Shown: positions 1 through 64,000 of the stretch, piece after piece
How positions within the stretch are numbered: position 1 is the first letter of the stretch
Layout: every line of letters starts with the position of its first letter
Assembly (NCBI GenBank): GCA_947089145.1
Contig: CAMUJH010000001.1
Coordinates: forward strand, 1-64,000
Direction of reading: 5' to 3'
Source of the DNA: an uncultured Hungatella sp.
Lineage (GTDB): Bacteria; Bacillota; Clostridia; Lachnospirales; Lachnospiraceae
Length of the DNA: 64,000 nucleotides
Notes under the pieces: generated by a model
Database searches by the model: none
What the model saw: the letters and a program-made list of their open reading frames with translations, nothing else
What the model was told of the DNA's origin: nothing
Program-made: the position numbers and the translations under genes

Positions 1-140
1 TCCTGCATTCTTTCTCAAAAGTTAGTCTTGACCAACCCATCCTGCAACGTCTAAACTATGTTTGATTTTGAAGGAAAATAAAGGTCTTCTTTTATTATAT
101 TTTTCATAACCATTATATATATGATGCCGGGAGGAGCCCT

Positions 141-698
141 ATGTCACTGTTTGAGCTGTTTCTTATTGCTGTCGGCCTGTCCATGGACGCTTTCGCAGTA
201 TCCATCTGTAAGGGCCTTTCCATGGGTAAAATGAATTTTAAGCATGCTCTGATCATCGGTCTGTACTTTGGCGGTTTTCAGGCCCTGATGCCTTTTATCG
301 GATACGTTCTGGGGGCGCGGTTCCAGAATGCCATCACTGCCTATGACCACTGGATCGCCTTTTTTCTCCTGGCCATCATCGGAGGAAACATGATCAAAGA
401 GGCTCTGGATGCTAATGAAGATTCCTGTGATGCCTCCGTGGCGTTTAAGGACATGGTGATTCTGGCCATAGCCACCAGTATTGACGCCTTGGCCGTAGGC
501 GTGACGTTTGCTTTCCTCCAGGTCAATATTATACCTGCCGTGTCATTTATCGGCATTATTACCTTTCTCTTATCCATCATCGGGGTGAAGGCTGGAAATG
601 TATTCGGATGCAGGTATAAATCCAAGGCGGAATTTGCCGGCGGTTTTATTCTCATAGCCATAGGCCTGAAAATCCTGGTGGAGCATCTGTTTTTTTAG
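141..698 (+). CDS. mntP: MntP-family manganese efflux pump
   Basis: This 185-residue, almost entirely hydrophobic protein has the two-fold repeat of MntP (formerly DUF204): SMDAFAVS around Asp16 in the first membrane segment and SIDALAVG around Asp115 in the fourth. These membrane aspartates are characteristic of the family, which exports Mn2+ across the cytoplasmic membrane. Length is normal. The start is supported by GGGAGGAG seven bases upstream. It is transcribed alone on the plus strand and ends just before a bidirectional terminator. I looked for a yybP-ykoY manganese riboswitch in the 140 bases upstream and saw no convincing one, but the window begins there so the leader may be cut. 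Confidence 0.93.
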
Positions 699-736
699 GG
701 TTCTTTCTGCTTCCTGCTTTTATTTCCATTGCACAT

Positions 737-783
737 AAAAAAGGTGCCGTAAACCGTATCCACGGTTCTATGGCACCTTTTTT
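737..783. terminator. Bidirectional terminator between mntP and the convergent PadR operon
   Basis: Twelve-base arms AAAAAAGGTGCC and GGCACCTTTTTT (737-748 and 772-783) enclose a second small stem AACCG/CGGTT. The A-run on one side and T-run on the other let it work for mntP (plus) and for the minus-strand gene ending at 796. Confidence 0.9.
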
Positions 784-795
784 CAGCGGCATGGT

Positions 796-1560
796 TCAGT
801 GTATCACATAGCATCCCTTGATATACGGCACGGTTTCCTGGTTTACCCTGATTTTAACGTCCGTAATATATGCCATGCTGTAGCTTGATATCTTTCCCTG
901 CTTCAATTCCTCCAGCATATAGTCTTTATTTTCCATTAATGTTGCAAAACCGTTTTCATGGTAGGAAGCTGTCAGGTATACGGTTCCCATTTTTCCTGGC
1001 TTCTCCTTTTCCAGGGGTAAATCCTCAGCCTCTTCTTCTGCCTCACTGGGCTCCGCCCAGGCATCCTGCCCCTCTTCCCCTAACATCTCCACATTGTCCG
1101 TGTTCTCTTCTTCATATATCTGAACGCTCTCAGATTCCAGCTCCTCCTCCGGCTCCTCCCATTCCTCCCATTCATGTTCCATGTCCTGCTGCTCTTCCCA
1201 TATTGTCTCACTGCCCGCCTCAGCTTCTTCTTCATATTCCTGAAATGCCAGACCGGGGGTTACCGTCTTTTGGTTATAGGTCACTTCAAACCGAACCGTT
1301 CCCACAGGAACCGTATTGTCAACCTCTATTTCCTGTTCTTTGCCTGTTCTCCAATAGCGTTCCTCTCTGATCTCCAATGTTCTCCCGTCCGGCTCGAAAT
1401 CAAAATCCAGAGTTTTTGTCACCAGACTGTCCTCTCCGATGAGTTTCTCGCCTCCGTAGGACAGAGAAGAATACTCCACCAGGGCAATCCCTGTACCCAC
1501 ACCTCCCAGGAGAACGCCTGCCAAAAAGATCCCTCCTAAAATTTTTTGTACCTTACGCAT
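796..1560 (-). CDS. Membrane-anchored acidic protein, third gene of the PadR/DUF1700 operon
   Basis: A 254-residue protein with one N-terminal membrane segment (about residues 8-28, ILGGIFLAGVLLGGVGTG), an extracytoplasmic region with short beta-strand-like stretches, and a very acidic central segment rich in EE, EW and EEE. I do not recognise a family with certainty. It resembles the poorly defined C-terminal partners that follow DUF1700 genes, many of which have a DUF4097-like beta domain. The start at 1560 is chosen because AAAGGGG lies about 10 bases upstream; an ATG at 1569 is too close to it. The start overlaps the end of the preceding gene (stop at 1553), so the two are probably translationally coupled. 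Confidence 0.6.
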   Translation of the reverse strand: MRKVQKILGGIFLAGVLLGGVGTGIALVEYSSLSYGGEKLIGEDSLVTKTLDFDFEPDGRTLEIREERYWRTGKEQEIEVDNTVPVGTVRFEVTYNQKTVTPGLAFQEYEEEAEAGSETIWEEQQDMEHEWEEWEEPEEELESESVQIYEEENTDNVEMLGEEGQDAWAEPSEAEEEAEDLPLEKEKPGKMGTVYLTASYHENGFATLMENKDYMLEELKQGKISSYSMAYITDVKIRVNQETVPYIKGCYVIH

Positions 1561-2653
1561 CCTGTTCATTCCCCTTTCTCTGGTGTTCCTCAGCTCCTTT
1601 TGACTCCTGAAAGCTTTCCTTCTGTTCGAATCCCGGCCTATGGCCTGGCTTATGTATCCGTCTCCTGTTGTATTGCGGATTATGTGTTCTCTCTTCCGTC
1701 CCCATCCTGCTGACCGGCTCTGCTCCATTCTTTGACCACAGCAGAGTCAGCCCCAGCCCTGCTGCCGAAAACATACACAGCACCAGTCCCATGCAGCCAA
1801 TCAGCGCTCCGGCCAGCGGATAGCCTTCTATCAGCAGCACTGCCACAAGTCCTGTGCCAAAAAGACTAAACAGTCCAAAGACTCCTGCGAAAAAAGAAAA
1901 CACAGCCCAGCAGCCGTTCCATACCAGGCGAATCCCCCATAAGACAGCTTCCATTCCCCAATGAAATATCCTGCTGACGCCTCTGCAGATGACTCTCATT
2001 CCCTCTCTCGCTGACCGCCCCCTGTTTCTCATCATGTCTCTGCCTGCCATTCTTTTATCCTCTTTTCTCTTTCGAATTGCTCCTGCCATACTTGTTTCCA
2101 TACTGTTACGCGCCTTTTCAGGTACTTCGTATTCTTCCGATGCCATACCTGGAGTCAGCACATCTTCCGCAGAAGCCGGCATCATCTGAGTTCCCGCCTC
2201 ATCTGTCTTCTCATGCCAAGGACTATGCCCCGCCGCCAAACAGCCAAGCCACGCAAAAGGACGGCGCAGCTGCCTCCAGCCCCACTGAAAGCCGCTGATA
2301 ACCCAGCTTCCGGCCTTTCTCAATCCACCCCACAAAGTGAGGCTTCCTCTCTCCCCGATTTCTTTTAGCTTTTCAAAGTTCTCGGCACCATCCTGTCCCG
2401 CACTCTTTCCCTGCCTCTTTTTGCCCTTCCTGGTTTCTGCAGCATAATCAGCTCTTACATGATACGCTTCCAGAATCTCTGCCGACAGTTCCTGCAGGCT
2501 GCCAAAATCCGCAATAGCCTCCGCCTCTGTCAGTCCCTTTTCTGTCTTTATATCTATATGCTGTTCATACTCACTGACAATGTCCCTAAGTTCGTCCTCC
2601 TGCAGTACGGAGAGGGACTTTTCCAGTTCTGATAAAAACTCTTTTTTATCCAT
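1553..2653 (-). CDS. DUF1700 (HAAS-domain) membrane protein
   Basis: A 366-residue protein whose first 70 residues are the HAAS/DUF1700 helical domain (MDKKEFLSELEKSL, then ISEYEQH-type and EAIADFGS motifs). Such domains accompany PadR regulators and are thought to sense or relay envelope state. A basic linker follows, then a hydrophobic region with at least two membrane segments around residues 240-300. The start at 2653 follows GGAG by six bases and gives the canonical DKKEF beginning; an upstream ATG in frame is less likely. It lies between the PadR gene and the acidic membrane protein and overlaps the latter. Confidence 0.75.
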   Translation of the reverse strand: MDKKEFLSELEKSLSVLQEDELRDIVSEYEQHIDIKTEKGLTEAEAIADFGSLQELSAEILEAYHVRADYAAETRKGKKRQGKSAGQDGAENFEKLKEIGERGSLTLWGGLRKAGSWVISGFQWGWRQLRRPFAWLGCLAAGHSPWHEKTDEAGTQMMPASAEDVLTPGMASEEYEVPEKARNSMETSMAGAIRKRKEDKRMAGRDMMRNRGRSAREGMRVICRGVSRIFHWGMEAVLWGIRLVWNGCWAVFSFFAGVFGLFSLFGTGLVAVLLIEGYPLAGALIGCMGLVLCMFSAAGLGLTLLWSKNGAEPVSRMGTEERTHNPQYNRRRIHKPGHRPGFEQKESFQESKGAEEHQRKGNEQDA

Positions 2654-2689
2654 CATTATCTCCATTCCGCCGCCAAGCCAGCAGCTATA

Positions 2690-3019
2690 TTAATCCTTTT
2701 CTCCGCTCATATTCTGCCTGAGAAACTTCCACACCCGCTCCGACAGCTCTGTCCACTCCTTTTCCAGGCTGTCCCGGTATAAAATCCCTGCAGCAGTCAC
2801 ATGATAATACTTCCTGGGAGGCCCTTCTGTGGATTCCCTCAGATAAGTTTCAAAATAATGTTCATTGGTAAGGCGTTTCAGCAAAGGGTAGATCGTTCCC
2901 TCATTTACGTTTACCACCTTGGACACTTCTTCCACCAGTTCGTATCCATACATATCACGCTGCTGGACGGACTCAAGCACAATCAGTTCCAGGACGCCCT
3001 TCTTAAATTGTGCATTCAT
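2690..3019 (-). CDS. PadR-family transcriptional regulator
   Basis: At 109 residues this is a minimal PadR protein: a winged helix (KGVLELIVLESV at the start, then GTIYPLLKRL in the recognition region, then PRKYYHVTAAG in the wing) and a short C-terminal dimerisation helix. PadR proteins are usually repressors of the operon they sit in. It is the first gene of a three-gene minus-strand operon, and its promoter carries an inverted repeat that is a good candidate autoregulatory operator. The inducer is unknown; membrane stress is plausible given the DUF1700 partner. Confidence 0.9.
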   Translation of the reverse strand: MNAQFKKGVLELIVLESVQQRDMYGYELVEEVSKVVNVNEGTIYPLLKRLTNEHYFETYLRESTEGPPRKYYHVTAAGILYRDSLEKEWTELSERVWKFLRQNMSGEKD

Positions 3020-3046
3020 ATACGGCTCTATCTTCCTTGTAGTTTT

Positions 3047-3078
3047 ATATTATACCAGCTACTTGGTAATGTCAAGTA
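3047..3078 (-). promoter_or_regulatory. PadR operon promoter with overlapping inverted repeat
   Basis: Read on the minus strand, TTGACA (3075-3070) is followed 17 bases later by TAATAT (3052-3047), with an overlapping TATAAT at 15 bases. A six-base inverted repeat TACTTG/CAAGTA separated by seven bases (3060-3078) covers the -35 box, the usual position for a repressor site. That PadR binds it is inference. Confidence 0.7.
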
Positions 3079-3081
3079 CTA

Positions 3082-3126
3082 ATTTTTTAATAATAGCAGG
3101 CATTTTCCCAAAAGGAAAATGCCTGC
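3082..3126 (-). terminator. Terminator of the leuB-ilvDB-serCA-DUF1015 operon
   Basis: Perfect 13-base arms (3096-3108 and 3114-3126, GGAAAATGCCTGC type) around a five-base loop lie directly after the DUF1015 stop and are followed on the minus strand by TATTATT. This ends the amino-acid operon immediately upstream of the PadR promoter. Confidence 0.85.
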
Positions 3127-3133
3127 ATCCGTT

Positions 3134-4378
3134 CTACAGCCGATGGATAAAAAGCCCGCTTCTCAGCTTCGGCTCAAACCATGTGGATTTAGGCGGCATC
3201 AGCATACCTGCATCCGCCACTGCAAACAGCTCCTGAATGGAAGTTGGATACATGGAAAAGGCTACAGCCATATCTTCCTCGGTCCGCCGCTCCAGTTCCC
3301 TAAGGCCCCTGATTCCGCCGATAAAGTCAATCCGCTTGTCCACTCTTGGGTCACCGATGCCCAGGACAGGCCCCAGCAGGTAATCCTGAAGCAGGGAGAC
3401 ATCCAGCCCCTTTACCGGATCGCTGGTCCGCAGATGATCCTTTATCTTCAGAAGATACCATGCTCCTCCCACATACATGCCAAAGGTTCCCTTTTCCTCC
3501 GGAGCATAAGCCTCTTCCACTTTGGCCACGTCAAAATTCTCATGGATTGCCGTAAAGAATTTCTCCATGGATAACCCGTTTAAGTCTTTTACCACCCGGT
3601 TATAGGGCATGATCATCAGCTGATCTTCCGGAAACAGCACCGAGAGGAAATAATTATAAGGTTCCTCCCCTGTAACTGCTTCTCCCTTGCTTTTTTGCTG
3701 CTCCCTGCGCCGCAGCCCTACCTTGACAGCCGAAGCCGCCCGATGGTGTCCGTCAGCAATGTAAGTTGCAGGAATCTGTTCAAACGCATCCTCAATGCTC
3801 TTTACCTGCCCCTTATCCGCAACCCGCCATACCTTGTGCCCAATTCCGTCCTCAGACACAAAATCATACAGCGGCCTGTCTGCCATGGCCTTCTCCATAA
3901 TCTCAGTTAACGTCTCATTGCTTCGGTATGCCAGGAAAATAGGGCCTGTATGGGCGCCTGTCACTTCCACATGGCGAATCCGGTCAAGCTCCTTATCTTC
4001 CCTGGTGTTCTCATGCTTCTTGATAATCCCATTTACATAATCATCCACCCGGCAGCAGGCGGCAATTCCTGTCTGGCTCCGCCCGTCCATGGTCAGCTGA
4101 TAAAGATAGTAGCAGGGTTCCTTTTCCGTCACAAAGGTTCCGTCCTGAATCCTGGCATCCAGAAGCTGCCTGGCCTTTTGGTACACCCGCTCATCGTAAG
4201 TGTCAACCTCTTCTCCAAACTGAGTTTCCGCCCTGTCAATATTCAGGAAAGAAAGGGGGTTATCTTTTACCGCCTCACAGGCTTCTTTCCTGTTATACAC
4301 GTCATAGGGCAGCGCAGCCACCTTACAGGCTGCAGATTCCTCCGGCCTGATGCAGAAAAACGGTTTTACTGTTGCCAT
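3134..4378 (-). CDS. DUF1015 family protein
   Basis: A 414-residue soluble protein of the DUF1015 family (start ATVKPFFCIRP, then ALPYDVYNRKEA, later YIADGHHRAASA and FLSVLFPEDQLMIMPYNR). The conserved ADGHHR stretch resembles an active or metal site, but the biochemical role of the family is not established. In clostridia and other anaerobes it is repeatedly found next to serA/serC, as here, which suggests a part in serine or phosphoserine metabolism; that is inference. It is the last gene of the operon, about 60 bases after serA, and is followed by a strong terminator. Confidence 0.88.
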   Translation of the reverse strand: MATVKPFFCIRPEESAACKVAALPYDVYNRKEACEAVKDNPLSFLNIDRAETQFGEEVDTYDERVYQKARQLLDARIQDGTFVTEKEPCYYLYQLTMDGRSQTGIAACCRVDDYVNGIIKKHENTREDKELDRIRHVEVTGAHTGPIFLAYRSNETLTEIMEKAMADRPLYDFVSEDGIGHKVWRVADKGQVKSIEDAFEQIPATYIADGHHRAASAVKVGLRRREQQKSKGEAVTGEEPYNYFLSVLFPEDQLMIMPYNRVVKDLNGLSMEKFFTAIHENFDVAKVEEAYAPEEKGTFGMYVGGAWYLLKIKDHLRTSDPVKGLDVSLLQDYLLGPVLGIGDPRVDKRIDFIGGIRGLRELERRTEEDMAVAFSMYPTSIQELFAVADAGMLMPPKSTWFEPKLRSGLFIHRL

Positions 4379-4438
4379 AATCTTTCCTCCCCTAAAACCA
4401 GAGGAACCGCAGTTCCCCTTTTCCTTTAAACGGTTACC

Positions 4439-5602
4439 CTATTTAACCACCCGCACTCTGCAGATTCCGTCAATGGCGCTCAGTTTCTCAATAACAGAGA
4501 TGTCAACCTTGTTTTCCAAATCCAGCAGAGTGTAAGCAAACTTGCCTTTGCTCTTGTTGGTCATGTCTGAAATGTTGACTCCTGCTGCTGCCAGGGTTCC
4601 TGTTACCTGCCCAATCATGTTGGGGATATTCTTGTGGAACACTGCCACGCGGCTGGCCATCCGGCACACGCCCATATCACAGTTAGGGAAGTTGACCGAG
4701 TTGCGGATGTTGCCGTTCTCAAGATAATCCATCAGCTCTTTCACCGCCATTTTGGCACAGTTGTCCTCAGACTCCTCCGTGGAAGCTCCCAGATGGGGAA
4801 TGGCAATGGCTCCTTTCATATTCACTGATTTCGGATTGGGGAAGTCTGTCACATATTTATGCACTTTCCCGCTTTCCAAAGCCGCTGCCATAGCATCGTC
4901 CTTAACCAGCAGATCCCTGGCAAAGTTGAGAACCACCACGCCGTCTTTCATTTTGGCAATAGTTTCGTCATTGATCATTTCTTTCGTGGCATCCATAAGG
5001 GGCACGTGAAGCGTTATATAATCACACTCTTCATAAATGATGTCGGCAGACGTAATGTGCTTTACATCCCTGGACAGCATCCATGCGGCATTGACGGAAA
5101 TATAGGGATCATAGCCATAAACTTCCATGCCCAAGGCGGCAGCAGCATTGGCCACCTCTGCGCCAATGGCTCCCAGGCCGATAACTCCCAGTTTCTTGCC
5201 TTTGATCTCACATCCGGCAAAATCTTTCTTTCCCTTTTCCACTGTCTTTGCAATGTTGGGATCATCTTTGATTCCCTGGCACCATCCGATGCCTCCCACC
5301 ACATCGCGGGAAGCCAGGAAAAGGCCTGCCAGAACCAGCTCTTTTACGCCGTTTGCATTGGCGCCTGGGGTGTTGAACACTACGATTCCTTTCTCTGCAC
5401 AGGAATCCAGAGGAATGTTGTTTACGCCTGCCCCTGCCCTGGCTATGGCCAGAAGCCCTGAAGGCAGCGTCAGCTCATGCATGGACGCGCTGCGCACCAG
5501 CACTCCCTCCGCCTTATCCAGAGAGTCTGTCATGGCGTACTCATTGGTTAATAAGTCAGTTCCGCACTTGGAAATATTGTTAATGCAGTGAATAGTTCTC
5601 AT
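4439..5602 (-). CDS. serA: D-3-phosphoglycerate dehydrogenase
   Basis: A 387-residue NAD-dependent dehydrogenase for the first step of serine synthesis (3-phosphoglycerate to 3-phosphohydroxypyruvate). The nucleotide-binding motif GVIGLGAIGAEVAN lies near residue 138. The substrate-side arginine is in NFARDLLV and the catalytic histidine in IPHLGAS. The C-terminal 70 residues form an ACT domain (GQVTGTLAAAGVNISDM), suggesting serine feedback control. It is the short form without the ASB domain. Its start overlaps the serC stop by four bases (ATGA), so it is translationally coupled to serC. Confidence 0.95.
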   Translation of the reverse strand: MRTIHCINNISKCGTDLLTNEYAMTDSLDKAEGVLVRSASMHELTLPSGLLAIARAGAGVNNIPLDSCAEKGIVVFNTPGANANGVKELVLAGLFLASRDVVGGIGWCQGIKDDPNIAKTVEKGKKDFAGCEIKGKKLGVIGLGAIGAEVANAAAALGMEVYGYDPYISVNAAWMLSRDVKHITSADIIYEECDYITLHVPLMDATKEMINDETIAKMKDGVVVLNFARDLLVKDDAMAAALESGKVHKYVTDFPNPKSVNMKGAIAIPHLGASTEESEDNCAKMAVKELMDYLENGNIRNSVNFPNCDMGVCRMASRVAVFHKNIPNMIGQVTGTLAAAGVNISDMTNKSKGKFAYTLLDLENKVDISVIEKLSAIDGICRVRVVK

Positions 5603-6684
5603 GCCTTATGCGCCTCCTCAAACTCTTTCATAAATGCAACCAGCTTCTCCACGCCCTCTATTGGCATGGCATTGTAAATGCTGGCCCTCATGCCTCCTAC
5701 GCTGCGGTGGCCTTTCAGGTTTACAAAGCCTGCCGCTTCCGCCTCTTTTACAAACAGGGCATCCAGTTGGGCATCGCCTGTAACAAAAGGAACATTCATG
5801 AGAGAGCGGTCCTCTTTTACCACGGTACCTTTAAACAGGCTGCTGCTGTCCAGGAAATCATAGAGAATCTTAGCCTTTTTCTCATTGTATTCTTTCATGG
5901 CAGCCAGTCCGCCTCTTGCCTTCAGCCACTTAAACACCTTGCCGCAGATATAGATGCCATAAGCCGGCGGAGTATTGTACAGTGACTTTGCGTCGGCATG
6001 AATCTTATACTGACACATGGTAGGAGTTCCCGGGAGCACGTCCTCCGTAATCAGATCTTCCCTGATAATCACAATAACCACGCCAGCAGGGCCGATATTC
6101 TTCTGAACGCCTCCATAGATAATGCCGTATTTGGTCACATCTACCGGCTCGGACAAAAAGCAGGAAGACACGTCTGCCACCAGGGTCTTGCCTTTGGTGT
6201 TGGGCAGCTCCTTAAACTTCGTTCCGTATATGGTATTGTTTTCGCAGATATACACGTAATCCGCGTCTTCCGAAATAGGCAGATCGGAACAGTCCGGGAT
6301 ATAGCTGAAGGTCTTATCTTCGCTGGAAGCCACGGCATTGGCTTTTCCGTATTTCTGGGCCTCCTTAAATGCCTTCTTTGCCCACTGTCCTGTTATAATA
6401 TAATCAGCCACTCCGTTTTTCATAAGGTTCTGGGGAATCATGGAAAACTGCAGATGAGCTCCCCCCTGTAAAAACAGCACCTTATAATTGTCCGGAATGC
6501 CCATCAGTTCCCGGAGATCAGCTTCCGCCTCCTGGATAATAGTCTCATATACCTTTGAGCGATGTGACATCTCCATCACCGACATTCCGCTTCCTTTGTA
6601 ATCCAGCATTTCTGCTGCCGCTTCTTTCAATACTTCCTCCGGCAACACTGCCGGCCCTGCTGAGAAATTGTACACTCTGCTCAT
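5599..6684 (-). CDS. serC: Phosphoserine aminotransferase
   Basis: A 361-residue class V PLP aminotransferase that converts 3-phosphohydroxypyruvate to phosphoserine. The family signature RVYNFSAGPAVLPEEVL opens the protein, and the PLP lysine lies in GGVQKNIGPAG. I chose the start at 6684 because it gives the usual N-terminus and GGAG lies six bases upstream; an ATG at 6696 sits only three bases from AGGAGG. It lies between ilvB and serA and overlaps serA by four bases. No phosphoserine phosphatase gene is present in the window. Confidence 0.95.
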   Translation of the reverse strand: MSRVYNFSAGPAVLPEEVLKEAAAEMLDYKGSGMSVMEMSHRSKVYETIIQEAEADLRELMGIPDNYKVLFLQGGAHLQFSMIPQNLMKNGVADYIITGQWAKKAFKEAQKYGKANAVASSEDKTFSYIPDCSDLPISEDADYVYICENNTIYGTKFKELPNTKGKTLVADVSSCFLSEPVDVTKYGIIYGGVQKNIGPAGVVIVIIREDLITEDVLPGTPTMCQYKIHADAKSLYNTPPAYGIYICGKVFKWLKARGGLAAMKEYNEKKAKILYDFLDSSSLFKGTVVKEDRSLMNVPFVTGDAQLDALFVKEAEAAGFVNLKGHRSVGGMRASIYNAMPIEGVEKLVAFMKEFEEAHKA

Positions 6685-6711
6685 AGCTTTCTCCATTCTC
6701 CTCCTAAATTT

Positions 6712-8391
6712 TTATATCTTTAAATCTTTATCATCAAATGCGTCCGAAATAGCCGCACCTGGAGATACCATCGGGAATACTTTGTCATCACAGTGAATCT
6801 GGCAGTCAATCAGCACAGGGATATCCAGCTCCATAGCTTCTTTCAGCACTGGTTTTAATTCTTCCCTTTTGGTTACCCGATATGCCTTGGCTCCCATGGC
6901 CTCCGCCAGCTTCACAAAGTCTACCTGGTCATTCAATATGGTATGTGAATACCGCTTTCCGTAGAACAAAGTCTGCCACTGGCGCACCATGCCCAGAACA
7001 TGATTATTGATAACCACCTGGATAACCGGAATGTTGTACCTGGTGGCCGTTGCTATCTCATTCATGTTCATGCGGAAGCAGCCGTCCCCGGCAATGTTGA
7101 ACACTTTCTTATCCTTTCTTCCCATCTTGGCTCCGATCGCCGCCCCAAGGCCGTAACCCATGGTTCCCAGGCCGCCGGAAGTCAGAAGGGTATGAGGATT
7201 TTTATATTTGTAGTACTGAGCCGCCCACATCTGATGCTGTCCCACCTCAGTGACAATGATCGCATCTCCTTCCGTGGCCTCATAAATCGCCTCCACCACT
7301 GACGGCCCTGTCAGCACATCCCTGTTGTAATTCAGAGGATACATATCCTTTAAACGCTCCACATGGCCAATCCATTCATCATGGTTCTGAGGGTCCAGGC
7401 GGGCGTTTATCTTCCTTAAAATTATTTTCAGATCGCCGATCACGCTGGCATCGGTGCGGATGTTCTTGTTGATCTCCGCCGGGTCAATATCAAACTGGAG
7501 AATCCTGGCGTTCTTTGCAAATTTTGCCGTATTGCCCGTAACCCTGTCGCTGAATCTGGCGCCCACCACAATCAGCAGATCACATTCCGTAATGCCGAAA
7601 TTAGATGCCTTGGTTCCATGCATGCCGACCATGCCCGTATACAGTTCGTTTGTCCCGTCAAAAGCCCCCTTCCCCATAAGCGTATCTCCTACAGGAGCCT
7701 GAACTTTCCCTGCAAACACCCGCACTTCATCAGCCGCATCTGCCAGATTGGCCCCGCCGCCTACCAGGATAAAGGGCTTTTCGGCATTTTTTATCATCAT
7801 AAGAGCCAATTCGATATCTTCATCCTCAATAGTATCCTTCTGCCGCTCCGGCTCTCTTGGAGCCTCGTATTCATAGTCGTAAGAATTGGCGGTTACGTCC
7901 TTTGTAATATCTACCAAAACCGGCCCCGGACGGCCGGATTTGGCGATAACAAAGGCCCGGCGGATTACCGACGCCAGTTTCGTAATATCTTTCACAATAA
8001 AATTATATTTTGTAATGGGCATGGTGACGCCGGCGATATCAATCTCCTGGAAGCTGTCCCTTCCCAGAAGGCTTACCCCTACATTACAGGTAATCGCAAC
8101 CACAGGAATAGAATCCATGTACGCCGTTGCAATTCCTGTTACCAGGTTAGTGGCTCCCGGGCCTGAAGTCGCCAGGCACACCCCCACCTTTCCCGTGGCC
8201 CTGGCATATCCGTCCGCCGCATGGGCGGCTCCCTGCTCGTGGGAAGTCAGGATATGCGTAATCTCGTCCTGGTGTTTATAAAGAGCGTCATAAATATTCA
8301 AAATAGAGCCGCCGGGATACCCAAACACAGTATCCACGCCCTGTTCTTTCAGACATTCTACTACAATCTCCGCTCCGGTTAAAATCTGCAT
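6712..8391 (-). CDS. ilvB: Acetolactate synthase, large (catalytic) subunit
   Basis: A 559-residue ThDP- and FAD-dependent enzyme forming 2-acetolactate or 2-aceto-2-hydroxybutyrate for branched-chain amino acids. The catalytic glutamate is in SHEQGAAHAADGYARATG. The ThDP/Mg motif runs from AGDGCFRMNMNEIATA to QVVINNHVLGMVRQWQ. Length and sequence fit biosynthetic ilvB rather than catabolic alsS. No ilvN regulatory subunit gene follows it; either it is encoded elsewhere or the enzyme works alone. It lies 15-30 bases upstream of serC in the same operon. Confidence 0.94.
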   Translation of the reverse strand: MQILTGAEIVVECLKEQGVDTVFGYPGGSILNIYDALYKHQDEITHILTSHEQGAAHAADGYARATGKVGVCLATSGPGATNLVTGIATAYMDSIPVVAITCNVGVSLLGRDSFQEIDIAGVTMPITKYNFIVKDITKLASVIRRAFVIAKSGRPGPVLVDITKDVTANSYDYEYEAPREPERQKDTIEDEDIELALMMIKNAEKPFILVGGGANLADAADEVRVFAGKVQAPVGDTLMGKGAFDGTNELYTGMVGMHGTKASNFGITECDLLIVVGARFSDRVTGNTAKFAKNARILQFDIDPAEINKNIRTDASVIGDLKIILRKINARLDPQNHDEWIGHVERLKDMYPLNYNRDVLTGPSVVEAIYEATEGDAIIVTEVGQHQMWAAQYYKYKNPHTLLTSGGLGTMGYGLGAAIGAKMGRKDKKVFNIAGDGCFRMNMNEIATATRYNIPVIQVVINNHVLGMVRQWQTLFYGKRYSHTILNDQVDFVKLAEAMGAKAYRVTKREELKPVLKEAMELDIPVLIDCQIHCDDKVFPMVSPGAAISDAFDDKDLKI

Positions 8392-8469
8392 AGGTCTTTT
8401 CTCTCCTTACTGTTCCGTTTGTCCGTCAATCACGATGGTTCTGATGTATCAGCCGCCATGGCCCCTCTG

Positions 8470-10128
8470 TCAGTCCTCAAGAACCGCCCCTCTGTCAGCG
8501 CTGGTAACCAGGCGTCTGTAGCGTTTCAGGTAACCGGACACTTCTTTGCTTTTGGGAGTCCAATGGGCGCGCCGCCTTGCCAATTCCTCATCTGATACTT
8601 TGATATTGATGGTATTGGCATTAATATCTATGGAGATGATATCCCCTTCCTCCACCAGCCCGATGGGACCACCCGCAGCCGCCTCCGGGCACACATGGCC
8701 AATGGAGGCACCTCTGGAGGCGCCGCTGAACCGGCCGTCAGTAATTAAAGCCACAGAAGAGCCCAGTCCCATGCCTGCAATGGCAGATGTGGGATTTAAC
8801 ATTTCCCTCATGCCGGGACCGCCCTTTGGCCCCTCATAACGGATTACCACCACATCTCCCGCCGCAATCTTCCCGCCCTTAATAGCGGCAATGGCATCTT
8901 CCTCGCAGTCAAAGACTCTGGCCGGCCCCTCATGCTTCAGCATCTCGGGAACCACTGCAGAACGCTTCACTACGCAGGAATCCGGCGCCAGATTACCTCT
9001 CAAAACAGCAATGCCGCCAGTTTCGGAGTAAGGATTCTCCACCGGGCGGATAACTTCCGGATTTCTGTTTCTGCATCCTTTAATATTCTCTTCCACAGTC
9101 TTTCCTGTAACAGTCATACAGTCAAGATTCAGAAGACCTAATTTGGCGATCTCGTTCATAACCGCATAAATGCCGCCTGCCTCATTTAAATCTTCCATAT
9201 AAGTAGGCCCTGCCGGCGCCAAATGGCACAGGTTAGGCGTCTTTGCGCTGATCTCATTGGCAATATCCACATTCAGTTCCACCCCTGCCTCGTGGGCAAT
9301 AGCCGGAAGATGAAGCATGCTGTTGGTGCTGCAGCCAAGGGCCATATCCATAGTAAGCGCATTTCGGAATGCCTTCTCAGTCATAATATCCCTGGGGCAG
9401 ATATTTTTCTTTAACATCTCCATAACCGCCATGCCCGCATGCTTGGCCAGGCGAATCCTCTCGGAGTATACGGCCGGAATGGTGCCATTGCCCTGAAGGC
9501 CCATGCCAAGCACCTCTGTCAGGCAGTTCATGCTGTTAGCCGTGTACATGCCGGAGCAGGAACCGCAGGTGGGGCATACCTTGCACTCAAATTCCGTCAC
9601 ATCCTCTTCCGTCATAGTGCCTGCCGCATAGGCGCCCACAGCCTCAAACATGCTGGACAGGCTTCTCTTTTCTCCCTTAACGCGGCCTGCCAGCATAGGC
9701 CCGCCGCTCACAAATACTGTAGGAATGTTCAGGCGGGCTGCTGCCATCAAAAGGCCAGGAACGTTTTTATCACAGTTGGGCACCATAACAAGGGCATCAA
9801 ACTGATGGGCAATTGCCATGCACTCCGTGGAATCTGCAATCAGATCCCTTGTAACAAGAGAATACTTCATCCCCTCATGCCCCATGGCAATTCCGTCACA
9901 GACCGCAATGGCCGGGAATACAATAGGGGTTCCCCCTGCCATGGACACGCCCTGCTTTACAGCCTCCACGATTTTGTCCAGATTCATATGGCCTGGAACA
10001 ATCTCATTATAAGAGCTGACTACGCCTACAAGGGGTCTTGCCAGCTCTTCCTCAGTCAGTCCCAGGGCACGATAAAGGGAGCGGGCAGGCGCCTGCTGCA
10101 TCCCTGATTTTGCATTGTCGCTTCTCAT
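8470..10128 (-). CDS. ilvD: Dihydroxy-acid dehydratase
   Basis: A 552-residue iron-sulfur dehydratase that makes 2-oxoisovalerate and 2-oxo-3-methylvalerate. Cluster-ligand cysteines are seen in [10 protein letters not shown] and in [18 protein letters not shown], with GRFSGASRG near the C-terminus. There are two adjacent ATG codons; the second is about six bases from GGAGGA and is preferred. The gene sits between leuB and ilvB on the minus strand, and with ilvB it supplies the precursor shared by valine and leucine. Confidence 0.96.
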
Positions 10129-10176
10129 CATGTCTCCTCCTCACATACTATGTTTTTCTCTCCGTTTTACCGCAGA

Positions 10177-11268
10177 CTACCGCCGACAGATATTGTCAGC
10201 AATCAGATCTCCCATTTTTTCCGTACCTACTTTTGTACAGCCCTGCCCGTAAATGTCTCCCGTCCGGTATCCGTCTGTCAGGACTTTCTGTACGGCTCTC
10301 TCTACGGCGTCCGCCTCTTCATCCAAATCAAAAGAATACCGAAGCATCATGGCTGCTGATAAAATAGTTGCAATGGGGTTAGCCATATCTTTCCCGGCAA
10401 TATCCGGCGCCGAGCCATGGCTTGGCTCATACAGGCCGAATTTCGTCTCATTAAGGCTTGCCGACGACAGCATGCCGATGGACCCGGTAATCATGCTGGC
10501 CTCGTCAGACAGAATATCCCCGAACATATTCTCCGTAAGAATCACGTCAAACTGTCCCGGATTCATCACCAGCTGCATGGCGCAGTTATCCACCAGCATA
10601 TGGGACAGTTCCACCTCCGGATAACCCTTTGCCACTTCCTCCACAACGTTTCTCCACAGTCTGGAGGAGTCCAGCACATTGGCCTTGTCCACGCTGACAA
10701 CTTTTTTCCTTCTCTTCATGGCAATGTCAAATGCCTTTACTGCAATGCGCCGAATCTCATTCTCATTGTATGTAAGAGTGTCCACGGCCGTCATGATCCC
10801 GTCCACTCTGTCTGTATGGCGTTCCCCAAAATAAAGGCCGCCTGTCAGCTCCCTCATGATCACCATGTCGAAGCCGTCTCCGATAATCTCCTTTTTCAGA
10901 GGGCAGGCGTCGGCCAGCTGGCTGTAAAGATATGCCGGGCGAATGTTGGCAAACAGGTTCAGCCCCTTTCGGATGGCCAAAAGCCCTGCCTCCGGGCGAA
11001 GATTGGGGGCCACGCTGTACCACCGGGAGTTGCCCACGTCTCCCCCTACGGCTCCTAAAAGTACGGCGTCGCTTTTCCTGGCTGTCTCCAGGGCCTCCTC
11101 TGTCAGCGGAACCCCATAGGCGTCAATGGAGCATCCCCCCATGAGAATCTCCGTATATTGAAACTTATGTCCGAATACCTGTCCTGTTTTATCAAGCACT
11201 TTGCACGCTTCCCTGACGATCTCCGGCCCGATGCCGTCGCCTGGGATAGTAACGATCCTGCAGTCCAT
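10177..11268 (-). CDS. leuB: 3-isopropylmalate dehydrogenase
   Basis: A 363-residue NAD-dependent dehydrogenase of leucine synthesis. It shows [11 protein letters not shown] at the start, [10 protein letters not shown] (substrate arginine and specificity loop), [14 protein letters not shown] and [12 protein letters not shown] (metal-binding aspartates), and GSAPDIAGK near the C-terminus. The start at 11268 follows AAAAGGGAC; a longer frame to 11325 has no family support. It heads the leuB-ilvD-ilvB-serC-serA-DUF1015 unit. leuA and leuCD are not in the window. Confidence 0.95.
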
Positions 11269-11385
11269 GTCCCTTTTCTCTCCCTTTTTGTCGTTCTTCA
11301 ACTGTTTCTCTTCATCATATATCATTTGAGGAGATATTTCAATAATCCTTACAAAATTATTTCAGAGTTATTTGGAATTTTTGGC

Positions 11386-11400
11386 ATAACCTGGGGTTAT
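11386..11400. promoter_or_regulatory. Palindrome upstream of leuB, LysR-type box
   Basis: The perfect palindrome ATAACCTGGGGTTAT has six-base arms and a three-base centre, and contains T-N11-A, the consensus of LysR-type regulators. It lies about 120 bases upstream of leuB. No LysR gene is in the window, so the regulator would act in trans. It is not a CodY box and no T-box is seen. Confidence 0.5.
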
Positions 11401-11475
11401 AATGCAAATGTTTAACATTCATTTTCTTAAGTTTAGGCATTATTTCTTTTAGAAATATTTCCATTAACATGCCAA

Positions 11476-11516
11476 GGCAGCGATGCTGCCGATTTCCATC
11501 GGCCCGCATCACTGCC
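11476..11516. other. Long imperfect hairpin in the flavoprotein-leuB gap
   Basis: Read on the minus strand, an outer stem GGCAGTGATGC/GCATCGCTGCC (one U-G pair) is followed by a GG/A internal loop, then a six-pair stem GCCGAT/ATCGGC closed by the GNRA-type loop GGAA. The minus strand has no U-run after it, whereas on the plus strand CCTTTTAT follows. It could be a terminator for plus transcripts, an RNA leader structure or a palindromic repeat. The rest of 11269-11562 holds no gene I can support. Confidence 0.6.
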
Positions 11517-11562
11517 CCTTTTATCTTACTCTTTAGATATTTTCCTGTCTTTTTGTCAGTTT

Positions 11563-13587
11563 TTACTGCCCAAGCACATTCTCTGCAGCACACTCCCCTG
11601 CCACTCTGCCGGAGATATAAGCAAATCCCAGTGTGCCGCCTTCAAACATCACATAACTGTTCCCGTACATTCCGCCTGCGTCCGCTCCTACTGCATACAG
11701 ATTAGCAACGGGAATATTCTGCTGGTCCACAGCCTGCATATTTTCATTAATCTTAACTCCACCCAAAGTTCCCAAACACCGAAGCGCCGTCTCCACCACG
11801 TAGTACGGCCCTTCGTCTACAGCATACAGAAAATGGGCATCCTTATGGAACTGAGTATCATTTTTGTCTGCACACAGCTGATTATAGGCATTCACTGTCT
11901 CGGTCAGATTATCCATTCCTAACAACTGAGCCAGTTCCTCAATGGAATCTGCTTTATAGGCTACGCCTGCTGCCACGGCCTCTTCCAGAGTTTCCGTATA
12001 ATCCTTAGGCGTCCTTAAATTTTCGGTGCTGGCATCCAGATCTACAGTTTTTCCGTTCTCCACATAGCTGACGCCTTGTCCATAGAAATGTCCCCATCTA
12101 TCCACAAATACATCTGCAAGACCTTTCTCGGCCACTTCGCTTACAATTCCCTGATCCAAAACGATGTACATCTTTGCATCCGGCAGATTGTACATCATAG
12201 TTCCCAGGGCAGCGCTCTCGTAGGCTTCCTCCTCATTGCCGAATCTGTTTCCGTACTTGTCCACAAACAGCAGAGGATTTCTCACCAGTTCCGTCAGCTT
12301 GCCCGTACCATTGGGCATCTCCTTACTTTTAGCAGAATCATATTTCATACCGAACCACTGCGCCACATTGCTTCCATGTTCTGCTGCGCCGGCAGACCAG
12401 GCCATCTTAAGGCCGTCTCCTGTGGCGGTTCCCACAAGGCCGGTTCCCGCCTTCTCACCAAAATATTCAGCCATCATTTCCTTATTTCCGCCAAAGCCTC
12501 CTGTGGCCAGGATTACTGATTTTGCATGAATATTTAATGTAGTTCCGTCTGGTTTCTTTGCCGCCACCCCCGCTACCTTGCCGTCTGCGTCAAATATCAG
12601 CTCTTCACCTGGAGTTTCATAAAGCACTTCTCCGCCCAATTCCGCTATGCGCTCATGAAGGGTTTGAATCGCCGCGCTGCCGCCATCTGTATATCCATGA
12701 GCCGTGGTAGGCATGCCTTTATGGTTATACTGAGCGCCGTAGCCGGCATCCAGAAGGGTCAGCCTCACGCCATTCTCCATAAGCCACTCTACTGTAGCCG
12801 AGGACTCAGAAATAACCTTCGTAACTAATGCCGCATTGGCATTGTAATTGGAATCTGTAATGTACTGATCATACAGCCACTGAGTATCCACTTCTTTTCC
12901 TGCTTCCTTCTGAAGCGAACTATGATCCGCAAACATTACCCCTGCCATAGTTCCTGCCCCTGAAACTCCGGCTGCCTTCTCCAGCAGAATAACCTTCGCC
13001 CCTTTCCCGGCAGCTGCCAAAGCCGCACCGGAGCCAGAGGCTCCTCCGCCTACTACAACCACATCAGCCGTCATCTCTTCTACTGCTGTATTGATCTGGG
13101 CTGTTTTAGTTTTCAGGCTCTCAGCATCGCCTCCTGCCTGATTCACGCAGTCAGCGACTGCCTCCAATATGGCATTAGAGGTATTCGTTGCACCAGAAAC
13201 AGCATCCACATTTAACGTCTGACCTTCCACAATTCTCTCCGGGATCTTCTCAATTGCCGGATCTGACAATCCTGCTGTCTCCTGATGCTCTGTCACGGTT
13301 ACCTTGACAATGGCATCTGACGAGAATTCCACTTCCACCTTTACATCTCCGTTGTTGCCTTTTGCCTGCGCGGTGTAAACCCCCTCTTTATACCCTGCTT
13401 CTTGCAAACCGTTTTCCGGCTGGCTGGAGGTTTCTGTGGCTTCCGTGACTTCCTCCGTCTCAGCTGCGCTTTGAGAAACGCTTTCTGCCGCCGTCTCAGT
13501 CTGAGTTTCCTGTCCCGTTCCGGATTGGCATCCGCCCAGAACCATGGCCATAACCAGCATTGTACAGCATAAACTTCTCTTTTTCAT
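11563..13587 (-). CDS. FMN-binding and FAD-dependent flavoprotein reductase, lipoprotein (fumarate reductase type)
   Basis: A 674-residue exported protein. It has a lipoprotein signal with lipobox VLGGC (Cys20) and a Thr/Glu/Ser-rich linker. An FMN-binding domain (about 66-146) carries the covalent flavinylation motif DAVSGATNTSNA, where ApbE-type enzymes attach FMN to threonine. A FAD_binding_2 domain follows from about residue 173 (VVVVGGGASGSGAALAA, later YAVGADAGGMYG). This is the architecture of soluble fumarate, urocanate and related extracellular reductases of anaerobes that accept electrons through FMN. The substrate cannot be read from sequence. AAGGAGAGG precedes the start. No apbE lies nearby. 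Confidence 0.88.
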   Translation of the reverse strand: MKKRSLCCTMLVMAMVLGGCQSGTGQETQTETAAESVSQSAAETEEVTEATETSSQPENGLQEAGYKEGVYTAQAKGNNGDVKVEVEFSSDAIVKVTVTEHQETAGLSDPAIEKIPERIVEGQTLNVDAVSGATNTSNAILEAVADCVNQAGGDAESLKTKTAQINTAVEEMTADVVVVGGGASGSGAALAAAGKGAKVILLEKAAGVSGAGTMAGVMFADHSSLQKEAGKEVDTQWLYDQYITDSNYNANAALVTKVISESSATVEWLMENGVRLTLLDAGYGAQYNHKGMPTTAHGYTDGGSAAIQTLHERIAELGGEVLYETPGEELIFDADGKVAGVAAKKPDGTTLNIHAKSVILATGGFGGNKEMMAEYFGEKAGTGLVGTATGDGLKMAWSAGAAEHGSNVAQWFGMKYDSAKSKEMPNGTGKLTELVRNPLLFVDKYGNRFGNEEEAYESAALGTMMYNLPDAKMYIVLDQGIVSEVAEKGLADVFVDRWGHFYGQGVSYVENGKTVDLDASTENLRTPKDYTETLEEAVAAGVAYKADSIEELAQLLGMDNLTETVNAYNQLCADKNDTQFHKDAHFLYAVDEGPYYVVETALRCLGTLGGVKINENMQAVDQQNIPVANLYAVGADAGGMYGNSYVMFEGGTLGFAYISGRVAGECAAENVLGQ

Positions 13588-13648
13588 AGTATCCTCTCCT
13601 TGTCATTTGATTAACAAGAAAAGTATAAACCCTGACCCAAGGGCAAGG

Positions 13649-14473
13649 TCAACAACTAACAGGCGTACAGAACAGAAAATGCTTCTCCCTTTTTTCTCCT
13701 GAAAAAGAATCAATGCTGCCTATTGCATAAGGAATTCCCGACACGGAAAGCCCCCTGCCCTTCAGCTCTTTTTTTATCTCCCGCCAAACATATGGAACAT
13801 CCTGTCCGCCTTCCAAATCACGCTCTTTTCTGCCGGAGATTACTGCCGGATAGTAATGGCACAATGCAGCCGGAAACTTTACCATAGGTTCTTTAAAATC
13901 TATGCCCAGCTTTTGGGCATACCTGGGCTCTATGGCCATCCCCCAGATACACTCCCTGCCCTTTTCCGGTTCCTCAGGCAGCGGCATCATTTTCACGGAA
14001 CAGGGAAGGACATCCATCATTTTTCGAATTATGGCAAGAGACTCTTTGTCCTTAACAAATTGTGTGTTGCTTACATGTTTGATAAACCACCATTCCTTTC
14101 CTTCATGTATAAAGCCTCTGTTAGGCCCCTCTTTAAACCATCTCAGTTCCTCCTCCAGCTCTTTCATCCGCTCCGTGACCAGGTGCATTTGCAAAGCTTT
14201 TTCTTCCAGCCGCTTTTGCTGTTTTCTGAACATGCTTATCACCTCGTCAATTGAGCTTTCACTTAACATCAGGGAAGTCTCTTTTACCGAAAACTCCATA
14301 TTGCTGAAACGTTTGGAAGCCAGAATCCGCTCTGCATCCCGGAAATTATAGCTTCGGTACCCATTGGACTTATTTACAGAAGGCTCTACAATCTTAAACT
14401 TTTCATAATGGCGCAGAGTCTTTTCTGTCACCCCGATATTTTTCGCAAACTCTTTTATCTTGTATGTTTTCAT
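13649..14473 (-). CDS. MerR-family transcriptional regulator
   Basis: A 274-residue regulator with an N-terminal MerR winged helix (YKIKEFAKNIGVTEKTLRHY, then NGYRSYNFRDAERI), a coiled dimerisation helix around residues 75-125, and a C-terminal domain of roughly 140 residues that could bind a small ligand as in BmrR-type proteins. The start at 14473 begins with the typical MerR motif and follows AGGGAGA. It lies 14 bases downstream of the MATE exporter on the same strand, suggesting that it controls that transporter in response to an exported compound. Confidence 0.85.
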   Translation of the reverse strand: MKTYKIKEFAKNIGVTEKTLRHYEKFKIVEPSVNKSNGYRSYNFRDAERILASKRFSNMEFSVKETSLMLSESSIDEVISMFRKQQKRLEEKALQMHLVTERMKELEEELRWFKEGPNRGFIHEGKEWWFIKHVSNTQFVKDKESLAIIRKMMDVLPCSVKMMPLPEEPEKGRECIWGMAIEPRYAQKLGIDFKEPMVKFPAALCHYYPAVISGRKERDLEGGQDVPYVWREIKKELKGRGLSVSGIPYAIGSIDSFSGEKREKHFLFCTPVSC

Positions 14474-14487
14474 AGCCGTATTTCTCC

Positions 14488-15846
14488 CTATATTTTCACC
14501 TTTGTCCACGCTCCCGACTTAAATCTCCACCTGGTAAGCAAAAATCTACACATCTGATCGCACACAACTCCGAACCAGATGCCGATAAGCCCAAATCCCG
14601 CTGTATAGCAAAGGCCGTAAGAACACACGGTCCGCACAAATGTTACGCTGAATGTGGAGGCAATGGTAGTAAAAAGCACGTCTCCCGCTCCCCGCAGGCA
14701 TCCCATATAGATAACCTGGGAAATCTGCAGAAGCACGATGACCACAATGACCCTCATGATTTCTACGCCGATGGCAATAATATGGGCCTCTTTAAAGTAC
14801 AGGCTGAATAAAAATTCTCCGCCCACAAGGTAGCACACTGCCAATACCATGGAAATAGCCAGCCCCATTTTCTGACAGATGCCTCCATACACCTTGGCCA
14901 GCTCCGGCTTCTCCTCTCCCAGGCTCCGCCCAATCAGAGCCACCGCTGCAACCTGCATCCCGTCCCCAAAGGAGAAGGAAAGGCTCATAACATTCATCCC
15001 CACCTGATGAGCCGCAAAAGCGTCTGTCCCCATTTTCGCTGCCATAACCGCAACCGCCATAAACCCAATGCGCAAAAGAATCTGTTCCAGAAAAATGTTA
15101 GAGCCAATATGAAAAATGCCTTTCAGAGAAGACATCCGAAACTGGATCTTCCTGGCCCTCATATAGGGGATGCTGACGAAACTGTCTTTCTGCAAAATAG
15201 AGGCAATGCTCATGCCGCAGGCTACCACGGTTCCAAATACCGTAGCCAGGGCAGCCCCGTAGATACCCAAAGCCGGGAACCCTAAATTTCCTCCGATAAG
15301 CAGGTAGTTGCCGATCATATTCAGCACATTGGCTGTAATATTGGTCTTCATGGCGATCTTTGTCCGCCCTGCCCCCCGCTGGGCCGCATTAATGGCCAGA
15401 GAGACAATATTAAACATCATCCCGCCCATAATAATCCGAAAATAGGCTACTGCGCTGCTGTGAGTATCCTCATTGGACCCGCACAGACGGATAATCGGAT
15501 CTGCAAACGCCACGCAGAGAAAGCTGACTGCAATCCCTGCCAGCACCACAAACACAAGGGCTGCTGCCAGAGTCTGGTTTGCCCCGTCCCTGTCATCCTG
15601 TCCTTTCCTCCTGGCCACAATGGCAGACACTGCCACATTGGTAGCCACAAACATGGCCAGCCCGATAAATTTAGGCTGAGTGGTCAGCCCCACGGCTGCT
15701 ACCGCATAGGCCCCTATGGAACTTACCATCAAAGAGTCGATCATTCCTGCCAAAGCCACAAAAAAAGACTCCAAAACCGCCGGCCACGCCATCTGGAATG
15801 TCTCCCTGACAATAATTTTTGATTGATTTGCTGATGCTTTCTCCAT
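14488..15846 (-). CDS. MATE-family efflux transporter
   Basis: A 452-residue, 12-segment membrane protein with the two-fold MATE repeat: AWPAVLESFFVALAGMIDSLMVSSIG in the first half (residues about 16-41) and FLEQILLRIGFMAVAVMAAKMG opening the second. It probably exports cationic drugs or metabolites by H+ or Na+ antiport across the cytoplasmic membrane. The start at 15846 is chosen over 15882 because GAGAGGGG and AAGGA lie just upstream and the family begins near here. It is co-transcribed with the MerR regulator and the upstream HAD phosphatase gene. Confidence 0.9.
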   Translation of the reverse strand: MEKASANQSKIIVRETFQMAWPAVLESFFVALAGMIDSLMVSSIGAYAVAAVGLTTQPKFIGLAMFVATNVAVSAIVARRKGQDDRDGANQTLAAALVFVVLAGIAVSFLCVAFADPIIRLCGSNEDTHSSAVAYFRIIMGGMMFNIVSLAINAAQRGAGRTKIAMKTNITANVLNMIGNYLLIGGNLGFPALGIYGAALATVFGTVVACGMSIASILQKDSFVSIPYMRARKIQFRMSSLKGIFHIGSNIFLEQILLRIGFMAVAVMAAKMGTDAFAAHQVGMNVMSLSFSFGDGMQVAAVALIGRSLGEEKPELAKVYGGICQKMGLAISMVLAVCYLVGGEFLFSLYFKEAHIIAIGVEIMRVIVVIVLLQISQVIYMGCLRGAGDVLFTTIASTFSVTFVRTVCSYGLCYTAGFGLIGIWFGVVCDQMCRFLLTRWRFKSGAWTKVKI

Positions 15847-15893
15847 ATCCTTAATCCCCTCTCCCTTATCTCCTGTCCGCATTACACGGCAGC

Positions 15894-16517
15894 TTAAACA
15901 CGGCGCTGCCCAACCTCTTTAAGGATCTTCCCAAGCGTCTTCGCATCCCCGTCTGCAAAACAATACCCGTCCATGCCGCATTCCCTGGCCCCCTCAATGT
16001 TCAGCGGCTGATCATCCACAAAATAACACTCTTTAGGCTTCAGTCCAAACCTGTCAAACAGATGGCCATACATCTCTTTCTGAGGCTTTATGCATTTTAC
16101 CTCTGCGGAAAACAAAATTCCGTCAAACAGCTTTATTCCCGGAATCACGTCCTGATAGCAGTTCAGCATTCTCAGGGAAGCATTGGAGCACAGATAAAGC
16201 CCATACCCTCTCTCCTTCAGGCAGGCAATTAACTCCTCCATCCCCGGCACCGGCCACATGCAGTACTCATGCCAATGCTCCAGGCAAAGCCTTGCCGCCT
16301 CCTTCTCACGTTCGCCCTTCAGCCGGGCCTGCATTCTCCTCAGGGCTTCCTCTTCCGGAATCACCCCCATATCCAGCATAAGCCACTCCGGCGATACGAA
16401 CACCGAATTATTCACAGCCTGTATCTGCTCCTCCCCCTCTGCAAATTGTCTCACCACCCGAAGCGAATCATAAAACACCAGCACGTTTCCCATGTCAAAT
16501 ACAAAATTCTTAATCAT
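15894..16517 (-). CDS. HAD-superfamily hydrolase (subfamily IA)
   Basis: A 207-residue Rossmann-type phosphatase. Motif I is FVFDMGNVLVFYD with nucleophile Asp8, but the usual second acidic residue is replaced by glycine (D-x-G), as in the epoxide-hydrolase-N-like and some haloacid subfamilies. Motif II is YLCSNAS, the lysine lies in KCIKPQKEMY, and motif IV is CYFVDDQPLNIEGA. The substrate is unknown. The start is well supported by GGAGGAG. It follows the yajC terminator, so it is probably the first gene of the HAD-MATE-MerR unit. Confidence 0.88.
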   Translation of the reverse strand: MIKNFVFDMGNVLVFYDSLRVVRQFAEGEEQIQAVNNSVFVSPEWLMLDMGVIPEEEALRRMQARLKGEREKEAARLCLEHWHEYCMWPVPGMEELIACLKERGYGLYLCSNASLRMLNCYQDVIPGIKLFDGILFSAEVKCIKPQKEMYGHLFDRFGLKPKECYFVDDQPLNIEGARECGMDGYCFADGDAKTLGKILKEVGQRRV

Positions 16518-16545
16518 TATAACGCTCCTCCTTCTTTTATATACT

Positions 16546-16585
16546 CAAAAACCCCCGCCCCAGGCTGCACCTGAAAAACGGGGGA
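16546..16585 (-). terminator. Terminator after yajC
   Basis: On the minus strand, CCCCCG and CGGGGG arms with an inner CAGG/CCTG stem are followed by TTTTTG. It lies between the yajC stop at 16600 and the HAD gene at 16517 and closes the SCIFF-secDF-tgt-yajC unit. Confidence 0.85.
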
Positions 16586-16599
16586 TTTCCCATAAAAGC

Positions 16600-16890
16600 C
16601 TATTCCGGCTTTTCCACCTGCACAATCGCGCTCTTCTGCATAGGAATGCGGCAGTTTTTATTATTCCCGAACTCAACGATCACGGTATCCTCGGTCATGT
16701 CGATGACAACGCCATAAAATCCGCTGGAAGTAAGAATCGTATCACCTACAGCGATGCTCTCCATCAGCTCCGCCAAACGTTTCTTTTCCTTATTCTGAGG
16801 ACGGATTGCAATAAAATACATAAGTCCAATCAGAAATGCAGCATACACTACCCAGAATCCAACTCCGCCCATAGCACTCGCAGTTACCAT
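16600..16890 (-). CDS. yajC: Preprotein translocase subunit YajC
   Basis: A 96-residue protein with one N-terminal membrane segment (VGFWVVYAAFLIGLMYFIAI), the family-defining RPQNKEKKR, then a small beta domain (VGDTILTSSGFYGVVIDMTEDTV). It belongs to the SecDF-YajC accessory complex that helps the SecYEG channel during export. It lies directly downstream of tgt and secDF, the conserved order in many bacteria. Length is normal. Confidence 0.96.
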   Translation of the reverse strand: MVTASAMGGVGFWVVYAAFLIGLMYFIAIRPQNKEKKRLAELMESIAVGDTILTSSGFYGVVIDMTEDTVIVEFGNNKNCRIPMQKSAIVQVEKPE

Positions 16891-16945
16891 AAATCCTCCT
16901 TACCCGGCTTCTCACCGCCTCGCACGTAAAATCCGGCTTTTCTCT

Positions 16946-18082
16946 TTAATTTTGCCCGCCTGCCATTCCTTCCAGCTTTTCGGCCTTATACTGGCTGTAG
17001 CGGTGCTTTTCGATTGCGTCGCGAATCTCTTCCATCATTTTATTATAAAAATACAAATTATGCAAGACGCATAATCTCATCCCCAGCATCTCCTTTGCCT
17101 TCAGAAGATGCCGGATATAGGCTCTGCTGTAAGAACGGCAGGCCGGACAGCCGCAGCCCTCCTCAATGGGCTTTGTATCCAGCTCATACTTCTGGTTAAA
17201 CAGATTCAATTTGCCCTGGTTCGTATACACATGGCCGTGACGCCCGTTTCTGGAGGGATACACGCAGTCAAAGAAGTCTACCCCTCTGTCCACGGACTCC
17301 AGAATATTGGCCGGCGTCCCCACTCCCATCAGATAAGTAGGCTTGTTCTCCGGCAAACAGGGCACTGTCTCATCCAGAATCCGGTACATCTCCTCATGGC
17401 TCTCTCCCACTGCCAGGCCGCCTACAGCATATCCGTCCAGATCCATACCTGAAATGATCCTGGCATGGGCAATCCGGATGTCCTCAAAGGTTCCTCCCTG
17501 ATTTATTCCAAACAAAAGCTGTTCCCGGTTAATGGTATCCTCCAGCCCGTTGAGACGCTCCATTTCCCGCCTGCACCGTTCAAGCCACCTGGTAGTCCGG
17601 TCTACGGAATTCTGCATATACTCCCTGGCAGCCGGATGAGGCGGGCACTCGTCAAAAGCCATGGCTATGGTGGAACCAAGGTTAGACTGAATCTGCATGC
17701 TCTCCTCAGGCCCCATGAAAATCTTTCTCCCGTCAATGTGGGAGTTGAAGTACACGCCCTCTTCCTTTATCTTGCGCATGCCGGCCAGAGAAAACACCTG
17801 AAAGCCGCCGGAATCCGTTAGTATGGGCCTGTCCCAGTTCATAAACTTGTGAATCCCGCCCAACTGTTTAATCAGCCTATCCCCTGTGCGGACATGGAGA
17901 TGGTAAGTGTTGGACAGCTCCACCTGGGTTCCAATGGCCCGCAGATCGTCGGTGGAGACAGCTCCCTTGATGGCAGCCACAGTTCCCACATTCATAAACA
18001 CCGGCGTCTGTATCGTCCCATGTACCGTATCCACCTGGGCCCGTTTTGCCCGTCCGTCTTTGGCGATTATTTTATATCTCAT
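16946..18082 (-). CDS. tgt: Queuine tRNA-ribosyltransferase (tRNA-guanine transglycosylase)
   Basis: A 378-residue TIM-barrel enzyme that exchanges guanine 34 for preQ1 in tRNAs with GUN anticodons. The catalytic Asp lies in TDSGGFQVFSL and the nucleophile Asp in FDCVYPSRNGRHGHVYT. Zinc ligands are seen in CGCPACRSYSRAYIRH and a later histidine. Length is typical. It starts two bases after the secDF stop and is followed by yajC, so the three are one transcript. Confidence 0.97.
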   Translation of the reverse strand: MRYKIIAKDGRAKRAQVDTVHGTIQTPVFMNVGTVAAIKGAVSTDDLRAIGTQVELSNTYHLHVRTGDRLIKQLGGIHKFMNWDRPILTDSGGFQVFSLAGMRKIKEEGVYFNSHIDGRKIFMGPEESMQIQSNLGSTIAMAFDECPPHPAAREYMQNSVDRTTRWLERCRREMERLNGLEDTINREQLLFGINQGGTFEDIRIAHARIISGMDLDGYAVGGLAVGESHEEMYRILDETVPCLPENKPTYLMGVGTPANILESVDRGVDFFDCVYPSRNGRHGHVYTNQGKLNLFNQKYELDTKPIEEGCGCPACRSYSRAYIRHLLKAKEMLGMRLCVLHNLYFYNKMMEEIRDAIEKHRYSQYKAEKLEGMAGGQN

Positions 18083-18084
18083 AA

Positions 18085-20211
18085 TTATTCTGCCTTAGCT
18101 TCCTTCTTCCTCATAGTCAGCACGTACCACAAAGCCCCTGTAACGCAGATAGAAGAGTATCCTCCGAAGATAATGCCGGCCATAAGCGGCAGGGCAAATT
18201 CACGGATAGAAGAAACTCCCAAAATAAACAGCACAAGAACCATAATGAATGTGGTTACCGACGTATTAATGCTTCTGGTAAATGTCTCAGAAATGCTGCG
18301 GTTTACCAATGCCGCCAGATCCTCCTTGTGGGTCTTGGTCTGCAGATTTTCCCGGATGCGGTCAAAAATTACGATAGTCGCATTAATGGAATATCCTACA
18401 ATGGTCAGCATGCAGGCAATAAATGTAGATCCCACGGACCATTTTGCCACTGCATAGCAGGTGAGAACCACCAGCACATCATGAACCAGGGCTAAAACCG
18501 CGCTGGCTGCAAACCGGATGTCCTTAAACCGGAACCAGATATAGATCAGCATGCAGATGGTGGAAATCACTACTGCCACTAAGGCATCCTGCTTCATCTC
18601 ATTGCTGACCGCACCGGAAATGCTTTCCGCTGTAATCTTGTCCGCATCCACCCCGAACTGCTCTACCATGGCATCATTCAAAGCCTGTCTCTGGCTCACA
18701 TCCAAGGTCTTGGTTTTAATAATAACCTCTGTGGTCCCCGCCACTTTCTGCGTCTGGACATCCGAGTCCCCTGTGATGGCCTCAACTACCGGAACCACCT
18801 TGGCAGAAATGTCTTCCAGGCTCATATCCTCATTAAAGGTCACGTTGGTGGAAGTTCCACCTTTAAAGTCCATGCCGTAGTTAAGCGCTCCCTTGCCGGA
18901 AAACGCCCCGATCCCCATAAATACCCATCCGATAACAATCGCTGCCAGGGAAAGTGAAAAGAACATCTTCCGTTTTCCCACAAAGTCCGTAACCTTGACA
19001 TTTTTCCTGACGCCATAAAATTTCGCATTCTGGAAGCCTGCCGCATACAGGGCATATAAAGCGCCTTTGGTCACAAACAGGGCTGTAAACATAGACAGGA
19101 TAATGCCGATCGCCAAAGTAGACGCAAACCCCTTCACCGTGCCGGAACCTCTCCAGAACAGCACCACTGCAGCGATGAGAGTTGTCACATTGCCGTCAAT
19201 AATAGCCGACAAGGCTTTGGAAAATCCGGTCTTGACAGCCGACTTTACGGTCTTGCCTACACCGATCTCCTCCTTAATCCGGGTAAAAATAATGACATTG
19301 GCATCCACTGCCATGCCGATGGATAAAATGATTCCTGCAATGCCAGGCAAGGTCAGCGTAACCTCAAATGCAGACAAAAGGATAAGCTCCAGCCCTATAT
19401 ACAGGCACAGGGCTAAAGCAGAGGCAACGCCTGGAATACGGTACACGGCAATCATGAACAGGACCACAATCAAAAATCCGATTGCAGCCGCCTGAAGGCT
19501 GGTAGCAATGGCTTCCTGCCCCAGTTTGGCTCCCACTACATTGGAACGCAGTTCCTCCAGCTCCAGGGACAGAGATCCGATACGGATGGTAGCTGCCAGA
19601 TTCTCCGCTTCCTCGTAGTCCCGCATGCCTTCAATATAACACTCCCCGCCGGTAATGGCGCTGTTTACTCTGGGAGCGGATTTAATGGCATTATCGTAAA
19701 TAATATAAATAAGCTTGCCGATATTGGCCTGGGTAGCCTCTGCAAACTTCTGGCTTCCCTCGTCAGTAAGCGTCAGGCTGACAACATTCTCCCTTATCCC
19801 GTTCTTATCCATGATGCCTGCTTTTGCGCTTTTCACCTGATCCCCTGTAAGGATCGTATTCCCCTCCTCATCCATAAACACCAGAGAACCGGGCTTTCCA
19901 AGTTCTGTCAAAATGCTGTTGGCATCCGATTCGCCGGGAATATCAATGTTAATGCGGTTTCCGCCCTCCTGATACACCTCGGCCTCCGTGCTGTACCCCT
20001 GCACCCTCTGCTGCAGCTTGTACACAGTGTCTGACATCTCCTCTGCCGAAGGATCTGCCTTCGTAGCCTGATAGGTGATGCTGACACCGCCTGCCAGATC
20101 CAGCCCCAGCTTGATATCGTCCATAGTATCATAGCCGAAATATCCGAACAGACCGATGCACAGCAGAATGGCAAGCAGGCCCAGAAGACCCTTTCCTTTA
20201 CTGCTTTTCAT
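18085..20211 (-). CDS. secDF: Fused protein translocase subunits SecD-SecF
   Basis: A 708-residue fusion of SecD and SecF. The SecD half begins with a membrane segment and DIKLGLDLAGGVSITY, has a short P1 domain, then RND-type membrane helices containing GMAVDANVIIFTRIKEE. The SecF half begins near residue 415 with YGMDFKGGTSTNVTF and has a second RND helix set with GYSINATIVIFDRIREN. It uses the proton gradient to pull exported proteins through SecYEG. The P1 domain is shorter than in E. coli, as is usual in clostridia. It sits between the SCIFF maturase gene and tgt. Confidence 0.96.
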   Translation of the reverse strand: MKSSKGKGLLGLLAILLCIGLFGYFGYDTMDDIKLGLDLAGGVSITYQATKADPSAEEMSDTVYKLQQRVQGYSTEAEVYQEGGNRINIDIPGESDANSILTELGKPGSLVFMDEEGNTILTGDQVKSAKAGIMDKNGIRENVVSLTLTDEGSQKFAEATQANIGKLIYIIYDNAIKSAPRVNSAITGGECYIEGMRDYEEAENLAATIRIGSLSLELEELRSNVVGAKLGQEAIATSLQAAAIGFLIVVLFMIAVYRIPGVASALALCLYIGLELILLSAFEVTLTLPGIAGIILSIGMAVDANVIIFTRIKEEIGVGKTVKSAVKTGFSKALSAIIDGNVTTLIAAVVLFWRGSGTVKGFASTLAIGIILSMFTALFVTKGALYALYAAGFQNAKFYGVRKNVKVTDFVGKRKMFFSLSLAAIVIGWVFMGIGAFSGKGALNYGMDFKGGTSTNVTFNEDMSLEDISAKVVPVVEAITGDSDVQTQKVAGTTEVIIKTKTLDVSQRQALNDAMVEQFGVDADKITAESISGAVSNEMKQDALVAVVISTICMLIYIWFRFKDIRFAASAVLALVHDVLVVLTCYAVAKWSVGSTFIACMLTIVGYSINATIVIFDRIRENLQTKTHKEDLAALVNRSISETFTRSINTSVTTFIMVLVLFILGVSSIREFALPLMAGIIFGGYSSICVTGALWYVLTMRKKEAKAE

Positions 20212-20233
20212 AACATTTATCTCCTTTGTTTTA

Positions 20234-21628
20234 TTATTGGCGGGCCAGCGCTGCTTTTATCATAATGGAGCACTCAACCCTCTTCTTCTCCATCTCGCAG
20301 CCGATCTCATAGGCATCCGTAATGGAGCCGTGAAAGTTGTATGAGTTGGCTGCACATCCGCCGCTGCAGTAAAACCTGGCAAAACATTCTTTGCATTTCT
20401 CTTTGGCATAGACATTGCACAGCTTAAACTCGTCCCGGATTTTCGTGTTGGTAATGCCCTCATCCACATTGCCAAGAAGGAATCCCTCCTGTCCCACAAA
20501 CTGATGGCAGGGATAAAGATCGCCCCATGGCGTCACTGCCAGATACTCGGTGCCTGAGCCGCAGCCGGACAGGCGCTTTGCCACGCACGGTCCCTGATTC
20601 AGATCAATCATAAAATGGAAAAAGTTAAATCCGTTTCCCTCATTGTGGCGCTTCACATACTCCACAGCCAGTTTGTCATATTCTTCAAGAATCTGGGGAA
20701 GATCTTCCTCCCTAATGGCATAGGGCTCTTGGGGAGACGCCACAACCGGCTCTATGGACATTTGCTTAAATCCCAGATCCGCAAAATGCAGCACGTCCTT
20801 GGAAAAGTCCAGATTATTCCTGGTAAAGGTCCCCCTTACATAGTAATTGGTCTGATTCCTGCTGTCCGCAAACTTTTGGAATTTAGGCACAATCAAATCA
20901 TAACTGCCCGCTCCCTTTCGGAAGGGGCGCATGTTATCATTAACTTCCTTTCTTCCGTCCAGGCTCAGAACCACATTGCCCATTTCCCTGTTGCAGAATT
21001 CCATGATCTCGTCATTGAGCAGGACGCCGTTGGTAGTCAGGGTGAAGCGGAAATGCTTGTCGTGAAGTTTTTCCTGGGATCGGCCGTACTCTACCAGCTG
21101 TTTCACCACTTCCCAGTTCATAAGAGGTTCCCCGCCGAAAAAGTCCACTTCCAGGTTCCTTCTGTTCCCGGAATTGGCTATAAGAAAATCGAGAGCCTTC
21201 CTCCCCACCTCAAAACTCATGAGCGCCCGGCGGCCATGGTACTCACCTTCTTCTGCAAAGCAGTATCTGCAGGCCAGGTTGCAGTCATGGGCAATGTGCA
21301 GGCACAGCGCTTTTACCACTGTCTTTCTGCTCTTAAAGTCCGCCACATAGTCTTTATAGATGTCCTTTGTAAACAGTTCTTCTCTGTCAATCAATTCCTG
21401 TATATCTGACAGTGCGTCTTCAATATCCCCGGATTCATAGACGCCGGAAAGTCTGTCTCTGACCTCCTGTTTCAATGGCTCCGGAATGGGTCTGGGCTTC
21501 TCCATATCCGGCAGTTTCTCTGACAGGCATTCCACGGCGTCATACACGGTGTCATCCGCCACATGGACTGCGCCGCTGTTAATGTCCATAATAATATCAT
21601 ACCCATTATTTTTATACTGATGAATCAC
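20234..21628 (-). CDS. SCIFF peptide radical SAM maturase (thioether-forming)
   Basis: A 464-residue radical SAM/SPASM enzyme. Its 4Fe-4S motif CNLACRYC near residue 115 is the CxxxCxxC form. A C-terminal SPASM domain has cysteines in CGSGTEYLAVTPWGDLYPC and CKECFARFYCSGGC for two auxiliary clusters. The N-terminal 90 residues match a RiPP precursor-recognition region. This is the maturase that links cysteine thiols to peptide backbone carbons in the neighbouring SCIFF precursor. It lies 200 bases downstream of the precursor gene and just upstream of secDF, the conserved clostridial arrangement. Confidence 0.95.
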   Translation of the reverse strand: MIHQYKNNGYDIIMDINSGAVHVADDTVYDAVECLSEKLPDMEKPRPIPEPLKQEVRDRLSGVYESGDIEDALSDIQELIDREELFTKDIYKDYVADFKSRKTVVKALCLHIAHDCNLACRYCFAEEGEYHGRRALMSFEVGRKALDFLIANSGNRRNLEVDFFGGEPLMNWEVVKQLVEYGRSQEKLHDKHFRFTLTTNGVLLNDEIMEFCNREMGNVVLSLDGRKEVNDNMRPFRKGAGSYDLIVPKFQKFADSRNQTNYYVRGTFTRNNLDFSKDVLHFADLGFKQMSIEPVVASPQEPYAIREEDLPQILEEYDKLAVEYVKRHNEGNGFNFFHFMIDLNQGPCVAKRLSGCGSGTEYLAVTPWGDLYPCHQFVGQEGFLLGNVDEGITNTKIRDEFKLCNVYAKEKCKECFARFYCSGGCAANSYNFHGSITDAYEIGCEMEKKRVECSIMIKAALARQ

Positions 21629-21682
21629 TGTTATTCTCCTTCTAAAAACCTTCCGTCTGCAAAATTAAACCTGCAAAGAAAG

Positions 21683-21757
21683 TACCCCTACAATCCCTCG
21701 GACCGTAGGGGTATACCTAAAGGGCATATCTTAATCCCCACTCCTTGGGAGCGGGGG
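21683..21757 (-). promoter_or_regulatory. Two hairpins between the SCIFF precursor and its maturase
   Basis: On the minus strand a stem CCCC-CTCC/GGAG-GGGG (21736-21757) is followed by a nine-base stem TACCCCTAC/GTAGGGGTA (21683-21713) and then CTTTCTTTG. They could attenuate readthrough so that far more precursor than enzyme is made, or protect the short transcript end. The U-tract is weak. Confidence 0.5.
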
Positions 21758-21827
21758 CATCTGGTACTGCCCTGCCGTGTGCTCTGCTCTAACCGTCTGC
21801 ACTTTAACGCCAATCAGGCGCCCCGTC

Positions 21828-21974
21828 TTACCGGCGGCTATTCTCGCAGCTCTGATTTCCCACTGTACAGGAAGTCTTACATGCGGACTGGCAGGAAGTC
21901 TGGCATTCTCCGCATCCGCCGTTTTTCATAGAGTTCTTTAACGTATTATTGCTCAAAGTCTTAACCTTCTTCAT
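21828..21974 (-). CDS. scfA: SCIFF precursor peptide (six cysteines in forty-five)
   Basis: A 48-residue precursor of the ribosomally made SCIFF (ranthipeptide) family. It begins MKKVKTLSNNTLKNS, the conserved leader, followed by a core with six cysteines at residues 21, 24, 28, 32, 36 and 43 (GGCGECQTSCQSACKTSC and onward). GGAGGAT precedes the ATG at 21974. The radical SAM maturase next to it is expected to install thioether bridges. The family is near-universal in clostridia; the mature product is linked to cell signalling but its exact role is unsettled. The last residues, ENSRR, extend slightly past the usual end. Confidence 0.96.
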   Translation of the reverse strand: MKKVKTLSNNTLKNSMKNGGCGECQTSCQSACKTSCTVGNQSCENSRR

Positions 21975-22068
21975 GGTTTGCTATCCTCCATTTCTTAAAT
22001 ACGTCTCCTGGATTCTTTCCCGACGCTTCTATAAACTATAGCACAACTCCTGCGATCCTGCAAGAACT

Positions 22069-23451
22069 TCAATCATTCTCGCCGCAAATATCGTCATCAT
22101 AGAAACAGCAGCCGCGCCGTCCGTTGGCTTTTACCTGATAAAGCGCTTCATCCGCCATGCCATATAGTTCGTCCGGAAACCCGTGATATGAAAAGGCCGC
22201 CCCAATGCTCAGGGAAACTGCCGGCAGTTCGCCGCTGTCTAAAGCCAGCTTTTCATTCATGGAATCCGCCTTTGCCCGAATGACATCCTTCATCTCCCTT
22301 GTGCACTCCGTCATAATCACCGCAAATTCATCTCCGCCGATTCTTGCCACGCAGTCCTGGGTGCGGAATGCGCGCCGGATCACATTGGCCACTTTTTTAA
22401 GAACCTCATCCCCCGCCTCGTGGCCATAGGTGTCATTGACATCTTTAAACTTATCCACATCAATAATAATCAGGGCTATGGGCTCGAATGCGTCCTTTAG
22501 CACTGTCCTCATATGTTCAAAGGCTCCCCTGTTCAGCACTCCCGTCAGCGGGTCCCGCTCTGCGCGGTGGCGCAGCATTCTCTCATTTTCCTCATTTGCT
22601 TCATAAATGTCATTGTAAGTCGCAGCCAGGTATCTAAACTCATAGGCGCCTGCAGCCTGCAGCTTTTTCTCTTCTTTTATGCATTTGACAAATGACATCA
22701 GCGGCCTTATTATAAACGCAATAATAAGCACAAAGGTAACGGTGTTCATCACAAACAATATGCTAAAGCACAGCCGCTGCCTCAGTATAATGGATTTTAA
22801 TGCAGCAGCGCTGTCTGTCTGCCTGTCCCTTGTCCATGTTACAATCGCCGTAAGGAAATTGTCCGTATTTTTTTCTATCAGCTCTTTCGTCTCCCGGTAA
22901 GCAGTATCAAACACCATGTCCTGGGCTTTTTTGACTCTTTCCTCAAAGCTCATGTTTTCGTCTTCTTCTGAAAACACCACTTCCTGGATCTCCTGAGGCA
23001 GATCTTCTGTGTATTTCTCCTGGGACCGGGCAATAAGGCCCATGGCATAAATTTCCCTTTTCGTAAGCCGGTTAGAGTCATCAAACGCCCGCTGAAGAAA
23101 TTCATAGGCCTCTTCGCTGTTCTCGTATCTCCGAAGTCCCTCCAGCGCCTTATCTCTGCGCCTGATAACGTTCTTTTCTGTAAAATACGCTTCCATATAC
23201 TGCGGTTCCATGGTGACCACATAAAGTCTCGCCTGTTCCGTCAGATAGTCCGATCCTTCCTTTATCAGCGCTCCGTCTTTTTCACTGCTGATATAATCTT
23301 CCGTGGCTTTTATCAATCTCTCATATCTGACAGAAACCTGAACTGTGGCATAGATCAAAATCATGTACAGTACAGCTGCCGACACGATCATAATATAGTT
23401 CAGCGTGCAGATCCGTATACCCTTAATCTGACCTGTCTCCTTCTTCCCCAT
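22069..23451 (-). CDS. Membrane-bound diguanylate cyclase (GGDEF)
   Basis: A 460-residue signalling enzyme. A membrane segment at about residues 15-36, an extracytoplasmic helical sensor (about 37-225, rich in charged residues, of the four-helix type), a second membrane segment at about 232-255, a HAMP-like linker, and a C-terminal GGDEF domain. The active-site loop is intact (CVARIGGDEFAVIM) and the fold motifs DPLTGVLNRGAFEH and DVDKFKDVNDTYGHEAGDEVL are present, so it should make cyclic-di-GMP. No RxxD inhibitory site is evident close upstream. It is divergent from the TIGR04086 gene. Confidence 0.93.
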   Translation of the reverse strand: MGKKETGQIKGIRICTLNYIMIVSAAVLYMILIYATVQVSVRYERLIKATEDYISSEKDGALIKEGSDYLTEQARLYVVTMEPQYMEAYFTEKNVIRRRDKALEGLRRYENSEEAYEFLQRAFDDSNRLTKREIYAMGLIARSQEKYTEDLPQEIQEVVFSEEDENMSFEERVKKAQDMVFDTAYRETKELIEKNTDNFLTAIVTWTRDRQTDSAAALKSIILRQRLCFSILFVMNTVTFVLIIAFIIRPLMSFVKCIKEEKKLQAAGAYEFRYLAATYNDIYEANEENERMLRHRAERDPLTGVLNRGAFEHMRTVLKDAFEPIALIIIDVDKFKDVNDTYGHEAGDEVLKKVANVIRRAFRTQDCVARIGGDEFAVIMTECTREMKDVIRAKADSMNEKLALDSGELPAVSLSIGAAFSYHGFPDELYGMADEALYQVKANGRRGCCFYDDDICGEND

Positions 23452-23537
23452 CTCTTATTTTCTCCCTTTGGAACTCTTGTACATATATAAGCCAGTCTGT
23501 GAATATAGTATACCAAGAAAAATTTAAGGAGTTTCCC

Positions 23538-23900
23538 ATGGAGGCATCTTCTACTCCCAGGGTGCTGCTTCGCTCTCTGTTATTTTCCTATTTGCTGTCA
23601 GGTATTCTGCTGGTTGTTACTTCCCTGGCCCTTTACAAATTCCGTTTAAAGGAAGCGCAGGTAAAAATGGCAGTTAATGCCATCTATCTTCTTTCCTGCG
23701 CCCTTGCCGGGTTTCTAATGGGCAAAGGGCTCAGAAAACAGAGGTTTTTCTGCGGTCTTGCGGCAGGGCTTTCTTACTTTCTCATCCTGCTAGCAGTATC
23801 CTTTGTAATCAATAAGGGGCTTAGCTCCAACACGCCCCAGCTTCTCACCACTCTGGCGTTCTGTGTAGGAAGCGGAATCATCGGAGGCGTATCCAGTTAG
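23538..23900 (+). CDS. TIGR04086 family membrane protein
   Basis: A 120-residue protein with four predicted membrane segments (LLFSYLLSGILLVVTSLALY, AVNAIYLLSCALAGFLMG, GLAAGLSYFLILLAVSFVI, LLTTLAFCVGSGIIGG). It matches the TIGR04086 family, a clostridial family of unknown function often found close to yajC-secDF-SCIFF genes, as here. The start at 23538 follows AAGGAG by six bases; an in-frame ATG 39 bases upstream lacks a ribosome site. Confidence 0.85.
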   Translation: MEASSTPRVLLRSLLFSYLLSGILLVVTSLALYKFRLKEAQVKMAVNAIYLLSCALAGFLMGKGLRKQRFFCGLAAGLSYFLILLAVSFVINKGLSSNTPQLLTTLAFCVGSGIIGGVSS

Positions 23901-23958
23901 CGCTGCCTTCGGGCATCCCTGGCGCCCTGCGGTTTTTGCTGCCGGATAATCCGGCGGG

Positions 23959-25248
23959 TTAAACCGCGGCGGCAGGTTCTTTCTCTTCTTCTCCCTCTTC
24001 AGCAGGCAGTATCATACGGATTTTATCTATCCGGTTCTTATCCACGCTTTCTACTATAAACCGGATTCCTTTATCGGAAACTTCTTCTCCCTCATCGGGA
24101 AGATGATCCAGCAGGCCAATAACCAGGCCCCCTACAGAATCGTAATCCTCAGATTCCAGCTCCAGTCCCAGACGGTCATTAATATCGCTCAGTTTCATAG
24201 CGCCTGCCACTGAGTACGTCCCTGGCTGGGTTTCAATCAGGCTCTCCTCCTCGTCCTCGTCGAATTCGTCCCGAAGCTCCCCTACGATCTCTTCCAGCAT
24301 ATCCTCCAGGGTGATCAAGCCAGCAGTTGCCCCGTACTCATCCAAAACAATGACAATGTTTTTGAAGGTGCCCCGCATCTCTACCATAAGTTCCGCCGTT
24401 TTTTTATACTCATAAGTAAACAAAGGCTTACGCATATGATCCCGAATATGAAATTTTTCATTCTTATCAATCAGCAGCAGATCTTTTACATTTATAACGC
24501 CGATAACATTATCCGTATTATTTTCATATACCGGAATTCGAGTGTATTTTTCTTTTCTGAAAATTTCAAGCAGTTCCTCATAGGTGGCTTCCACATCTAC
24601 AAATGTCATGTCAATCCGGGGGACCATAATGTCTTTGGCAAGAGAATCTCCAAAATCAAATACATTGTTGATCATCTTTTTCTCTTCCGTTTCAATAACT
24701 CCCTCCTCATGGCTTACCTCCACAATGGTGCGCAGCTCATCCTCTGTGATCATCTCCTGCCTTTTATTGGGATCAACTCTCAAAAGCATCAGCACTCCCA
24801 AAGAAAGCCTGTTGACCACTGCAATTACCGGAGTCAGAACCCACATGAGAGCATATATAATTCCCGCACTTCTCAATGCCATGGTTTCTGCGGATATGGT
24901 GGATAAGGTCTTGGGGGTAATCTCCCCAAATACCAGAATAAGCAGAGTTAAAACGCCGGTGGCGACTCCTACGGCTTTATTCCCCAAAACTTTTATGGTT
25001 AACGTCGTCAAAAGAGACGAGGCAGACAGATTGACAATGTTATTGCCGATAAGAATCGCACTCAGCATCTTTCCCTGCTGCTCAATTACCTTCGACAGGA
25101 CAATGGCCCTCTCCATCCCCGACTCCGCCAAAGTCCGGACCCTTATTTTGTTTACCGTAGTAAGCGCCGTCTCCGACGATGAAAAAAATGCGGATAACCC
25201 TAATAAAACAATTAAAATAAGCAACTGTATGACGTCACTCGAATCCAA
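23959..25248 (-). CDS. CNNM/HlyC-CorC family membrane protein with CBS domains
   Basis: A 429-residue protein with an N-terminal four-helix CNNM (DUF21) membrane domain (SAFFSSSETALTTVNKIRV is the family motif), two CBS domains (DIMVPRIDMTFVDVEATYEE, then GVINVKDLLL and VLDEYGATAGLITLEDMLEE) and a C-terminal CorC_HlyC domain ending near residue 415. Such proteins regulate or carry Mg2+/Co2+ across the cytoplasmic membrane and bind ATP-Mg in the CBS pair. The older name haemolysin does not imply toxicity. It converges on the TIGR04086 gene. Confidence 0.93.
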   Translation of the reverse strand: MDSSDVIQLLILIVLLGLSAFFSSSETALTTVNKIRVRTLAESGMERAIVLSKVIEQQGKMLSAILIGNNIVNLSASSLLTTLTIKVLGNKAVGVATGVLTLLILVFGEITPKTLSTISAETMALRSAGIIYALMWVLTPVIAVVNRLSLGVLMLLRVDPNKRQEMITEDELRTIVEVSHEEGVIETEEKKMINNVFDFGDSLAKDIMVPRIDMTFVDVEATYEELLEIFRKEKYTRIPVYENNTDNVIGVINVKDLLLIDKNEKFHIRDHMRKPLFTYEYKKTAELMVEMRGTFKNIVIVLDEYGATAGLITLEDMLEEIVGELRDEFDEDEEESLIETQPGTYSVAGAMKLSDINDRLGLELESEDYDSVGGLVIGLLDHLPDEGEEVSDKGIRFIVESVDKNRIDKIRMILPAEEGEEEKEPAAAV

Positions 25249-25370
25249 AAAAAATCACTCCTTGTATACATAATATTTTTAGGTGCTATTGTACATGATA
25301 TCCGGAAGTTTGTCAATTCTCCGGGGACAGATGTCTGTCAGCCGCAGCGCTTACGGTTACAGTTGGCTGG

Positions 25371-25838
25371 TCAGCGTTCTTTTACGGCCTGGACCATCTC
25401 CGCCGCAAAAAGAATGGCTGTTCCCAGAAAAATACAGATATCGCCTAAATTAAAAATAATCTTCTTCAGTTTTTTAAACCGGATGCTGAAATAGTCCACA
25501 ACATACCCCCGCTTCATGCGGTCGTAAATATTGCTTAATCCCCCTCCCAGAATCAGGCTTGTTCCGATCTTCTCGGCCATGTGTCCCTTTTGGGGAAAAA
25601 TCCAGAAAAATATGCCGGCTACGAAAGACAGCACCATAACAGGCAGATTCTTTACCAGGTCAGGCTTGTCTCTGAATGCTCCCATGGGAAAACCGTCATT
25701 ATGCTTTCTGTGGAGCATGATCATTCCTCCTGTTCCCTCCAATTCTCTGGGAAATTTGGCCGGATCGGCTTCCTCGACGGCAGATTTAATTGCCAGATCT
25801 GTCAGTAAAACGGTTATAATTAGCAGTAAGAACCCCAT
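25371..25838 (-). CDS. lspA: Signal peptidase II (prolipoprotein signal peptidase)
   Basis: A 155-residue, four-segment membrane aspartyl protease. The two catalytic aspartates lie in SNIYDRMKRGYVVDYFSI and IIFNLGDICIFLG; the usual FN(A/V)AD is FNLGD here. It cleaves lipoprotein signal peptides after lipidation, so it would process the flavoprotein lipoprotein at 11563-13587 among others. The sequence is somewhat divergent from classic LspA (the usual N-terminal DQ.TK is TDLAIKSAV), but spacing of motifs and membrane segments fits. It is divergent from the S8 protease gene. Confidence 0.85.
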   Translation of the reverse strand: MGFLLLIITVLLTDLAIKSAVEEADPAKFPRELEGTGGMIMLHRKHNDGFPMGAFRDKPDLVKNLPVMVLSFVAGIFFWIFPQKGHMAEKIGTSLILGGGLSNIYDRMKRGYVVDYFSIRFKKLKKIIFNLGDICIFLGTAILFAAEMVQAVKER

Positions 25839-25964
25839 AGTAAAACTCCTTTCCTTACTTTTTGATACATTTTTCTCATTGTACTATGATTATCTTTTTT
25901 CGTCCAGTAGGTTCTCATTTATTTTCTGCATATAATAAAGAAAACCTTTTTCAGGATTTCAATT

Positions 25965-27713
25965 ATGAGCGACTGTACCGCCAATGTAGCCAGCCAGGAC
26001 TATGCTGACTTTATCTACCGCCACAGTTCTGCTTCTTTGGATGAGCTGGCAGATACTTTGGGCACTTCCTGTATCAGCTATGTCAACGAGTCTTATGTGA
26101 TTTACCATATTCCACTCAAGGATGCGCTTCCTTTAAGCATTCCAAATCATTCCTATGAATCCATACCGGCGCTTTTTGGCCTTATGGACACTACCAGCAT
26201 GGAAGCCTCCGGGATTCTTTCCACATTCCGCCAGCCTGCTCTGGGTTCCAACGGCGAGGGGGTTATCGTGGGGCTTATTGACACTGGAATAGATTATCAG
26301 AATCCCCTGTTTCGCAATCTTGACGGCACCACCAGGATTCTGGGTATGTGGGATCAGACAGCAGAGGGCGAAGGGTTTGAGCTGACTGGCAACCGCCCGT
26401 TTCTGTTTCCTTTTCTGTATGGAAAGGAATACACGGACCGTGATATTGACGATGCCCTTAAAAGTGATGCCCCTTTCAGCATAGTTCCGTCCACTGACAC
26501 CAATGGCCATGGAACCTTTCTGGCAGGCATCGCAGCCGGAAGGTTTGAGGCTTCCATGAACTTTGTAGGCGCCGCCCCTGCGTGCAGCCTGGGAATCGTA
26601 AAGCTAAAGCCTGCCAAGGAGTATTTGCGGCGGTATTACATGATACCGGACGGCGTGGATGCCTACCAGAGCAATGATATTATGATGGGCATCACTTATT
26701 TGATGCTTCTGGCCCGCCGCCACAGAATGCCTCTGGTCATCTGTCTCGGTCTGGGCACGAACCACGGGGGCCACAACGGCGCCTCCCCTGTGGGAGAGGT
26801 ACTCAACAGCCTCCGCTCCTATCTTGCCGTTGCGGCCGTATGTCCCGCAGGCAATGAAGCCGGGCTTCGGCACCACTACCTTGGACAGGTAAACGGCCCT
26901 GTCGGAGGATATTCTGACTATGACGAGGTGGAACTGCGGGTAGGGGAGGATGATAACGGCTTTGCTGTTGAGCTGTGGGCCAATTCGCCGGAGATATATA
27001 CAGTAGGCTTTGTATCTCCCACTGGAGAAACCATCCAGAGGATTCCCCTGTCCTTAAACAATGAAACTGTAATAACGCTGTCTATAGAACCTACAACCAT
27101 CGTAGTGTCCTATGCCACTGCCCTTGGCTTCCAAAGCAGCTACCTGGCGTCCATCCGTTTTATTTCCCCTATTCCCGGCATCTGGCGCATCCGGGTTTAC
27201 CCTACGATTACATTTACCGGAATGTATCATATGTGGCTGCCGATTGAAGGATTTGTTTCTGCAGATACCTATTTTCTTCAGGCCAACCCCTATACCACCA
27301 TCGTAGCCCCTGGGAACGCAGATTTTCCCATTACAGTCAGCACTTACAACCATATGGACGGAAGCCTCTTTATCCATTCCAGCAGAGGCTACACCCGGGA
27401 TGGCGCAATAAAGCCGGATCTGACGGCTCCCGGCGTGGATGTATACGGGCCTGGGATCTCCCCTGTGGCCGGAGAGTATCCCATGATACGCATGACCGGC
27501 TCTTCGGTAGCGGCTGCCCATGTGACCGGAGCCGTGGCAAATATCTATTCAAAGCAATACCCTGCGGGAATTTACCCCAGCATCGGAAGTGATCTTGTAA
27601 AAGCGACGCTTATCCGGGGGGCAAACAGAAATCCAAACTACACGTACCCCAACCGGGAATGGGGATACGGCACTTTGGATCTCTATGATTCCTTTCTCTC
27701 TCTCCGGGAATAG
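25965..27713 (+). CDS. S8-family (subtilisin-like) serine protease
   Basis: A 582-residue protein with no signal peptide. The N-terminal 90 residues look like an inhibitor-type prodomain. The triad is complete: Asp in VIVGLIDTGIDYQNP, His in TDTNGHGTFLAGIAAG and Ser in MTGSSVAAAHVTG. The usual GTS before the nucleophile is GSS, a conservative change. An insertion of about 200 residues with beta character separates the His and Ser regions, as in the Csp germination proteases and related clostridial subtilases. It could act in spores or inside the cell; the substrate is unknown. It ends 17 bases from the convergent clpX stop. Confidence 0.9.
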   Translation: MSDCTANVASQDYADFIYRHSSASLDELADTLGTSCISYVNESYVIYHIPLKDALPLSIPNHSYESIPALFGLMDTTSMEASGILSTFRQPALGSNGEGVIVGLIDTGIDYQNPLFRNLDGTTRILGMWDQTAEGEGFELTGNRPFLFPFLYGKEYTDRDIDDALKSDAPFSIVPSTDTNGHGTFLAGIAAGRFEASMNFVGAAPACSLGIVKLKPAKEYLRRYYMIPDGVDAYQSNDIMMGITYLMLLARRHRMPLVICLGLGTNHGGHNGASPVGEVLNSLRSYLAVAAVCPAGNEAGLRHHYLGQVNGPVGGYSDYDEVELRVGEDDNGFAVELWANSPEIYTVGFVSPTGETIQRIPLSLNNETVITLSIEPTTIVVSYATALGFQSSYLASIRFISPIPGIWRIRVYPTITFTGMYHMWLPIEGFVSADTYFLQANPYTTIVAPGNADFPITVSTYNHMDGSLFIHSSRGYTRDGAIKPDLTAPGVDVYGPGISPVAGEYPMIRMTGSSVAAAHVTGAVANIYSKQYPAGIYPSIGSDLVKATLIRGANRNPNYTYPNREWGYGTLDLYDSFLSLRE

Positions 27714-27730
27714 CCGGCGCCGGACTTTGT

Positions 27731-29128
27731 TTATCCCCGCATCTCAATCCGCGGCCCGCCTTTTTTCTCCAGATAATTTCTGGTAATGACCACGGTTCCG
27801 ATACCTGGATCTTTTGGAACCTCAAACATGATGTCAAGCATGAATTCTTCCATGATAGCCCGCAAAGCCCTGGCGCCTGTCTCTCTTTCCTGAGCCTCCC
27901 GGGCGATCCATTCCAGGGCTTCGTCCTCAAATACCAGCTTTACCTCGTCCAGAGCCAGAAGTTTTATATACTGTTTTACAATCGCATTCTTAGGCCGTCT
28001 CAAAATTTCCACCAGCATGGGTGTTGTCAGCTTCTGCAGGGTGACTACAATAGGAAGGCGCCCGAGAAACTCCGGGATCATGCCAAAGGTACGAAGGTCT
28101 TTATTAATAACATGGCTTAAAATATTGGGATCATCATCGTAGCGGTCTTTTAGTTCAGCCTTAAATCCAATAGAGGATGTTTTGTTCAGCCTTTCTTTTA
28201 TGGTGTTCTCCAAATCCGGAAATGCGCCGCCGCAGATAAAAAGAATATTATCCGTATTGACTGTGGCCATAGGCGTCAAGGCATTTTTCTGGTTGGAGCC
28301 TACAGGAACCTCTACCATGCTTCCCTCCAGCAGTTTCAGCAGCTCCTGCTGAACGGATTCCCCGCTGACGTCTCTGGTATTTGTATTTTTCTTCTTGGCG
28401 ATTTTGTCAATTTCATCTATAAATATGATGCCCCGTTCTGCTTTCTCTATGTCATTGTCTGCAGCTGCCAGAAGTTTGGAAACCACGCTTTCAATGTCGT
28501 CTCCAATATAGCCTGCTTCTGTAAGCGCCGTGGCGTCCGCTATGGCCAAAGGCACGTCCAGAAGCCGGGCCAGGGTTTTTACCAGGTATGTTTTCCCGCT
28601 TCCCGTGGGGCCTATCATCAGGATGTTGGATTTTTCTATTTTTATGCCGTCTTCTTCCTTGGAAGGAGAATTTTTGTAAAATATTCGTTTGTAGTGATTG
28701 TAGACTGCTACAGATATTACTTTCTTGGCCTGATCCTGGCCGACCACGTAGTCATCCAGGCTGCTTTTTATTTTGTGGGGGGCCGGAATATCTTTGATGT
28801 CGAATGACGGCTCAGGAGTTTTGGCGGCTTTTTTGCGAATCCTCTTTTTCTGGGGGATCTCCGTGTTGGGGAGCTTCAGGTTGGCAAAGTCGCTTAGGTT
28901 CAGATTCATGTACGGCATGTTCTGAATCTGGGATAAGTCCATGCCGCCTTTGGTTATGGCGTCAAAGGCTTTCTGCATGCAGTCGTGGCAGAGGTTCATG
29001 TTGCCTGGCATCTGAATCATGGCTCCGGCTTTGCTCTCTGGCCTGCGGCAGATGTAGCATATTTTTTCGTATTCGTCTTCTGGGGTTTGGGTGGGATCTT
29101 TTGTTTGGGTGGGATCTTTTTCTTCCAC
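27731..29128 (-). CDS. clpX: ATP-dependent Clp protease ATP-binding subunit ClpX
   Basis: A 465-residue AAA+ unfoldase. The N-terminal zinc domain has Cys24, Cys27, Cys47 and Cys50 (CYIC, CHDC). Walker A is GPTGSGKTYLVKT, Walker B is GIIFIDEIDKIAKK, the pore loop lies near AGYIGDD, and the sensor-2 region is RETGARALR. It feeds tagged proteins to ClpP. The N-terminus is preceded by a duplicated DPTQT peptide and a longer linker (about 60-95) joins the zinc domain to the ATPase, so this may be a second ClpX paralogue; clpP is not adjacent. Confidence 0.93.
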   Translation of the reverse strand: MEEKDPTQTKDPTQTPEDEYEKICYICRRPESKAGAMIQMPGNMNLCHDCMQKAFDAITKGGMDLSQIQNMPYMNLNLSDFANLKLPNTEIPQKKRIRKKAAKTPEPSFDIKDIPAPHKIKSSLDDYVVGQDQAKKVISVAVYNHYKRIFYKNSPSKEEDGIKIEKSNILMIGPTGSGKTYLVKTLARLLDVPLAIADATALTEAGYIGDDIESVVSKLLAAADNDIEKAERGIIFIDEIDKIAKKKNTNTRDVSGESVQQELLKLLEGSMVEVPVGSNQKNALTPMATVNTDNILFICGGAFPDLENTIKERLNKTSSIGFKAELKDRYDDDPNILSHVINKDLRTFGMIPEFLGRLPIVVTLQKLTTPMLVEILRRPKNAIVKQYIKLLALDEVKLVFEDEALEWIAREAQERETGARALRAIMEEFMLDIMFEVPKDPGIGTVVITRNYLEKKGGPRIEMRG

Positions 29129-29166
29129 GGTTTTGTCTCCTATTCTTCTTTTTGGGGGGAGGGGTA

Positions 29167-29281
29167 GGGCTCGCTTCGCTTTGCTTGGACGATCCTTCGG
29201 GCTCGCTTCGCTTCGCTTGGACGGGATTTCGGGCTCGCTTCGCTTCGCTTGGACGATCCTTCGGGCTCGCTTCGCTTCGCT
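29167..29281. repeat. 32-bp tandem repeat, 3.6 copies
   Basis: Units starting at 29167, 29199, 29231 and a partial at 29263 share GGGCTCGCTTCGCTTCGCTT followed by GGACGATCCTTC, with the second copy changed in its tail. The CGCTT pentamer is itself repeated inside each unit. All frames on both strands stay open through it, so the overlapping ORFs here are artefacts. Similar GC-rich words continue to about 29380. Confidence 0.9.
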
Positions 29282-29384
29282 CTTGTGGGGGCGGGGGGAT
29301 GGCTGGCCTGGGGGGCGCTGCCCGCTACTCCGCAGTGCCGCTCGATTCCGCTGCGCTCCATCTCGCTCTCGGGCTTCGCCCTAT

Positions 29385-29449
29385 AAAAAAAGATAAGCAG
29401 GAAGCTGCTTACGTGCAAGCACGACGCAGCTTCCTGCTTATCTTTTTTT
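29385..29449. terminator. Perfect 24-bp inverted repeat with A/T ends
   Basis: Arms at 29385-29408 and 29426-29449 are perfectly complementary, begin with seven A and end with seven T, and enclose a 17-base loop. It can act as a terminator on either strand. It is unusually long and perfect, and lies inside the repeat block between clpX and htrA. Confidence 0.85.
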
Positions 29450-29483
29450 GCACTGCTCATTGCCTGCTAGAACATTATAATAA

Positions 29484-29518
29484 ATTTCAGGCTCCAGCAC
29501 AAGACCGGAGCCTGAAAT
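29484..29518 (-). terminator. Probable htrA terminator hairpin
   Basis: Perfect 12-base arms ATTTCAGGCTCC and GGAGCCTGAAAT around an 11-base loop, 45 bases after the htrA stop, followed on the minus strand by TTATTATAATG. Confidence 0.7.
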
Positions 29519-29561
29519 AGGTTTAAAATGGGAACTTTTATTTTCTTTGCTTTCCTTTTTG

Positions 29562-31313
29562 TCAGGGATTTGCTTTTTTTTCGCCTGGGGTTGTCTCTCC
29601 TAATGTGTCTTTCCCTTCTAGTGTGATCTCTATGGTCCTTTCTACATATTCTCCGTTTTCTAATGTCTGTACTGTCATGTTTACTGTTTCGCCTTCTTTG
29701 TAGTATTTTAGTAATTCCTGAAGGCTTGCCATGGTTCTTACGGTTTGGTCGTCGAATTTGGTGATGACGTCTTTTTCTCTCAGGTCTGTCTTGGAGGCTG
29801 CGCCGCCTTCTATGATTCCTGATACAAAGACTCCTGATGGCATGCCCAGCTGTCTTACCATGCTGTCTTCTACGGTGAATCCCTGGATTCCCAGGTAGCC
29901 TTCTTTGCCTTCTTCTACTACCTCCCCGCCTCTGGTCCTCTTGGTCATAAGGGAGCTGATGATGTCTTCGACTTTGGATATGGGAATTGCATAGCCTACG
30001 CCTTCTACGTCTGTGGAGGAGTATTTTGCAGCGTTAATGCCAATTACTTCGCCTTTCATATTTAAAAGCGCGCCGCCGCTGTTGCCTGGATTGATGGCGG
30101 CATCTGTCTGCAGCAGGTTTCTGGTGGTGGAGCCTTCGGTTGTTACTTCTCTGTCCAGCGCACTGATGTATCCCACTGTCACGGACTGCCCATGCCCCAG
30201 GGCATTGCCGATGGCTATGACTCCCTGGCCCATTTTCAGTTCATCAGAATTGCCCAGAGTTGCAACGCTGATCTGCCCTAATGTCTCTGACGGAATATTC
30301 TCTAGCGGAACCGCAATCACTGCCAGGTCTAAGTCTGCATCAGTCCCTTTGATGGCTGCGCTGATTGAAGTGCCGTCAATAAATACCACTGACATGCTGG
30401 TGCTGTCTTCCACTACATGGTTATTTGTTACAATAAGCAGTTCTTCATCGTTCTGGCCTACAATAATGCCGGAACCGCTGCTGGGAACTTCGTACGTCTG
30501 GGGCATTCCAAACCAGGGATTGCTTTGATATAACGTGGTATTGTTAATGGCAACAATGGATGGCATGGCATTCTCTACAATAGAAGAAACATCCATAACC
30601 ACTGCATTGCCTGCCGATGCGCCGGATGGAATGCTGGGGACTGTCTCCGCCGATATGGACGGAGCCTGCTGCGTCTCTGCCTGACTTACCTGAGGATACG
30701 TGGGATCAGGTTTTATAAAATCCGCTGCCATATTAATTCCAACCATTGTACCGCCGGATACTATGCCGAAAAGAAGGGCTGCCGCCGTTATGCCTGCCAC
30801 TTTTGAAGCCATCTTTCCGTGTTTGCCGGCTTTCTTATGGCGGTCTGCTGTTCCCGAACCGGTCTGGCTGCCAGCCATCTGGTAATCAGGCATTCCCTGT
30901 CCGTGAGGGCCGTATGACGGACCGTTTTGGTATGTCCCTGTAAACGGGCCGCGGTCATCCGGCCTCCCGGAATTGGAACCGCAGGCGCCGGTTTGTCTGC
31001 TATGGTTCATAGCCGTGTATGGCTGCTGAGACTCATAGGTGCCCTCCATGTTGGAGCGGTTCTGATACTGGCCTGCCCCCTGGCCCGGATAACCGCTTCC
31101 TGGCTGAGGCTGAGAGGGGTACTGGCTTGGATTCTGACGGCTGCCCTCCTCTTGCGCCTGATTCCGGGCGCCGTCCTGCCGGGGTGCGCCCTCCATCTCC
31201 CTATTTTCTCCAGAAGAATCTTTCATAATAAAATTAGGCGCCGTGTCCTGCTCTCTATGGTTATCAGGACTCCCATTGCCGTCAAACCCTTGATTTCTGT
31301 TTTCTTCGTACAT
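29562..31313 (-). CDS. htrA: HtrA/DegP-type membrane-anchored serine protease with PDZ domain
   Basis: A 583-residue protein. Residues 1-155 are a cytoplasmic disordered tail rich in Gln, Gly, Pro and Ser. One membrane segment (VAGITAAALLFGIVSGGTMV, about 170-190) is followed by an extracytoplasmic trypsin-like domain with His in VTNNHVVEDS, Asp in DADLDLAVIAV and Ser in NPGNSGGALLN. A single PDZ domain (GYLGIQGFTVEDSMVRQLG onward) and a short tail end it. It degrades misfolded exported proteins. The gene stands alone between a repeat block and the polysaccharide cluster. Confidence 0.94.
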   Translation of the reverse strand: MYEENRNQGFDGNGSPDNHREQDTAPNFIMKDSSGENREMEGAPRQDGARNQAQEEGSRQNPSQYPSQPQPGSGYPGQGAGQYQNRSNMEGTYESQQPYTAMNHSRQTGACGSNSGRPDDRGPFTGTYQNGPSYGPHGQGMPDYQMAGSQTGSGTADRHKKAGKHGKMASKVAGITAAALLFGIVSGGTMVGINMAADFIKPDPTYPQVSQAETQQAPSISAETVPSIPSGASAGNAVVMDVSSIVENAMPSIVAINNTTLYQSNPWFGMPQTYEVPSSGSGIIVGQNDEELLIVTNNHVVEDSTSMSVVFIDGTSISAAIKGTDADLDLAVIAVPLENIPSETLGQISVATLGNSDELKMGQGVIAIGNALGHGQSVTVGYISALDREVTTEGSTTRNLLQTDAAINPGNSGGALLNMKGEVIGINAAKYSSTDVEGVGYAIPISKVEDIISSLMTKRTRGGEVVEEGKEGYLGIQGFTVEDSMVRQLGMPSGVFVSGIIEGGAASKTDLREKDVITKFDDQTVRTMASLQELLKYYKEGETVNMTVQTLENGEYVERTIEITLEGKDTLGETTPGEKKANP

Positions 31314-31491
31314 ATGATAATCCCCTTTCTATTGAAATATGTGGTTCCTTTTTGTTTATGAACATACTATATCAACGGTTTGTGACGGAATTGTGACGGA
31401 ATTATAATAAAACTGTGAAAGCAAGGCCCAAGGCTTGTCTTTACATCCATATACAGGTTTTGGGCCGCAGCCATACCGCCAATGGAAAAAT

Positions 31492-31532
31492 AAAACGCTG
31501 CCCTGCAGTACTCTCATGCAAGGCAGCATTTT
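31492..31532 (-). terminator. Terminator of the exopolysaccharide/LCP operon
   Basis: On the minus strand AAAATGCTGCC pairs with GGCAGCGTTTTATTTT, with an inner TTGCA/TGCAG stem, starting four bases after the LCP stop. It closes the whole minus-strand polysaccharide cluster. Confidence 0.85.
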
Positions 31533-31536
31533 ATGG

Positions 31537-33717
31537 TTATGGACCTGGCGCCTCGGCTCCCGGCGCCTCAGGTCCTGGTGCTTCATTTGGAGTGTCTCCC
31601 CCTGGGTTGTCAGGTCCAGGGTTATTATTATTCTCAGTTGTCATACCTGGCCCTGCCTCCCACGGCATAGTAGAACTTACGGGGTTTCCTCTAGGATCAA
31701 GAGCCTCCCCTTCCCCGGAAACGGCAGAAGTAGTCTCCTCCGGCAGCACCGCTGTACCTGCATCCCCACCCGGTTCCACGCTTCCGCCTGGTCCCACGGT
31801 TCCGGAATTGTCCGTACCCGGCTGCTGATGACCAGGGCCCTGGGGATTGGGATTGACGCTTGTCCCCGGGTTCTCGTTATTATCATTGACCGACGGCCCG
31901 TTTCCCGGCCCCTGAGTGCCTCCCGGCTGGATAGGCCTTGTTGTCATTCCCCCCGGCAGAGAGGGTTCTTCCTCGGGCCAGTCATCAATGGGGGCATCCA
32001 GCAGTTCGCCGTTTTCATCTGTCTGGCCTGGATAGATATTGATTATGTTGCCATCCTCGTCTGTCCCGCCCGGTATTGTAAGGCTTTCATCCTCATCCGT
32101 CTCATCGTCGCTGGCTGTTGTCTCCTTTTCTACAACCTTGGCCTTTGTAGTTTCCTCCGGCACATAACCGTCAGTAGACAGAGCGCTTCCCTTAAACGGC
32201 GCCCCCTCTTTATACATGCCGCTGTCCGCCGCGATTTTACTGCTGATCTGCTTTACCTGATCCGTAGTCTCATAATCTTCATCCCCAAACAGAAACGTAT
32301 GGAGCTGCTTTACATTGGACTCCAGAGTCTGAGGGATTACGCAGTCCCCTTTTCCAGGCATGTTGGCATTTCCCTTGGCAAACGGGAAACCTGTAGTCTC
32401 ACCGATGTAATACTTGTTAATATTCAGAGCCATGGTAGTCATATCGGCAAAGGTAATGTTGGTGCTGACATTTGGCAGCACTACCACTAAAATATTATTC
32501 AGCACAGAGTACTCAGCCTTCTTGGCTTTTGCAAACGCCAGTTCAATAACCTTCCTCTGCCGTTCTGTCCTGGCATAGTCCGTATCCATCAGGCGCAGGC
32601 GCCCATAAGCCACTGCCTGGACTCCGTCCAGATGCTGCATGCCGGTAGTTTTCAGCTGGTGGGAGCCTATGCCTGTGGCTTCCACGGTTGCCGTAATAAA
32701 TCCGTTAATAAATTTAAATTCCGGTTTCGTGATCTCCACATCCACTCCGCCTAAAATATTGATTCCCTCGGCAACCGCTTTCCAGCTGAATGTTATATAT
32801 TCCGTAATGTTCAGATCCAGATTCTTATTAAGAGCCTTCAGAGCCTGCTGCGGCCCTCCGTTGGTGTAGGCTGCATTGACCTTTCTGTAAGACCCCTCAT
32901 CATTAATATTCAGATACGTATCCCTGTATACGGATGCCAGTTTGATCTCGCCTGTATCCTCATTGATACAGCAGATAATAATAACGTCTGACTGGCAGCC
33001 TGCGCCTACATTGCTGTCCCGGCTGTCCACGCCGAATATAGCAATCATCCGGTAACCCTTCATCTTTTTTATGGTATCCAGAGAAATCTCGTTATTTCCC
33101 ACTTCCTGAGGGTCAAATTCTTCCCGCTGAATCAAGGTGAGCCGCCTTGCAAAATAGCCATACGTAAAAATAAATATCAGGGCAAAGCATTCCGCTATGA
33201 TCATGGAAATGATCCGCCGTCTCATTTTCTTCTGTTTTGCCTTCTGTACTCTGGCCTGGGTTGCCCGTTCCCTGGCACTGCCATCCGGCGGGGGAATAGC
33301 CCCCTTTCTTCTGGCGGCACCCTGGGCCTCCGCCATCCTCTGTGCCCTGGCGCTTCCGTTTGGCGCAGACGCACCTCTGGAACCTGGCGGCCTTCCCCCT
33401 GCAGCAGTTCTCTCTGTACCATGCTCCTGGCCGGCTGCCGTCTCCCGTCTGGCTGCCCTGCTTCTCTCTTCGTCGGAAAGCCTTACACGTCCCGTTGCCC
33501 CCGGCATCGAAGCGATTCTTCCTGTTCCCTCCATGCCTGACAGGGAGGACGCCCTTCTGCCGCCCCTGTTTTCAGCATCTCTTCCATACGCCTGCGGATT
33601 TTGGGCGTCCCGTCCGTAGCCCCCTCTTCTGGACCCAGGGGGCAGCGTCCGCCCGGGAGCATTTCTTCTGTTTCCGTCAGGCCTCTGCCCAAACTCATTA
33701 TCATGCTCATAGTTCAT
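31537..33717 (-). CDS. LCP-family (LytR-CpsA-Psr) glycan ligase with long C-terminal tail
   Basis: A 726-residue protein. Residues 1-160 are a disordered Arg/Gly/Pro-rich cytoplasmic tail, then one membrane segment (IISMIIAECFALIFIFTYGY). The LCP domain follows (about 215-440), with IFGVDSRDSN, CQSDVIIICC, ASVYRDTYLNI and the Arg-rich ARTERQRKVI that bind polyprenyl-pyrophosphate glycans. The last 200 residues are Pro/Gly/Glu/Thr-rich and probably span the wall. LCP enzymes attach polymers to peptidoglycan. As last gene of the cluster it is likely to anchor the glycan made by the upstream genes. The start at 33717 follows GAGG. Confidence 0.9.
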   Translation of the reverse strand: MNYEHDNEFGQRPDGNRRNAPGRTLPPGSRRGGYGRDAQNPQAYGRDAENRGGRRASSLSGMEGTGRIASMPGATGRVRLSDEERSRAARRETAAGQEHGTERTAAGGRPPGSRGASAPNGSARAQRMAEAQGAARRKGAIPPPDGSARERATQARVQKAKQKKMRRRIISMIIAECFALIFIFTYGYFARRLTLIQREEFDPQEVGNNEISLDTIKKMKGYRMIAIFGVDSRDSNVGAGCQSDVIIICCINEDTGEIKLASVYRDTYLNINDEGSYRKVNAAYTNGGPQQALKALNKNLDLNITEYITFSWKAVAEGINILGGVDVEITKPEFKFINGFITATVEATGIGSHQLKTTGMQHLDGVQAVAYGRLRLMDTDYARTERQRKVIELAFAKAKKAEYSVLNNILVVVLPNVSTNITFADMTTMALNINKYYIGETTGFPFAKGNANMPGKGDCVIPQTLESNVKQLHTFLFGDEDYETTDQVKQISSKIAADSGMYKEGAPFKGSALSTDGYVPEETTKAKVVEKETTASDDETDEDESLTIPGGTDEDGNIINIYPGQTDENGELLDAPIDDWPEEEPSLPGGMTTRPIQPGGTQGPGNGPSVNDNNENPGTSVNPNPQGPGHQQPGTDNSGTVGPGGSVEPGGDAGTAVLPEETTSAVSGEGEALDPRGNPVSSTMPWEAGPGMTTENNNNPGPDNPGGDTPNEAPGPEAPGAEAPGP

Positions 33718-33749
33718 GCATATAACCTCGTTTTTACCATGCCTCAAAA

Positions 33750-35168
33750 TCAGTAGGCATTTTTATTGATAAACCCTTTAAAAAATGTCAGTAATAATAT
33801 TTTAAAGTCCAGCCCAAGGGTCCAGTTTTCAATATAATACAGATCGTGTTCGATCCTCTTAGTAATGGAAGTGTCTCCCCGATACCCGTTTACCTGAGCC
33901 CATCCCGTCATTCCGGGCCGAACTTGATGCTTAATCATGTATCTTGGAATCTCTTCTTTAAATTTGTCCACAAAAAACGGCCGCTCCGGCCTGGGCCCCA
34001 CCAGGCTCATCTGCCCCATAAGCACATTAAACAGCTGAGGCATCTCGTCAATGCTGGTCTTGCGGATAAACCGGCCGATAGGGGTCACTCTGGAATCGTT
34101 GGGAGTCGTCCACCGGCTTTTCTCTGCTGCCGGGGCCTGTACCTCCATGGAGCGGAATTTATACATCTTAAACGGCCTGCTGTGAAGCCCTACCCGCTCC
34201 TGGCAGTAGATCAGCGGTCCCGGAGAAGTTATTTTGATGATCGCAGACGTGATCAGCATAATCGGAGAAAACAAAAGGAGTGCCACCAGGGCGCCGAAAA
34301 TATCAACCGCCCGTTTCATGGTCTTATTCAGCATATTGTTCAGGGGGACATGGCGGATATTAATCACTGGAAGCCCCTCCAGATCCTCCGTATAAGGCCT
34401 GGTAGGTATCATGTTGTTGTAATCCGGGATGAATTTGGTGTGGACCCCCGATTTTTCACAGGAAGCTACAATGTCTTCCAGTTTGGCATACTCCTTCAGC
34501 CCCAGGGTAATGGCGATCTCATCCAGCTGATTCAGCTGCAGAATCGAATCCAGCTCCGCAATCTTTCCAAGAAATTTCACTTTTCGGTATTCTTTGCCTG
34601 CCGGAACGTGATCATCCAGAATTCCATGCACCTGGTAGCCCCACTCCGCATTCTGCCTTACTCTGTCAATAAATCCTTCCGCTGCCCGGCTGTATCCAAT
34701 CAGCAGGATATGCTTCTGATTATACCCTTTGGCCCGCAGGGAATGAAGGAACTGGCGGATAAGATTCCTTTCAACAGTCTCTACCACAATATTGATGGAA
34801 AAAAAGTAGAAAACCATTCTTGTGGAATACTCTTGAAGATAGGGATTCTTTTTCAGCAGGAAAAACAGCATGGAAATAATCAAAATCCCCGTTATATTGG
34901 CCCTGCAGATATTGGCAAATTCATATCTGCGCCTCTGTATCCGTTTTGGCGTGTACAGCTGAAAAAACGTATACAAGATCAGATACAGCGGAACAATGAC
35001 GATTAACGCTCCGAAATAAATGCGGGGCGGCAAAATCCCGGTGCCGGGGTTGAACCATAAGTTGCCCATATACAGGCAGACCCACGCCAATGTATAGGAC
35101 ACAATGATCATCAGTGCATCCAGCACCACATGAAGGCTGTTAAGCTTTTTCTGATTGCTTTTTATCAT
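33750..35168 (-). CDS. Polyprenyl glycosylphosphotransferase (priming enzyme for exopolysaccharide)
   Basis: A 472-residue membrane enzyme. The N-terminal half has four to five membrane segments and a CoA-binding-like Rossmann domain (HILLIGYSRAAEGFIDRV). The C-terminal bacterial sugar transferase domain starts with a membrane helix (KRAVDIFGALVALLLFSPIM) and has QERVGLHSRPFKMYKFRSM, KTSIDEMPQLFNVL and GPRPERPFFV. It transfers sugar-1-phosphate (commonly glucose or galactose) from UDP-sugar to undecaprenyl phosphate, the first step of repeat-unit assembly. It lies directly upstream of the LCP gene. Confidence 0.93.
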   Translation of the reverse strand: MIKSNQKKLNSLHVVLDALMIIVSYTLAWVCLYMGNLWFNPGTGILPPRIYFGALIVIVPLYLILYTFFQLYTPKRIQRRRYEFANICRANITGILIISMLFFLLKKNPYLQEYSTRMVFYFFSINIVVETVERNLIRQFLHSLRAKGYNQKHILLIGYSRAAEGFIDRVRQNAEWGYQVHGILDDHVPAGKEYRKVKFLGKIAELDSILQLNQLDEIAITLGLKEYAKLEDIVASCEKSGVHTKFIPDYNNMIPTRPYTEDLEGLPVINIRHVPLNNMLNKTMKRAVDIFGALVALLLFSPIMLITSAIIKITSPGPLIYCQERVGLHSRPFKMYKFRSMEVQAPAAEKSRWTTPNDSRVTPIGRFIRKTSIDEMPQLFNVLMGQMSLVGPRPERPFFVDKFKEEIPRYMIKHQVRPGMTGWAQVNGYRGDTSITKRIEHDLYYIENWTLGLDFKILLLTFFKGFINKNAY

Positions 35169-35299
35169 GATTTTTCACCTTAGTATTAATGTGCTGTCAT
35201 ATCCCATACATTATACATGAAAAATCTTTTTCTGATATTAAATTTCTCTTAAAATATGGAAAAATGTTCTTCACATTTAAGCAATAGAACAAGTATACC

Positions 35300-36298
35300 T
35301 CACGTATGAGGATTATTCAATAACAATTTTCGCCTGGAAAATTCATATATATACACTGCCGTTCCCGCCAAAAGCTCCCACTGAATCGCAAGATAATTTG
35401 AGAAATGCCGGCGGTGAAACACTACCTTCTGGCAAGTGCCCATGGTCGCAAGCCCCTCTTTGATGCCCTCTGCATAGGCCCTTTCAAAGCCCAGATTCTT
35501 AAAAAACCCATATTTTACCGCAATGCCTGCTGCCAAGGGAATCATATTGAGCAGCAGCTGAGGCAGGGGCATATTTTTATAATTCAGATAAATGTTATTG
35601 CGTGCCGCCAGCTTTACCTTAAATTCATTATAGCGGGAGCCGCTGGTTCCGCTTCCTACGTGATACACCACTGCCGTGGGGCAGTACATATTGTGATAGC
35701 CGAAAATTTTTGCCCGCCAGCATATGTCGATGTCCTCCAAATAGGCGAAATGCTTCTCATCAAAATATCCTATAGTTTCAAAGACTTCACGGCGGTAGAT
35801 GGCGGCCCCGGCGCAGGCAGAGAACACTTCGCAAAAACGGTTGTATCCCTTGGAGCTTTGTCCCACGCCCCGCTGGTAGGCCCAGCCAGCCAGGGAATAC
35901 ATATCCCCCGCATCGTCCATCAGCTCTTTATGATGAAGCTGGATCATTTTGCTGCTTACGGCAAAAATCCTTTTGGAACGGCGGATCGATCGCAGCAGCT
36001 CTCCAAGGAAATCCGGCTCCGGCTCCGTGTCATTGTTTAAAAGCAGCACATAGGGAGTCTCTGCCGCACGGATTCCCGCGTTCACGGCTCCGGAAAACCC
36101 GGTGTTTGTCTCAAGAAATATTGCAGGAATCTCATGCTCCTTCAGCCATTCCACGCTTTCATCCGCAGATCCGTTATCCACTACCAAAATCTGGAAGTCC
36201 CGGCATCTCTGCCGCTGAAGAGCCGCTATGCAAGGTTCCAGAAACGCCTTGCCGTTATAGTTTGGAATAATAACCGTTACCGCTAATTGTCCGGCCAT
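35300..36298 (-). CDS. Family 2 glycosyltransferase
   Basis: A 332-residue GT-A enzyme of the rhamnosyltransferase-like group: TVIIPNYNGKAFLEPCI at the start, VDNGSADESVEWL, then the DxD-region LLLNNDTEPEPDF and the acceptor-side YLEDIDICWRAKIFGY. It should add one sugar of the repeat unit on the cytoplasmic face of the membrane. Donor specificity cannot be read from sequence. The C-terminal 70 residues are partly hydrophobic. It is separated from the priming enzyme by about 130 AT-rich bases. Confidence 0.9.
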   Translation of the reverse strand: MAGQLAVTVIIPNYNGKAFLEPCIAALQRQRCRDFQILVVDNGSADESVEWLKEHEIPAIFLETNTGFSGAVNAGIRAAETPYVLLLNNDTEPEPDFLGELLRSIRRSKRIFAVSSKMIQLHHKELMDDAGDMYSLAGWAYQRGVGQSSKGYNRFCEVFSACAGAAIYRREVFETIGYFDEKHFAYLEDIDICWRAKIFGYHNMYCPTAVVYHVGSGTSGSRYNEFKVKLAARNNIYLNYKNMPLPQLLLNMIPLAAGIAVKYGFFKNLGFERAYAEGIKEGLATMGTCQKVVFHRRHFSNYLAIQWELLAGTAVYIYEFSRRKLLLNNPHT

Positions 36299-36359
36299 AT
36301 AAATTTCCTCCGAATATTCATTGTATACTTTTGAGATCGCTCCTTAAGCTGCCTTCCTG

Positions 36360-38564
36360 TCACATCAGTTCCCTGATAGCCTCATCCAGCTGGTAGGGTT
36401 GTCCGATTCCTTCCTTTTTTAAATCCCGCAGAGCAAAATTAGATTTGCGCAGAGTCAGATTAGGATTGTAATAGGGATCTCCGTTTTTTAGAATATCCGG
36501 CCATTTTTTCGCAAATTTCGCTACCTCACGGTTAAACCGGGCCACCTTCTCCGGCGTGTCCTCCAGTCCCCTGGATTTGGACTCATAGTGGTAAAGCACT
36601 GCATAGGGCGCATAAACCACCAGCTTTCCCAGGCTCCGCACTTTCATGCAGTAATCAATATCATTAAACGCTACAGCCAGCTCTTCGCTGAATCCCCCTG
36701 TTTTCTCAAATACCGTTCTTTTACTCATCATGCAGGCGGCCGTCACTGCGCTGTAGTCCTGGGCGCACATGGCGCGGTGAAAATAACTGTTCTCCGCTTT
36801 GTGAAGGCCGATAAATGTGTGGCCTGCAATACCGCCGAAGCCTACCACTACCCCTGCATGCTGTATGGTGTCATCCTGATACAGCAGCCTGGCTCCCACG
36901 GCTCCCACGTCGTCCCTCTGGCAAAATCCCAGCATCTCTTCTATAAAATTCTCTGCGATCAGTTCCGTGTCGTTATTAAGAAACAGAAGGTATTCCCCTG
37001 AAGCATGTTTCACGCCGAAATTGTTAATAGCCGAATAGTTAAACTCCCTGTCCCAGACAACCACCCGGACCTGCGGAAATTCCTTCTGTATGGCATCATA
37101 ATATTCGAAGGTTTCCTTCTTGGTACTGTTGTTCTCCACCACCACAAACTCCACATTTTTGTAGGTTGCCCTGGTTAAAACAGCTCTCATGCACAAATCC
37201 AGATCCTGACAGTGGTCTTTATTGGGAATAATAATTGATACTTTCGGATTCCCTTTAATCTTAAATATCGTGTGGTAAATGCCGTAGTCCACGCCCTTTT
37301 CCACTTTCTCAGCCTCAATCCCCATCCGGCGGTAATGTTCCATAATCGCCTTGGAGCCGGCCTCAAAGGCATAAAGTTTGCTCTGCGGATTGCTGGCAGT
37401 GGAATCCTGATGGCATCTCCAGTGATACAGTACCTTAGGGATATGCCACACCCCCTCTGCCGCCTCCGTGCACCGGAAAATAAAATCGTAATCCTGAGCC
37501 CCGTCAAACTCTTTCCGAAGCCCCCCTACCCTTTCTGCCAGCTCCCTCTTTACCACAAACTGGTGGCAGATGTAGTTTACGCTGGTCAGCAGATCCGGGT
37601 TGAAATCCGGTTTAAAATGAGGGTCAAACAGCGCTCCCCCATCCATATCCATCTTGTCCTCGTCAGAATAGATCACCTGGCAGTCCGGGTGTTCCCTGAC
37701 AGCCCTGGCACATTCATACAAAGCGTTTTCCGTCATGGCGTCATCATGATCCGCCAGGACAATGTAATCTCCAGAGGCCATTGCCATGGCTGCATTGGTA
37801 TTTTCGGAAATCCCCTGATTACTCCCAAGCTTTTTATAGCGGATACGGGAATCTTTATCCATATACCTTTTAACGGTTTTGTAAACTTCTGCTCCCTTAG
37901 GACTTCCGTCGGCCAGGCACAGCTCCCAGTTAGGGTACGTCTGGGCCACAATGGAATCCAGCATTTCCCGCAGATACCGCTCTGGAGTTTTATATAAAGG
38001 CATAACAATGGAAAACACGGGGCCATTGTCCCACGCCTCTTTCCGCTGCCTTTCCAGCTCCTGGCCAGAAGGCTTTGTTAAGGCATACCACTCTCCGTAG
38101 TCGTAATCATTATCCAGCCCCTGAATCTTATGAACAGATTTAACAAACAGCGCCCGCAGGCCGTTTTCTTTCCAGAAATCCATGGCCACGCGGACCGTTT
38201 CCATGTTCATCAGGTCTTTCAGCTTCTGCATCCGTTTGTGGGCTACGCTGGCGCGCTTCATGATCAGCTGTTCGTTGTATTTTATCCGCACTTTCCTGCT
38301 GTCACACTGAATCACCAGGTAATAATTCTTTCCCCGCTCATAGGGAAACTGAATGTCAAACCCAAAATCTCTGTCATATACTTTGCCGTAATAAATCTGG
38401 CTTACATCATCCCGTCTGGTGGACACATGTTTAAACTGAATGGCCCGGTGTTTTTCATCCTCCACCCAAAATGCCGGCCGGGACTCAGGCGTTTTTCCGA
38501 TGACCCAGCCATTTAGCTGGATGGAATTTTCCCTGATGCGGACCACATCCACATTATGTTTCAT
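36360..38564 (-). CDS. Two-domain family 2 glycosyltransferase
   Basis: A 734-residue protein with an N-terminal beta-rich segment of about 150 residues and two GT-A domains. The first (about 183-410) shows FSIVMPLYKTPERYLREML, LADHDDAMTENALYE and VIYSDEDKMD. The second (about 445-700) shows VSIIIPNKDHCQDLDLCM, LFLNNDTELI and AFNDIDYCMKVRSLGK. Such double enzymes add two sugars or polymerise alternating linkages, as in rhamnan or O-antigen synthesis. It shares 11 bases with the upstream glycosyltransferase gene, indicating coupling. Confidence 0.9.
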   Translation of the reverse strand: MKHNVDVVRIRENSIQLNGWVIGKTPESRPAFWVEDEKHRAIQFKHVSTRRDDVSQIYYGKVYDRDFGFDIQFPYERGKNYYLVIQCDSRKVRIKYNEQLIMKRASVAHKRMQKLKDLMNMETVRVAMDFWKENGLRALFVKSVHKIQGLDNDYDYGEWYALTKPSGQELERQRKEAWDNGPVFSIVMPLYKTPERYLREMLDSIVAQTYPNWELCLADGSPKGAEVYKTVKRYMDKDSRIRYKKLGSNQGISENTNAAMAMASGDYIVLADHDDAMTENALYECARAVREHPDCQVIYSDEDKMDMDGGALFDPHFKPDFNPDLLTSVNYICHQFVVKRELAERVGGLRKEFDGAQDYDFIFRCTEAAEGVWHIPKVLYHWRCHQDSTASNPQSKLYAFEAGSKAIMEHYRRMGIEAEKVEKGVDYGIYHTIFKIKGNPKVSIIIPNKDHCQDLDLCMRAVLTRATYKNVEFVVVENNSTKKETFEYYDAIQKEFPQVRVVVWDREFNYSAINNFGVKHASGEYLLFLNNDTELIAENFIEEMLGFCQRDDVGAVGARLLYQDDTIQHAGVVVGFGGIAGHTFIGLHKAENSYFHRAMCAQDYSAVTAACMMSKRTVFEKTGGFSEELAVAFNDIDYCMKVRSLGKLVVYAPYAVLYHYESKSRGLEDTPEKVARFNREVAKFAKKWPDILKNGDPYYNPNLTLRKSNFALRDLKKEGIGQPYQLDEAIRELM

Positions 38565-39537
38565 TGGCTGCTTCCTCTTTCACTTCTTTTTTCTCCGGCT
38601 CCTCTTCAAAATTAATCCGCTCCTCCTCAATAACCAACGGCCTTTTCATAACCCTGCTGTTAATAGCCAAGATATACTCACCTACCAAACCGATAAAAAA
38701 TATCTGAACAGAGCCCAGAAAGCACATGCCAATCAGCAGAGGAGCCATGCCTGCTGCAAACCTGTCCCAATACATCAGCTTCATTACCAGATACGCCGCC
38801 GCCACAATCAGGCTGACTGCGCAGCAAATGCCTCCGAAGATCGTGGCCAGCCGCAGCCCCACTTTTGTATAGGAAGTAACACTCAGCATCGCTGCGTCAA
38901 ACAGCTTGTAAAAATTGTTGCTGGTCTTGCCTGCACGGCGCCTTGGCTGCTCATAGGGAATCTCTTTCCGCCTGAATCCCAGCTCTGCCACAATCCCCCG
39001 AAGAAACGGCGTCGGATCGTCCAGATCACGAAGTACCTGAATAAACCGCCTGTCATACAATCCGAAGCCTGTAAACTGTTCAATCTGCTCTACGTCAGAC
39101 AGCCTCTTTATCATCTTATAATAGCAGCCTCTCAGCCAGTACATAATCGGATTTTCTTTGCTGGACTTTTTAATTCCGATGACAATCTTATATCCGTTTT
39201 CCCACTCCTTCACATACTTGGGAATCATCTCCACCGGGTCCTGGAAATCCGCCGCCATAAGAACCGTGCAGTCCCCTGTGCTCTGGAGCATGGCATAATA
39301 GGGAGAATTAAACTGTCCGAAATTCTTTGCGTTAAAAATTCCCTTTATGTCTTTGTCATTGTCTGCCAGCCTGCGGATAATGTCTCTTGTCTTGTCCTTG
39401 GAGTCATTGTCAATAAAGATAATCTCATATCCGTAATCGGGCAGGCTTGTCCGAAATGTCTCTCTCAGGACATCCGCCAGGGCCTCCACGTTTTCCTCTT
39501 CATTATAACAAGGCACCACGATGCTGATCTTCTTCAT
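38554..39537 (-). CDS. Family 2 glycosyltransferase with two C-terminal membrane helices (DPM1/GtrB type)
   Basis: A 327-residue enzyme with a GT-A domain (KISIVVPCYNEEENVEAL, then the aspartates of IFIDNDSKDKT and LMAADFQDPVEMI) and two C-terminal membrane helices (IFGGICCAVSLIVAAAYLVM, FLGSVQIFFIGLVGEYILAI). This is the layout of enzymes that move sugar from UDP-glucose or a similar donor onto polyprenyl phosphate for later transfer outside the membrane. It could decorate the exopolysaccharide. It overlaps the next gene by 11 bases and follows the alcohol dehydrogenase by 10. Confidence 0.92.
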   Translation of the reverse strand: MKKISIVVPCYNEEENVEALADVLRETFRTSLPDYGYEIIFIDNDSKDKTRDIIRRLADNDKDIKGIFNAKNFGQFNSPYYAMLQSTGDCTVLMAADFQDPVEMIPKYVKEWENGYKIVIGIKKSSKENPIMYWLRGCYYKMIKRLSDVEQIEQFTGFGLYDRRFIQVLRDLDDPTPFLRGIVAELGFRRKEIPYEQPRRRAGKTSNNFYKLFDAAMLSVTSYTKVGLRLATIFGGICCAVSLIVAAAYLVMKLMYWDRFAAGMAPLLIGMCFLGSVQIFFIGLVGEYILAINSRVMKRPLVIEEERINFEEEPEKKEVKEEAANET

Positions 39538-39547
39538 AGTAATCTCC

Positions 39548-40609
39548 TTACTCCGTTGTAACCATGACCTTTATCAGGTCTTTGGGCTTATCTCTCATAA
39601 GATACAGCGCCTGTTCTATTTTGTCAAACCCTTTCAGATGGTGGGTAACCAGTCTCTCCGGGTGAATCCGTCCGTATTTTACCATGTCAAGCATTCTCTC
39701 AATGCGCACTCTGCCGCCCTCTGCCAGCTCCGTGCGGATCGTTTTTCCTGCCATGCCCCGGCCGCCGGAAAATTTGGGGAAGGGCAGGGAGCCTGTTCCG
39801 CCAAAATAATTGATGTTGGACACAACGCCCACACCGTAGCGCACCATGTCAACTGCCTGGGCAAACACCTGGTCACCGCCGCCGCAGATGATGACGGAAT
39901 CCGCCCCCACCCCGCCTGTGCGCTCCAAAACCTGGCGGACTACATCATTGTCCCGGTAATTCAGCACTTCCGTGGCTCCCATCTCCAAAGCGCGCTGCAC
40001 GCATAATGGACGTTCTCCTACGGCGAGAATCCTGGACGCTCCCTTCAAAGCCGCTCCGGCCACTGCCATCAGCCCGATAGGGCCAATACCCATAACCACT
40101 ACCGTATCTCCGAATTTAATATCCGCATTCTCCGCCCCTGTGAATCCCGTGGTCACCACGTCCACGCACATTAATGCCTGCTCTATGGAGATTCCTTCCG
40201 GAATCCTGGCCAGGGTAGTGTCTGCATCCGGAATCAAAAACCGTTCTGAAAACACTCCTGGCTGGCTTCTTCCCAGCTGATGGCCGGAAAAGGGGGCCGA
40301 TGCATGTTTAAAGTTGTGTTCCTGAATTCCTCTTGCACGCCAGTCCGGAGTTATGGCGGGCACTGCCACTACCTCTCCCGGCTTAAAGTCCTCTACCAGT
40401 TCCCCCGCTTTCACCACCCGGGCCACGCACTCATGGCCCAGCACCAGATTGGGGGCCTTCCTGGAACCGCCGCCAAATACGGTATGCACGTCTGAGGAGC
40501 AGGGAGCCATGGCCACCGGTTCCAGAATGGCCCCGTAAGGCGTCAGCTCAGGCTCAGGCACATCAGCCCAGCCCACTGCGCCAGGCTCCTTTAACACAAA
40601 TGCTTTCAT
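39548..40609 (-). CDS. Zinc-dependent alcohol dehydrogenase (MDR superfamily)
   Basis: A 353-residue medium-chain dehydrogenase. It has an N-terminal GroES-like domain with catalytic zinc ligands in MAPCSSDVHTVFGG and GHECVARVVKAGE, and a Rossmann fold with VVVMGIGPIGLMAVAGA. It lacks the four-cysteine structural zinc lobe; the equivalent stretch is PDWRARGIQEHNF, as in the isopropanol/secondary alcohol dehydrogenase group. In this cluster it may reduce or oxidise a sugar intermediate or side chain. Its start overlaps the stop of the fused reductase/methyltransferase gene by four bases. Confidence 0.88.
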   Translation of the reverse strand: MKAFVLKEPGAVGWADVPEPELTPYGAILEPVAMAPCSSDVHTVFGGGSRKAPNLVLGHECVARVVKAGELVEDFKPGEVVAVPAITPDWRARGIQEHNFKHASAPFSGHQLGRSQPGVFSERFLIPDADTTLARIPEGISIEQALMCVDVVTTGFTGAENADIKFGDTVVVMGIGPIGLMAVAGAALKGASRILAVGERPLCVQRALEMGATEVLNYRDNDVVRQVLERTGGVGADSVIICGGGDQVFAQAVDMVRYGVGVVSNINYFGGTGSLPFPKFSGGRGMAGKTIRTELAEGGRVRIERMLDMVKYGRIHPERLVTHHLKGFDKIEQALYLMRDKPKDLIKVMVTTE

Positions 40610-42867
40610 GACAGTTCCTCCAATTTATCACTGCGCAGCGCCAGTATTTCCACCCCGGTTCCATACCGGCTGCGGATAACGCCTGCAATCTCCTCCGTAT
40701 ATCCGGGAGCCGCAATCAGGATCACATCGGCAGGATCTCGGTGCCAATAGTCCGGGTCCACAATCAAAAGGTGGGAAGCGGGAGCAAATTTCCCCTGCTT
40801 AAAGGGCGCCGAATCAATAATATACTTTGCATGATCCTGCAAAGCCGTAGTGGCCGCCAGCGTAAATCCCTGATGGCTGGCTCCCCATATGGCCAGGGAT
40901 TTCCCTTCCTCTTTCAGCCGGCTGCAAAGTGACGCCATTTGGCTCTGTATATCCGCAAGGCTGTCTGTCAGCCCCAAGATGTCTATGACTGCAACATCAT
41001 TTCCTGAATCAAGCAAGCTGTTAAAAGCCCTCTCCCTGGCTGGCGGCACACCTTTTTGCCTCTGCTGGCCTTCATCCCAGCCTTTGCGCTTTTTTACGAT
41101 GACTGACAGGGTATCCCGGTTTACTGTCTCCTGTTCCAAAACCTGGAAGCCGTGGCTTTCCAGCAGATATCTCAGCGTATCAAATGTATAGTAGGCAATG
41201 TGATCCCGAAGCAGTTCATAGTAACCATGGTACTGCAAAATATATTCCAGGCTTGGAACCGTAATCAGCCCCATCCCCTCTTCTGTCAGATTGTTCCTGA
41301 TGCAGTCCAGCATCACCCCTGGCCTTGGCTGGTGTTCCAGAAAATTAAATGATAAAAACACATCATAGGGCCCGTTTTCTCCAAGAACCGTATCCGGATT
41401 CTCTGTAAATCCCTGAACCACATGGAGGCCATCCTCCACGGCCGTATCCACCAGGGCCTGACGATGCTCCACGCCGTAGGCTTCTACCGGAAATCCGGCC
41501 AGTACTTTTAAAAATTCCCCTCTTCCGCACCCTGCTTCCAGAAACTTTTTCCCCTCCAGATGATACGTGTCAATCAGATGCCTGTATTGGCTGGTTCTTA
41601 AGTCCGTCATAGTGGCGGAGTACCCGCCTGAGCGAATCACATCCCGGTAATAGCTGACAGGCTCACAGTCAAACTGCACCAGGCCACATGTTCTGCACTG
41701 ATGAAGGCAGAGCGTAATCCCTTTGTCTTCCTTAACTTCCTGTTCGTCCGGAATGTCCTGAGCGGAAGCCGGCATGCCTTTAAACTCCATCAGCTTCGTC
41801 CCCTCCAGTATCTGTCCGCATAAAATGCAGCGATGCATTTCCCGGCCCTTGTCCTGTTTGTCACATTTACTGTTATTATTCTTTATCTCAAGCATACGCC
41901 TTATTCCCTCTTCAAACGATATTTCCGGTTTCCATCCCGTTCTCTCCTGAATCCTGCTGATATCCGGTATCAGGTTCGCCGGTCCCTCTGCATTGGGAGG
42001 CAGTTTGCCGTACACGCAGCTTCCTTTTCCTTTGCACAGCTGGTGCATTATCTCCACATACTGCTTTAATGGCCTGGTCCACTCACTGCTTCCTGCCAGA
42101 TTATAAATTCCTTTGCCTAAATCCGCCTTGTCTGAAAACGCCAGAGCCAGCAGGCCTTTCACCAAATCTTCTATATAAAGGTAGTTCCACTGCTGGGTAC
42201 ATGCCCCCAATTCCATCCTTCCGCCTTTTAAGAATGTGTCCAGGCAAGTATTTACCAGAGACCACGGGTGATCTCCATGCCCGTACACGCTGAAAATGCG
42301 GGCGTGGACATACTCCATCCTATATTGATCTCCTGCCTCCCAAACATTGCATATCTCCTGGGCCCGCCTTCCAAATTCCGCCTTCGCCCTGCCGTACTCT
42401 GATATTGGATGGCAGTCCATGTCTTCTTTCATGACTGTCTGGCATACTCCATACTCTGCCTGCGATCCGCTGAACACAAACCGGCGGCACTTAAGGCTTC
42501 TGGCTCCCCACAGCGCCTTCACCCCGTCTTCCACATTCTTTTGCTGTACATCTGTCTTTGTCCGGTTATGGCTCCCTGAGCCGTCCCAGCCAAAATGGAA
42601 GAAAATATCACAGGCTTCTTTTATTAATGAAGCAATGGTATCCAGTCTGCCCAATTCCAGCTCCAGGATGTGAAGCCTGCCTCGGCCTCCCTTTTCAGCC
42701 AGGTGTTCTCTTTGGCATGAACTGTTTTCCTCTATCCCGTCTGTCAGGCTTCTCAGATTCTGCGAACCAGGACGCACTACGGCATACACCTGATGCCCCT
42801 GGTTCAGCAATTCCTGAATTAGTGCCGTTCCCAGAAAGCTTGTAGCTCCTGTTACCACCAGATTCAT
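40606..42867 (-). CDS. Fusion of NAD-dependent sugar epimerase/reductase and zinc-type C-methyltransferase
   Basis: A 753-residue two-enzyme fusion. Residues 1-325 are an extended SDR sugar epimerase/reductase: LVVTGATSFLGTALIQ at the N-terminus, FSGSQAEYG and the catalytic pair Y-x3-K, here SEYGRAKAEF. From about 345 comes a small zinc site (CILCGQ, then CLHQCRTCGLVQ), a SAM methyltransferase core (FLEAGCGRGEFLKVLAG, FNFLEHQPRPG) and a C-terminal Methyltransf_14-like domain (LAIWGASHQGFTLAAT). The second part matches deoxysugar 3-C-methyltransferases such as TylC3 and NovU. It probably builds a C-methyl-branched NDP-deoxysugar. The start at 42867 has AGGAAGGG upstream. Confidence 0.85.
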   Translation of the reverse strand: MNLVVTGATSFLGTALIQELLNQGHQVYAVVRPGSQNLRSLTDGIEENSSCQREHLAEKGGRGRLHILELELGRLDTIASLIKEACDIFFHFGWDGSGSHNRTKTDVQQKNVEDGVKALWGARSLKCRRFVFSGSQAEYGVCQTVMKEDMDCHPISEYGRAKAEFGRRAQEICNVWEAGDQYRMEYVHARIFSVYGHGDHPWSLVNTCLDTFLKGGRMELGACTQQWNYLYIEDLVKGLLALAFSDKADLGKGIYNLAGSSEWTRPLKQYVEIMHQLCKGKGSCVYGKLPPNAEGPANLIPDISRIQERTGWKPEISFEEGIRRMLEIKNNNSKCDKQDKGREMHRCILCGQILEGTKLMEFKGMPASAQDIPDEQEVKEDKGITLCLHQCRTCGLVQFDCEPVSYYRDVIRSGGYSATMTDLRTSQYRHLIDTYHLEGKKFLEAGCGRGEFLKVLAGFPVEAYGVEHRQALVDTAVEDGLHVVQGFTENPDTVLGENGPYDVFLSFNFLEHQPRPGVMLDCIRNNLTEEGMGLITVPSLEYILQYHGYYELLRDHIAYYTFDTLRYLLESHGFQVLEQETVNRDTLSVIVKKRKGWDEGQQRQKGVPPARERAFNSLLDSGNDVAVIDILGLTDSLADIQSQMASLCSRLKEEGKSLAIWGASHQGFTLAATTALQDHAKYIIDSAPFKQGKFAPASHLLIVDPDYWHRDPADVILIAAPGYTEEIAGVIRSRYGTGVEILALRSDKLEELS

Positions 42868-42899
42868 CTGCTTTTCCCTTCCTTTCTGCAATGATGTAC

Positions 42900-43063
42900 T
42901 AGAGCGTGTTTCAAAATTGCTTTCCGTCAGATGTGCGTCACAGTTTGCGGGAGATTTGGCCCGAATGAGGGAGGCGTAGTGGGCTACGTTGACCGAATGA
43001 GGGCCAGATCTCCCGCAAAGTGGGGCGTGCAGATGGCGGGAATGAATTTTCAAACACGCTCTA
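42900..43063. repeat. MITE-like element, copy 1 (best preserved)
   Basis: A 164-bp element with 19-base inverted ends, TAGAGCGTGTTTCAAAATT and the complement of AATTTTCAAACACGCTCTA, with one mismatch. The TA at each end is what a Tc1/mariner or IS630-type TA duplication would leave. Its interior has the hairpin CGTAG-TGGG-CTACG. It lies between the ThDP gene and the fused sugar gene, and its right end supplies the TAG stop of the ThDP gene. Confidence 0.85.
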
Positions 43064-44926
43064 GCCCCGAATCCGGGGAATCAGCATATTCTCGTCCATC
43101 TCCTCATCCGGTAAAAACGGCGCCAGATCCTCCAAAGGCGGGGACACCATGCTTCCATCCGCCAGCCGCTTCGCCGCAGACTTGGGCTCAAAATTTTGTT
43201 CCCTGGTCACAAAAACCTCGCAGATAACCGGCCCCTCTGTCTGAAGCGCTTTCTCTACCGCATCTCCCACTTCCCCATTGTGGCAGGCTCTGATATAGGG
43301 ATACCCATACGCCCAGGCCAGCTTCTCCATGGACGGAAAGCTTAAATCCTTGCTGTCTTCGCCGATTCCCACCAGCGGCTCCCCAAAAAAGTTCTTCTGC
43401 GTCTGCCGGATCGAGTGATATCCTCCATTGTTAATCAGAAAAATCTTTACAGGCATCTGATGGTGGATAATCGTCTGCAGTTCCTGCAGGTTCATCTGGA
43501 TGCTTCCGTCCCCTGTTAAAAGGACAATGTCCTCCCCCGGTTCAGCCATGCATGCCCCGATGGCCGCCGGAAGGTCATACCCCATAGAGGCAATCGCTGA
43601 GTTGGTAATAAACCTCTGTCCCTTTTTAATAATATAGCCGTGCCCCCCTGCTACGCAGGCCGATCCATTGCCTACCACCGTGATTCTGTTCTCCGGCAGT
43701 CTGGAACTCAGTTCCTTTACCAGAGCATAGACATTGGCTTTCCTTGTCTCATCTTTAATAAGATGTCTTTCCTGCACTACCGGATATTTCTTTTTCCACA
43801 TCTGGCAGGTTTCCACCCAGTTCATTCCCCTCAGGCCTTTTCCTCCGCCGAATACCGGAGTCTCTGCCGTTTCTCTGTCAATAACCCGCTCCAGCGCTTC
43901 CAGCAGATCCTTAGCGTCAGCGTGAACTGCCATGTCCACATGAATGCTCGGCTTCTTCAGCTCTTCTATGTCTATGTCATTAATAATCGTATAGGCTTCT
44001 CGCGCCCATGTCTCATAATTATACCCAACCTGGCGGATGCTGAGACGGCTTCCCACGGAAAATACCAGATCACTGTTCTGAACCGCAAAATTTCCGGGCC
44101 GGTCGCCCATGCCTCCCGCCCGTCCCACATAAAGCGGATCTTCATCGCACATCAGATCCTGGCTGTTCCACCCTGTGGCCACAGGAATCCCCAGCTTTCT
44201 CACTACCCTCTCAAATACCTCATAAGCCCCTGCAATGCGGATTCCGTTTCCCGCGTTGAAAACAGGCCTGGATGCGCCGGCGATTTTTTTCAGTATCTCC
44301 CTGGCCGTTTCATCCCCTACCTTTCCCGGCAGCCTCTGACCTTCTGCCCCCGCCTCGTATTCTTCTGCGTCGAATCCCTCCAGTTCATCTGACTCCACAT
44401 AAGCGCCCTGGACATTTAAGGGAATATCCAGCCATGCAGGTCCGGGACGGCCTGACTGCGCCAAATAAAGGGCCTTCTCCAGACAATACCGAATCTTCTG
44501 GGGATCGATAACCATCTCGCTGTACTTGGTCATGCATCCTACAGCCTTTATAATGTCAAATTCCTGATCGCCCATGGCTCTGATTCCCACGCCGGACCAC
44601 CTGGCCGTAGTGTCATACCGCACCTGCCCTGAAAGTACCAGCATAGGGATGGAATCCAGCCAGCCGCCTACCACTCCGGTAATGGCATTGGTTCCCCCGG
44701 GCCCTGTAGTGACGCACAAAGCGGCAATCTTGTTGTGAATCCTGGCATAGCTTTCCGCCGCAATAGCGCAGGCCTGCTCATGATGCTGATACAGACAGCA
44801 AAGTCCCTTCTCATGGCCCAGGGAATCATTCAGGTGCATGGCTCCTCCCCCTGTGACCGTGAAAACCTGCGTAATCCCCCGCTGCACCAAAGTCCGGGCA
44901 ATGTAATCAGAAACTTTTATTTTCAT
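43061..44926 (-). CDS. ThDP-dependent enzyme of the acetolactate synthase family, in the polysaccharide cluster
   Basis: A 621-residue ThDP enzyme: FTVTGGGAMHLNDSLG, the catalytic glutamate in YQHHEQACAIAAESYARI, TTGPGGTNAITGVVGGWLDS, and the ThDP site LLTGDGSIQMNLQELQTI through KIFLINNGGYHSIR. It differs clearly from the ilvB product of this window, is about 60 residues longer, and stands first in a glycan operon, so branched-chain amino acid synthesis is unlikely. Related enzymes in sugar clusters, such as YerE of yersiniose synthesis, attach a two-carbon unit to a keto-sugar. The start at 44926 follows AAGGAG by 11 bases. The stop codon lies within the end of a repeat element. Confidence 0.82.
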   Translation of the reverse strand: MKIKVSDYIARTLVQRGITQVFTVTGGGAMHLNDSLGHEKGLCCLYQHHEQACAIAAESYARIHNKIAALCVTTGPGGTNAITGVVGGWLDSIPMLVLSGQVRYDTTARWSGVGIRAMGDQEFDIIKAVGCMTKYSEMVIDPQKIRYCLEKALYLAQSGRPGPAWLDIPLNVQGAYVESDELEGFDAEEYEAGAEGQRLPGKVGDETAREILKKIAGASRPVFNAGNGIRIAGAYEVFERVVRKLGIPVATGWNSQDLMCDEDPLYVGRAGGMGDRPGNFAVQNSDLVFSVGSRLSIRQVGYNYETWAREAYTIINDIDIEELKKPSIHVDMAVHADAKDLLEALERVIDRETAETPVFGGGKGLRGMNWVETCQMWKKKYPVVQERHLIKDETRKANVYALVKELSSRLPENRITVVGNGSACVAGGHGYIIKKGQRFITNSAIASMGYDLPAAIGACMAEPGEDIVLLTGDGSIQMNLQELQTIIHHQMPVKIFLINNGGYHSIRQTQKNFFGEPLVGIGEDSKDLSFPSMEKLAWAYGYPYIRACHNGEVGDAVEKALQTEGPVICEVFVTREQNFEPKSAAKRLADGSMVSPPLEDLAPFLPDEEMDENMLIPRIRG

Positions 44927-45021
44927 AACCGTCGTTTCTCCTTTTTCTTGAAATTTTTCCAAAATATCCGGCTTTGCCGCCGCCCGCACCAGGCGGAGCA
45001 TACCCCCCAAACCCCGCATTC

Positions 45022-45056
45022 TGCGCCATTTTTCCGTTTTTTTGTACCATGGCGCA
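45022..45056 (-). promoter_or_regulatory. Inverted repeat upstream of the polysaccharide operon
   Basis: TGCGCCAT at 45022-45029 pairs with ATGGCGCA at 45049-45056 around a 19-base loop, about 100 bases upstream of the ThDP gene start. It could be a regulator site or a leader hairpin. The remainder of 44927-45220 holds the divergent promoters, including TATAAT at 45158-45163 for the plus-strand wall protein. Confidence 0.45.
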
Positions 45057-45220
45057 TATTTTCATAAGTATACCACAAATGTCAGCGGTATAAAAGTCTT
45101 TTTAAATCCTGCCATTTCTGCCACTAACCTGCACTTTCCCCCGAAGCCCCTATCCGTTATAATGCAGGAGTAATGCAAATGCGGATTTTCACCAAACACA
45201 AAAAAGGAGAGAATCAATTT

Positions 45221-46708
45221 ATGAAGAAACAAATCAAATGGACCGCAGCACTTTCTACCGCAGCTATTATGACTGCCCTGACCCCTTCCTTTTCTTCTCC
45301 GGTAATGGCCCAGCCTTCCGGATGGATTCAGGAAAGCGATGTCTGGATGTTCTATGACGAGGACGGATATGCCGTAACCGATACCTGGAAGAAGCATGAC
45401 GGGGAGTGGTATTACCTGGATGAGGACGGAAAGTTAAGCCTTAATCAGCAGATTGAGGAATACTATGTAGGCTCTGACGGAAAACGTGTGGTAAACCAGT
45501 GGGTAAAGCTTCCCAACGAGGATAACTGGGGTGATGACAATGCTCCTGAGTTCTACTGGTATTATCACGGAAAGGACGGCAAAGCCACAGTCTCCAGGTT
45601 CAGAACCATTGAAAATAAAACTTACTATTTTGACGGCCAGGGACACATGCTTACCGGCCTTGTGGAAATCGAAGGAGACACCTATTATTTCGGTGAGGAC
45701 GGCGACGGCGTCATGAAGACCGGCTGGGTGCAGCTGGAAAATGAAAACTCTGACGAGGAACCATCCTGGCACTATTTTAACTCCAATGGAAAGATGGTTC
45801 ACAATGAGATAGACAAGCGAATCAACGGAAACTACTACACCTTTAAAGACGGCAAGATGCAGACAGGCTGGTATAAAATGCCCGTGGAAGCTGCGGTTGC
45901 AGAAACCGCCTCTGCAGATGCTGCGGCAGAGACTATGGCTGCGGATACCGCCTCAGCGGATGGTTCTGCAGAAACTGCAGCTGCGGATGCCGGCTCAACA
46001 GATGGTTCTGCAGAAACTGCAGCATCAGATACTGCATCTGAAACCGCAGTATCTGACGCCGGTGCAGCCAAAAACGCTTCAGCCCACCAGGCTCCTGCTG
46101 CCGGCTATCAATACTATGACAGTGACGGAAAACGTGCGTCCGGCTGGAGAACTATCCACGGCATTCCCGGCGTCAGCAGTGAGGACGAGCTGTACAAATT
46201 CTATTTTAAAAACGGCCAGCCTTACTTTGCCCAGGACGGCATTCAAATCTTCTTTATCAGTTCAAGCAGATACGGCTTTAACAGTAAAGGGGAAATGCAG
46301 ACAGGGCTTCAGTATGTAACGCTGGAGGACGGTTCTGTTGCCACATACTACTTCGGAACTGACGGCGTTATGAGAACCGGAAAGCAGACTATCTTCAGCG
46401 AGGAGGAAGGCATCGATCAGACCTGGTTCTTCCACACTGACGGCGAAAAACGCGGCCAGGGCTATACGGGAATCCGTGAAAATGTGATTTACGAAAACGG
46501 CCTCCGCAAGCAGGCTGACCCCAGCTTCCGCTATTCTCCGGTTGAATTTGAAGGGAAGAATTATCTGGTAAGCACGGCAGGAACCATTCAGAAAGCCACT
46601 GCTTCCTCCAAGTCTGCTGTAAAGCCGGAACTTGGCGCCGGACACCGCGATTTCAAAGACCTGAGCGAATTCGTATGGACTGTAGATGTTAATGGCGTTA
46701 TTCAGTAA
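45221..46708 (+). CDS. Secreted protein with choline-binding-type cell-wall repeats
   Basis: A 495-residue exported protein with signal peptide (MKKQIKWTAALSTAAIMTAL, cleavage near AQPSG). About nine repeats of the CW_binding type follow (GEWYYLDEDGK, KTYYFDGQGHMLTGLVEI, SWHYFNSNGKMV, NYYTFKDGKMQTGW and so on), which bind wall choline or teichoic-acid-like glycans. Residues of about 225-300 are an Ala/Ser/Thr/Asp/Glu insertion with repeated ADGSAETAA units, and three more wall repeats come after it. No enzyme domain is seen. GGAG precedes the start and a TATAAT lies upstream. Divergent from the glycan cluster, it may recognise that glycan; that is inference. Confidence 0.88.
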   Translation: MKKQIKWTAALSTAAIMTALTPSFSSPVMAQPSGWIQESDVWMFYDEDGYAVTDTWKKHDGEWYYLDEDGKLSLNQQIEEYYVGSDGKRVVNQWVKLPNEDNWGDDNAPEFYWYYHGKDGKATVSRFRTIENKTYYFDGQGHMLTGLVEIEGDTYYFGEDGDGVMKTGWVQLENENSDEEPSWHYFNSNGKMVHNEIDKRINGNYYTFKDGKMQTGWYKMPVEAAVAETASADAAAETMAADTASADGSAETAAADAGSTDGSAETAASDTASETAVSDAGAAKNASAHQAPAAGYQYYDSDGKRASGWRTIHGIPGVSSEDELYKFYFKNGQPYFAQDGIQIFFISSSRYGFNSKGEMQTGLQYVTLEDGSVATYYFGTDGVMRTGKQTIFSEEEGIDQTWFFHTDGEKRGQGYTGIRENVIYENGLRKQADPSFRYSPVEFEGKNYLVSTAGTIQKATASSKSAVKPELGAGHRDFKDLSEFVWTVDVNGVIQ

Positions 46709-46712
46709 ACCT

Positions 46713-46811
46713 CCATGCGCCCTACCGGGGACGCACCGCCAGATATAAAAGTCTGGCGGGCGCTCTTGGCATCCCTGAATGCATGCAGCCTAATCGGCGG
46801 CGGACATTTAT
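46713..46811. repeat. 100-bp dispersed repeat family B, copy 1
   Basis: It begins CCATGCGCCCTACCGGGG, has the words GTCTGGCGGGCGC and CCTAATCGGCGGCGGAC, and contains the hairpin CCGCCAGA/TCTGGCGG. The copy at 50679-50775 keeps the same words in the same order. The minus-strand frame through both copies gives similar short peptides, which explains spurious ORFs. Between 46812 and 47116 I see no further gene, only leader sequence for the next one. Confidence 0.8.
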
Positions 46812-47116
46812 GGTAATATACAATAAAATTATTTACCCACCCGTTCGAAAACTGCCAAAGTAGGAATATTTTGGCAGTTTTTTCCATATATTTTGTTACA
46901 AAACCACATTTTCTGCGTTTATAAATAATGGGTACTTATTATGTAACGTACTCTCGGAGTCTCTTTGCGGCAGTTTCAGCGAGATACTTTCAGGCCGGGT
47001 GTACGCGGTTTAGGAAGCTTACGCATAACGTATGCTGACTAAGCTGCGGTGCAGCCGGCTTAAAGGCAGGTGCAGAAGCGATACCGGAAGTACATCATAC
47101 TCTATGGAGGAACGAT

Positions 47117-47557
47117 ATGAGGGAATTATCAGTTTACTACTGCAATAAGTGCGGCTTCTACGCATACTTCCAGCTGCCTAAGAACGCTGTCTGCCATCAT
47201 TGCAATATACCTCTGACACGTCTGGATATGAATCACCGCGATTTTACAAGTCTTAGCTATGAAGCCCGGGACCGTCTTATTACTCTCAAGATGATCGAAG
47301 CAGTTCCCTCTTTAACGAACCGCATTACCGCACCAGAAAAGTTATATGAGCAGAGAAAGCTGGTAGGCGCCCTGACTCAGCAGATTTTAGAATTGGAAGC
47401 CGAGAATAGCAAACTGAATGAAACGCTGGAATGGATGCATGCCACGATCTGGGATGAGTTGAAAAAGAAACAGGCTCTGAAGGAAGAAATCCGCCGTTTT
47501 AAAGCATTGATCCCTCCGGCTGATAAGGATGTCCAGCAGCAGCTGGCTGAATATTAG
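47117..47557 (+). CDS. Zinc-ribbon and coiled-coil protein of unknown function
   Basis: A 146-residue protein with a small zinc-ribbon-like N-terminus (YCNKCGFYAYFQLPKN, then CHHCNIPL, giving four cysteines at about 9, 12, 26 and 29) and a C-terminal coiled coil at residues 80-135 (LTQQILELEAENSKLNETLE). I do not recognise the family; it looks like a conserved clostridial small protein that may bind nucleic acid or a partner protein. GGAGG six bases before the ATG supports the start. It is single, between two dispersed repeats. Confidence 0.7.
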   Translation: MRELSVYYCNKCGFYAYFQLPKNAVCHHCNIPLTRLDMNHRDFTSLSYEARDRLITLKMIEAVPSLTNRITAPEKLYEQRKLVGALTQQILELEAENSKLNETLEWMHATIWDELKKKQALKEEIRRFKALIPPADKDVQQQLAEY

Positions 47558-47620
47558 CACTAGCTTGCGGATACTGGCCTGCAGAAATATCAGGCGCTGT
47601 ATTCATCGGGATTTCCGCTG

Positions 47621-47787
47621 GAGCGTGTCTGAAAATTGCTTTCCGTCAGCTGTGCGTCACAGTTTGTGGAAGATTTTGCCTGAATGAAGGAGGCGTAGCG
47701 GGCTGCGCCCTCCGAATGAGGGCCAATACACCGCAAGGCGGAGCGGGCAGCGATCTGCGTTGACTGAATTTGATTCAAATACGCCCC
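47621..47787. repeat. MITE-like element, copy 2
   Basis: It starts GAGCGTGTCTGAAAATTGCT and shares CTTTCCGTCAG, GTGCGTCACAGTTTG, GGAGGCGTAG and CGAATGAGGGCC with copy 1. The right inverted end is degraded (ATTCAAATACGCCCC). The internal hairpin GCGTAG-CGGG-CTGCGC differs from copy 1 by changes that still allow pairing. Confidence 0.8.
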
Positions 47788-47948
47788 TCTGACATTTTAC
47801 AAACGGGAAGCCAGATGGCGGGCATAAGGTTTCTGACGTGGTCTAAATCCCCATGATGAGATGAAATCCGTAAATAAAAGTCGGGACGCCCTGCAGCCAG
47901 TACATCCCTGTTAAAGCATGGCTACGGGAATCCCGTTTTTATGAACAG

Positions 47949-48101
47949 CTATGCTGTCCCGTTGTTGTCAGAGACATACCGGGCAATCAGCCGATCCAGC
48001 GTTACCTGCATCTGCGCGACGGTTTTCAGCAGTGTCTCATTATCCTTTTTCAGTTGTTCATTCTCGGCCTTAAGGCTGGCGATCATATCTTTTTCGTTCA
48101 T
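47949..48101 (-). CDS. 50-residue coiled-coil protein
   Basis: A 50-residue protein starting MNEKDMIASLKAENEQL and continuing as a heptad-repeat helix (LLKTVAQMQVTLDRL) to ARYVSDNNGTA. GAGGAGA lies about eight bases upstream, so it is likely translated. The style resembles the N-terminal coiled coil of IS66-type transposases or a small accessory ORF of such elements, but no other IS66 gene is present; it may be a remnant. After its stop, ACGGGATTCCCGT forms a small hairpin. Confidence 0.55.
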   Translation of the reverse strand: MNEKDMIASLKAENEQLKKDNETLLKTVAQMQVTLDRLIARYVSDNNGTA

Positions 48102-48436
48102 CTTATTTTTCTCCTCTTTCTATTGAATGCCTTAACTATACCCTATTCCTCTCCCTTTGAAAAGGGGATTCAAACGCATAATTCGACAAATTCACCTTAA
48201 GAATAATTTTACAAAATTTTTGCAGCTTCTGCATCGGGAAAAATTCACTATATATGCCATATCCCTTATCTTTGACCCACAACTTATGGTTTTCTCTTCC
48301 AATTTTTCCTCTTTTTTCCAGTGTCGAATCGTGTCGACAAAAACTTTACATCTTTTCTTCCTGATGGTAAGAAACTTGTTTCAAAATCGTAAGAATTAGC
48401 GCCTGATTTTCACTGGAAATGGAACTATTCCTATGT

Positions 48437-48442
48437 TATAAT
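48437..48442 (+). promoter_or_regulatory. -10 box of the small wall-binding protein gene
   Basis: TATAAT lies 35 bases upstream of the start at 48477; a good -35 box is not visible 17 bases before it. The gap 48102-48476 is AT-rich and otherwise holds nothing I can support. Confidence 0.5.
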
Positions 48443-48476
48443 GAGGTCAATCAAAAGAGAAGGAGGTTGTGATGGT

Positions 48477-48797
48477 ATGAAGAAAAGAAATGTTACCGCA
48501 GTTGCACTTTCCTCCTTGTTGATGCTCCTGTCTGCGTTCCCTGTCTATGCAGGTACATGGACGGCACATGACGACGGTACGTGGTCCTACCTTAACGAGG
48601 ATGGCGAAAGCGTGGTCGGCTGGATCGAAGACGGCGATGACGTATATCATCTTAGCACAGAGGGTCTTAAGACCACTGGATGGTTCAAGTCAAAGGGTTC
48701 TTGGTACTACTTTGACGAAGACGGCGTTATGGCATCAGACACCTGGATTGACAACTATTACGTAAATCCGGATGGCAAGTGGAAGGGCACGAGATGA
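48477..48797 (+). CDS. Small secreted cell-wall-binding protein
   Basis: A 106-residue protein with signal peptide (MKKRNVTAVALSSLLMLL, cleavage after VYAG) and four choline-binding-type repeats (GTWSYLNEDGESVVGW, DVYHLSTEGLKTTGW, SWYYFDEDGVMASDTW, YYVNPDGKW). It has no other domain. It is a short relative of the 495-residue wall protein at 45221-46708. AAGGAGG lies about 10 bases before the chosen ATG. A hairpin terminator follows. Confidence 0.85.
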   Translation: MKKRNVTAVALSSLLMLLSAFPVYAGTWTAHDDGTWSYLNEDGESVVGWIEDGDDVYHLSTEGLKTTGWFKSKGSWYYFDEDGVMASDTWIDNYYVNPDGKWKGTR

Positions 48798-48811
48798 ACC
48801 CCCAGGAGGCT

Positions 48812-48846
48812 AAAGAGAGGCGTGGTTAACACCATGTCTCTTTTTT
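48812..48846 (+). terminator. Terminator after the small wall-binding protein
   Basis: AAGAGAGGCGTGGT pairs with ACCATGTCTCTT around TAAC and is followed by TTTTTT, 15 bases after the stop codon. Confidence 0.75.
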
Positions 48847-48875
48847 GGTTTCTGAAAACGTCCCTCCGATGTCTT

Positions 48876-49841
48876 CTAAACCATGCGGTTCATATACGAT
48901 TTCTTCTGCTCCAGATCGCTGTGGACATAAATATCCATGGTTACTTTTACTGAAGAATGCCCCAGTATTTCTGAAAGGGCTTTACTGTCAAACCCGTTTT
49001 CAATCCATCGGGAAGCGAACGAATGACGCAGGGAATGAATATTAATATCAGGTATGCCGCACTTTCTTAGCAGATTCTTGAATTTTCGCTGTACTCCTCT
49101 GGGTTCCATGCATTTGGATGTCCCTGTCAGAATATAGCAGGCATCGTTTTTCTTGTATCTCTGCATTTTTAAAATAAGAAAATCCGGGAGTGGTATCTCC
49201 CGGACTGAAGTCCCTGTTTTAGGCGTTCCTATATATATGATAGTTTTTGACAGTGTTGCCTCTGCAATACCTTCTGTATCCAAATTCCGAATCCTGGAAA
49301 CCGTTCGGTTTATCTGTATGGTTCCTCTAAGCCAATTGACATCTTTCCACTGAAGCCCACACAGTTCTCCTACCCGGATTCCGGTGCAGATGCAAATCAT
49401 CAGCCCCAGTTCAAAGCTTTCTCCCGATCCGTTCAGATAGTGGAGCAGTTTCTCCGAATTCTCCTGACCAAGCGTACGCATATACGTTTTTTTATATTTG
49501 GGAATATAAAAGCAGAGTTTTTCTGCTGTTCCAATGCCCTTCTCTTCTCCCATGTGAAGAATTCTCTTCAGAAGAAATACGATCAGACGCAGGGTGCTCC
49601 AGGACAGTTCCTCTTTCTGCTTCTCCTGCAGATACTGCTCCAGCGCCCAATTATTCAATTTCTCTGCCTGCCACCCTCCAAGGCATGGCAGAATGTGTTT
49701 TTCGATTACAGTGATGTACACCGCATAGGTGGTGGGCTTCACCTTGTAACGGATAGATGTCTCCCATTGGCTGCATAGTTGAGATATGGTATGGCCTCCA
49801 GGCTGCTCCAAATATTCTTTTTCTCTTATCATTTTATCCAT
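48876..49841 (-). CDS. Tyrosine recombinase (phage-type integrase)
   Basis: A 321-residue site-specific recombinase with an N-terminal SAM-like core-binding domain (about 15-115) and a complete catalytic domain. Arg is in CTGIRVGELCGLQW, the beta-hairpin lysine in GTPKTGTSVREIPL, His-x-x-Arg in HSLRHSFASRW, His in LGHSSVKVTM and the nucleophile Tyr in DIYVHSD. All residues needed for activity are seen. It is of the ICE/phage integrase type. No excisionase is adjacent. It probably brought in part of the accessory DNA to its right, though I could not locate att repeats. Confidence 0.93.
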   Translation of the reverse strand: MDKMIREKEYLEQPGGHTISQLCSQWETSIRYKVKPTTYAVYITVIEKHILPCLGGWQAEKLNNWALEQYLQEKQKEELSWSTLRLIVFLLKRILHMGEEKGIGTAEKLCFYIPKYKKTYMRTLGQENSEKLLHYLNGSGESFELGLMICICTGIRVGELCGLQWKDVNWLRGTIQINRTVSRIRNLDTEGIAEATLSKTIIYIGTPKTGTSVREIPLPDFLILKMQRYKKNDACYILTGTSKCMEPRGVQRKFKNLLRKCGIPDINIHSLRHSFASRWIENGFDSKALSEILGHSSVKVTMDIYVHSDLEQKKSYMNRMV

Positions 49842-49847
49842 TTCCCC

Positions 49848-49958
49848 CTACCTCTCCATCAAATGCCAGAAGATTAGCAGGCTTCGCCATCCCGCAGCCC
49901 CTTTCAGTTCTGCAGATTTAAGTCCTTCTATAACGATCTCTTCCAAAAACGCGGCCAT
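49848..49958 (-). CDS. Possible 36-residue ORF upstream of the integrase
   Basis: A short frame MAAFLEEIVIEGLKSAELKG, ending LLIFWHLMER, stops seven bases before the integrase start. Codon use looks protein-like and the frame stays open for another 16 codons upstream, but no ribosome site is visible. It may be the tail of a truncated gene. The rest of 49959-50239 is AT-rich and shows nothing else. Confidence 0.3.
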   Translation of the reverse strand: MAAFLEEIVIEGLKSAELKGAAGWRSLLIFWHLMER

Positions 49959-50239
49959 GCGACGATTTCTGTCAAGCGATGTTTGTACTGTCCTGTATCT
50001 CCCCGTGTCCTATGATGTGGCTTATACAATATCTGTCTGCCAGACTTTTTGCTTTTCTCAAGAACACAGGCCAAATATTTCCTTATTTTATTCTAGTAGA
50101 TACAGCAAACGAATGTCAAGAAAATTGTAAAATATGGAAAAAATGGAAAAAATATCCATTTGGTATATTATATGAAACTAAGCATCCCCTGCCGGGTTAT
50201 ACACTTAAGGTAGTACCATATTTGAGAGGGGATAGGCCT

Positions 50240-50482
50240 ATGAATGAGCAGGAATTATTGGCAAACCGTATAAAACACTACTGCGAAGCCCGCGATATGT
50301 CTTTTTACACTCTGGCAAATCGTGCTGCCGTACCGCTGACCACATTAATGCACATCGTCAATTGCTCAACAAAAAATCCAGGGATTTTTACCATTATAAA
50401 AATCTGCAGCGGGCTGGATATTACCATCACAGAATTCTTTAATTCGGAAGAATTTGTGAACATAGAATTTGAGATCGAGTAG
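50240..50482 (+). CDS. Small XRE-type helix-turn-helix regulator
   Basis: An 80-residue Cro/CI-type DNA-binding protein: NRIKHYCEARDMSFYTLANR, the recognition helix VPLTTLMHIVN and TIIKICSGLDITITEFF, the usual XRE ending. It has no extra effector domain. GAGAGGGG lies before the ATG at 50240; the longer upstream frame has no support. It is divergent from the integrase and could regulate it, like a phage or ICE repressor. Confidence 0.85.
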   Translation: MNEQELLANRIKHYCEARDMSFYTLANRAAVPLTTLMHIVNCSTKNPGIFTIIKICSGLDITITEFFNSEEFVNIEFEIE

Positions 50483-50678
50483 CTATGCCCATAAGTTAAG
50501 GCAGCCGCAGGACTGAGGGAATCTGTATCCTGCACCGGGTTTTGTCAGCATGGGGAAATCCTCTGAAAGGCAGTTTTTCTCCATGGCAAACACGGATGCT
50601 TACGCTGAAGAATCCGTACTATCTTTGGAAGATAACGGCGAAGCTGGTGTTGGAGCATGTCTGGGCAATATCGCCCCC

Positions 50679-50775
50679 CATGCGCCCGACGGGGAAAGCA
50701 CCTTCACCCATGGAAGTCTGGCGGGCGCAAGGGGCATACCTGAATGTATGCCGCCTAATCGGCGGCGGACTTTTA
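50679..50775. repeat. 100-bp dispersed repeat family B, copy 2
   Basis: It shares with 46713-46811 the blocks CCATGCGCCC, GGCGGGCGC, CCTGAATG and GCCTAATCGGCGGCGGAC. The open frames that cross it on both strands are not supported as genes. The remaining part of 50483-50931 holds no clear feature besides the leader of the LytTR gene. Confidence 0.8.
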
Positions 50776-50931
50776 TAATAAAAAGGGTGATATATGGTTT
50801 TTCTGCTATATAGGTTATAGAGCAAATATACTATAAGCGAAAGGCTGATTATCTGCTGCTCTCATAAAATTATACAATTATCTGTGCATAAAAATTACTT
50901 ATTGTTGGGCAGCAATTACAGGAGATACTAT

Positions 50932-51648
50932 ATGATAACGGTTGCTGTATGTGATGATCAAAAAGCGGATCTGGATAAAATAAAGCATTTGGTCGAGAAT
51001 GCCCTGGTTTTAGAACAGGCAGGCGCAAATAATGTAATATTATATAACGACTCTATTTCTCTTATGAATGACATAAGAAACAATAGAAAGATTGATCTGC
51101 TCTATCTGGACATTATCCTTCCATCCGGTTCCGGCTTTACAGTTGCAGATGAAATCAGAAGAATCAATGATTCAATAAAAATTATTTTTGTGTCTGATTA
51201 TAATGATCTGGTTTACCAAAGCCTTTTTTATCAGCCTTTTCTATTTATACGAAAAAGAATGCTGGAATATGAGATCAATGGTTCTATCCGGTATTTTCTC
51301 AAGTATCAGGCAAAACATTACCCCATATGTAAATTTAAAGTACATGGACATGCACTCTCTGTTAATTCAAAAGATATCTTATATATGACCAGCAATCTTC
51401 ATAGCCTGACTGTCTGTCTAAAAGATACCAGTTTTACCTGCAGAGACAGCATTACCAACAGGCAAAAAGAACTGCATAATTATGGCTTTGTCCAGTCGCA
51501 CATTAGCTGCCTTGTAAATTTGAGATATGTGGAAAAAATACGCAAAAATGAGATAATTATGCAAAATGGCGATTCTCTAGCCTTAAGCAGGGGTAAACAA
51601 AAGCAGGTGGAAAAAGCATATCTTTTGTATCTGCGTGAGCCCTTTTAG
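50932..51648 (+). CDS. LytTR-family response regulator (AgrA type)
   Basis: A 238-residue regulator with an N-terminal receiver domain (VAVCDDQKADLDKI, phospho-acceptor Asp60 in LLYLDIILPSGSGF) and a C-terminal LytTR DNA-binding domain (DILYMTSNLHSLTVCL, FVQSHISCLVNLRYVEKI, LALSRGKQKQVEKAYL). Such regulators usually answer a membrane kinase that senses a peptide. None is encoded beside it, so it is an orphan here. AGGAG seven bases upstream fixes the start at 50932. The usual receiver K-P pair (KPF-type) is replaced by QPFLFIRK. Confidence 0.9.
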   Translation: MITVAVCDDQKADLDKIKHLVENALVLEQAGANNVILYNDSISLMNDIRNNRKIDLLYLDIILPSGSGFTVADEIRRINDSIKIIFVSDYNDLVYQSLFYQPFLFIRKRMLEYEINGSIRYFLKYQAKHYPICKFKVHGHALSVNSKDILYMTSNLHSLTVCLKDTSFTCRDSITNRQKELHNYGFVQSHISCLVNLRYVEKIRKNEIIMQNGDSLALSRGKQKQVEKAYLLYLREPF

Positions 51649-52741
51649 GCAGAGAAATCAATTCAGTATTTAGTCAAACCTCCGGATGGTTCATAGTGAC
51701 CCCCTTTCATTCATGGTGGTTCCGAAAAAGTAGCATGGGGTGCTTTGAAAGCAACCTATGACAAAAAACAACAAGGTATGACACGGCAATTGAACGCAAT
51801 CAAACTACATGGTATATTAGCTATTGAAACCTGCTTAACACACCTCATACCATAAGTGATATTTAGCCTTGGTTCGCTTTGCACATTTTGTCCAGTTGCC
51901 GCCAAGTGCCGGGTATATTTCCGTGTCGGATTTTATCCCTCTCCTCACCTTATGGGGGTGTTTTCTGTCACACTGTTATATGGTTAAATTAGCAAATAAA
52001 TATAAAGGGGTATTCATTATAAGGTAAGAACGAAGGAAATAATGTATTCATTAAAAGGAGTGCCAGTGTTTTTATCAGCCATATGTTTCCCTGGCCAGCA
52101 AAGTCTGCCTTCTCTAGGCATAGCTTGGTTAAAAAATTGACTTGGTTAAAAAATTTCAGATTTTGATTGCCACATAGGAAAATATATGTTATTCTATGGA
52201 TAAGCTTTATCGCTGTATTGACACATAATACGAAAAATATTGAATATACTAAATACTACCGTGCGAAAATTCTTGTGAATTCAGCACCCGTTCTCTACGC
52301 CTATAAGCACACCTGCAAAATCAGACGCAGACTCCGCTTTGTGGACGCACAGATGACGCAGACATCGGGTATTGAATTCATTGTTATTTTCACATAACAG
52401 TAATAGAGCGTGTCTGAAATTGTTTCTTGTCAAATGCTCCTTCCGTTTTGTGGTCTATTTTGGCCAGATGTGGGAAGCGCAACGGGCTATATTGATTGAA
52501 TTTTGCCCCAATGCGCCATGCCTTTTAAGTATTTCATAAAGCGGGGGCAGATAGCCGGAACGTACTTTCATACGCGCTCCAGTTGTAATATACACCTTAA
52601 GGAAATCTATATCTGCGTTCTAGCATCATATAGCTCTGACTAATGCCTTTTGAGGCAAGTGAGAGTTTTTTAAATATGGCATCTGCCAGCTAAGTATTTT
52701 TACTATAGTGTCATTAAAAAGGAAAGGGGGGGATAGATATC
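51649..52741. other. Non-coding or decayed stretch
   Basis: No intact gene is supported here. A stop-free frame at 51700-51855 (plus) reads GGSEKVAWGALKATYDKK and then diverges, which looks like the end of a decayed small gene. CACC-TTATGG-GGGTGTTTT near 51952-51972 may be a weak terminator. TGGTTAAAAAATT occurs twice in tandem near 52127-52155. A third MITE-like copy lies at 52404-52579. Confidence 0.5.
52404..52579. repeat. MITE-like element, copy 3 (most diverged)
   Basis: It begins TAGAGCGTGTCTGAAATTG and ends CTTTCATACGCGCTCC, an inverted partner of the start, with the word GCGCAACGGGCTA in the centre where copies 1 and 2 have their hairpin. The interior has drifted. Confidence 0.65.
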
Positions 52742-52918
52742 ATGGCCGAAGAGTATTATAAAGCTCGTATAGACACTTTTTTACCGTCTATGGATATTAA
52801 ACCAAAAGATAGCAATCCATTTGGATATACACAGGAGAATATAGAGAAGAGGCGTCAGCAAATACTCGATGCTGGCCAGCAGATTGAAAAATTTGTGACA
52901 TATAGGACAAATGGATAA
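52742..52918 (+). CDS. 58-residue protein upstream of the HExxH/FRG pair
   Basis: A 58-residue charged protein starting MAEEYYKARIDTFLPSMD and containing NPFGYTQENIEKRRQQILDA, probably helical in its second half. AAGGGGGGG lies about nine bases before the ATG, so translation is likely. I do not recognise it. It is on the same strand as the 1184-residue gene but 380 bases upstream, so membership in the same unit is uncertain. Possibilities are a small antitoxin or regulator, or the remnant of a larger gene. Confidence 0.55.
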   Translation: MAEEYYKARIDTFLPSMDIKPKDSNPFGYTQENIEKRRQQILDAGQQIEKFVTYRTNG

Positions 52919-53247
52919 CCTCCCTTTAGCAACCCTATTCTCCATAAATTTCCTAAAAGGTGTAAAATTCTTTAATCAGAGTTCTGCGGGGCCTTGTTAC
53001 ATCACTTTGATGGTATCGAATATAATTTTTAGCGTTTCGTGGAACTCTGCATTCGAGAATAACTGTCCAAAGTTTTTTCTCAATGCATCATACTAAAGGC
53101 ATTACTGCAGAATACTTAAATCTTTTTCGCTTTCCATCCGTTCTTTTTCTATAATCAGAGTATATTCCTCTGATGACTTTATTTTCCCTTAAACATATAA
53201 CATAAAGGTTTCGCTAGTTGCACAGTATGCGTATAAAAATGCAGGCG
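52919..53247. other. AT-rich gap before the HExxH gene
   Basis: No intact gene. Short minus-strand frames (for example one with LRKNFGQLFSNAEFHETL ending at about 52998) could be the tail of a decayed gene. The right end holds the promoter region of the 1184-residue gene. Confidence 0.35.
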
Positions 53248-53268
53248 CTTTCACTTATTTAGTGAAAG
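53248..53268. promoter_or_regulatory. Inverted repeat before the HExxH gene
   Basis: The perfect arms CTTTCACT and AGTGAAAG flank TATTT, ending 30 bases before the start codon and 17 before the ribosome site. This is a good position for a repressor operator or an RNA hairpin in the leader. Confidence 0.5.
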
Positions 53269-53297
53269 TATTAAAAACTTTGCGAAGGAGAATTCTC

Positions 53298-56200
53298 ATG
53301 TGCAGATGGGAAAGTGAATATTCAACACATGTTCTTGAATTAGTTAGAAATAATGGGAAGCCTACGATTGATAGAAATCAAAATGGCCATTTTCTATTAT
53401 TTGATTATTTCGATATTCTAATCCACGAGGAACTAACCGGAAAAAGGAAAGTATATAAAAATTATTTTTCTATTGCAGACACATTTCATGATGATAAAGA
53501 CTATAAAGTTTCTTATAAAACTTTAAGTTTATATTGTAAAAATAGCGAAAAGCTTAAAAATCCCTTTGGTTCTATGGGGGATGGGGAAGAGTTATCACAG
53601 ATCCCCTTTTTAGGTTTAATACAAATTAGTTTATGTAAGGAAAATTATCAGCTGCAAAATAGCTCACAGTCGGTAATTGTTGACGAATTTCTCACCAGCT
53701 GTGAAAACAAGATTCTAAACGCAATCCAGAAGACTAAGTGTTTTTCTGAGAATGATCCCACAGTTATGCAATTATATAGAAGTTCAACAACAGGAGATTT
53801 CTGTCTGGCAATGCGAACCGATTCAGCTGATAAAGTTTATAATGTAGCTCTTGCACTAAATGGATCTCAAAACTCCCCTACGGAATGCCCTGTATTGACT
53901 TATACAAATGTCGGGATTGAATGTAAGGTACTTTCTAATGGTTCCTATGGCACATTAAGCCAAACCTTTATTGATAATCATATTGACTTAGCCTTTGCAC
54001 TCCGTTTTTCAGCAGATGGAGGGCTGCTTCCTATATTAGAACAATATGAAAAAGTACACAATAACGGCAATCTAGAGGCTGTCAAGGGCCTTTTCGGAAG
54101 ATATGATTATCTCTTACATATAGGTATAAAAGACTTTGCTGAAATATACCCCCTGCTGTGCGAAAAGAAGTTCGGCAAATTAGAGCATAGTTCTGCTGGT
54201 AAAGAGAGATCTGAATTAAAAGATATTCTGAATTACCCACATATAAAAAATATAAATGAACGTCTTTTAGTGGATCTGAAAATACAAAAAAGCGAAATTA
54301 GTAACAACCCCCGTACTGATGTGGCAGAAAGGGACAGGGCAGTAACGGAACGAAATGAAATGCTCTATACAAGGATAATGAAACTGAAAGACTGGAAAAC
54401 ATGTTTTTCAAAAGAGAATCGTTCCTTTCACGATCTGCATAGAGGCATGGTAGGCATTTACAAAACTTTTTCCGCTCTAGGAATGGAACGTGAGGCATAT
54501 CTGAACTGGAAAATATTCTGCCAGGACATGGAAACGCTTTGTGAAAGTCTAGAGTATTGCTTTGAAAACTGCAAAACTATAAATAAAGATCCCACAAAGG
54601 ACGAATCCTGGAAACGTTCCTATCGCCTTTGGCTGTTAAAAGATTGGAGAATTAATATTCAGGCAATTAATCAGTATACACGTTTAGTCCAGAATATTAA
54701 TTATCAGACTTACCAATCCCCGATTTATGAGATTCAAACTCAAATTGATACGGAAAAAACAATGATTGCGTACAGACAGTCTATGATGTCTTATATGGAA
54801 TCCTACACCAAAGACAAACTACGGCATAATGAAAATGTAGCTTCTATCATCCCTATTATCTATCCTGATTTATCAAAGGACAAAGTAGAGGTGACAGCTT
54901 CATTTATCAGCCAAAAAAGAGGCAATACTTATATAAAAACAGCAATTATGTGTACAGTGCCCTCTTTCGAGTATTTTGGAAGATTGTATGACCTTTTGCC
55001 TTGGCTGCTTCATGAAGCCTCTCACCATCTGAGAATTTTAGACCGTGAAGAGAGAAACCGTGATTTTGCAGAATATGTCTTTTCTCACATTTTTAATATA
55101 ACCATAGAAAACTCCCTACCAGAATTATCAGATGATATCCTATATCGTACAGTAGGGAGAGTTGAGCAGCGGCTGGTTGATATTATGACAAAAGTAACCT
55201 TAGATGATCTATTAAATGGCCAAGAGAATCCAAAGAATTTCTCCTTTGAAAAATTCTTTAGCAGAATTGACGGATATCTCAGGAAACTATTTTCTTCTGA
55301 GGACTCTGGAAAAGACATATGGGAATACGATATTGACAAAATCAGAAATAAAGTCTTCCAATTTTATTTAGGAGAGTACAGAAAGGCCGGAAACCTGACT
55401 GACGAACTTTTGGATCAGCTTCTGAATATAAAGCAGGAAAAGTTCATAGCAAAAGAAAAGCATCTTGCAGATACGCTTTCTGAAGGTCTGTTAAAACGCT
55501 ATAGCGAACAGCTGGCTGCAAGAGAACAGCAGAGCCTTCAGGAGAACGAGTGTATTGTCTTAAACGACCTGTGGAAAACGAAGGAATGGTTCGAAAAGGA
55601 ATTGGCACAAGTCCATAACACCCTAATACATAAAGGGCTTTCCAAGGATGGGATTAAGGATTATATCTTTAAGGTTACAGAGCTTTATAAAATTGCAAAT
55701 GCATTCAAGGCAATTAACACTGGAAAGGTACTTGATAATAAATATGCAAAAGAATTTCTGGAAAAAGTATTTACTGAGTATTTAAAAGAACAGAAAGAGC
55801 GAAATTGGGATACCATTGATGAAGTTTTCCGCAGCCCCGGAACTTTGCATGTATTACGGAAATTGGGGTTATTGAATGGACGAAAAGATACCTTTTGTTC
55901 CCAAATGATGGCTGTTCTCCACAAATTAAATTACAAAGATATAAATCGTCATAAGGAAATGAAAACTGTAATTTATCGTGAGGCATTTGCCGATCTATTG
56001 ATGGTGACATCGCTGAATATTAATAGTTTTGGATATATCCGCCAAGTTCTACAAACTATTAGTGATGCCCGAGTTGACGAGGAAGCTTATTGGTTCAATG
56101 ATATCAACAGGGATCGTTTTCGAATTGTAACAGCTATTCTGTTATCTGAGGAACTAAACTTTTCACTAAATGATAGCAGCCCCTGTGACACTGACAGTAT

Positions 56201-56852
56201 ACGTCTTGATGGAACCAGTATCGTCGAAAAAGGAATTATCTATTGTGAATATACACTCAAATGTATTTATGAAAAGCTTATGGAAATAGAAGATATTCAA
56301 CAGGATGATGTGAAAAAAGAGTCTGTAAATTTTTTCCTTGGCAGTATCAAACGTCAATTAAATATATTTCTTTCCCAATCGGGAGACGATGAAATATATG
56401 ACAGTACCTTTTTATATATTCTGCTGCATGGAAAGGTAAATGCTAACAAAGATAGTCTAAAATTATGGGAGCAATGGAAGTATGACAAAATATCCGAAAT
56501 CTGCGAACCTATAAAATATATTTTTCTGCGGTTGGAATGTTTCTGTGTTGGTTTAAACAATATTCTCCAAGACCGTCAGCTAATTGTGCCTATAAATATT
56601 TATAAACATATGAAAAAAATACGTGACAAAATTAAAAAGCATAACGGTATTGGCTGCTGCTGGGAACAGGAATGGGATTGCCTCATAGATCCCAAAAAGG
56701 ATGTTGGCAAATTCTTTAATGAGCCTGAACTGGTGTTTGATAAAAAATCGTATCAAAAGCTTGAAAAAACTATTGAATTTATACAAAATTATTATTATTA
56801 TAACCGCTTTAAAATGGCAGGAGAGGAAATAGATAATGAGCACAACAAGTAA
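53298..56852 (+). CDS. Large unknown protein with HExxH metallopeptidase-like motif
   Basis: I do not recognise this 1184-residue protein. It has no signal peptide or membrane segment. Residues 1-370 are mixed alpha/beta with no known motif; 380-560 are mostly helical. At 572-577 stands HEASHH within LLPWLLHEASHHLRIL, a hydrophobic helix of the zincin type, and at 895 a glutamate in VIYREAFADLLMVTS, resembling the third zinc ligand and E-x-x-x-D of gluzincin peptidases, about 320 helical residues later. This suggests a zinc metallopeptidase with a large insertion; activity is inference. The start at 53298 follows AAGGAG by seven bases. It overlaps the FRG gene by 17 bases. Base composition is clearly more AT-rich than the core genome, indicating transfer. 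Confidence 0.75.
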   Translation: MCRWESEYSTHVLELVRNNGKPTIDRNQNGHFLLFDYFDILIHEELTGKRKVYKNYFSIADTFHDDKDYKVSYKTLSLYCKNSEKLKNPFGSMGDGEELSQIPFLGLIQISLCKENYQLQNSSQSVIVDEFLTSCENKILNAIQKTKCFSENDPTVMQLYRSSTTGDFCLAMRTDSADKVYNVALALNGSQNSPTECPVLTYTNVGIECKVLSNGSYGTLSQTFIDNHIDLAFALRFSADGGLLPILEQYEKVHNNGNLEAVKGLFGRYDYLLHIGIKDFAEIYPLLCEKKFGKLEHSSAGKERSELKDILNYPHIKNINERLLVDLKIQKSEISNNPRTDVAERDRAVTERNEMLYTRIMKLKDWKTCFSKENRSFHDLHRGMVGIYKTFSALGMEREAYLNWKIFCQDMETLCESLEYCFENCKTINKDPTKDESWKRSYRLWLLKDWRINIQAINQYTRLVQNINYQTYQSPIYEIQTQIDTEKTMIAYRQSMMSYMESYTKDKLRHNENVASIIPIIYPDLSKDKVEVTASFISQKRGNTYIKTAIMCTVPSFEYFGRLYDLLPWLLHEASHHLRILDREERNRDFAEYVFSHIFNITIENSLPELSDDILYRTVGRVEQRLVDIMTKVTLDDLLNGQENPKNFSFEKFFSRIDGYLRKLFSSEDSGKDIWEYDIDKIRNKVFQFYLGEYRKAGNLTDELLDQLLNIKQEKFIAKEKHLADTLSEGLLKRYSEQLAAREQQSLQENECIVLNDLWKTKEWFEKELAQVHNTLIHKGLSKDGIKDYIFKVTELYKIANAFKAINTGKVLDNKYAKEFLEKVFTEYLKEQKERNWDTIDEVFRSPGTLHVLRKLGLLNGRKDTFCSQMMAVLHKLNYKDINRHKEMKTVIYREAFADLLMVTSLNINSFGYIRQVLQTISDARVDEEAYWFNDINRDRFRIVTAILLSEELNFSLNDSSPCDTDSIRLDGTSIVEKGIIYCEYTLKCIYEKLMEIEDIQQDDVKKESVNFFLGSIKRQLNIFLSQSGDDEIYDSTFLYILLHGKVNANKDSLKLWEQWKYDKISEICEPIKYIFLRLECFCVGLNNILQDRQLIVPINIYKHMKKIRDKIKKHNGIGCCWEQEWDCLIDPKKDVGKFFNEPELVFDKKSYQKLEKTIEFIQNYYYYNRFKMAGEEIDNEHNK

Positions 56853-57978
56853 TGGAATAATGGTCAGATACGCTGAGGATCTGTCGGAAGTATATCAACA
56901 TATTCGTGCTATAGGGAAAGAAATAGAACAAGCAGACAGGAATTCTAATGTATCTATGTGGTTTCGCGGGCATACAAATGCATCTTACCATTTAGAACCA
57001 AGTATATTCAGGGATGCTGACTATCACTATAATCAAAAAGAAACATACAGTAATAATCATCTGCGTGAAGAGTACCGATTTCAAAGTTTTATGTCAAGAA
57101 ATTATGATAATGTAGATTATCGTATGCCGCAAACTATGATAGAGTGGCAGGAAGTAATGCAGCATTTTTTTGCAAAAACCCGATTAATGGACTGGAGTGA
57201 ATCTTTAATAATTGCATTGGAGTTTGCTCTTGAACCATTTATCACCCCTGTAAAAGATTTAGAGGTCAAAGAAAAATGCCGGACTGCAGAACCCACGATA
57301 TGGATACTACAGCCCAAGAAACTGAACAAGGCAGTATACCAGTCCTTTATTGAAGAAAATGAAAATAAGGGAAAGGGCTTAATTCAAAAGGCCGTTACAG
57401 TAAGAATAGAAAATAAGTCTAATCTGGATAAGAAGCGGCTGGTTAATGAAATTTGGGAAGAATTAAGCAGAGAAGCATCCCATGGAACCTATTATGACAT
57501 TGGCAATGAAAAGGATGAGAATATGAATGCCATGATTGGGTTATCTTCTCTGGAGATTATTCGTACTGCATATAAAGCAAGAGAAAACGAGGCTTTAAAG
57601 GCTTTTGAAATAAATCCCTTTTTCTATTTGCTTCTGAGATATTACTCCGATGGTATCCCAGTCCATATAGACAGCCTCCCGCCTCTTGCAATTATTCATC
57701 CCTATCATAGTCAGAGGATACGGCTGCAAAAAGGGGTATTCACAGTATTTCCCTATTATATTCCTGGAAAGCAGATGGAGCTGATTAAAGAAACTACTAA
57801 GTCATATCCTTCGTTTGGTATGGAATATATGAAGAACTGCATCCCTTGCCTGCATTGCATCCGAATTTTGAATCCGGAGAAAGTGGCAAAGGAGCTGAGA
57901 CAGACCGGCGCAAGGCGAAGCAATATATATCCTGAGATGCAAATCGTTTCGCAGGATATAGAAAATGTATCTAAGTAA
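56836..57978 (+). CDS. FRG-domain protein
   Basis: A 380-residue soluble protein with the FRG domain. The name-giving motif is in SMWFRGHTNASYHLEPSIFR (residues 40-59), and the second conserved block is QHFFAKTRLMDWSESLIIAL (109-128), the form of the family's QH-x-x-x-TRLLDW signature. FRG proteins are common on mobile elements and next to defence genes; their activity is not established. AGGAGAGG precedes the ATG, which lies within the last codons of the HExxH gene, so the two are coupled and probably act together. It shares the low GC of its partner. No clear terminator follows. Confidence 0.88.
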   Translation: MSTTSNGIMVRYAEDLSEVYQHIRAIGKEIEQADRNSNVSMWFRGHTNASYHLEPSIFRDADYHYNQKETYSNNHLREEYRFQSFMSRNYDNVDYRMPQTMIEWQEVMQHFFAKTRLMDWSESLIIALEFALEPFITPVKDLEVKEKCRTAEPTIWILQPKKLNKAVYQSFIEENENKGKGLIQKAVTVRIENKSNLDKKRLVNEIWEELSREASHGTYYDIGNEKDENMNAMIGLSSLEIIRTAYKARENEALKAFEINPFFYLLLRYYSDGIPVHIDSLPPLAIIHPYHSQRIRLQKGVFTVFPYYIPGKQMELIKETTKSYPSFGMEYMKNCIPCLHCIRILNPEKVAKELRQTGARRSNIYPEMQIVSQDIENVSK

Positions 57979-58297
57979 ACTATATACCTTGATTATTATA
58001 ATTGTCAAAAATTTTAATATTCCTCGGTTTACACAAAAACTGACCAACAGTACCAGAGGGTATGCAAGTCTTTGATTGCCCCAAGTACTGAATTCGCTGT
58101 CACGGCTGCTTTCCTCAATCGAGAAAATGCCTTGGCAGTTAATCCTGAGTGTTCTGCATGGATCAAATACTAATAAACAATAAGTACCTTTTACCCAACT
58201 ATTTGACAGTTGGGTAATGGAGAATTCCAATTCTTCAGATATTGCAGAAAGCGTCCTATGGTTAGGTATTATATCCATCTGTTTCACGATACAATGA
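57979..58297. other. Gap between the FRG gene and the next convergent gene
   Basis: AT-rich at the left, then a stretch near 58040-58230 that stays open on the minus strand but has no start or ribosome site I trust. I see no supported gene. Confidence 0.35.
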
Positions 58298-58362
58298 AAT
58301 ATGGAATAAGTCAAAAAGGCCGTATGTATAAACATACAGCCGCCTTTGGCTCATTCCATATT
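58298..58362. terminator. Nested hairpin terminator
   Basis: Outer arms AATATGGAAT/ATTCCATATT (58298-58307, 58353-58362) enclose an inner stem from AAAGGC and GTATGT to ACATAC and GCCTTT (58313-58347). T-rich flanks exist on the minus strand, where it follows the stop of the gene at 58366. Confidence 0.7.
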
Positions 58363-58365
58363 CCA

Positions 58366-58956
58366 TCAGTCCTGGCAGAGGGGCAAATGCTTCAGCACCT
58401 CTGCCAGTTCTTTAATTGTTGACTGCCTTTCACAAAACAGCTGCTCTCTATTCTGACCCTCTCCACTCAGCCTGTCCACTAATTGGCCATAACGGTCATC
58501 TTTGATTATCAGAAGGGCAAAAGCAAAGTGTTCATAAAGAGAGTCTTGCCCCAAATGAAAAGGTATTGAAACCTTGTAAGAATTTTTCCCGCAAACATAA
58601 ACAACAGCCGGGCCGGGAAGCGAGTCTGGCAATACATAGAAGCCTTCAATTGTTTTCCCCAGCCTCTCCATAACTCTTATGCAATGTCTGCCGAGGGGCA
58701 TGGGTGTGTTCCGTCCTTCCTGGAAAGCAGCAACCAGCTGCTCTCTGTCATCGCCGCACTCCATAATGCCTCTTTCCCCTGTATGAACCGTCTGTTCAGC
58801 AGGGCAATTATTTGAATCCGACAATGCATAAGTATCTCCCGCAGTTTCCTCCAGCTTCTCCATAGCTGTTATGCAATGTCCGTCGAGGGGCATGGGTGTG
58901 TTCCGTCCTTGTTGGAAAACAGCAGCAGGCTGTTCTCTATCACCGTCACGTGCCAT
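58366..58956 (-). CDS. Unknown protein with internal duplication
   Basis: A 196-residue protein I do not recognise. Its first 120 residues hold two copies of a module of about 45 residues: DREQPAAVFQQGRNTPMPLD and then HCITAMEKLEET, repeated later as DREQLVAAFQEGRNTPMPLG and HCIRVMERLGKT. The second copy continues into an alpha/beta segment (FYVLPDSLPGPAVVYVCGKN) and a helical C-terminus. No membrane segment or known catalytic motif is seen. The start at 58956 follows GAGAGG. It lies 75 bases downstream of the XRE regulator on the same strand. Confidence 0.65.
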   Translation of the reverse strand: MARDGDREQPAAVFQQGRNTPMPLDGHCITAMEKLEETAGDTYALSDSNNCPAEQTVHTGERGIMECGDDREQLVAAFQEGRNTPMPLGRHCIRVMERLGKTIEGFYVLPDSLPGPAVVYVCGKNSYKVSIPFHLGQDSLYEHFAFALLIIKDDRYGQLVDRLSGEGQNREQLFCERQSTIKELAEVLKHLPLCQD

Positions 58957-59031
58957 AGTTTCCTCTCTTTCCCCCATCCGAACCGACTGTCCGGCAGGGT
59001 TAATTATTTATCTCAACTCCTTCAAAATATA

Positions 59032-59622
59032 TTAATGTCCTGCCGGGACAGACAGAACTCCTACAATATATTCCTTCAGGTATTGAAACCGCTTTCTCAG
59101 CAACAGCAAATCTTCATTAAGATTTTCCCCTTCCGTAATCTTCATGGTTTGTATCAAAATCTTTAATACTGCAATATTCTCAATTGTGCCAAATTGGGAA
59201 AAATCGCTGAGGCATTTAAGAAAATCCGGATCTTTCCGAAATATTTCCTCTACCGTCTTTACGGGATCAATAGGTTCCCCGGAAAATGAGTAGTATTCCT
59301 CCTGGGGAGTTATGACTCCGCTATACCCAGCCTGTACGAGAAGGGTCGAATAAGGTGTTGCCAGGAAAGGGGCCAGTGCTTTCAGTGTCTTCCTTGTTGG
59401 CCTGGTATCATATTTTGTTTCCAGATGGCATAGCTGTGCCTGAGTAATGCCGATTTTCTCGGCAAATGCTCTTTGGGACAGGCCCATATTCTCCCTGGCC
59501 GCCTTAATTCTCACTGCCAATGGTTCCGGCTCCTTCAGACCAAATAAGGAATAATCTGCTTCAGATTGCGAATGCCCCTTTATGTCCTGCTCCTCGGTGC
59601 TGGAATTTGACGCTTCAACCAT
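59032..59622 (-). CDS. XRE-family regulator with C-terminal extension
   Basis: A 196-residue protein with a helix-turn-helix of the Cro/CI type in the middle (residues about 42-100: VRIKAARENMGLSQRAFAEK, then GITQAQLCHLETKYDTRPTR) and a C-terminal helical part of about 90 residues that may bind a ligand or partner. The N-terminal 35 residues are acidic and probably unstructured. AAGGAGG seven bases upstream supports the ATG at 59622. It is divergent from the P-loop ATPase gene across about 230 AT-rich bases, and probably controls both directions. Confidence 0.85.
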   Translation of the reverse strand: MVEASNSSTEEQDIKGHSQSEADYSLFGLKEPEPLAVRIKAARENMGLSQRAFAEKIGITQAQLCHLETKYDTRPTRKTLKALAPFLATPYSTLLVQAGYSGVITPQEEYYSFSGEPIDPVKTVEEIFRKDPDFLKCLSDFSQFGTIENIAVLKILIQTMKITEGENLNEDLLLLRKRFQYLKEYIVGVLSVPAGH

Positions 59623-59782
59623 TTTGTGCCTCCTTGAATTGTATTTTTGACCTGCCCATATTTTTATCAATGTACAGATTTGTTTCTCACCAATTTTATC
59701 ATAATTTAATCTTCAGATCAATATATTATATATTTTTTTATTCTTTTTGATATTATCTTTCAAAACAATAATATCTTATCCA

Positions 59783-59812
59783 TTGACAAACCTGTATCCT
59801 GGAAATTATAAT
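59783..59812 (+). promoter_or_regulatory. Promoter of the P-loop ATPase gene
   Basis: TTGACA (59783-59788) and TATAAT (59807-59812) with an 18-base spacer, a consensus sigma-A promoter, 40 bases before the start codon. A divergent promoter for the XRE gene must lie in the AT-rich part to its left. Confidence 0.85.
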
Positions 59813-59851
59813 ATTTCATATCTATTGTCTTGACACCATGGAGGATTTCAT

Positions 59852-61777
59852 ATGGCAATCAGAAAGATCAACAGCAGCATACAGCCCGTTTTCAAGCAAA
59901 ATGACATCACCGAATTAGCCAAACTGTTTCCAAAAGGATTTTCATATTTTTTTATGCCCTCGTTGCCCCCAAAGAATATGGAAGACAGCGAAGCTTTCTA
60001 TATTCCCAATGAAAATATGGAATCTCAAATATATAAAGCCGTCTCTGGAGATGAAAGCAGCCTGTCTGTTCTTATTGGAGAAAGAGGGAGCGGAAAGTCT
60101 GCCTTGATCAGACATTGCCTTAAGGCTGCTGGAAATCAGGCCAAAATTGAGAAGAACACAATATTTCTGTTCAGCTTTTTCAGCTGCCGCCCGCCTCGTT
60201 CAGTATTCCCATTTCACATTGAAAACCGGATTCGTTCTGTAAATGCCAAGTTGGAAGAGTCTTATCCAAAGCTTTCAGAGTATTTTTATTCCCCTCAGGG
60301 GCAAAAACATTTTTTTGATTTTACAGAAAAACTGCAGGCTGATATTTTGCAGTATACAAAATTCAATGTCTCGGAACCCATGAGCCCGTCCCGGCAAGAG
60401 GCGATGGCATTAGAACACGCCCGCAAACACGCACCCTCTGTCTTTGAGGCGCTGAAATTACAGTTTCTTCTCTCATCCTCTCTGTGTCCTATCCAGCGTC
60501 TTGTTATTTCCATAGACGGCATTGATGGGTTTGCCCCATGCCAAATAGAGGAAATGCTTTACGCTTTTATAACATTATATAAGCAGTTAAATTCCTTTCC
60601 GCTGGATAAAATGCCTAAATACTGTATTGTCAACCTGCTGATTTCTCTCCAGCCAAGTTCATACCGCTGTCTTTATCAGGCAAGAAAACAGCAGGCCTGG
60701 CCTATAAGCCAAGTAATTATCATGAATAATTGTTTTAATTTAGAAAAATATTTCAGCAGGCGACTTCGCCGCTATTCTCGAAAATCATCAGCACAGAATA
60801 CAGATGCCTGGCGAAAATGCCAGCAGCAATTGGGACTGATCTGTCAAAAGTTCGGCGGAAAATATGACTCCATGATCTGGAGCCTATCCTTTCATAGCGT
60901 TCCTGAAGCATTAACGCTTTATGCAAAAATACTATGCAATCAAACCTGGATGCGCCAGGGACAAAGAGACTCTGACCATAGCTGGTTTAACACTGAAACC
61001 TATGTGCTGAATAATATCAGCGTGATCCGCGCCATAGCCTGCGGTGAAAACGAAATATTTGTTAATACTCCTGAATCACATGTATCTAACTTATTATATA
61101 ATACGCCTGATAAAGATTACAGCATTCTGTGTCTCTATATTATCGCATTATTTAAAAGACATCTGGGTGCTGATGAAGCATGCGGTTCTGATTTTTTGGT
61201 TGTAAATAATATAATATCCTTTTTTCAAGACCTTTTCCCTACTATTCCTGATATATCAGCAGATGTGCATACAGCGCTTAAGTATCTGTACAGCCGCAAA
61301 ATATTAGTAAAAAGCTATACAGATACAGCAGTCCCGGAGAAACACAGAGACACTGACAGCTTAGGGAAACATAGCCGCTTATATCTGTCTTCCAAGGGGC
61401 TGGAGCTGTGGAATATGCTGCAGGCAGACAGCGTCCTTATGGAAATATGCAGGGAGGATTATTACAGAACATATGACACTGAGGGCTGCTGTAATAATAG
61501 ATACGGCAGCTATGTGTTAATGGAAGATCAGCAGGATGAACTTTTTATAGATTCGTGCAGAATAGTGTCCTCGCTTATTATCCTGGAAGAAACTTATATT
61601 GAAGATGCCAGAAAAAATCAAACAGTCTGTCTGCTGACAGAGGCATTGGGAACTGAAATGATGTGCTCTTATCTGATGCAGGGCATTAAAAAATCTATGG
61701 AATACTCCGGACTTATACGCCAGCCAAATGTGTATGAGGCTTTTACGCAAGTCAATGAAAAAATCCATACATTATGA
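59852..61777 (+). CDS. P-loop NTPase of unknown family (AAA/STAND-like)
   Basis: A 641-residue soluble protein. Walker A is VLIGERGSGKSALIRH with Lys82, and Walker B is RLVISIDGIDGF with Asp222 and Asp225; about 110 residues of helical insert lie between Walker A and B. The C-terminal half is helical, with winged-helix-like stretches near 450-500 (DVHTALKYLYSRKILVKS). This resembles ORC/Cdc6-like or STAND ATPases found in defence and conflict systems, but I cannot name a family. GGAGG seven bases upstream fixes the start. It is single on the plus strand, divergent from the XRE pair, and ends at a strong bidirectional terminator. Confidence 0.8.
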   Translation: MAIRKINSSIQPVFKQNDITELAKLFPKGFSYFFMPSLPPKNMEDSEAFYIPNENMESQIYKAVSGDESSLSVLIGERGSGKSALIRHCLKAAGNQAKIEKNTIFLFSFFSCRPPRSVFPFHIENRIRSVNAKLEESYPKLSEYFYSPQGQKHFFDFTEKLQADILQYTKFNVSEPMSPSRQEAMALEHARKHAPSVFEALKLQFLLSSSLCPIQRLVISIDGIDGFAPCQIEEMLYAFITLYKQLNSFPLDKMPKYCIVNLLISLQPSSYRCLYQARKQQAWPISQVIIMNNCFNLEKYFSRRLRRYSRKSSAQNTDAWRKCQQQLGLICQKFGGKYDSMIWSLSFHSVPEALTLYAKILCNQTWMRQGQRDSDHSWFNTETYVLNNISVIRAIACGENEIFVNTPESHVSNLLYNTPDKDYSILCLYIIALFKRHLGADEACGSDFLVVNNIISFFQDLFPTIPDISADVHTALKYLYSRKILVKSYTDTAVPEKHRDTDSLGKHSRLYLSSKGLELWNMLQADSVLMEICREDYYRTYDTEGCCNNRYGSYVLMEDQQDELFIDSCRIVSSLIILEETYIEDARKNQTVCLLTEALGTEMMCSYLMQGIKKSMEYSGLIRQPNVYEAFTQVNEKIHTL

Positions 61778-61800
61778 TTCCATATTGTCGGCTTCTGAAA

Positions 61801-61840
61801 AACCGGCTTGCTTCAGAAGCAAGCCGGTTCCTGATTCTTT
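61801..61840. terminator. Bidirectional terminator between two convergent genes
   Basis: A perfect 14-base stem (AACCGGCTTGCTTC, 61801-61814, and its complement at 61816-61829) is followed by CCTGATTCTTTT on the plus strand. It serves the P-loop gene and probably also the convergent amidase gene. Confidence 0.85.
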
Positions 61841-63063
61841 TATCTGATTGTAAACGGGCTGGTAAACACACTCTTCCGCTCCGCCACGTTTTCTGCCTCC
61901 ACCTTAAATATAAAATCCCCTCTTGGGCACTGATTGACAACCATCGCCTCATCTACTCGTCCATCAAGATAGAAACGCTTGGTGTAAGGCGAAATATCAA
62001 TGCTGCAGATAATCTCCCCAGTATCTACACAATATATCTCTGCGTAGACCCTGCTCAGGCTTTGGGGCGAGGAAACACTCCCTGCTATGCCATACATTTT
62101 CCCATATGGCAATACGCCGGATGGGTAGCTTGTCACATCAAGGGTAATATCCCCGGGAGAAGGAGCCACTACAGTGAACTCCGTGGCGACTACAGTGTAT
62201 ACATTTCCTCCGGCATTCGCCTCGACAACGTAGCGATAACTTCCCGGAAGCAAAGTATTAAAAATTAAATATGGGTCCAAGAGCTGTTCAAGGTTCCCTG
62301 TCGGCGAATTGATATACTGTGTCTTGCTCTGTACAGCCTCACCAGACTCATTCACAATTTTGCCCGTAATGCTGTCGATGCTTCCAGACGTGCAGCTTAC
62401 TGTCCCGCCTAAGCCAAAGAACATCCCCTGCTCTAAACAAATATTAGATGGCGCCTTCAAATCAGTGACTGTCACTGCCTCTGGCGGTACCGCTCCTTCA
62501 TCAATTCCTGTTTCAATATCAGAAGAAGTCATATGTACAGCATAGACTTCCAGCTGCCCGATGTGAGACATACTGTTTATATCATCTGCATACAATCTCT
62601 CATTATTTTTCTTCATACTATGGGCATATACGGTCAGGTACCCCCTGCTATCTTTCCCACCACATAACGTTACGTGAAGATATCGGTTGCAGGCTGGGCA
62701 ATATGTAAAAACCGGATCTCCAACAGATACACTGCCCGAATTCTCATCAAAAGACACAATCAGCCCCCATTGAGTGTACTCGGTACTAAGTTTAGATGCA
62801 TTCCCATATGCCTGCAGAGTCCTGTATAAGTTCCCCGCTCCGGCTTCCGACACCTGTACTCCCCCGGCGGTCAGACACTGGGACACAAAGTTAGCGCAGT
62901 CGTTGGTGCGATCGCTGTCCCAGTTTCCTTGTGCATACTCTATCGCTTTATTCGGCTGATAGGTATCCGCATAGGCCACATAAGAGGGATGGCATACTGC
63001 AGCGAAACCGAAAATTATTAAGCTTAATAACATTAAACCGGAAAACTTTGTGATTCTGTTCAT
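61840..63063 (-). CDS. Secreted Amidase_6-type protein with Ig-like domains
   Basis: A 407-residue exported protein. Signal peptide (residues 1-32, LMLLSLIIFGFAAVCH, cleavage near AYADT). An Amidase_6 domain (about 33-178) follows, with Tyr/Asn motif YQPNKAIEYAQGNW and the putative active-site cysteine in NDCANFVSQCLTAGG, and its histidine in YLHVTLCGG. Two beta-sandwich domains (about 200-300 and 305-407) finish the protein (GSYRYVVEANAGGN, GDFIFKVEAEN). It probably cleaves or binds a wall peptide bond. It belongs to the same secreted-surface theme as the two wall-binding proteins. Confidence 0.87.
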   Translation of the reverse strand: MNRITKFSGLMLLSLIIFGFAAVCHPSYVAYADTYQPNKAIEYAQGNWDSDRTNDCANFVSQCLTAGGVQVSEAGAGNLYRTLQAYGNASKLSTEYTQWGLIVSFDENSGSVSVGDPVFTYCPACNRYLHVTLCGGKDSRGYLTVYAHSMKKNNERLYADDINSMSHIGQLEVYAVHMTSSDIETGIDEGAVPPEAVTVTDLKAPSNICLEQGMFFGLGGTVSCTSGSIDSITGKIVNESGEAVQSKTQYINSPTGNLEQLLDPYLIFNTLLPGSYRYVVEANAGGNVYTVVATEFTVVAPSPGDITLDVTSYPSGVLPYGKMYGIAGSVSSPQSLSRVYAEIYCVDTGEIICSIDISPYTKRFYLDGRVDEAMVVNQCPRGDFIFKVEAENVAERKSVFTSPFTIR

Positions 63064-63514
63064 GGTAATCCCCCTTTTTCACGTTATTGATATAATATAT
63101 ATTTATTTATGATATAGAGTTTATCACTATATGGCAGACTTGTCAAGCCATTCCTTTATTTTTCTGCTGAATTACGATTCAATAAAATTGAACATTTTGA
63201 AATTAAAAGATAGCATTTTGAAAGATAAAAAATTGTGGCTGTAATTTTTCTTTGCCTTGCCAAAATCTAATACTGCCTTGTCAGCCAAAAATCTCTGTGT
63301 TAAAATTATGGAAAACTTCTGGAAATTATTTTCATAAATACGGAAATCTAAATCCCTTTTGTTTCTTTTTTAGAAATAATCTTCTTCCAGGTCTTCTTTT
63401 CAGCTTTAGTTGGAATTAAACTGTATAAAATCGCAATGGCGGTAAAAGCATAAACGGTATTAAGCAATGGTTTCTATTAAAATATCAGGCTAACTGCAGA
63501 GAGGGAAATTATTT
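63064..63514. other. AT-rich gap after the amidase gene
   Basis: It holds the promoter region of the minus-strand amidase gene at the left and that of the small gene at the right. The central part is AT-rich and contains nothing I can support. Confidence 0.4.
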
Positions 63515-63787
63515 ATGAACAAGTTGGATTGGTATCAGATTTTAGGAAGACCACATGTTAATATTTCATCCGAAGACGAGCGCCTTGTGCTTGAAGCAAT
63601 TGCAAATAACACCATTGGAAAATAGATAGGCGGATTAAGCTTATCAGATTTAAACAGAGCCGCTGATCTGTTAGAGGATCTTAGCATTCAATATATTGCG
63701 GCAAATGACTTTAAAACGGCTGCCGCCGCCAGAGAAAGCGCCTACGAAGCAAGAAGGCTTCTTAAGGATAATCAAAAACCTATTTAA
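63515..63787 (+). pseudogene. Small gene interrupted by an in-frame TAG
   Basis: The frame begins MNKLDWYQILGRPHVNISSE with GAGGGAA before the ATG, reaches NNTIGK, then has TAG at 63623-63625. It continues in the same frame with IGGLSLSDLNRAADLLEDL and on to KDNQKPI and TAA at 63785-63787. The second part has protein-like composition with helical Ala/Arg/Glu residues, and would otherwise be a continuous 89-residue protein. A nonsense mutation is the simplest explanation. I do not recognise the family. Confidence 0.55.
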
Positions 63788-64000
63788 CTCTGTATTATCT
63801 TTTCAGGCTCTATTGCGAAACGGACAGCGGCTATATGCTGCTGAAACTTTTTGACAAGGCGGACGAGTTCTTAACAGAAAGCCCTGGATACAAAACGTAT
63901 TTTAACAGTTTCATTCCTTTTTTAATTCCAATGTTTCATAAAGGAAAGTTTAACTCCTGCATTACCCATTTATTAAGCCTTATGGAGGGGTACATATCAG
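63772..64000 (+). pseudogene. Partial ORF running off the window end
   Basis: A frame open from 63772 to the window end (LYCETDSGYMLLKLFDKADE, later FIPFLIPMFHKGKFNSC) without a convincing start; the only nearby ATG is internal to the conserved-looking stretch. It may be the 3' part of a truncated gene, or a gene using an unusual start. I do not recognise it. Confidence 0.4.

Follow-up and report, generated by a model that had tools for sequence, protein, structure and literature searches.

The window, a 64,000-nt stretch of DNA from an uncultured Hungatella sp., carries two overlapping genes on the forward strand, one encoding a 1184-residue protein, here called BIG, and the other an FRG-domain protein (Table 1). 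The preliminary description had reported this arrangement with its 17-nt overlap, together with the motif HEASHH at residues 572–577 and a glutamate at position 895 (within YREAFADLL) of the large protein, and all of these were reproduced exactly from the open reading frames and their translations. The mechanical ORF of BIG opens at a GTG 36 nt before the chosen ATG. The pair is AT-rich, as had been stated, with a GC content of 0.35–0.37, whereas most of the window's first 46 kb has about 0.48–0.53, and the integrase said to be nearby is a tyrosine integrase encoded 3.4 kb upstream.

Table 1. Genes and protein features at the BIG–FRG locus; coordinates refer to the window.
Feature	Coordinates	Strand	Evidence and remarks
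BIG gene	53298..56852	+	1184 aa plus stop; AGGAG ahead of ATG; 7 further full-length relatives
BIG N-domain, residues 6–295	53313..54182	+	Predicted tandem ferredoxin-like; invariant DYF36–38, GD166–167, GRY267–269
BIG residues 455–499, peak conservation just ahead of the HExxH region	54660..54794	+	Conservation profile
BIG HExxH, residues 572–576, followed by invariant R586 and N587	55011..55025	+	Invariant in 8/8 full-length proteins
BIG residues 610–880, helical insert between the presumed site halves	55125..55937	+	Predicted secondary structure; poorly conserved (conservation profile)
BIG E895-x-x-x-D899	55980..55994	+	Invariant in 8/8 full-length proteins
BIG C-terminal tail, residues 1154–1171	56757..56810	+	Well conserved in five closer relatives, weaker in three distant ones (alignments)
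FRG gene	56836..57978	+	380 aa plus stop; 17 nt shared with BIG
FRG domain, residues 41–133 (W42-x-RG; TRxxDW at 115–120)	56956..57234	+	PF08867, E = 1.7e-16
FRG C-terminal conserved block, residues 282–309 (YHSxRIxxQxG)	57679..57762	+	Y290, H291, S292, R294, I295, Q298, G300 invariant in 9/9
Tyrosine integrase (context, outside the pair)	48876..49841	-	PF00589, E = 4.9e-26; 33% identity with the integrase of the L080 locus

Rfam models at gathering thresholds gave no match within 46000–64000, and no exact repeats of at least 16 bases bracketing the island were found in 44000–84000. The exact repeat pairs within that interval were 58692/58884 (27 nt), 45959/46001 (23 nt) and 46788/50753 (18 nt), the first being a direct repeat inside ORF 58366–58977 (-). 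At 59032–61777, a gene for an HTH protein (-) adjoins one for a 641-aa AAA/NACHT-like ATPase (+), whose matches are weak (AAA_16, 4e-5; NCBIfam Sll1717 family, 8.5e-6; both below cut-off). Genes resembling a surface-polysaccharide cluster were noted by eye from about 10 kb or more downstream of the pair (L126, contig 64001–84000).

The smaller protein belongs to the FRG family PF08867 (61.3 bits, cut-off 25), and residues W42, R44, G45, T115, R116, D119 and W120 are invariant in all nine FRG proteins found paired with BIG or its relatives. These nine also match the models of PADLOC PDC-S15, a single-gene phage-defence candidate with which they share an FRG domain in a small protein; the window protein reaches 2.5e-25 with the best model, a profile match that does not prove a role in defence. 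The likeness is limited to the FRG part, the best model covering residues 24–164 of 380. When an FRG profile was run against 169 family genomes, the window's own protein scored 566 bits and the next one 71, indicating that the paired FRG proteins form a distinct subfamily. The protein probably has an ART fold: among the VIA rows for its structure model, the best 13 are ART-fold domains, and a passage of PMC9503650 places Frg in the ART superfamily.

For the family to which BIG belongs, the searched versions of Pfam, NCBIfam, PADLOC and PHROGs contain no model; comparison with these and with PDB sequences returned nothing beyond noise. The weak, scattered matches dismissed as such each involved a single member: QueF (0.018), EAD4 (0.026), MLKL_N (0.0098), MmeI_N (0.047), a PADLOC "control protein" (0.0032), NCBIfam NF045802 (0.0037) and phrog_15697 (0.025). 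PDB entry 4ldz (0.035, single sequence) was treated likewise, and profile comparison with the PDB gave 0.2 or worse.

Relatives of BIG proved hard to reach by conventional searches. As a single query, the window protein found only its own genome in two sets (1/61 and 1/392) and 2/391 genomes, including its own, in another; the extra match (G467; E 0.006 over 70 residues, with three internal stops) was dropped as chance. Neither the window BIG nor the divergent L080 relative gave a tblastn match among plasmids and phages, the L079 relative gave none among plasmids, and viral contigs searched with BIG queries held no relative. Single-sequence searches thus missed the family. Genome contigs and viral contigs were also scanned with a degenerate DNA pattern encoding the WLLHEASHHL helix. 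Of the 47 stretches marked in the genome contigs, three with blastp E values no higher than 1e-155 were retained, while the other 44 (best E 0.002 over 25 residues) were discarded, as were three loci in viral contigs with just short open frames at the motif.

The relative at L058, from Acetatifactor sp., a genus within Lachnospiraceae, is 48% identical to the window BIG along its full length, and those at L044 and L062 (both Lachnospiraceae) are 39% and 38.5% identical. A profile of the first relatives recovered three more in the window's family (4/397 genomes including its own), and a wider profile found, in one genus, a further relative of full length in G1288 and a reduced copy in G1290 (3/11 genomes including the centre). 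Profile searches of the genera of G971 and G940 yielded no relative beyond the centres (1/4 and 1/9), and a seven-row profile run against 169 phylum genomes recovered only the window's own protein, with none outside the family in that sample. In total, we obtained eight full-length BIG proteins (the window's and seven others; 1138–1250 aa as ORFs), the relatives being 17–50% identical to the window protein, and one reduced copy. All relatives are located in Lachnospiraceae records or in genomes of the window's own family.

In gluzincins, which are MA(E)-type metallopeptidases, the ligand pattern consists of HExxH and a later ExxxD, and BIG shows the same combination: the HExxH and a later Glu with an Asp four residues on are conserved in 8/8 full-length proteins. 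The invariant columns include H572, E573, H576, R586, N587, Y893, E895, D899 and M902; H577 is variable (HQ in three relatives, HC in one). Because both motifs occupy the same columns in every protein, each of which has a single HExxH, always in the same alignment column, the motif is not a chance occurrence. We presume that H572 and H576 are zinc ligands and that E573 is the general base. The proposal in the preliminary description that E895 provides the third ligand is supported by its invariance together with that of D899, a presumed supporting Asp. BIG differs from gluzincin metallopeptidases in the spacing of the motifs, which lie 286–344 residues apart with a large predicted helical insert between them.

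Conservation in BIG is highest not at the HExxH but in the preceding block at 455–499, which contains the invariant residues N466, N468, Q470, Q473, P475, Y477, K487 and Y492 and whose residues 466–485 have very low model confidence. Further peaks of conservation lie at 555–590, 905–920 and 1155–1170, plus one near 162. Conservation is low over most of 610–860 and also near 337, 437 and 962–1062, so that poor conservation is not confined to the insert, some other stretches being equally poor.

It is very doubtful that the HExxH of BIG belongs to a non-proteolytic metalloenzyme or a structural metal site, with the pair working in some other way: both presumed histidines, the glutamate of HExxH, the later glutamate and the aspartate four residues on are invariant, which is the pattern of gluzincin peptidases. 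Such a reading would agree with a second difference from that group, namely that no peptidase model matches the BIG proteins above cut-off, the sole metallopeptidase hint being a Tox-MPTase2 match (E 0.041) that one relative shows around its HExxH. It would also have a precedent in the non-proteolytic HEXXH enzymes reported from RiPP pathways (PMC12636437).

The AlphaFold2 model of BIG has a pTM of 0.49, a moderate confidence. The N-domain fills the fold-match lists shown, so that the lack of a zincin among them carries no weight for the protease part. A match to HemQ/chlorite dismutase was read as a common ferredoxin-like arrangement instead of a sign of heme function, the fold match being broad and carrying no functional information. 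By its model, the N-domain could plausibly be a small-molecule fold, which would suit an arrangement in which FRG is the sensor or signal maker and an ADP-ribose-type signal or protein mark activates BIG, perhaps through the N-domain, to cleave host or phage proteins. A BIG protein with a conserved catalytic core and a variable insert would be compatible with this, and the introduction of PMC9503650 counts Frg among signal-generating enzymes. However, the same source also names Frg as a potential effector, and the breadth of the N-domain match deprives it of weight as to function; we consider such a division of roles distinctly unlikely.

In all nine BIG loci, an FRG gene (358–380 aa) lies directly downstream on the same strand, with a gap of -61 to +45 nt and an overlap in 5/9. 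By the terms of the preliminary description, its proposal would be refuted if homologues of the large protein rarely neighboured FRG genes; this is not what was found, and the coupling that it proposed holds for the eight full-length proteins as well as for the reduced copy. As a control, we used 31 loci of other FRG genes, 12 from non-own genomes of the order set (13/392 genomes with an FRG match) and 19 from the family set (23/169 genomes, 22 of them non-own, three of which were already in the order set). No BIG relative was detected by profile among ORFs of at least 80 aa in these loci (0/31). The 31 loci are represented by 29 FRG ORFs, none having been recognized at L085 and L143, and at L130 the FRG gene starts at the contig end, so the upstream gene is out of view. 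Eight viral loci carrying FRG genes likewise contained no BIG relative.

Three of the 31 control loci (L088, L131 and L133) do have an HExxH ORF of more than 500 aa within 5 kb of FRG, which counts against the specificity of this control. The profile ruled these ORFs out as BIG relatives. The one at L131, directly upstream of FRG, has 594 aa and the motif LAHELGHAY, and presumably resembles oligopeptidase F. Across the eight full pairs, BIG identities and FRG identities are correlated (r = 0.97, Mantel p = 4.5e-4), which is evidence of co-inheritance but not of contact.

The pair occurs in differing neighbourhoods, and its distribution does not track the host, as expected of a mobile cassette. 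No third gene common to all BIG–FRG loci was found; the only cross-locus matches among neighbours were ppdK (L075, L079), the tyrosine integrase (window, L080) and ABC-type ATPases (L075, L077). The BIG proteins of L080 and L100, from the same genus, are 20% identical, whereas those of L080 and L079, from different genera, are 30% identical. In 8/8 loci the cassette has a lower GC content than its flanks, the difference being 0.006 to 0.098.

Several neighbourhoods have features of their own. The pairs at L075:4168-12399 and L079:7466-15395, whose BIG proteins are 18% identical, both adjoin ppdK (pyruvate phosphate dikinase, 70% identical); with two distant pairs beside the same gene, this flank may be an insertion hot spot. 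Two copies have genes for sugar aminotransferase or acyltransferase enzymes next to them (DegT at L076; MBOAT and Acyl_transf_3 at L100). At L080:8387-18435, a PD-(D/E)XK-type transposase-family gene and a tyrosine integrase gene lie downstream of the pair, with a YhcG/DUF1016 nuclease gene further on, followed by ribosomal protein and elongation factor genes (the last by eye).

At the reduced copy (L101:9978-11836), an open frame of ~260 codons precedes an intact FRG gene; it comprises a piece of the N-domain (profile positions 120–326) and, by eye, a BIG-like C-tail, and has no HExxH. This may be a decayed BIG or a minimal form. The latter would fit well with a toxin-antitoxin-like addiction pair, in which free FRG is an always-active toxin that BIG, as its keeper, either degrades or binds, perhaps through the N-domain and C-tail, with defence secondary or absent; the reduced copy looks as if the binding parts suffice, and strict pairing, gene overlap and the restriction to two genes point the same way. 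However, a conserved catalytic protein of 1184 residues would be a costly antitoxin, the antitoxins of known toxin-antitoxin operons being typically small, and the L101 frame, whose first 61 codons include no ATG, GTG or TTG, may just be decaying. We hold addiction to be an unlikely explanation.

The reading we prefer, with a probability of roughly 0.4, is that BIG and FRG together make up a two-gene conflict cassette that spreads horizontally and most likely acts against phages, with BIG as the sensor-protease and FRG as the effector. BIG would be a cytoplasmic gluzincin-type metalloprotease, its catalytic halves flanking a fast-changing helical insert and its N-terminus formed by the tandem ferredoxin-like domain. 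Through the insert, the N-domain or both, it would detect a cue of infection, so as to sense or license the response, and it would then switch on the FRG protein, either through proteolysis or through release from a complex. FRG, as an ART-fold enzyme, would consume NAD+ or modify a target and thereby stop the infected cell, and the overlap or close spacing of the genes would hold the two proteins in ratio. The direction from sensor to effector is drawn from analogy and from BIG being the faster-changing partner, and we likewise infer proteolysis, effector activity and an anti-phage function; the pairing and the conservation of the presumed catalytic residues, in contrast, are observed. The bolder version, a previously undescribed class of bacterial immunity built on a giant zinc-protease that acts as sensor and directly unleashes an ART-fold FRG effector by proteolysis, with recognition residing in the fast-changing insert between the active-site halves, appears unlikely.

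A partial parallel to this proposed cassette is offered by the NTP-dependent conflict systems of PMC7159879, where, in the passages concerned, a zincin-like metallopeptidase is encoded with a partner that it cleaves; the partner there, in contrast, is a small peptide precursor beside NTPase systems, and the term "Frg" is absent from the main text of that article. A pairing of FRG with a metalloprotease was not found in the open-licence literature, judged mostly by titles and the starts of abstracts, nor was a mechanism for FRG proteins found there. The coupling of the two genes is well supported, the pair is undescribed so far as the search reached, and the two-gene unit may be an undescribed defence system. 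FRG defence candidates were already known, PDC-S15 being termed uncharacterised in a passage of PMC12482510; new, as far as searched, are the BIG partner family and its pairing with FRG.

Overall, these results give one FRG subfamily a dedicated partner with nameable presumed active-site residues, so that the trigger of an FRG effector can be sought in a simple two-gene experiment.
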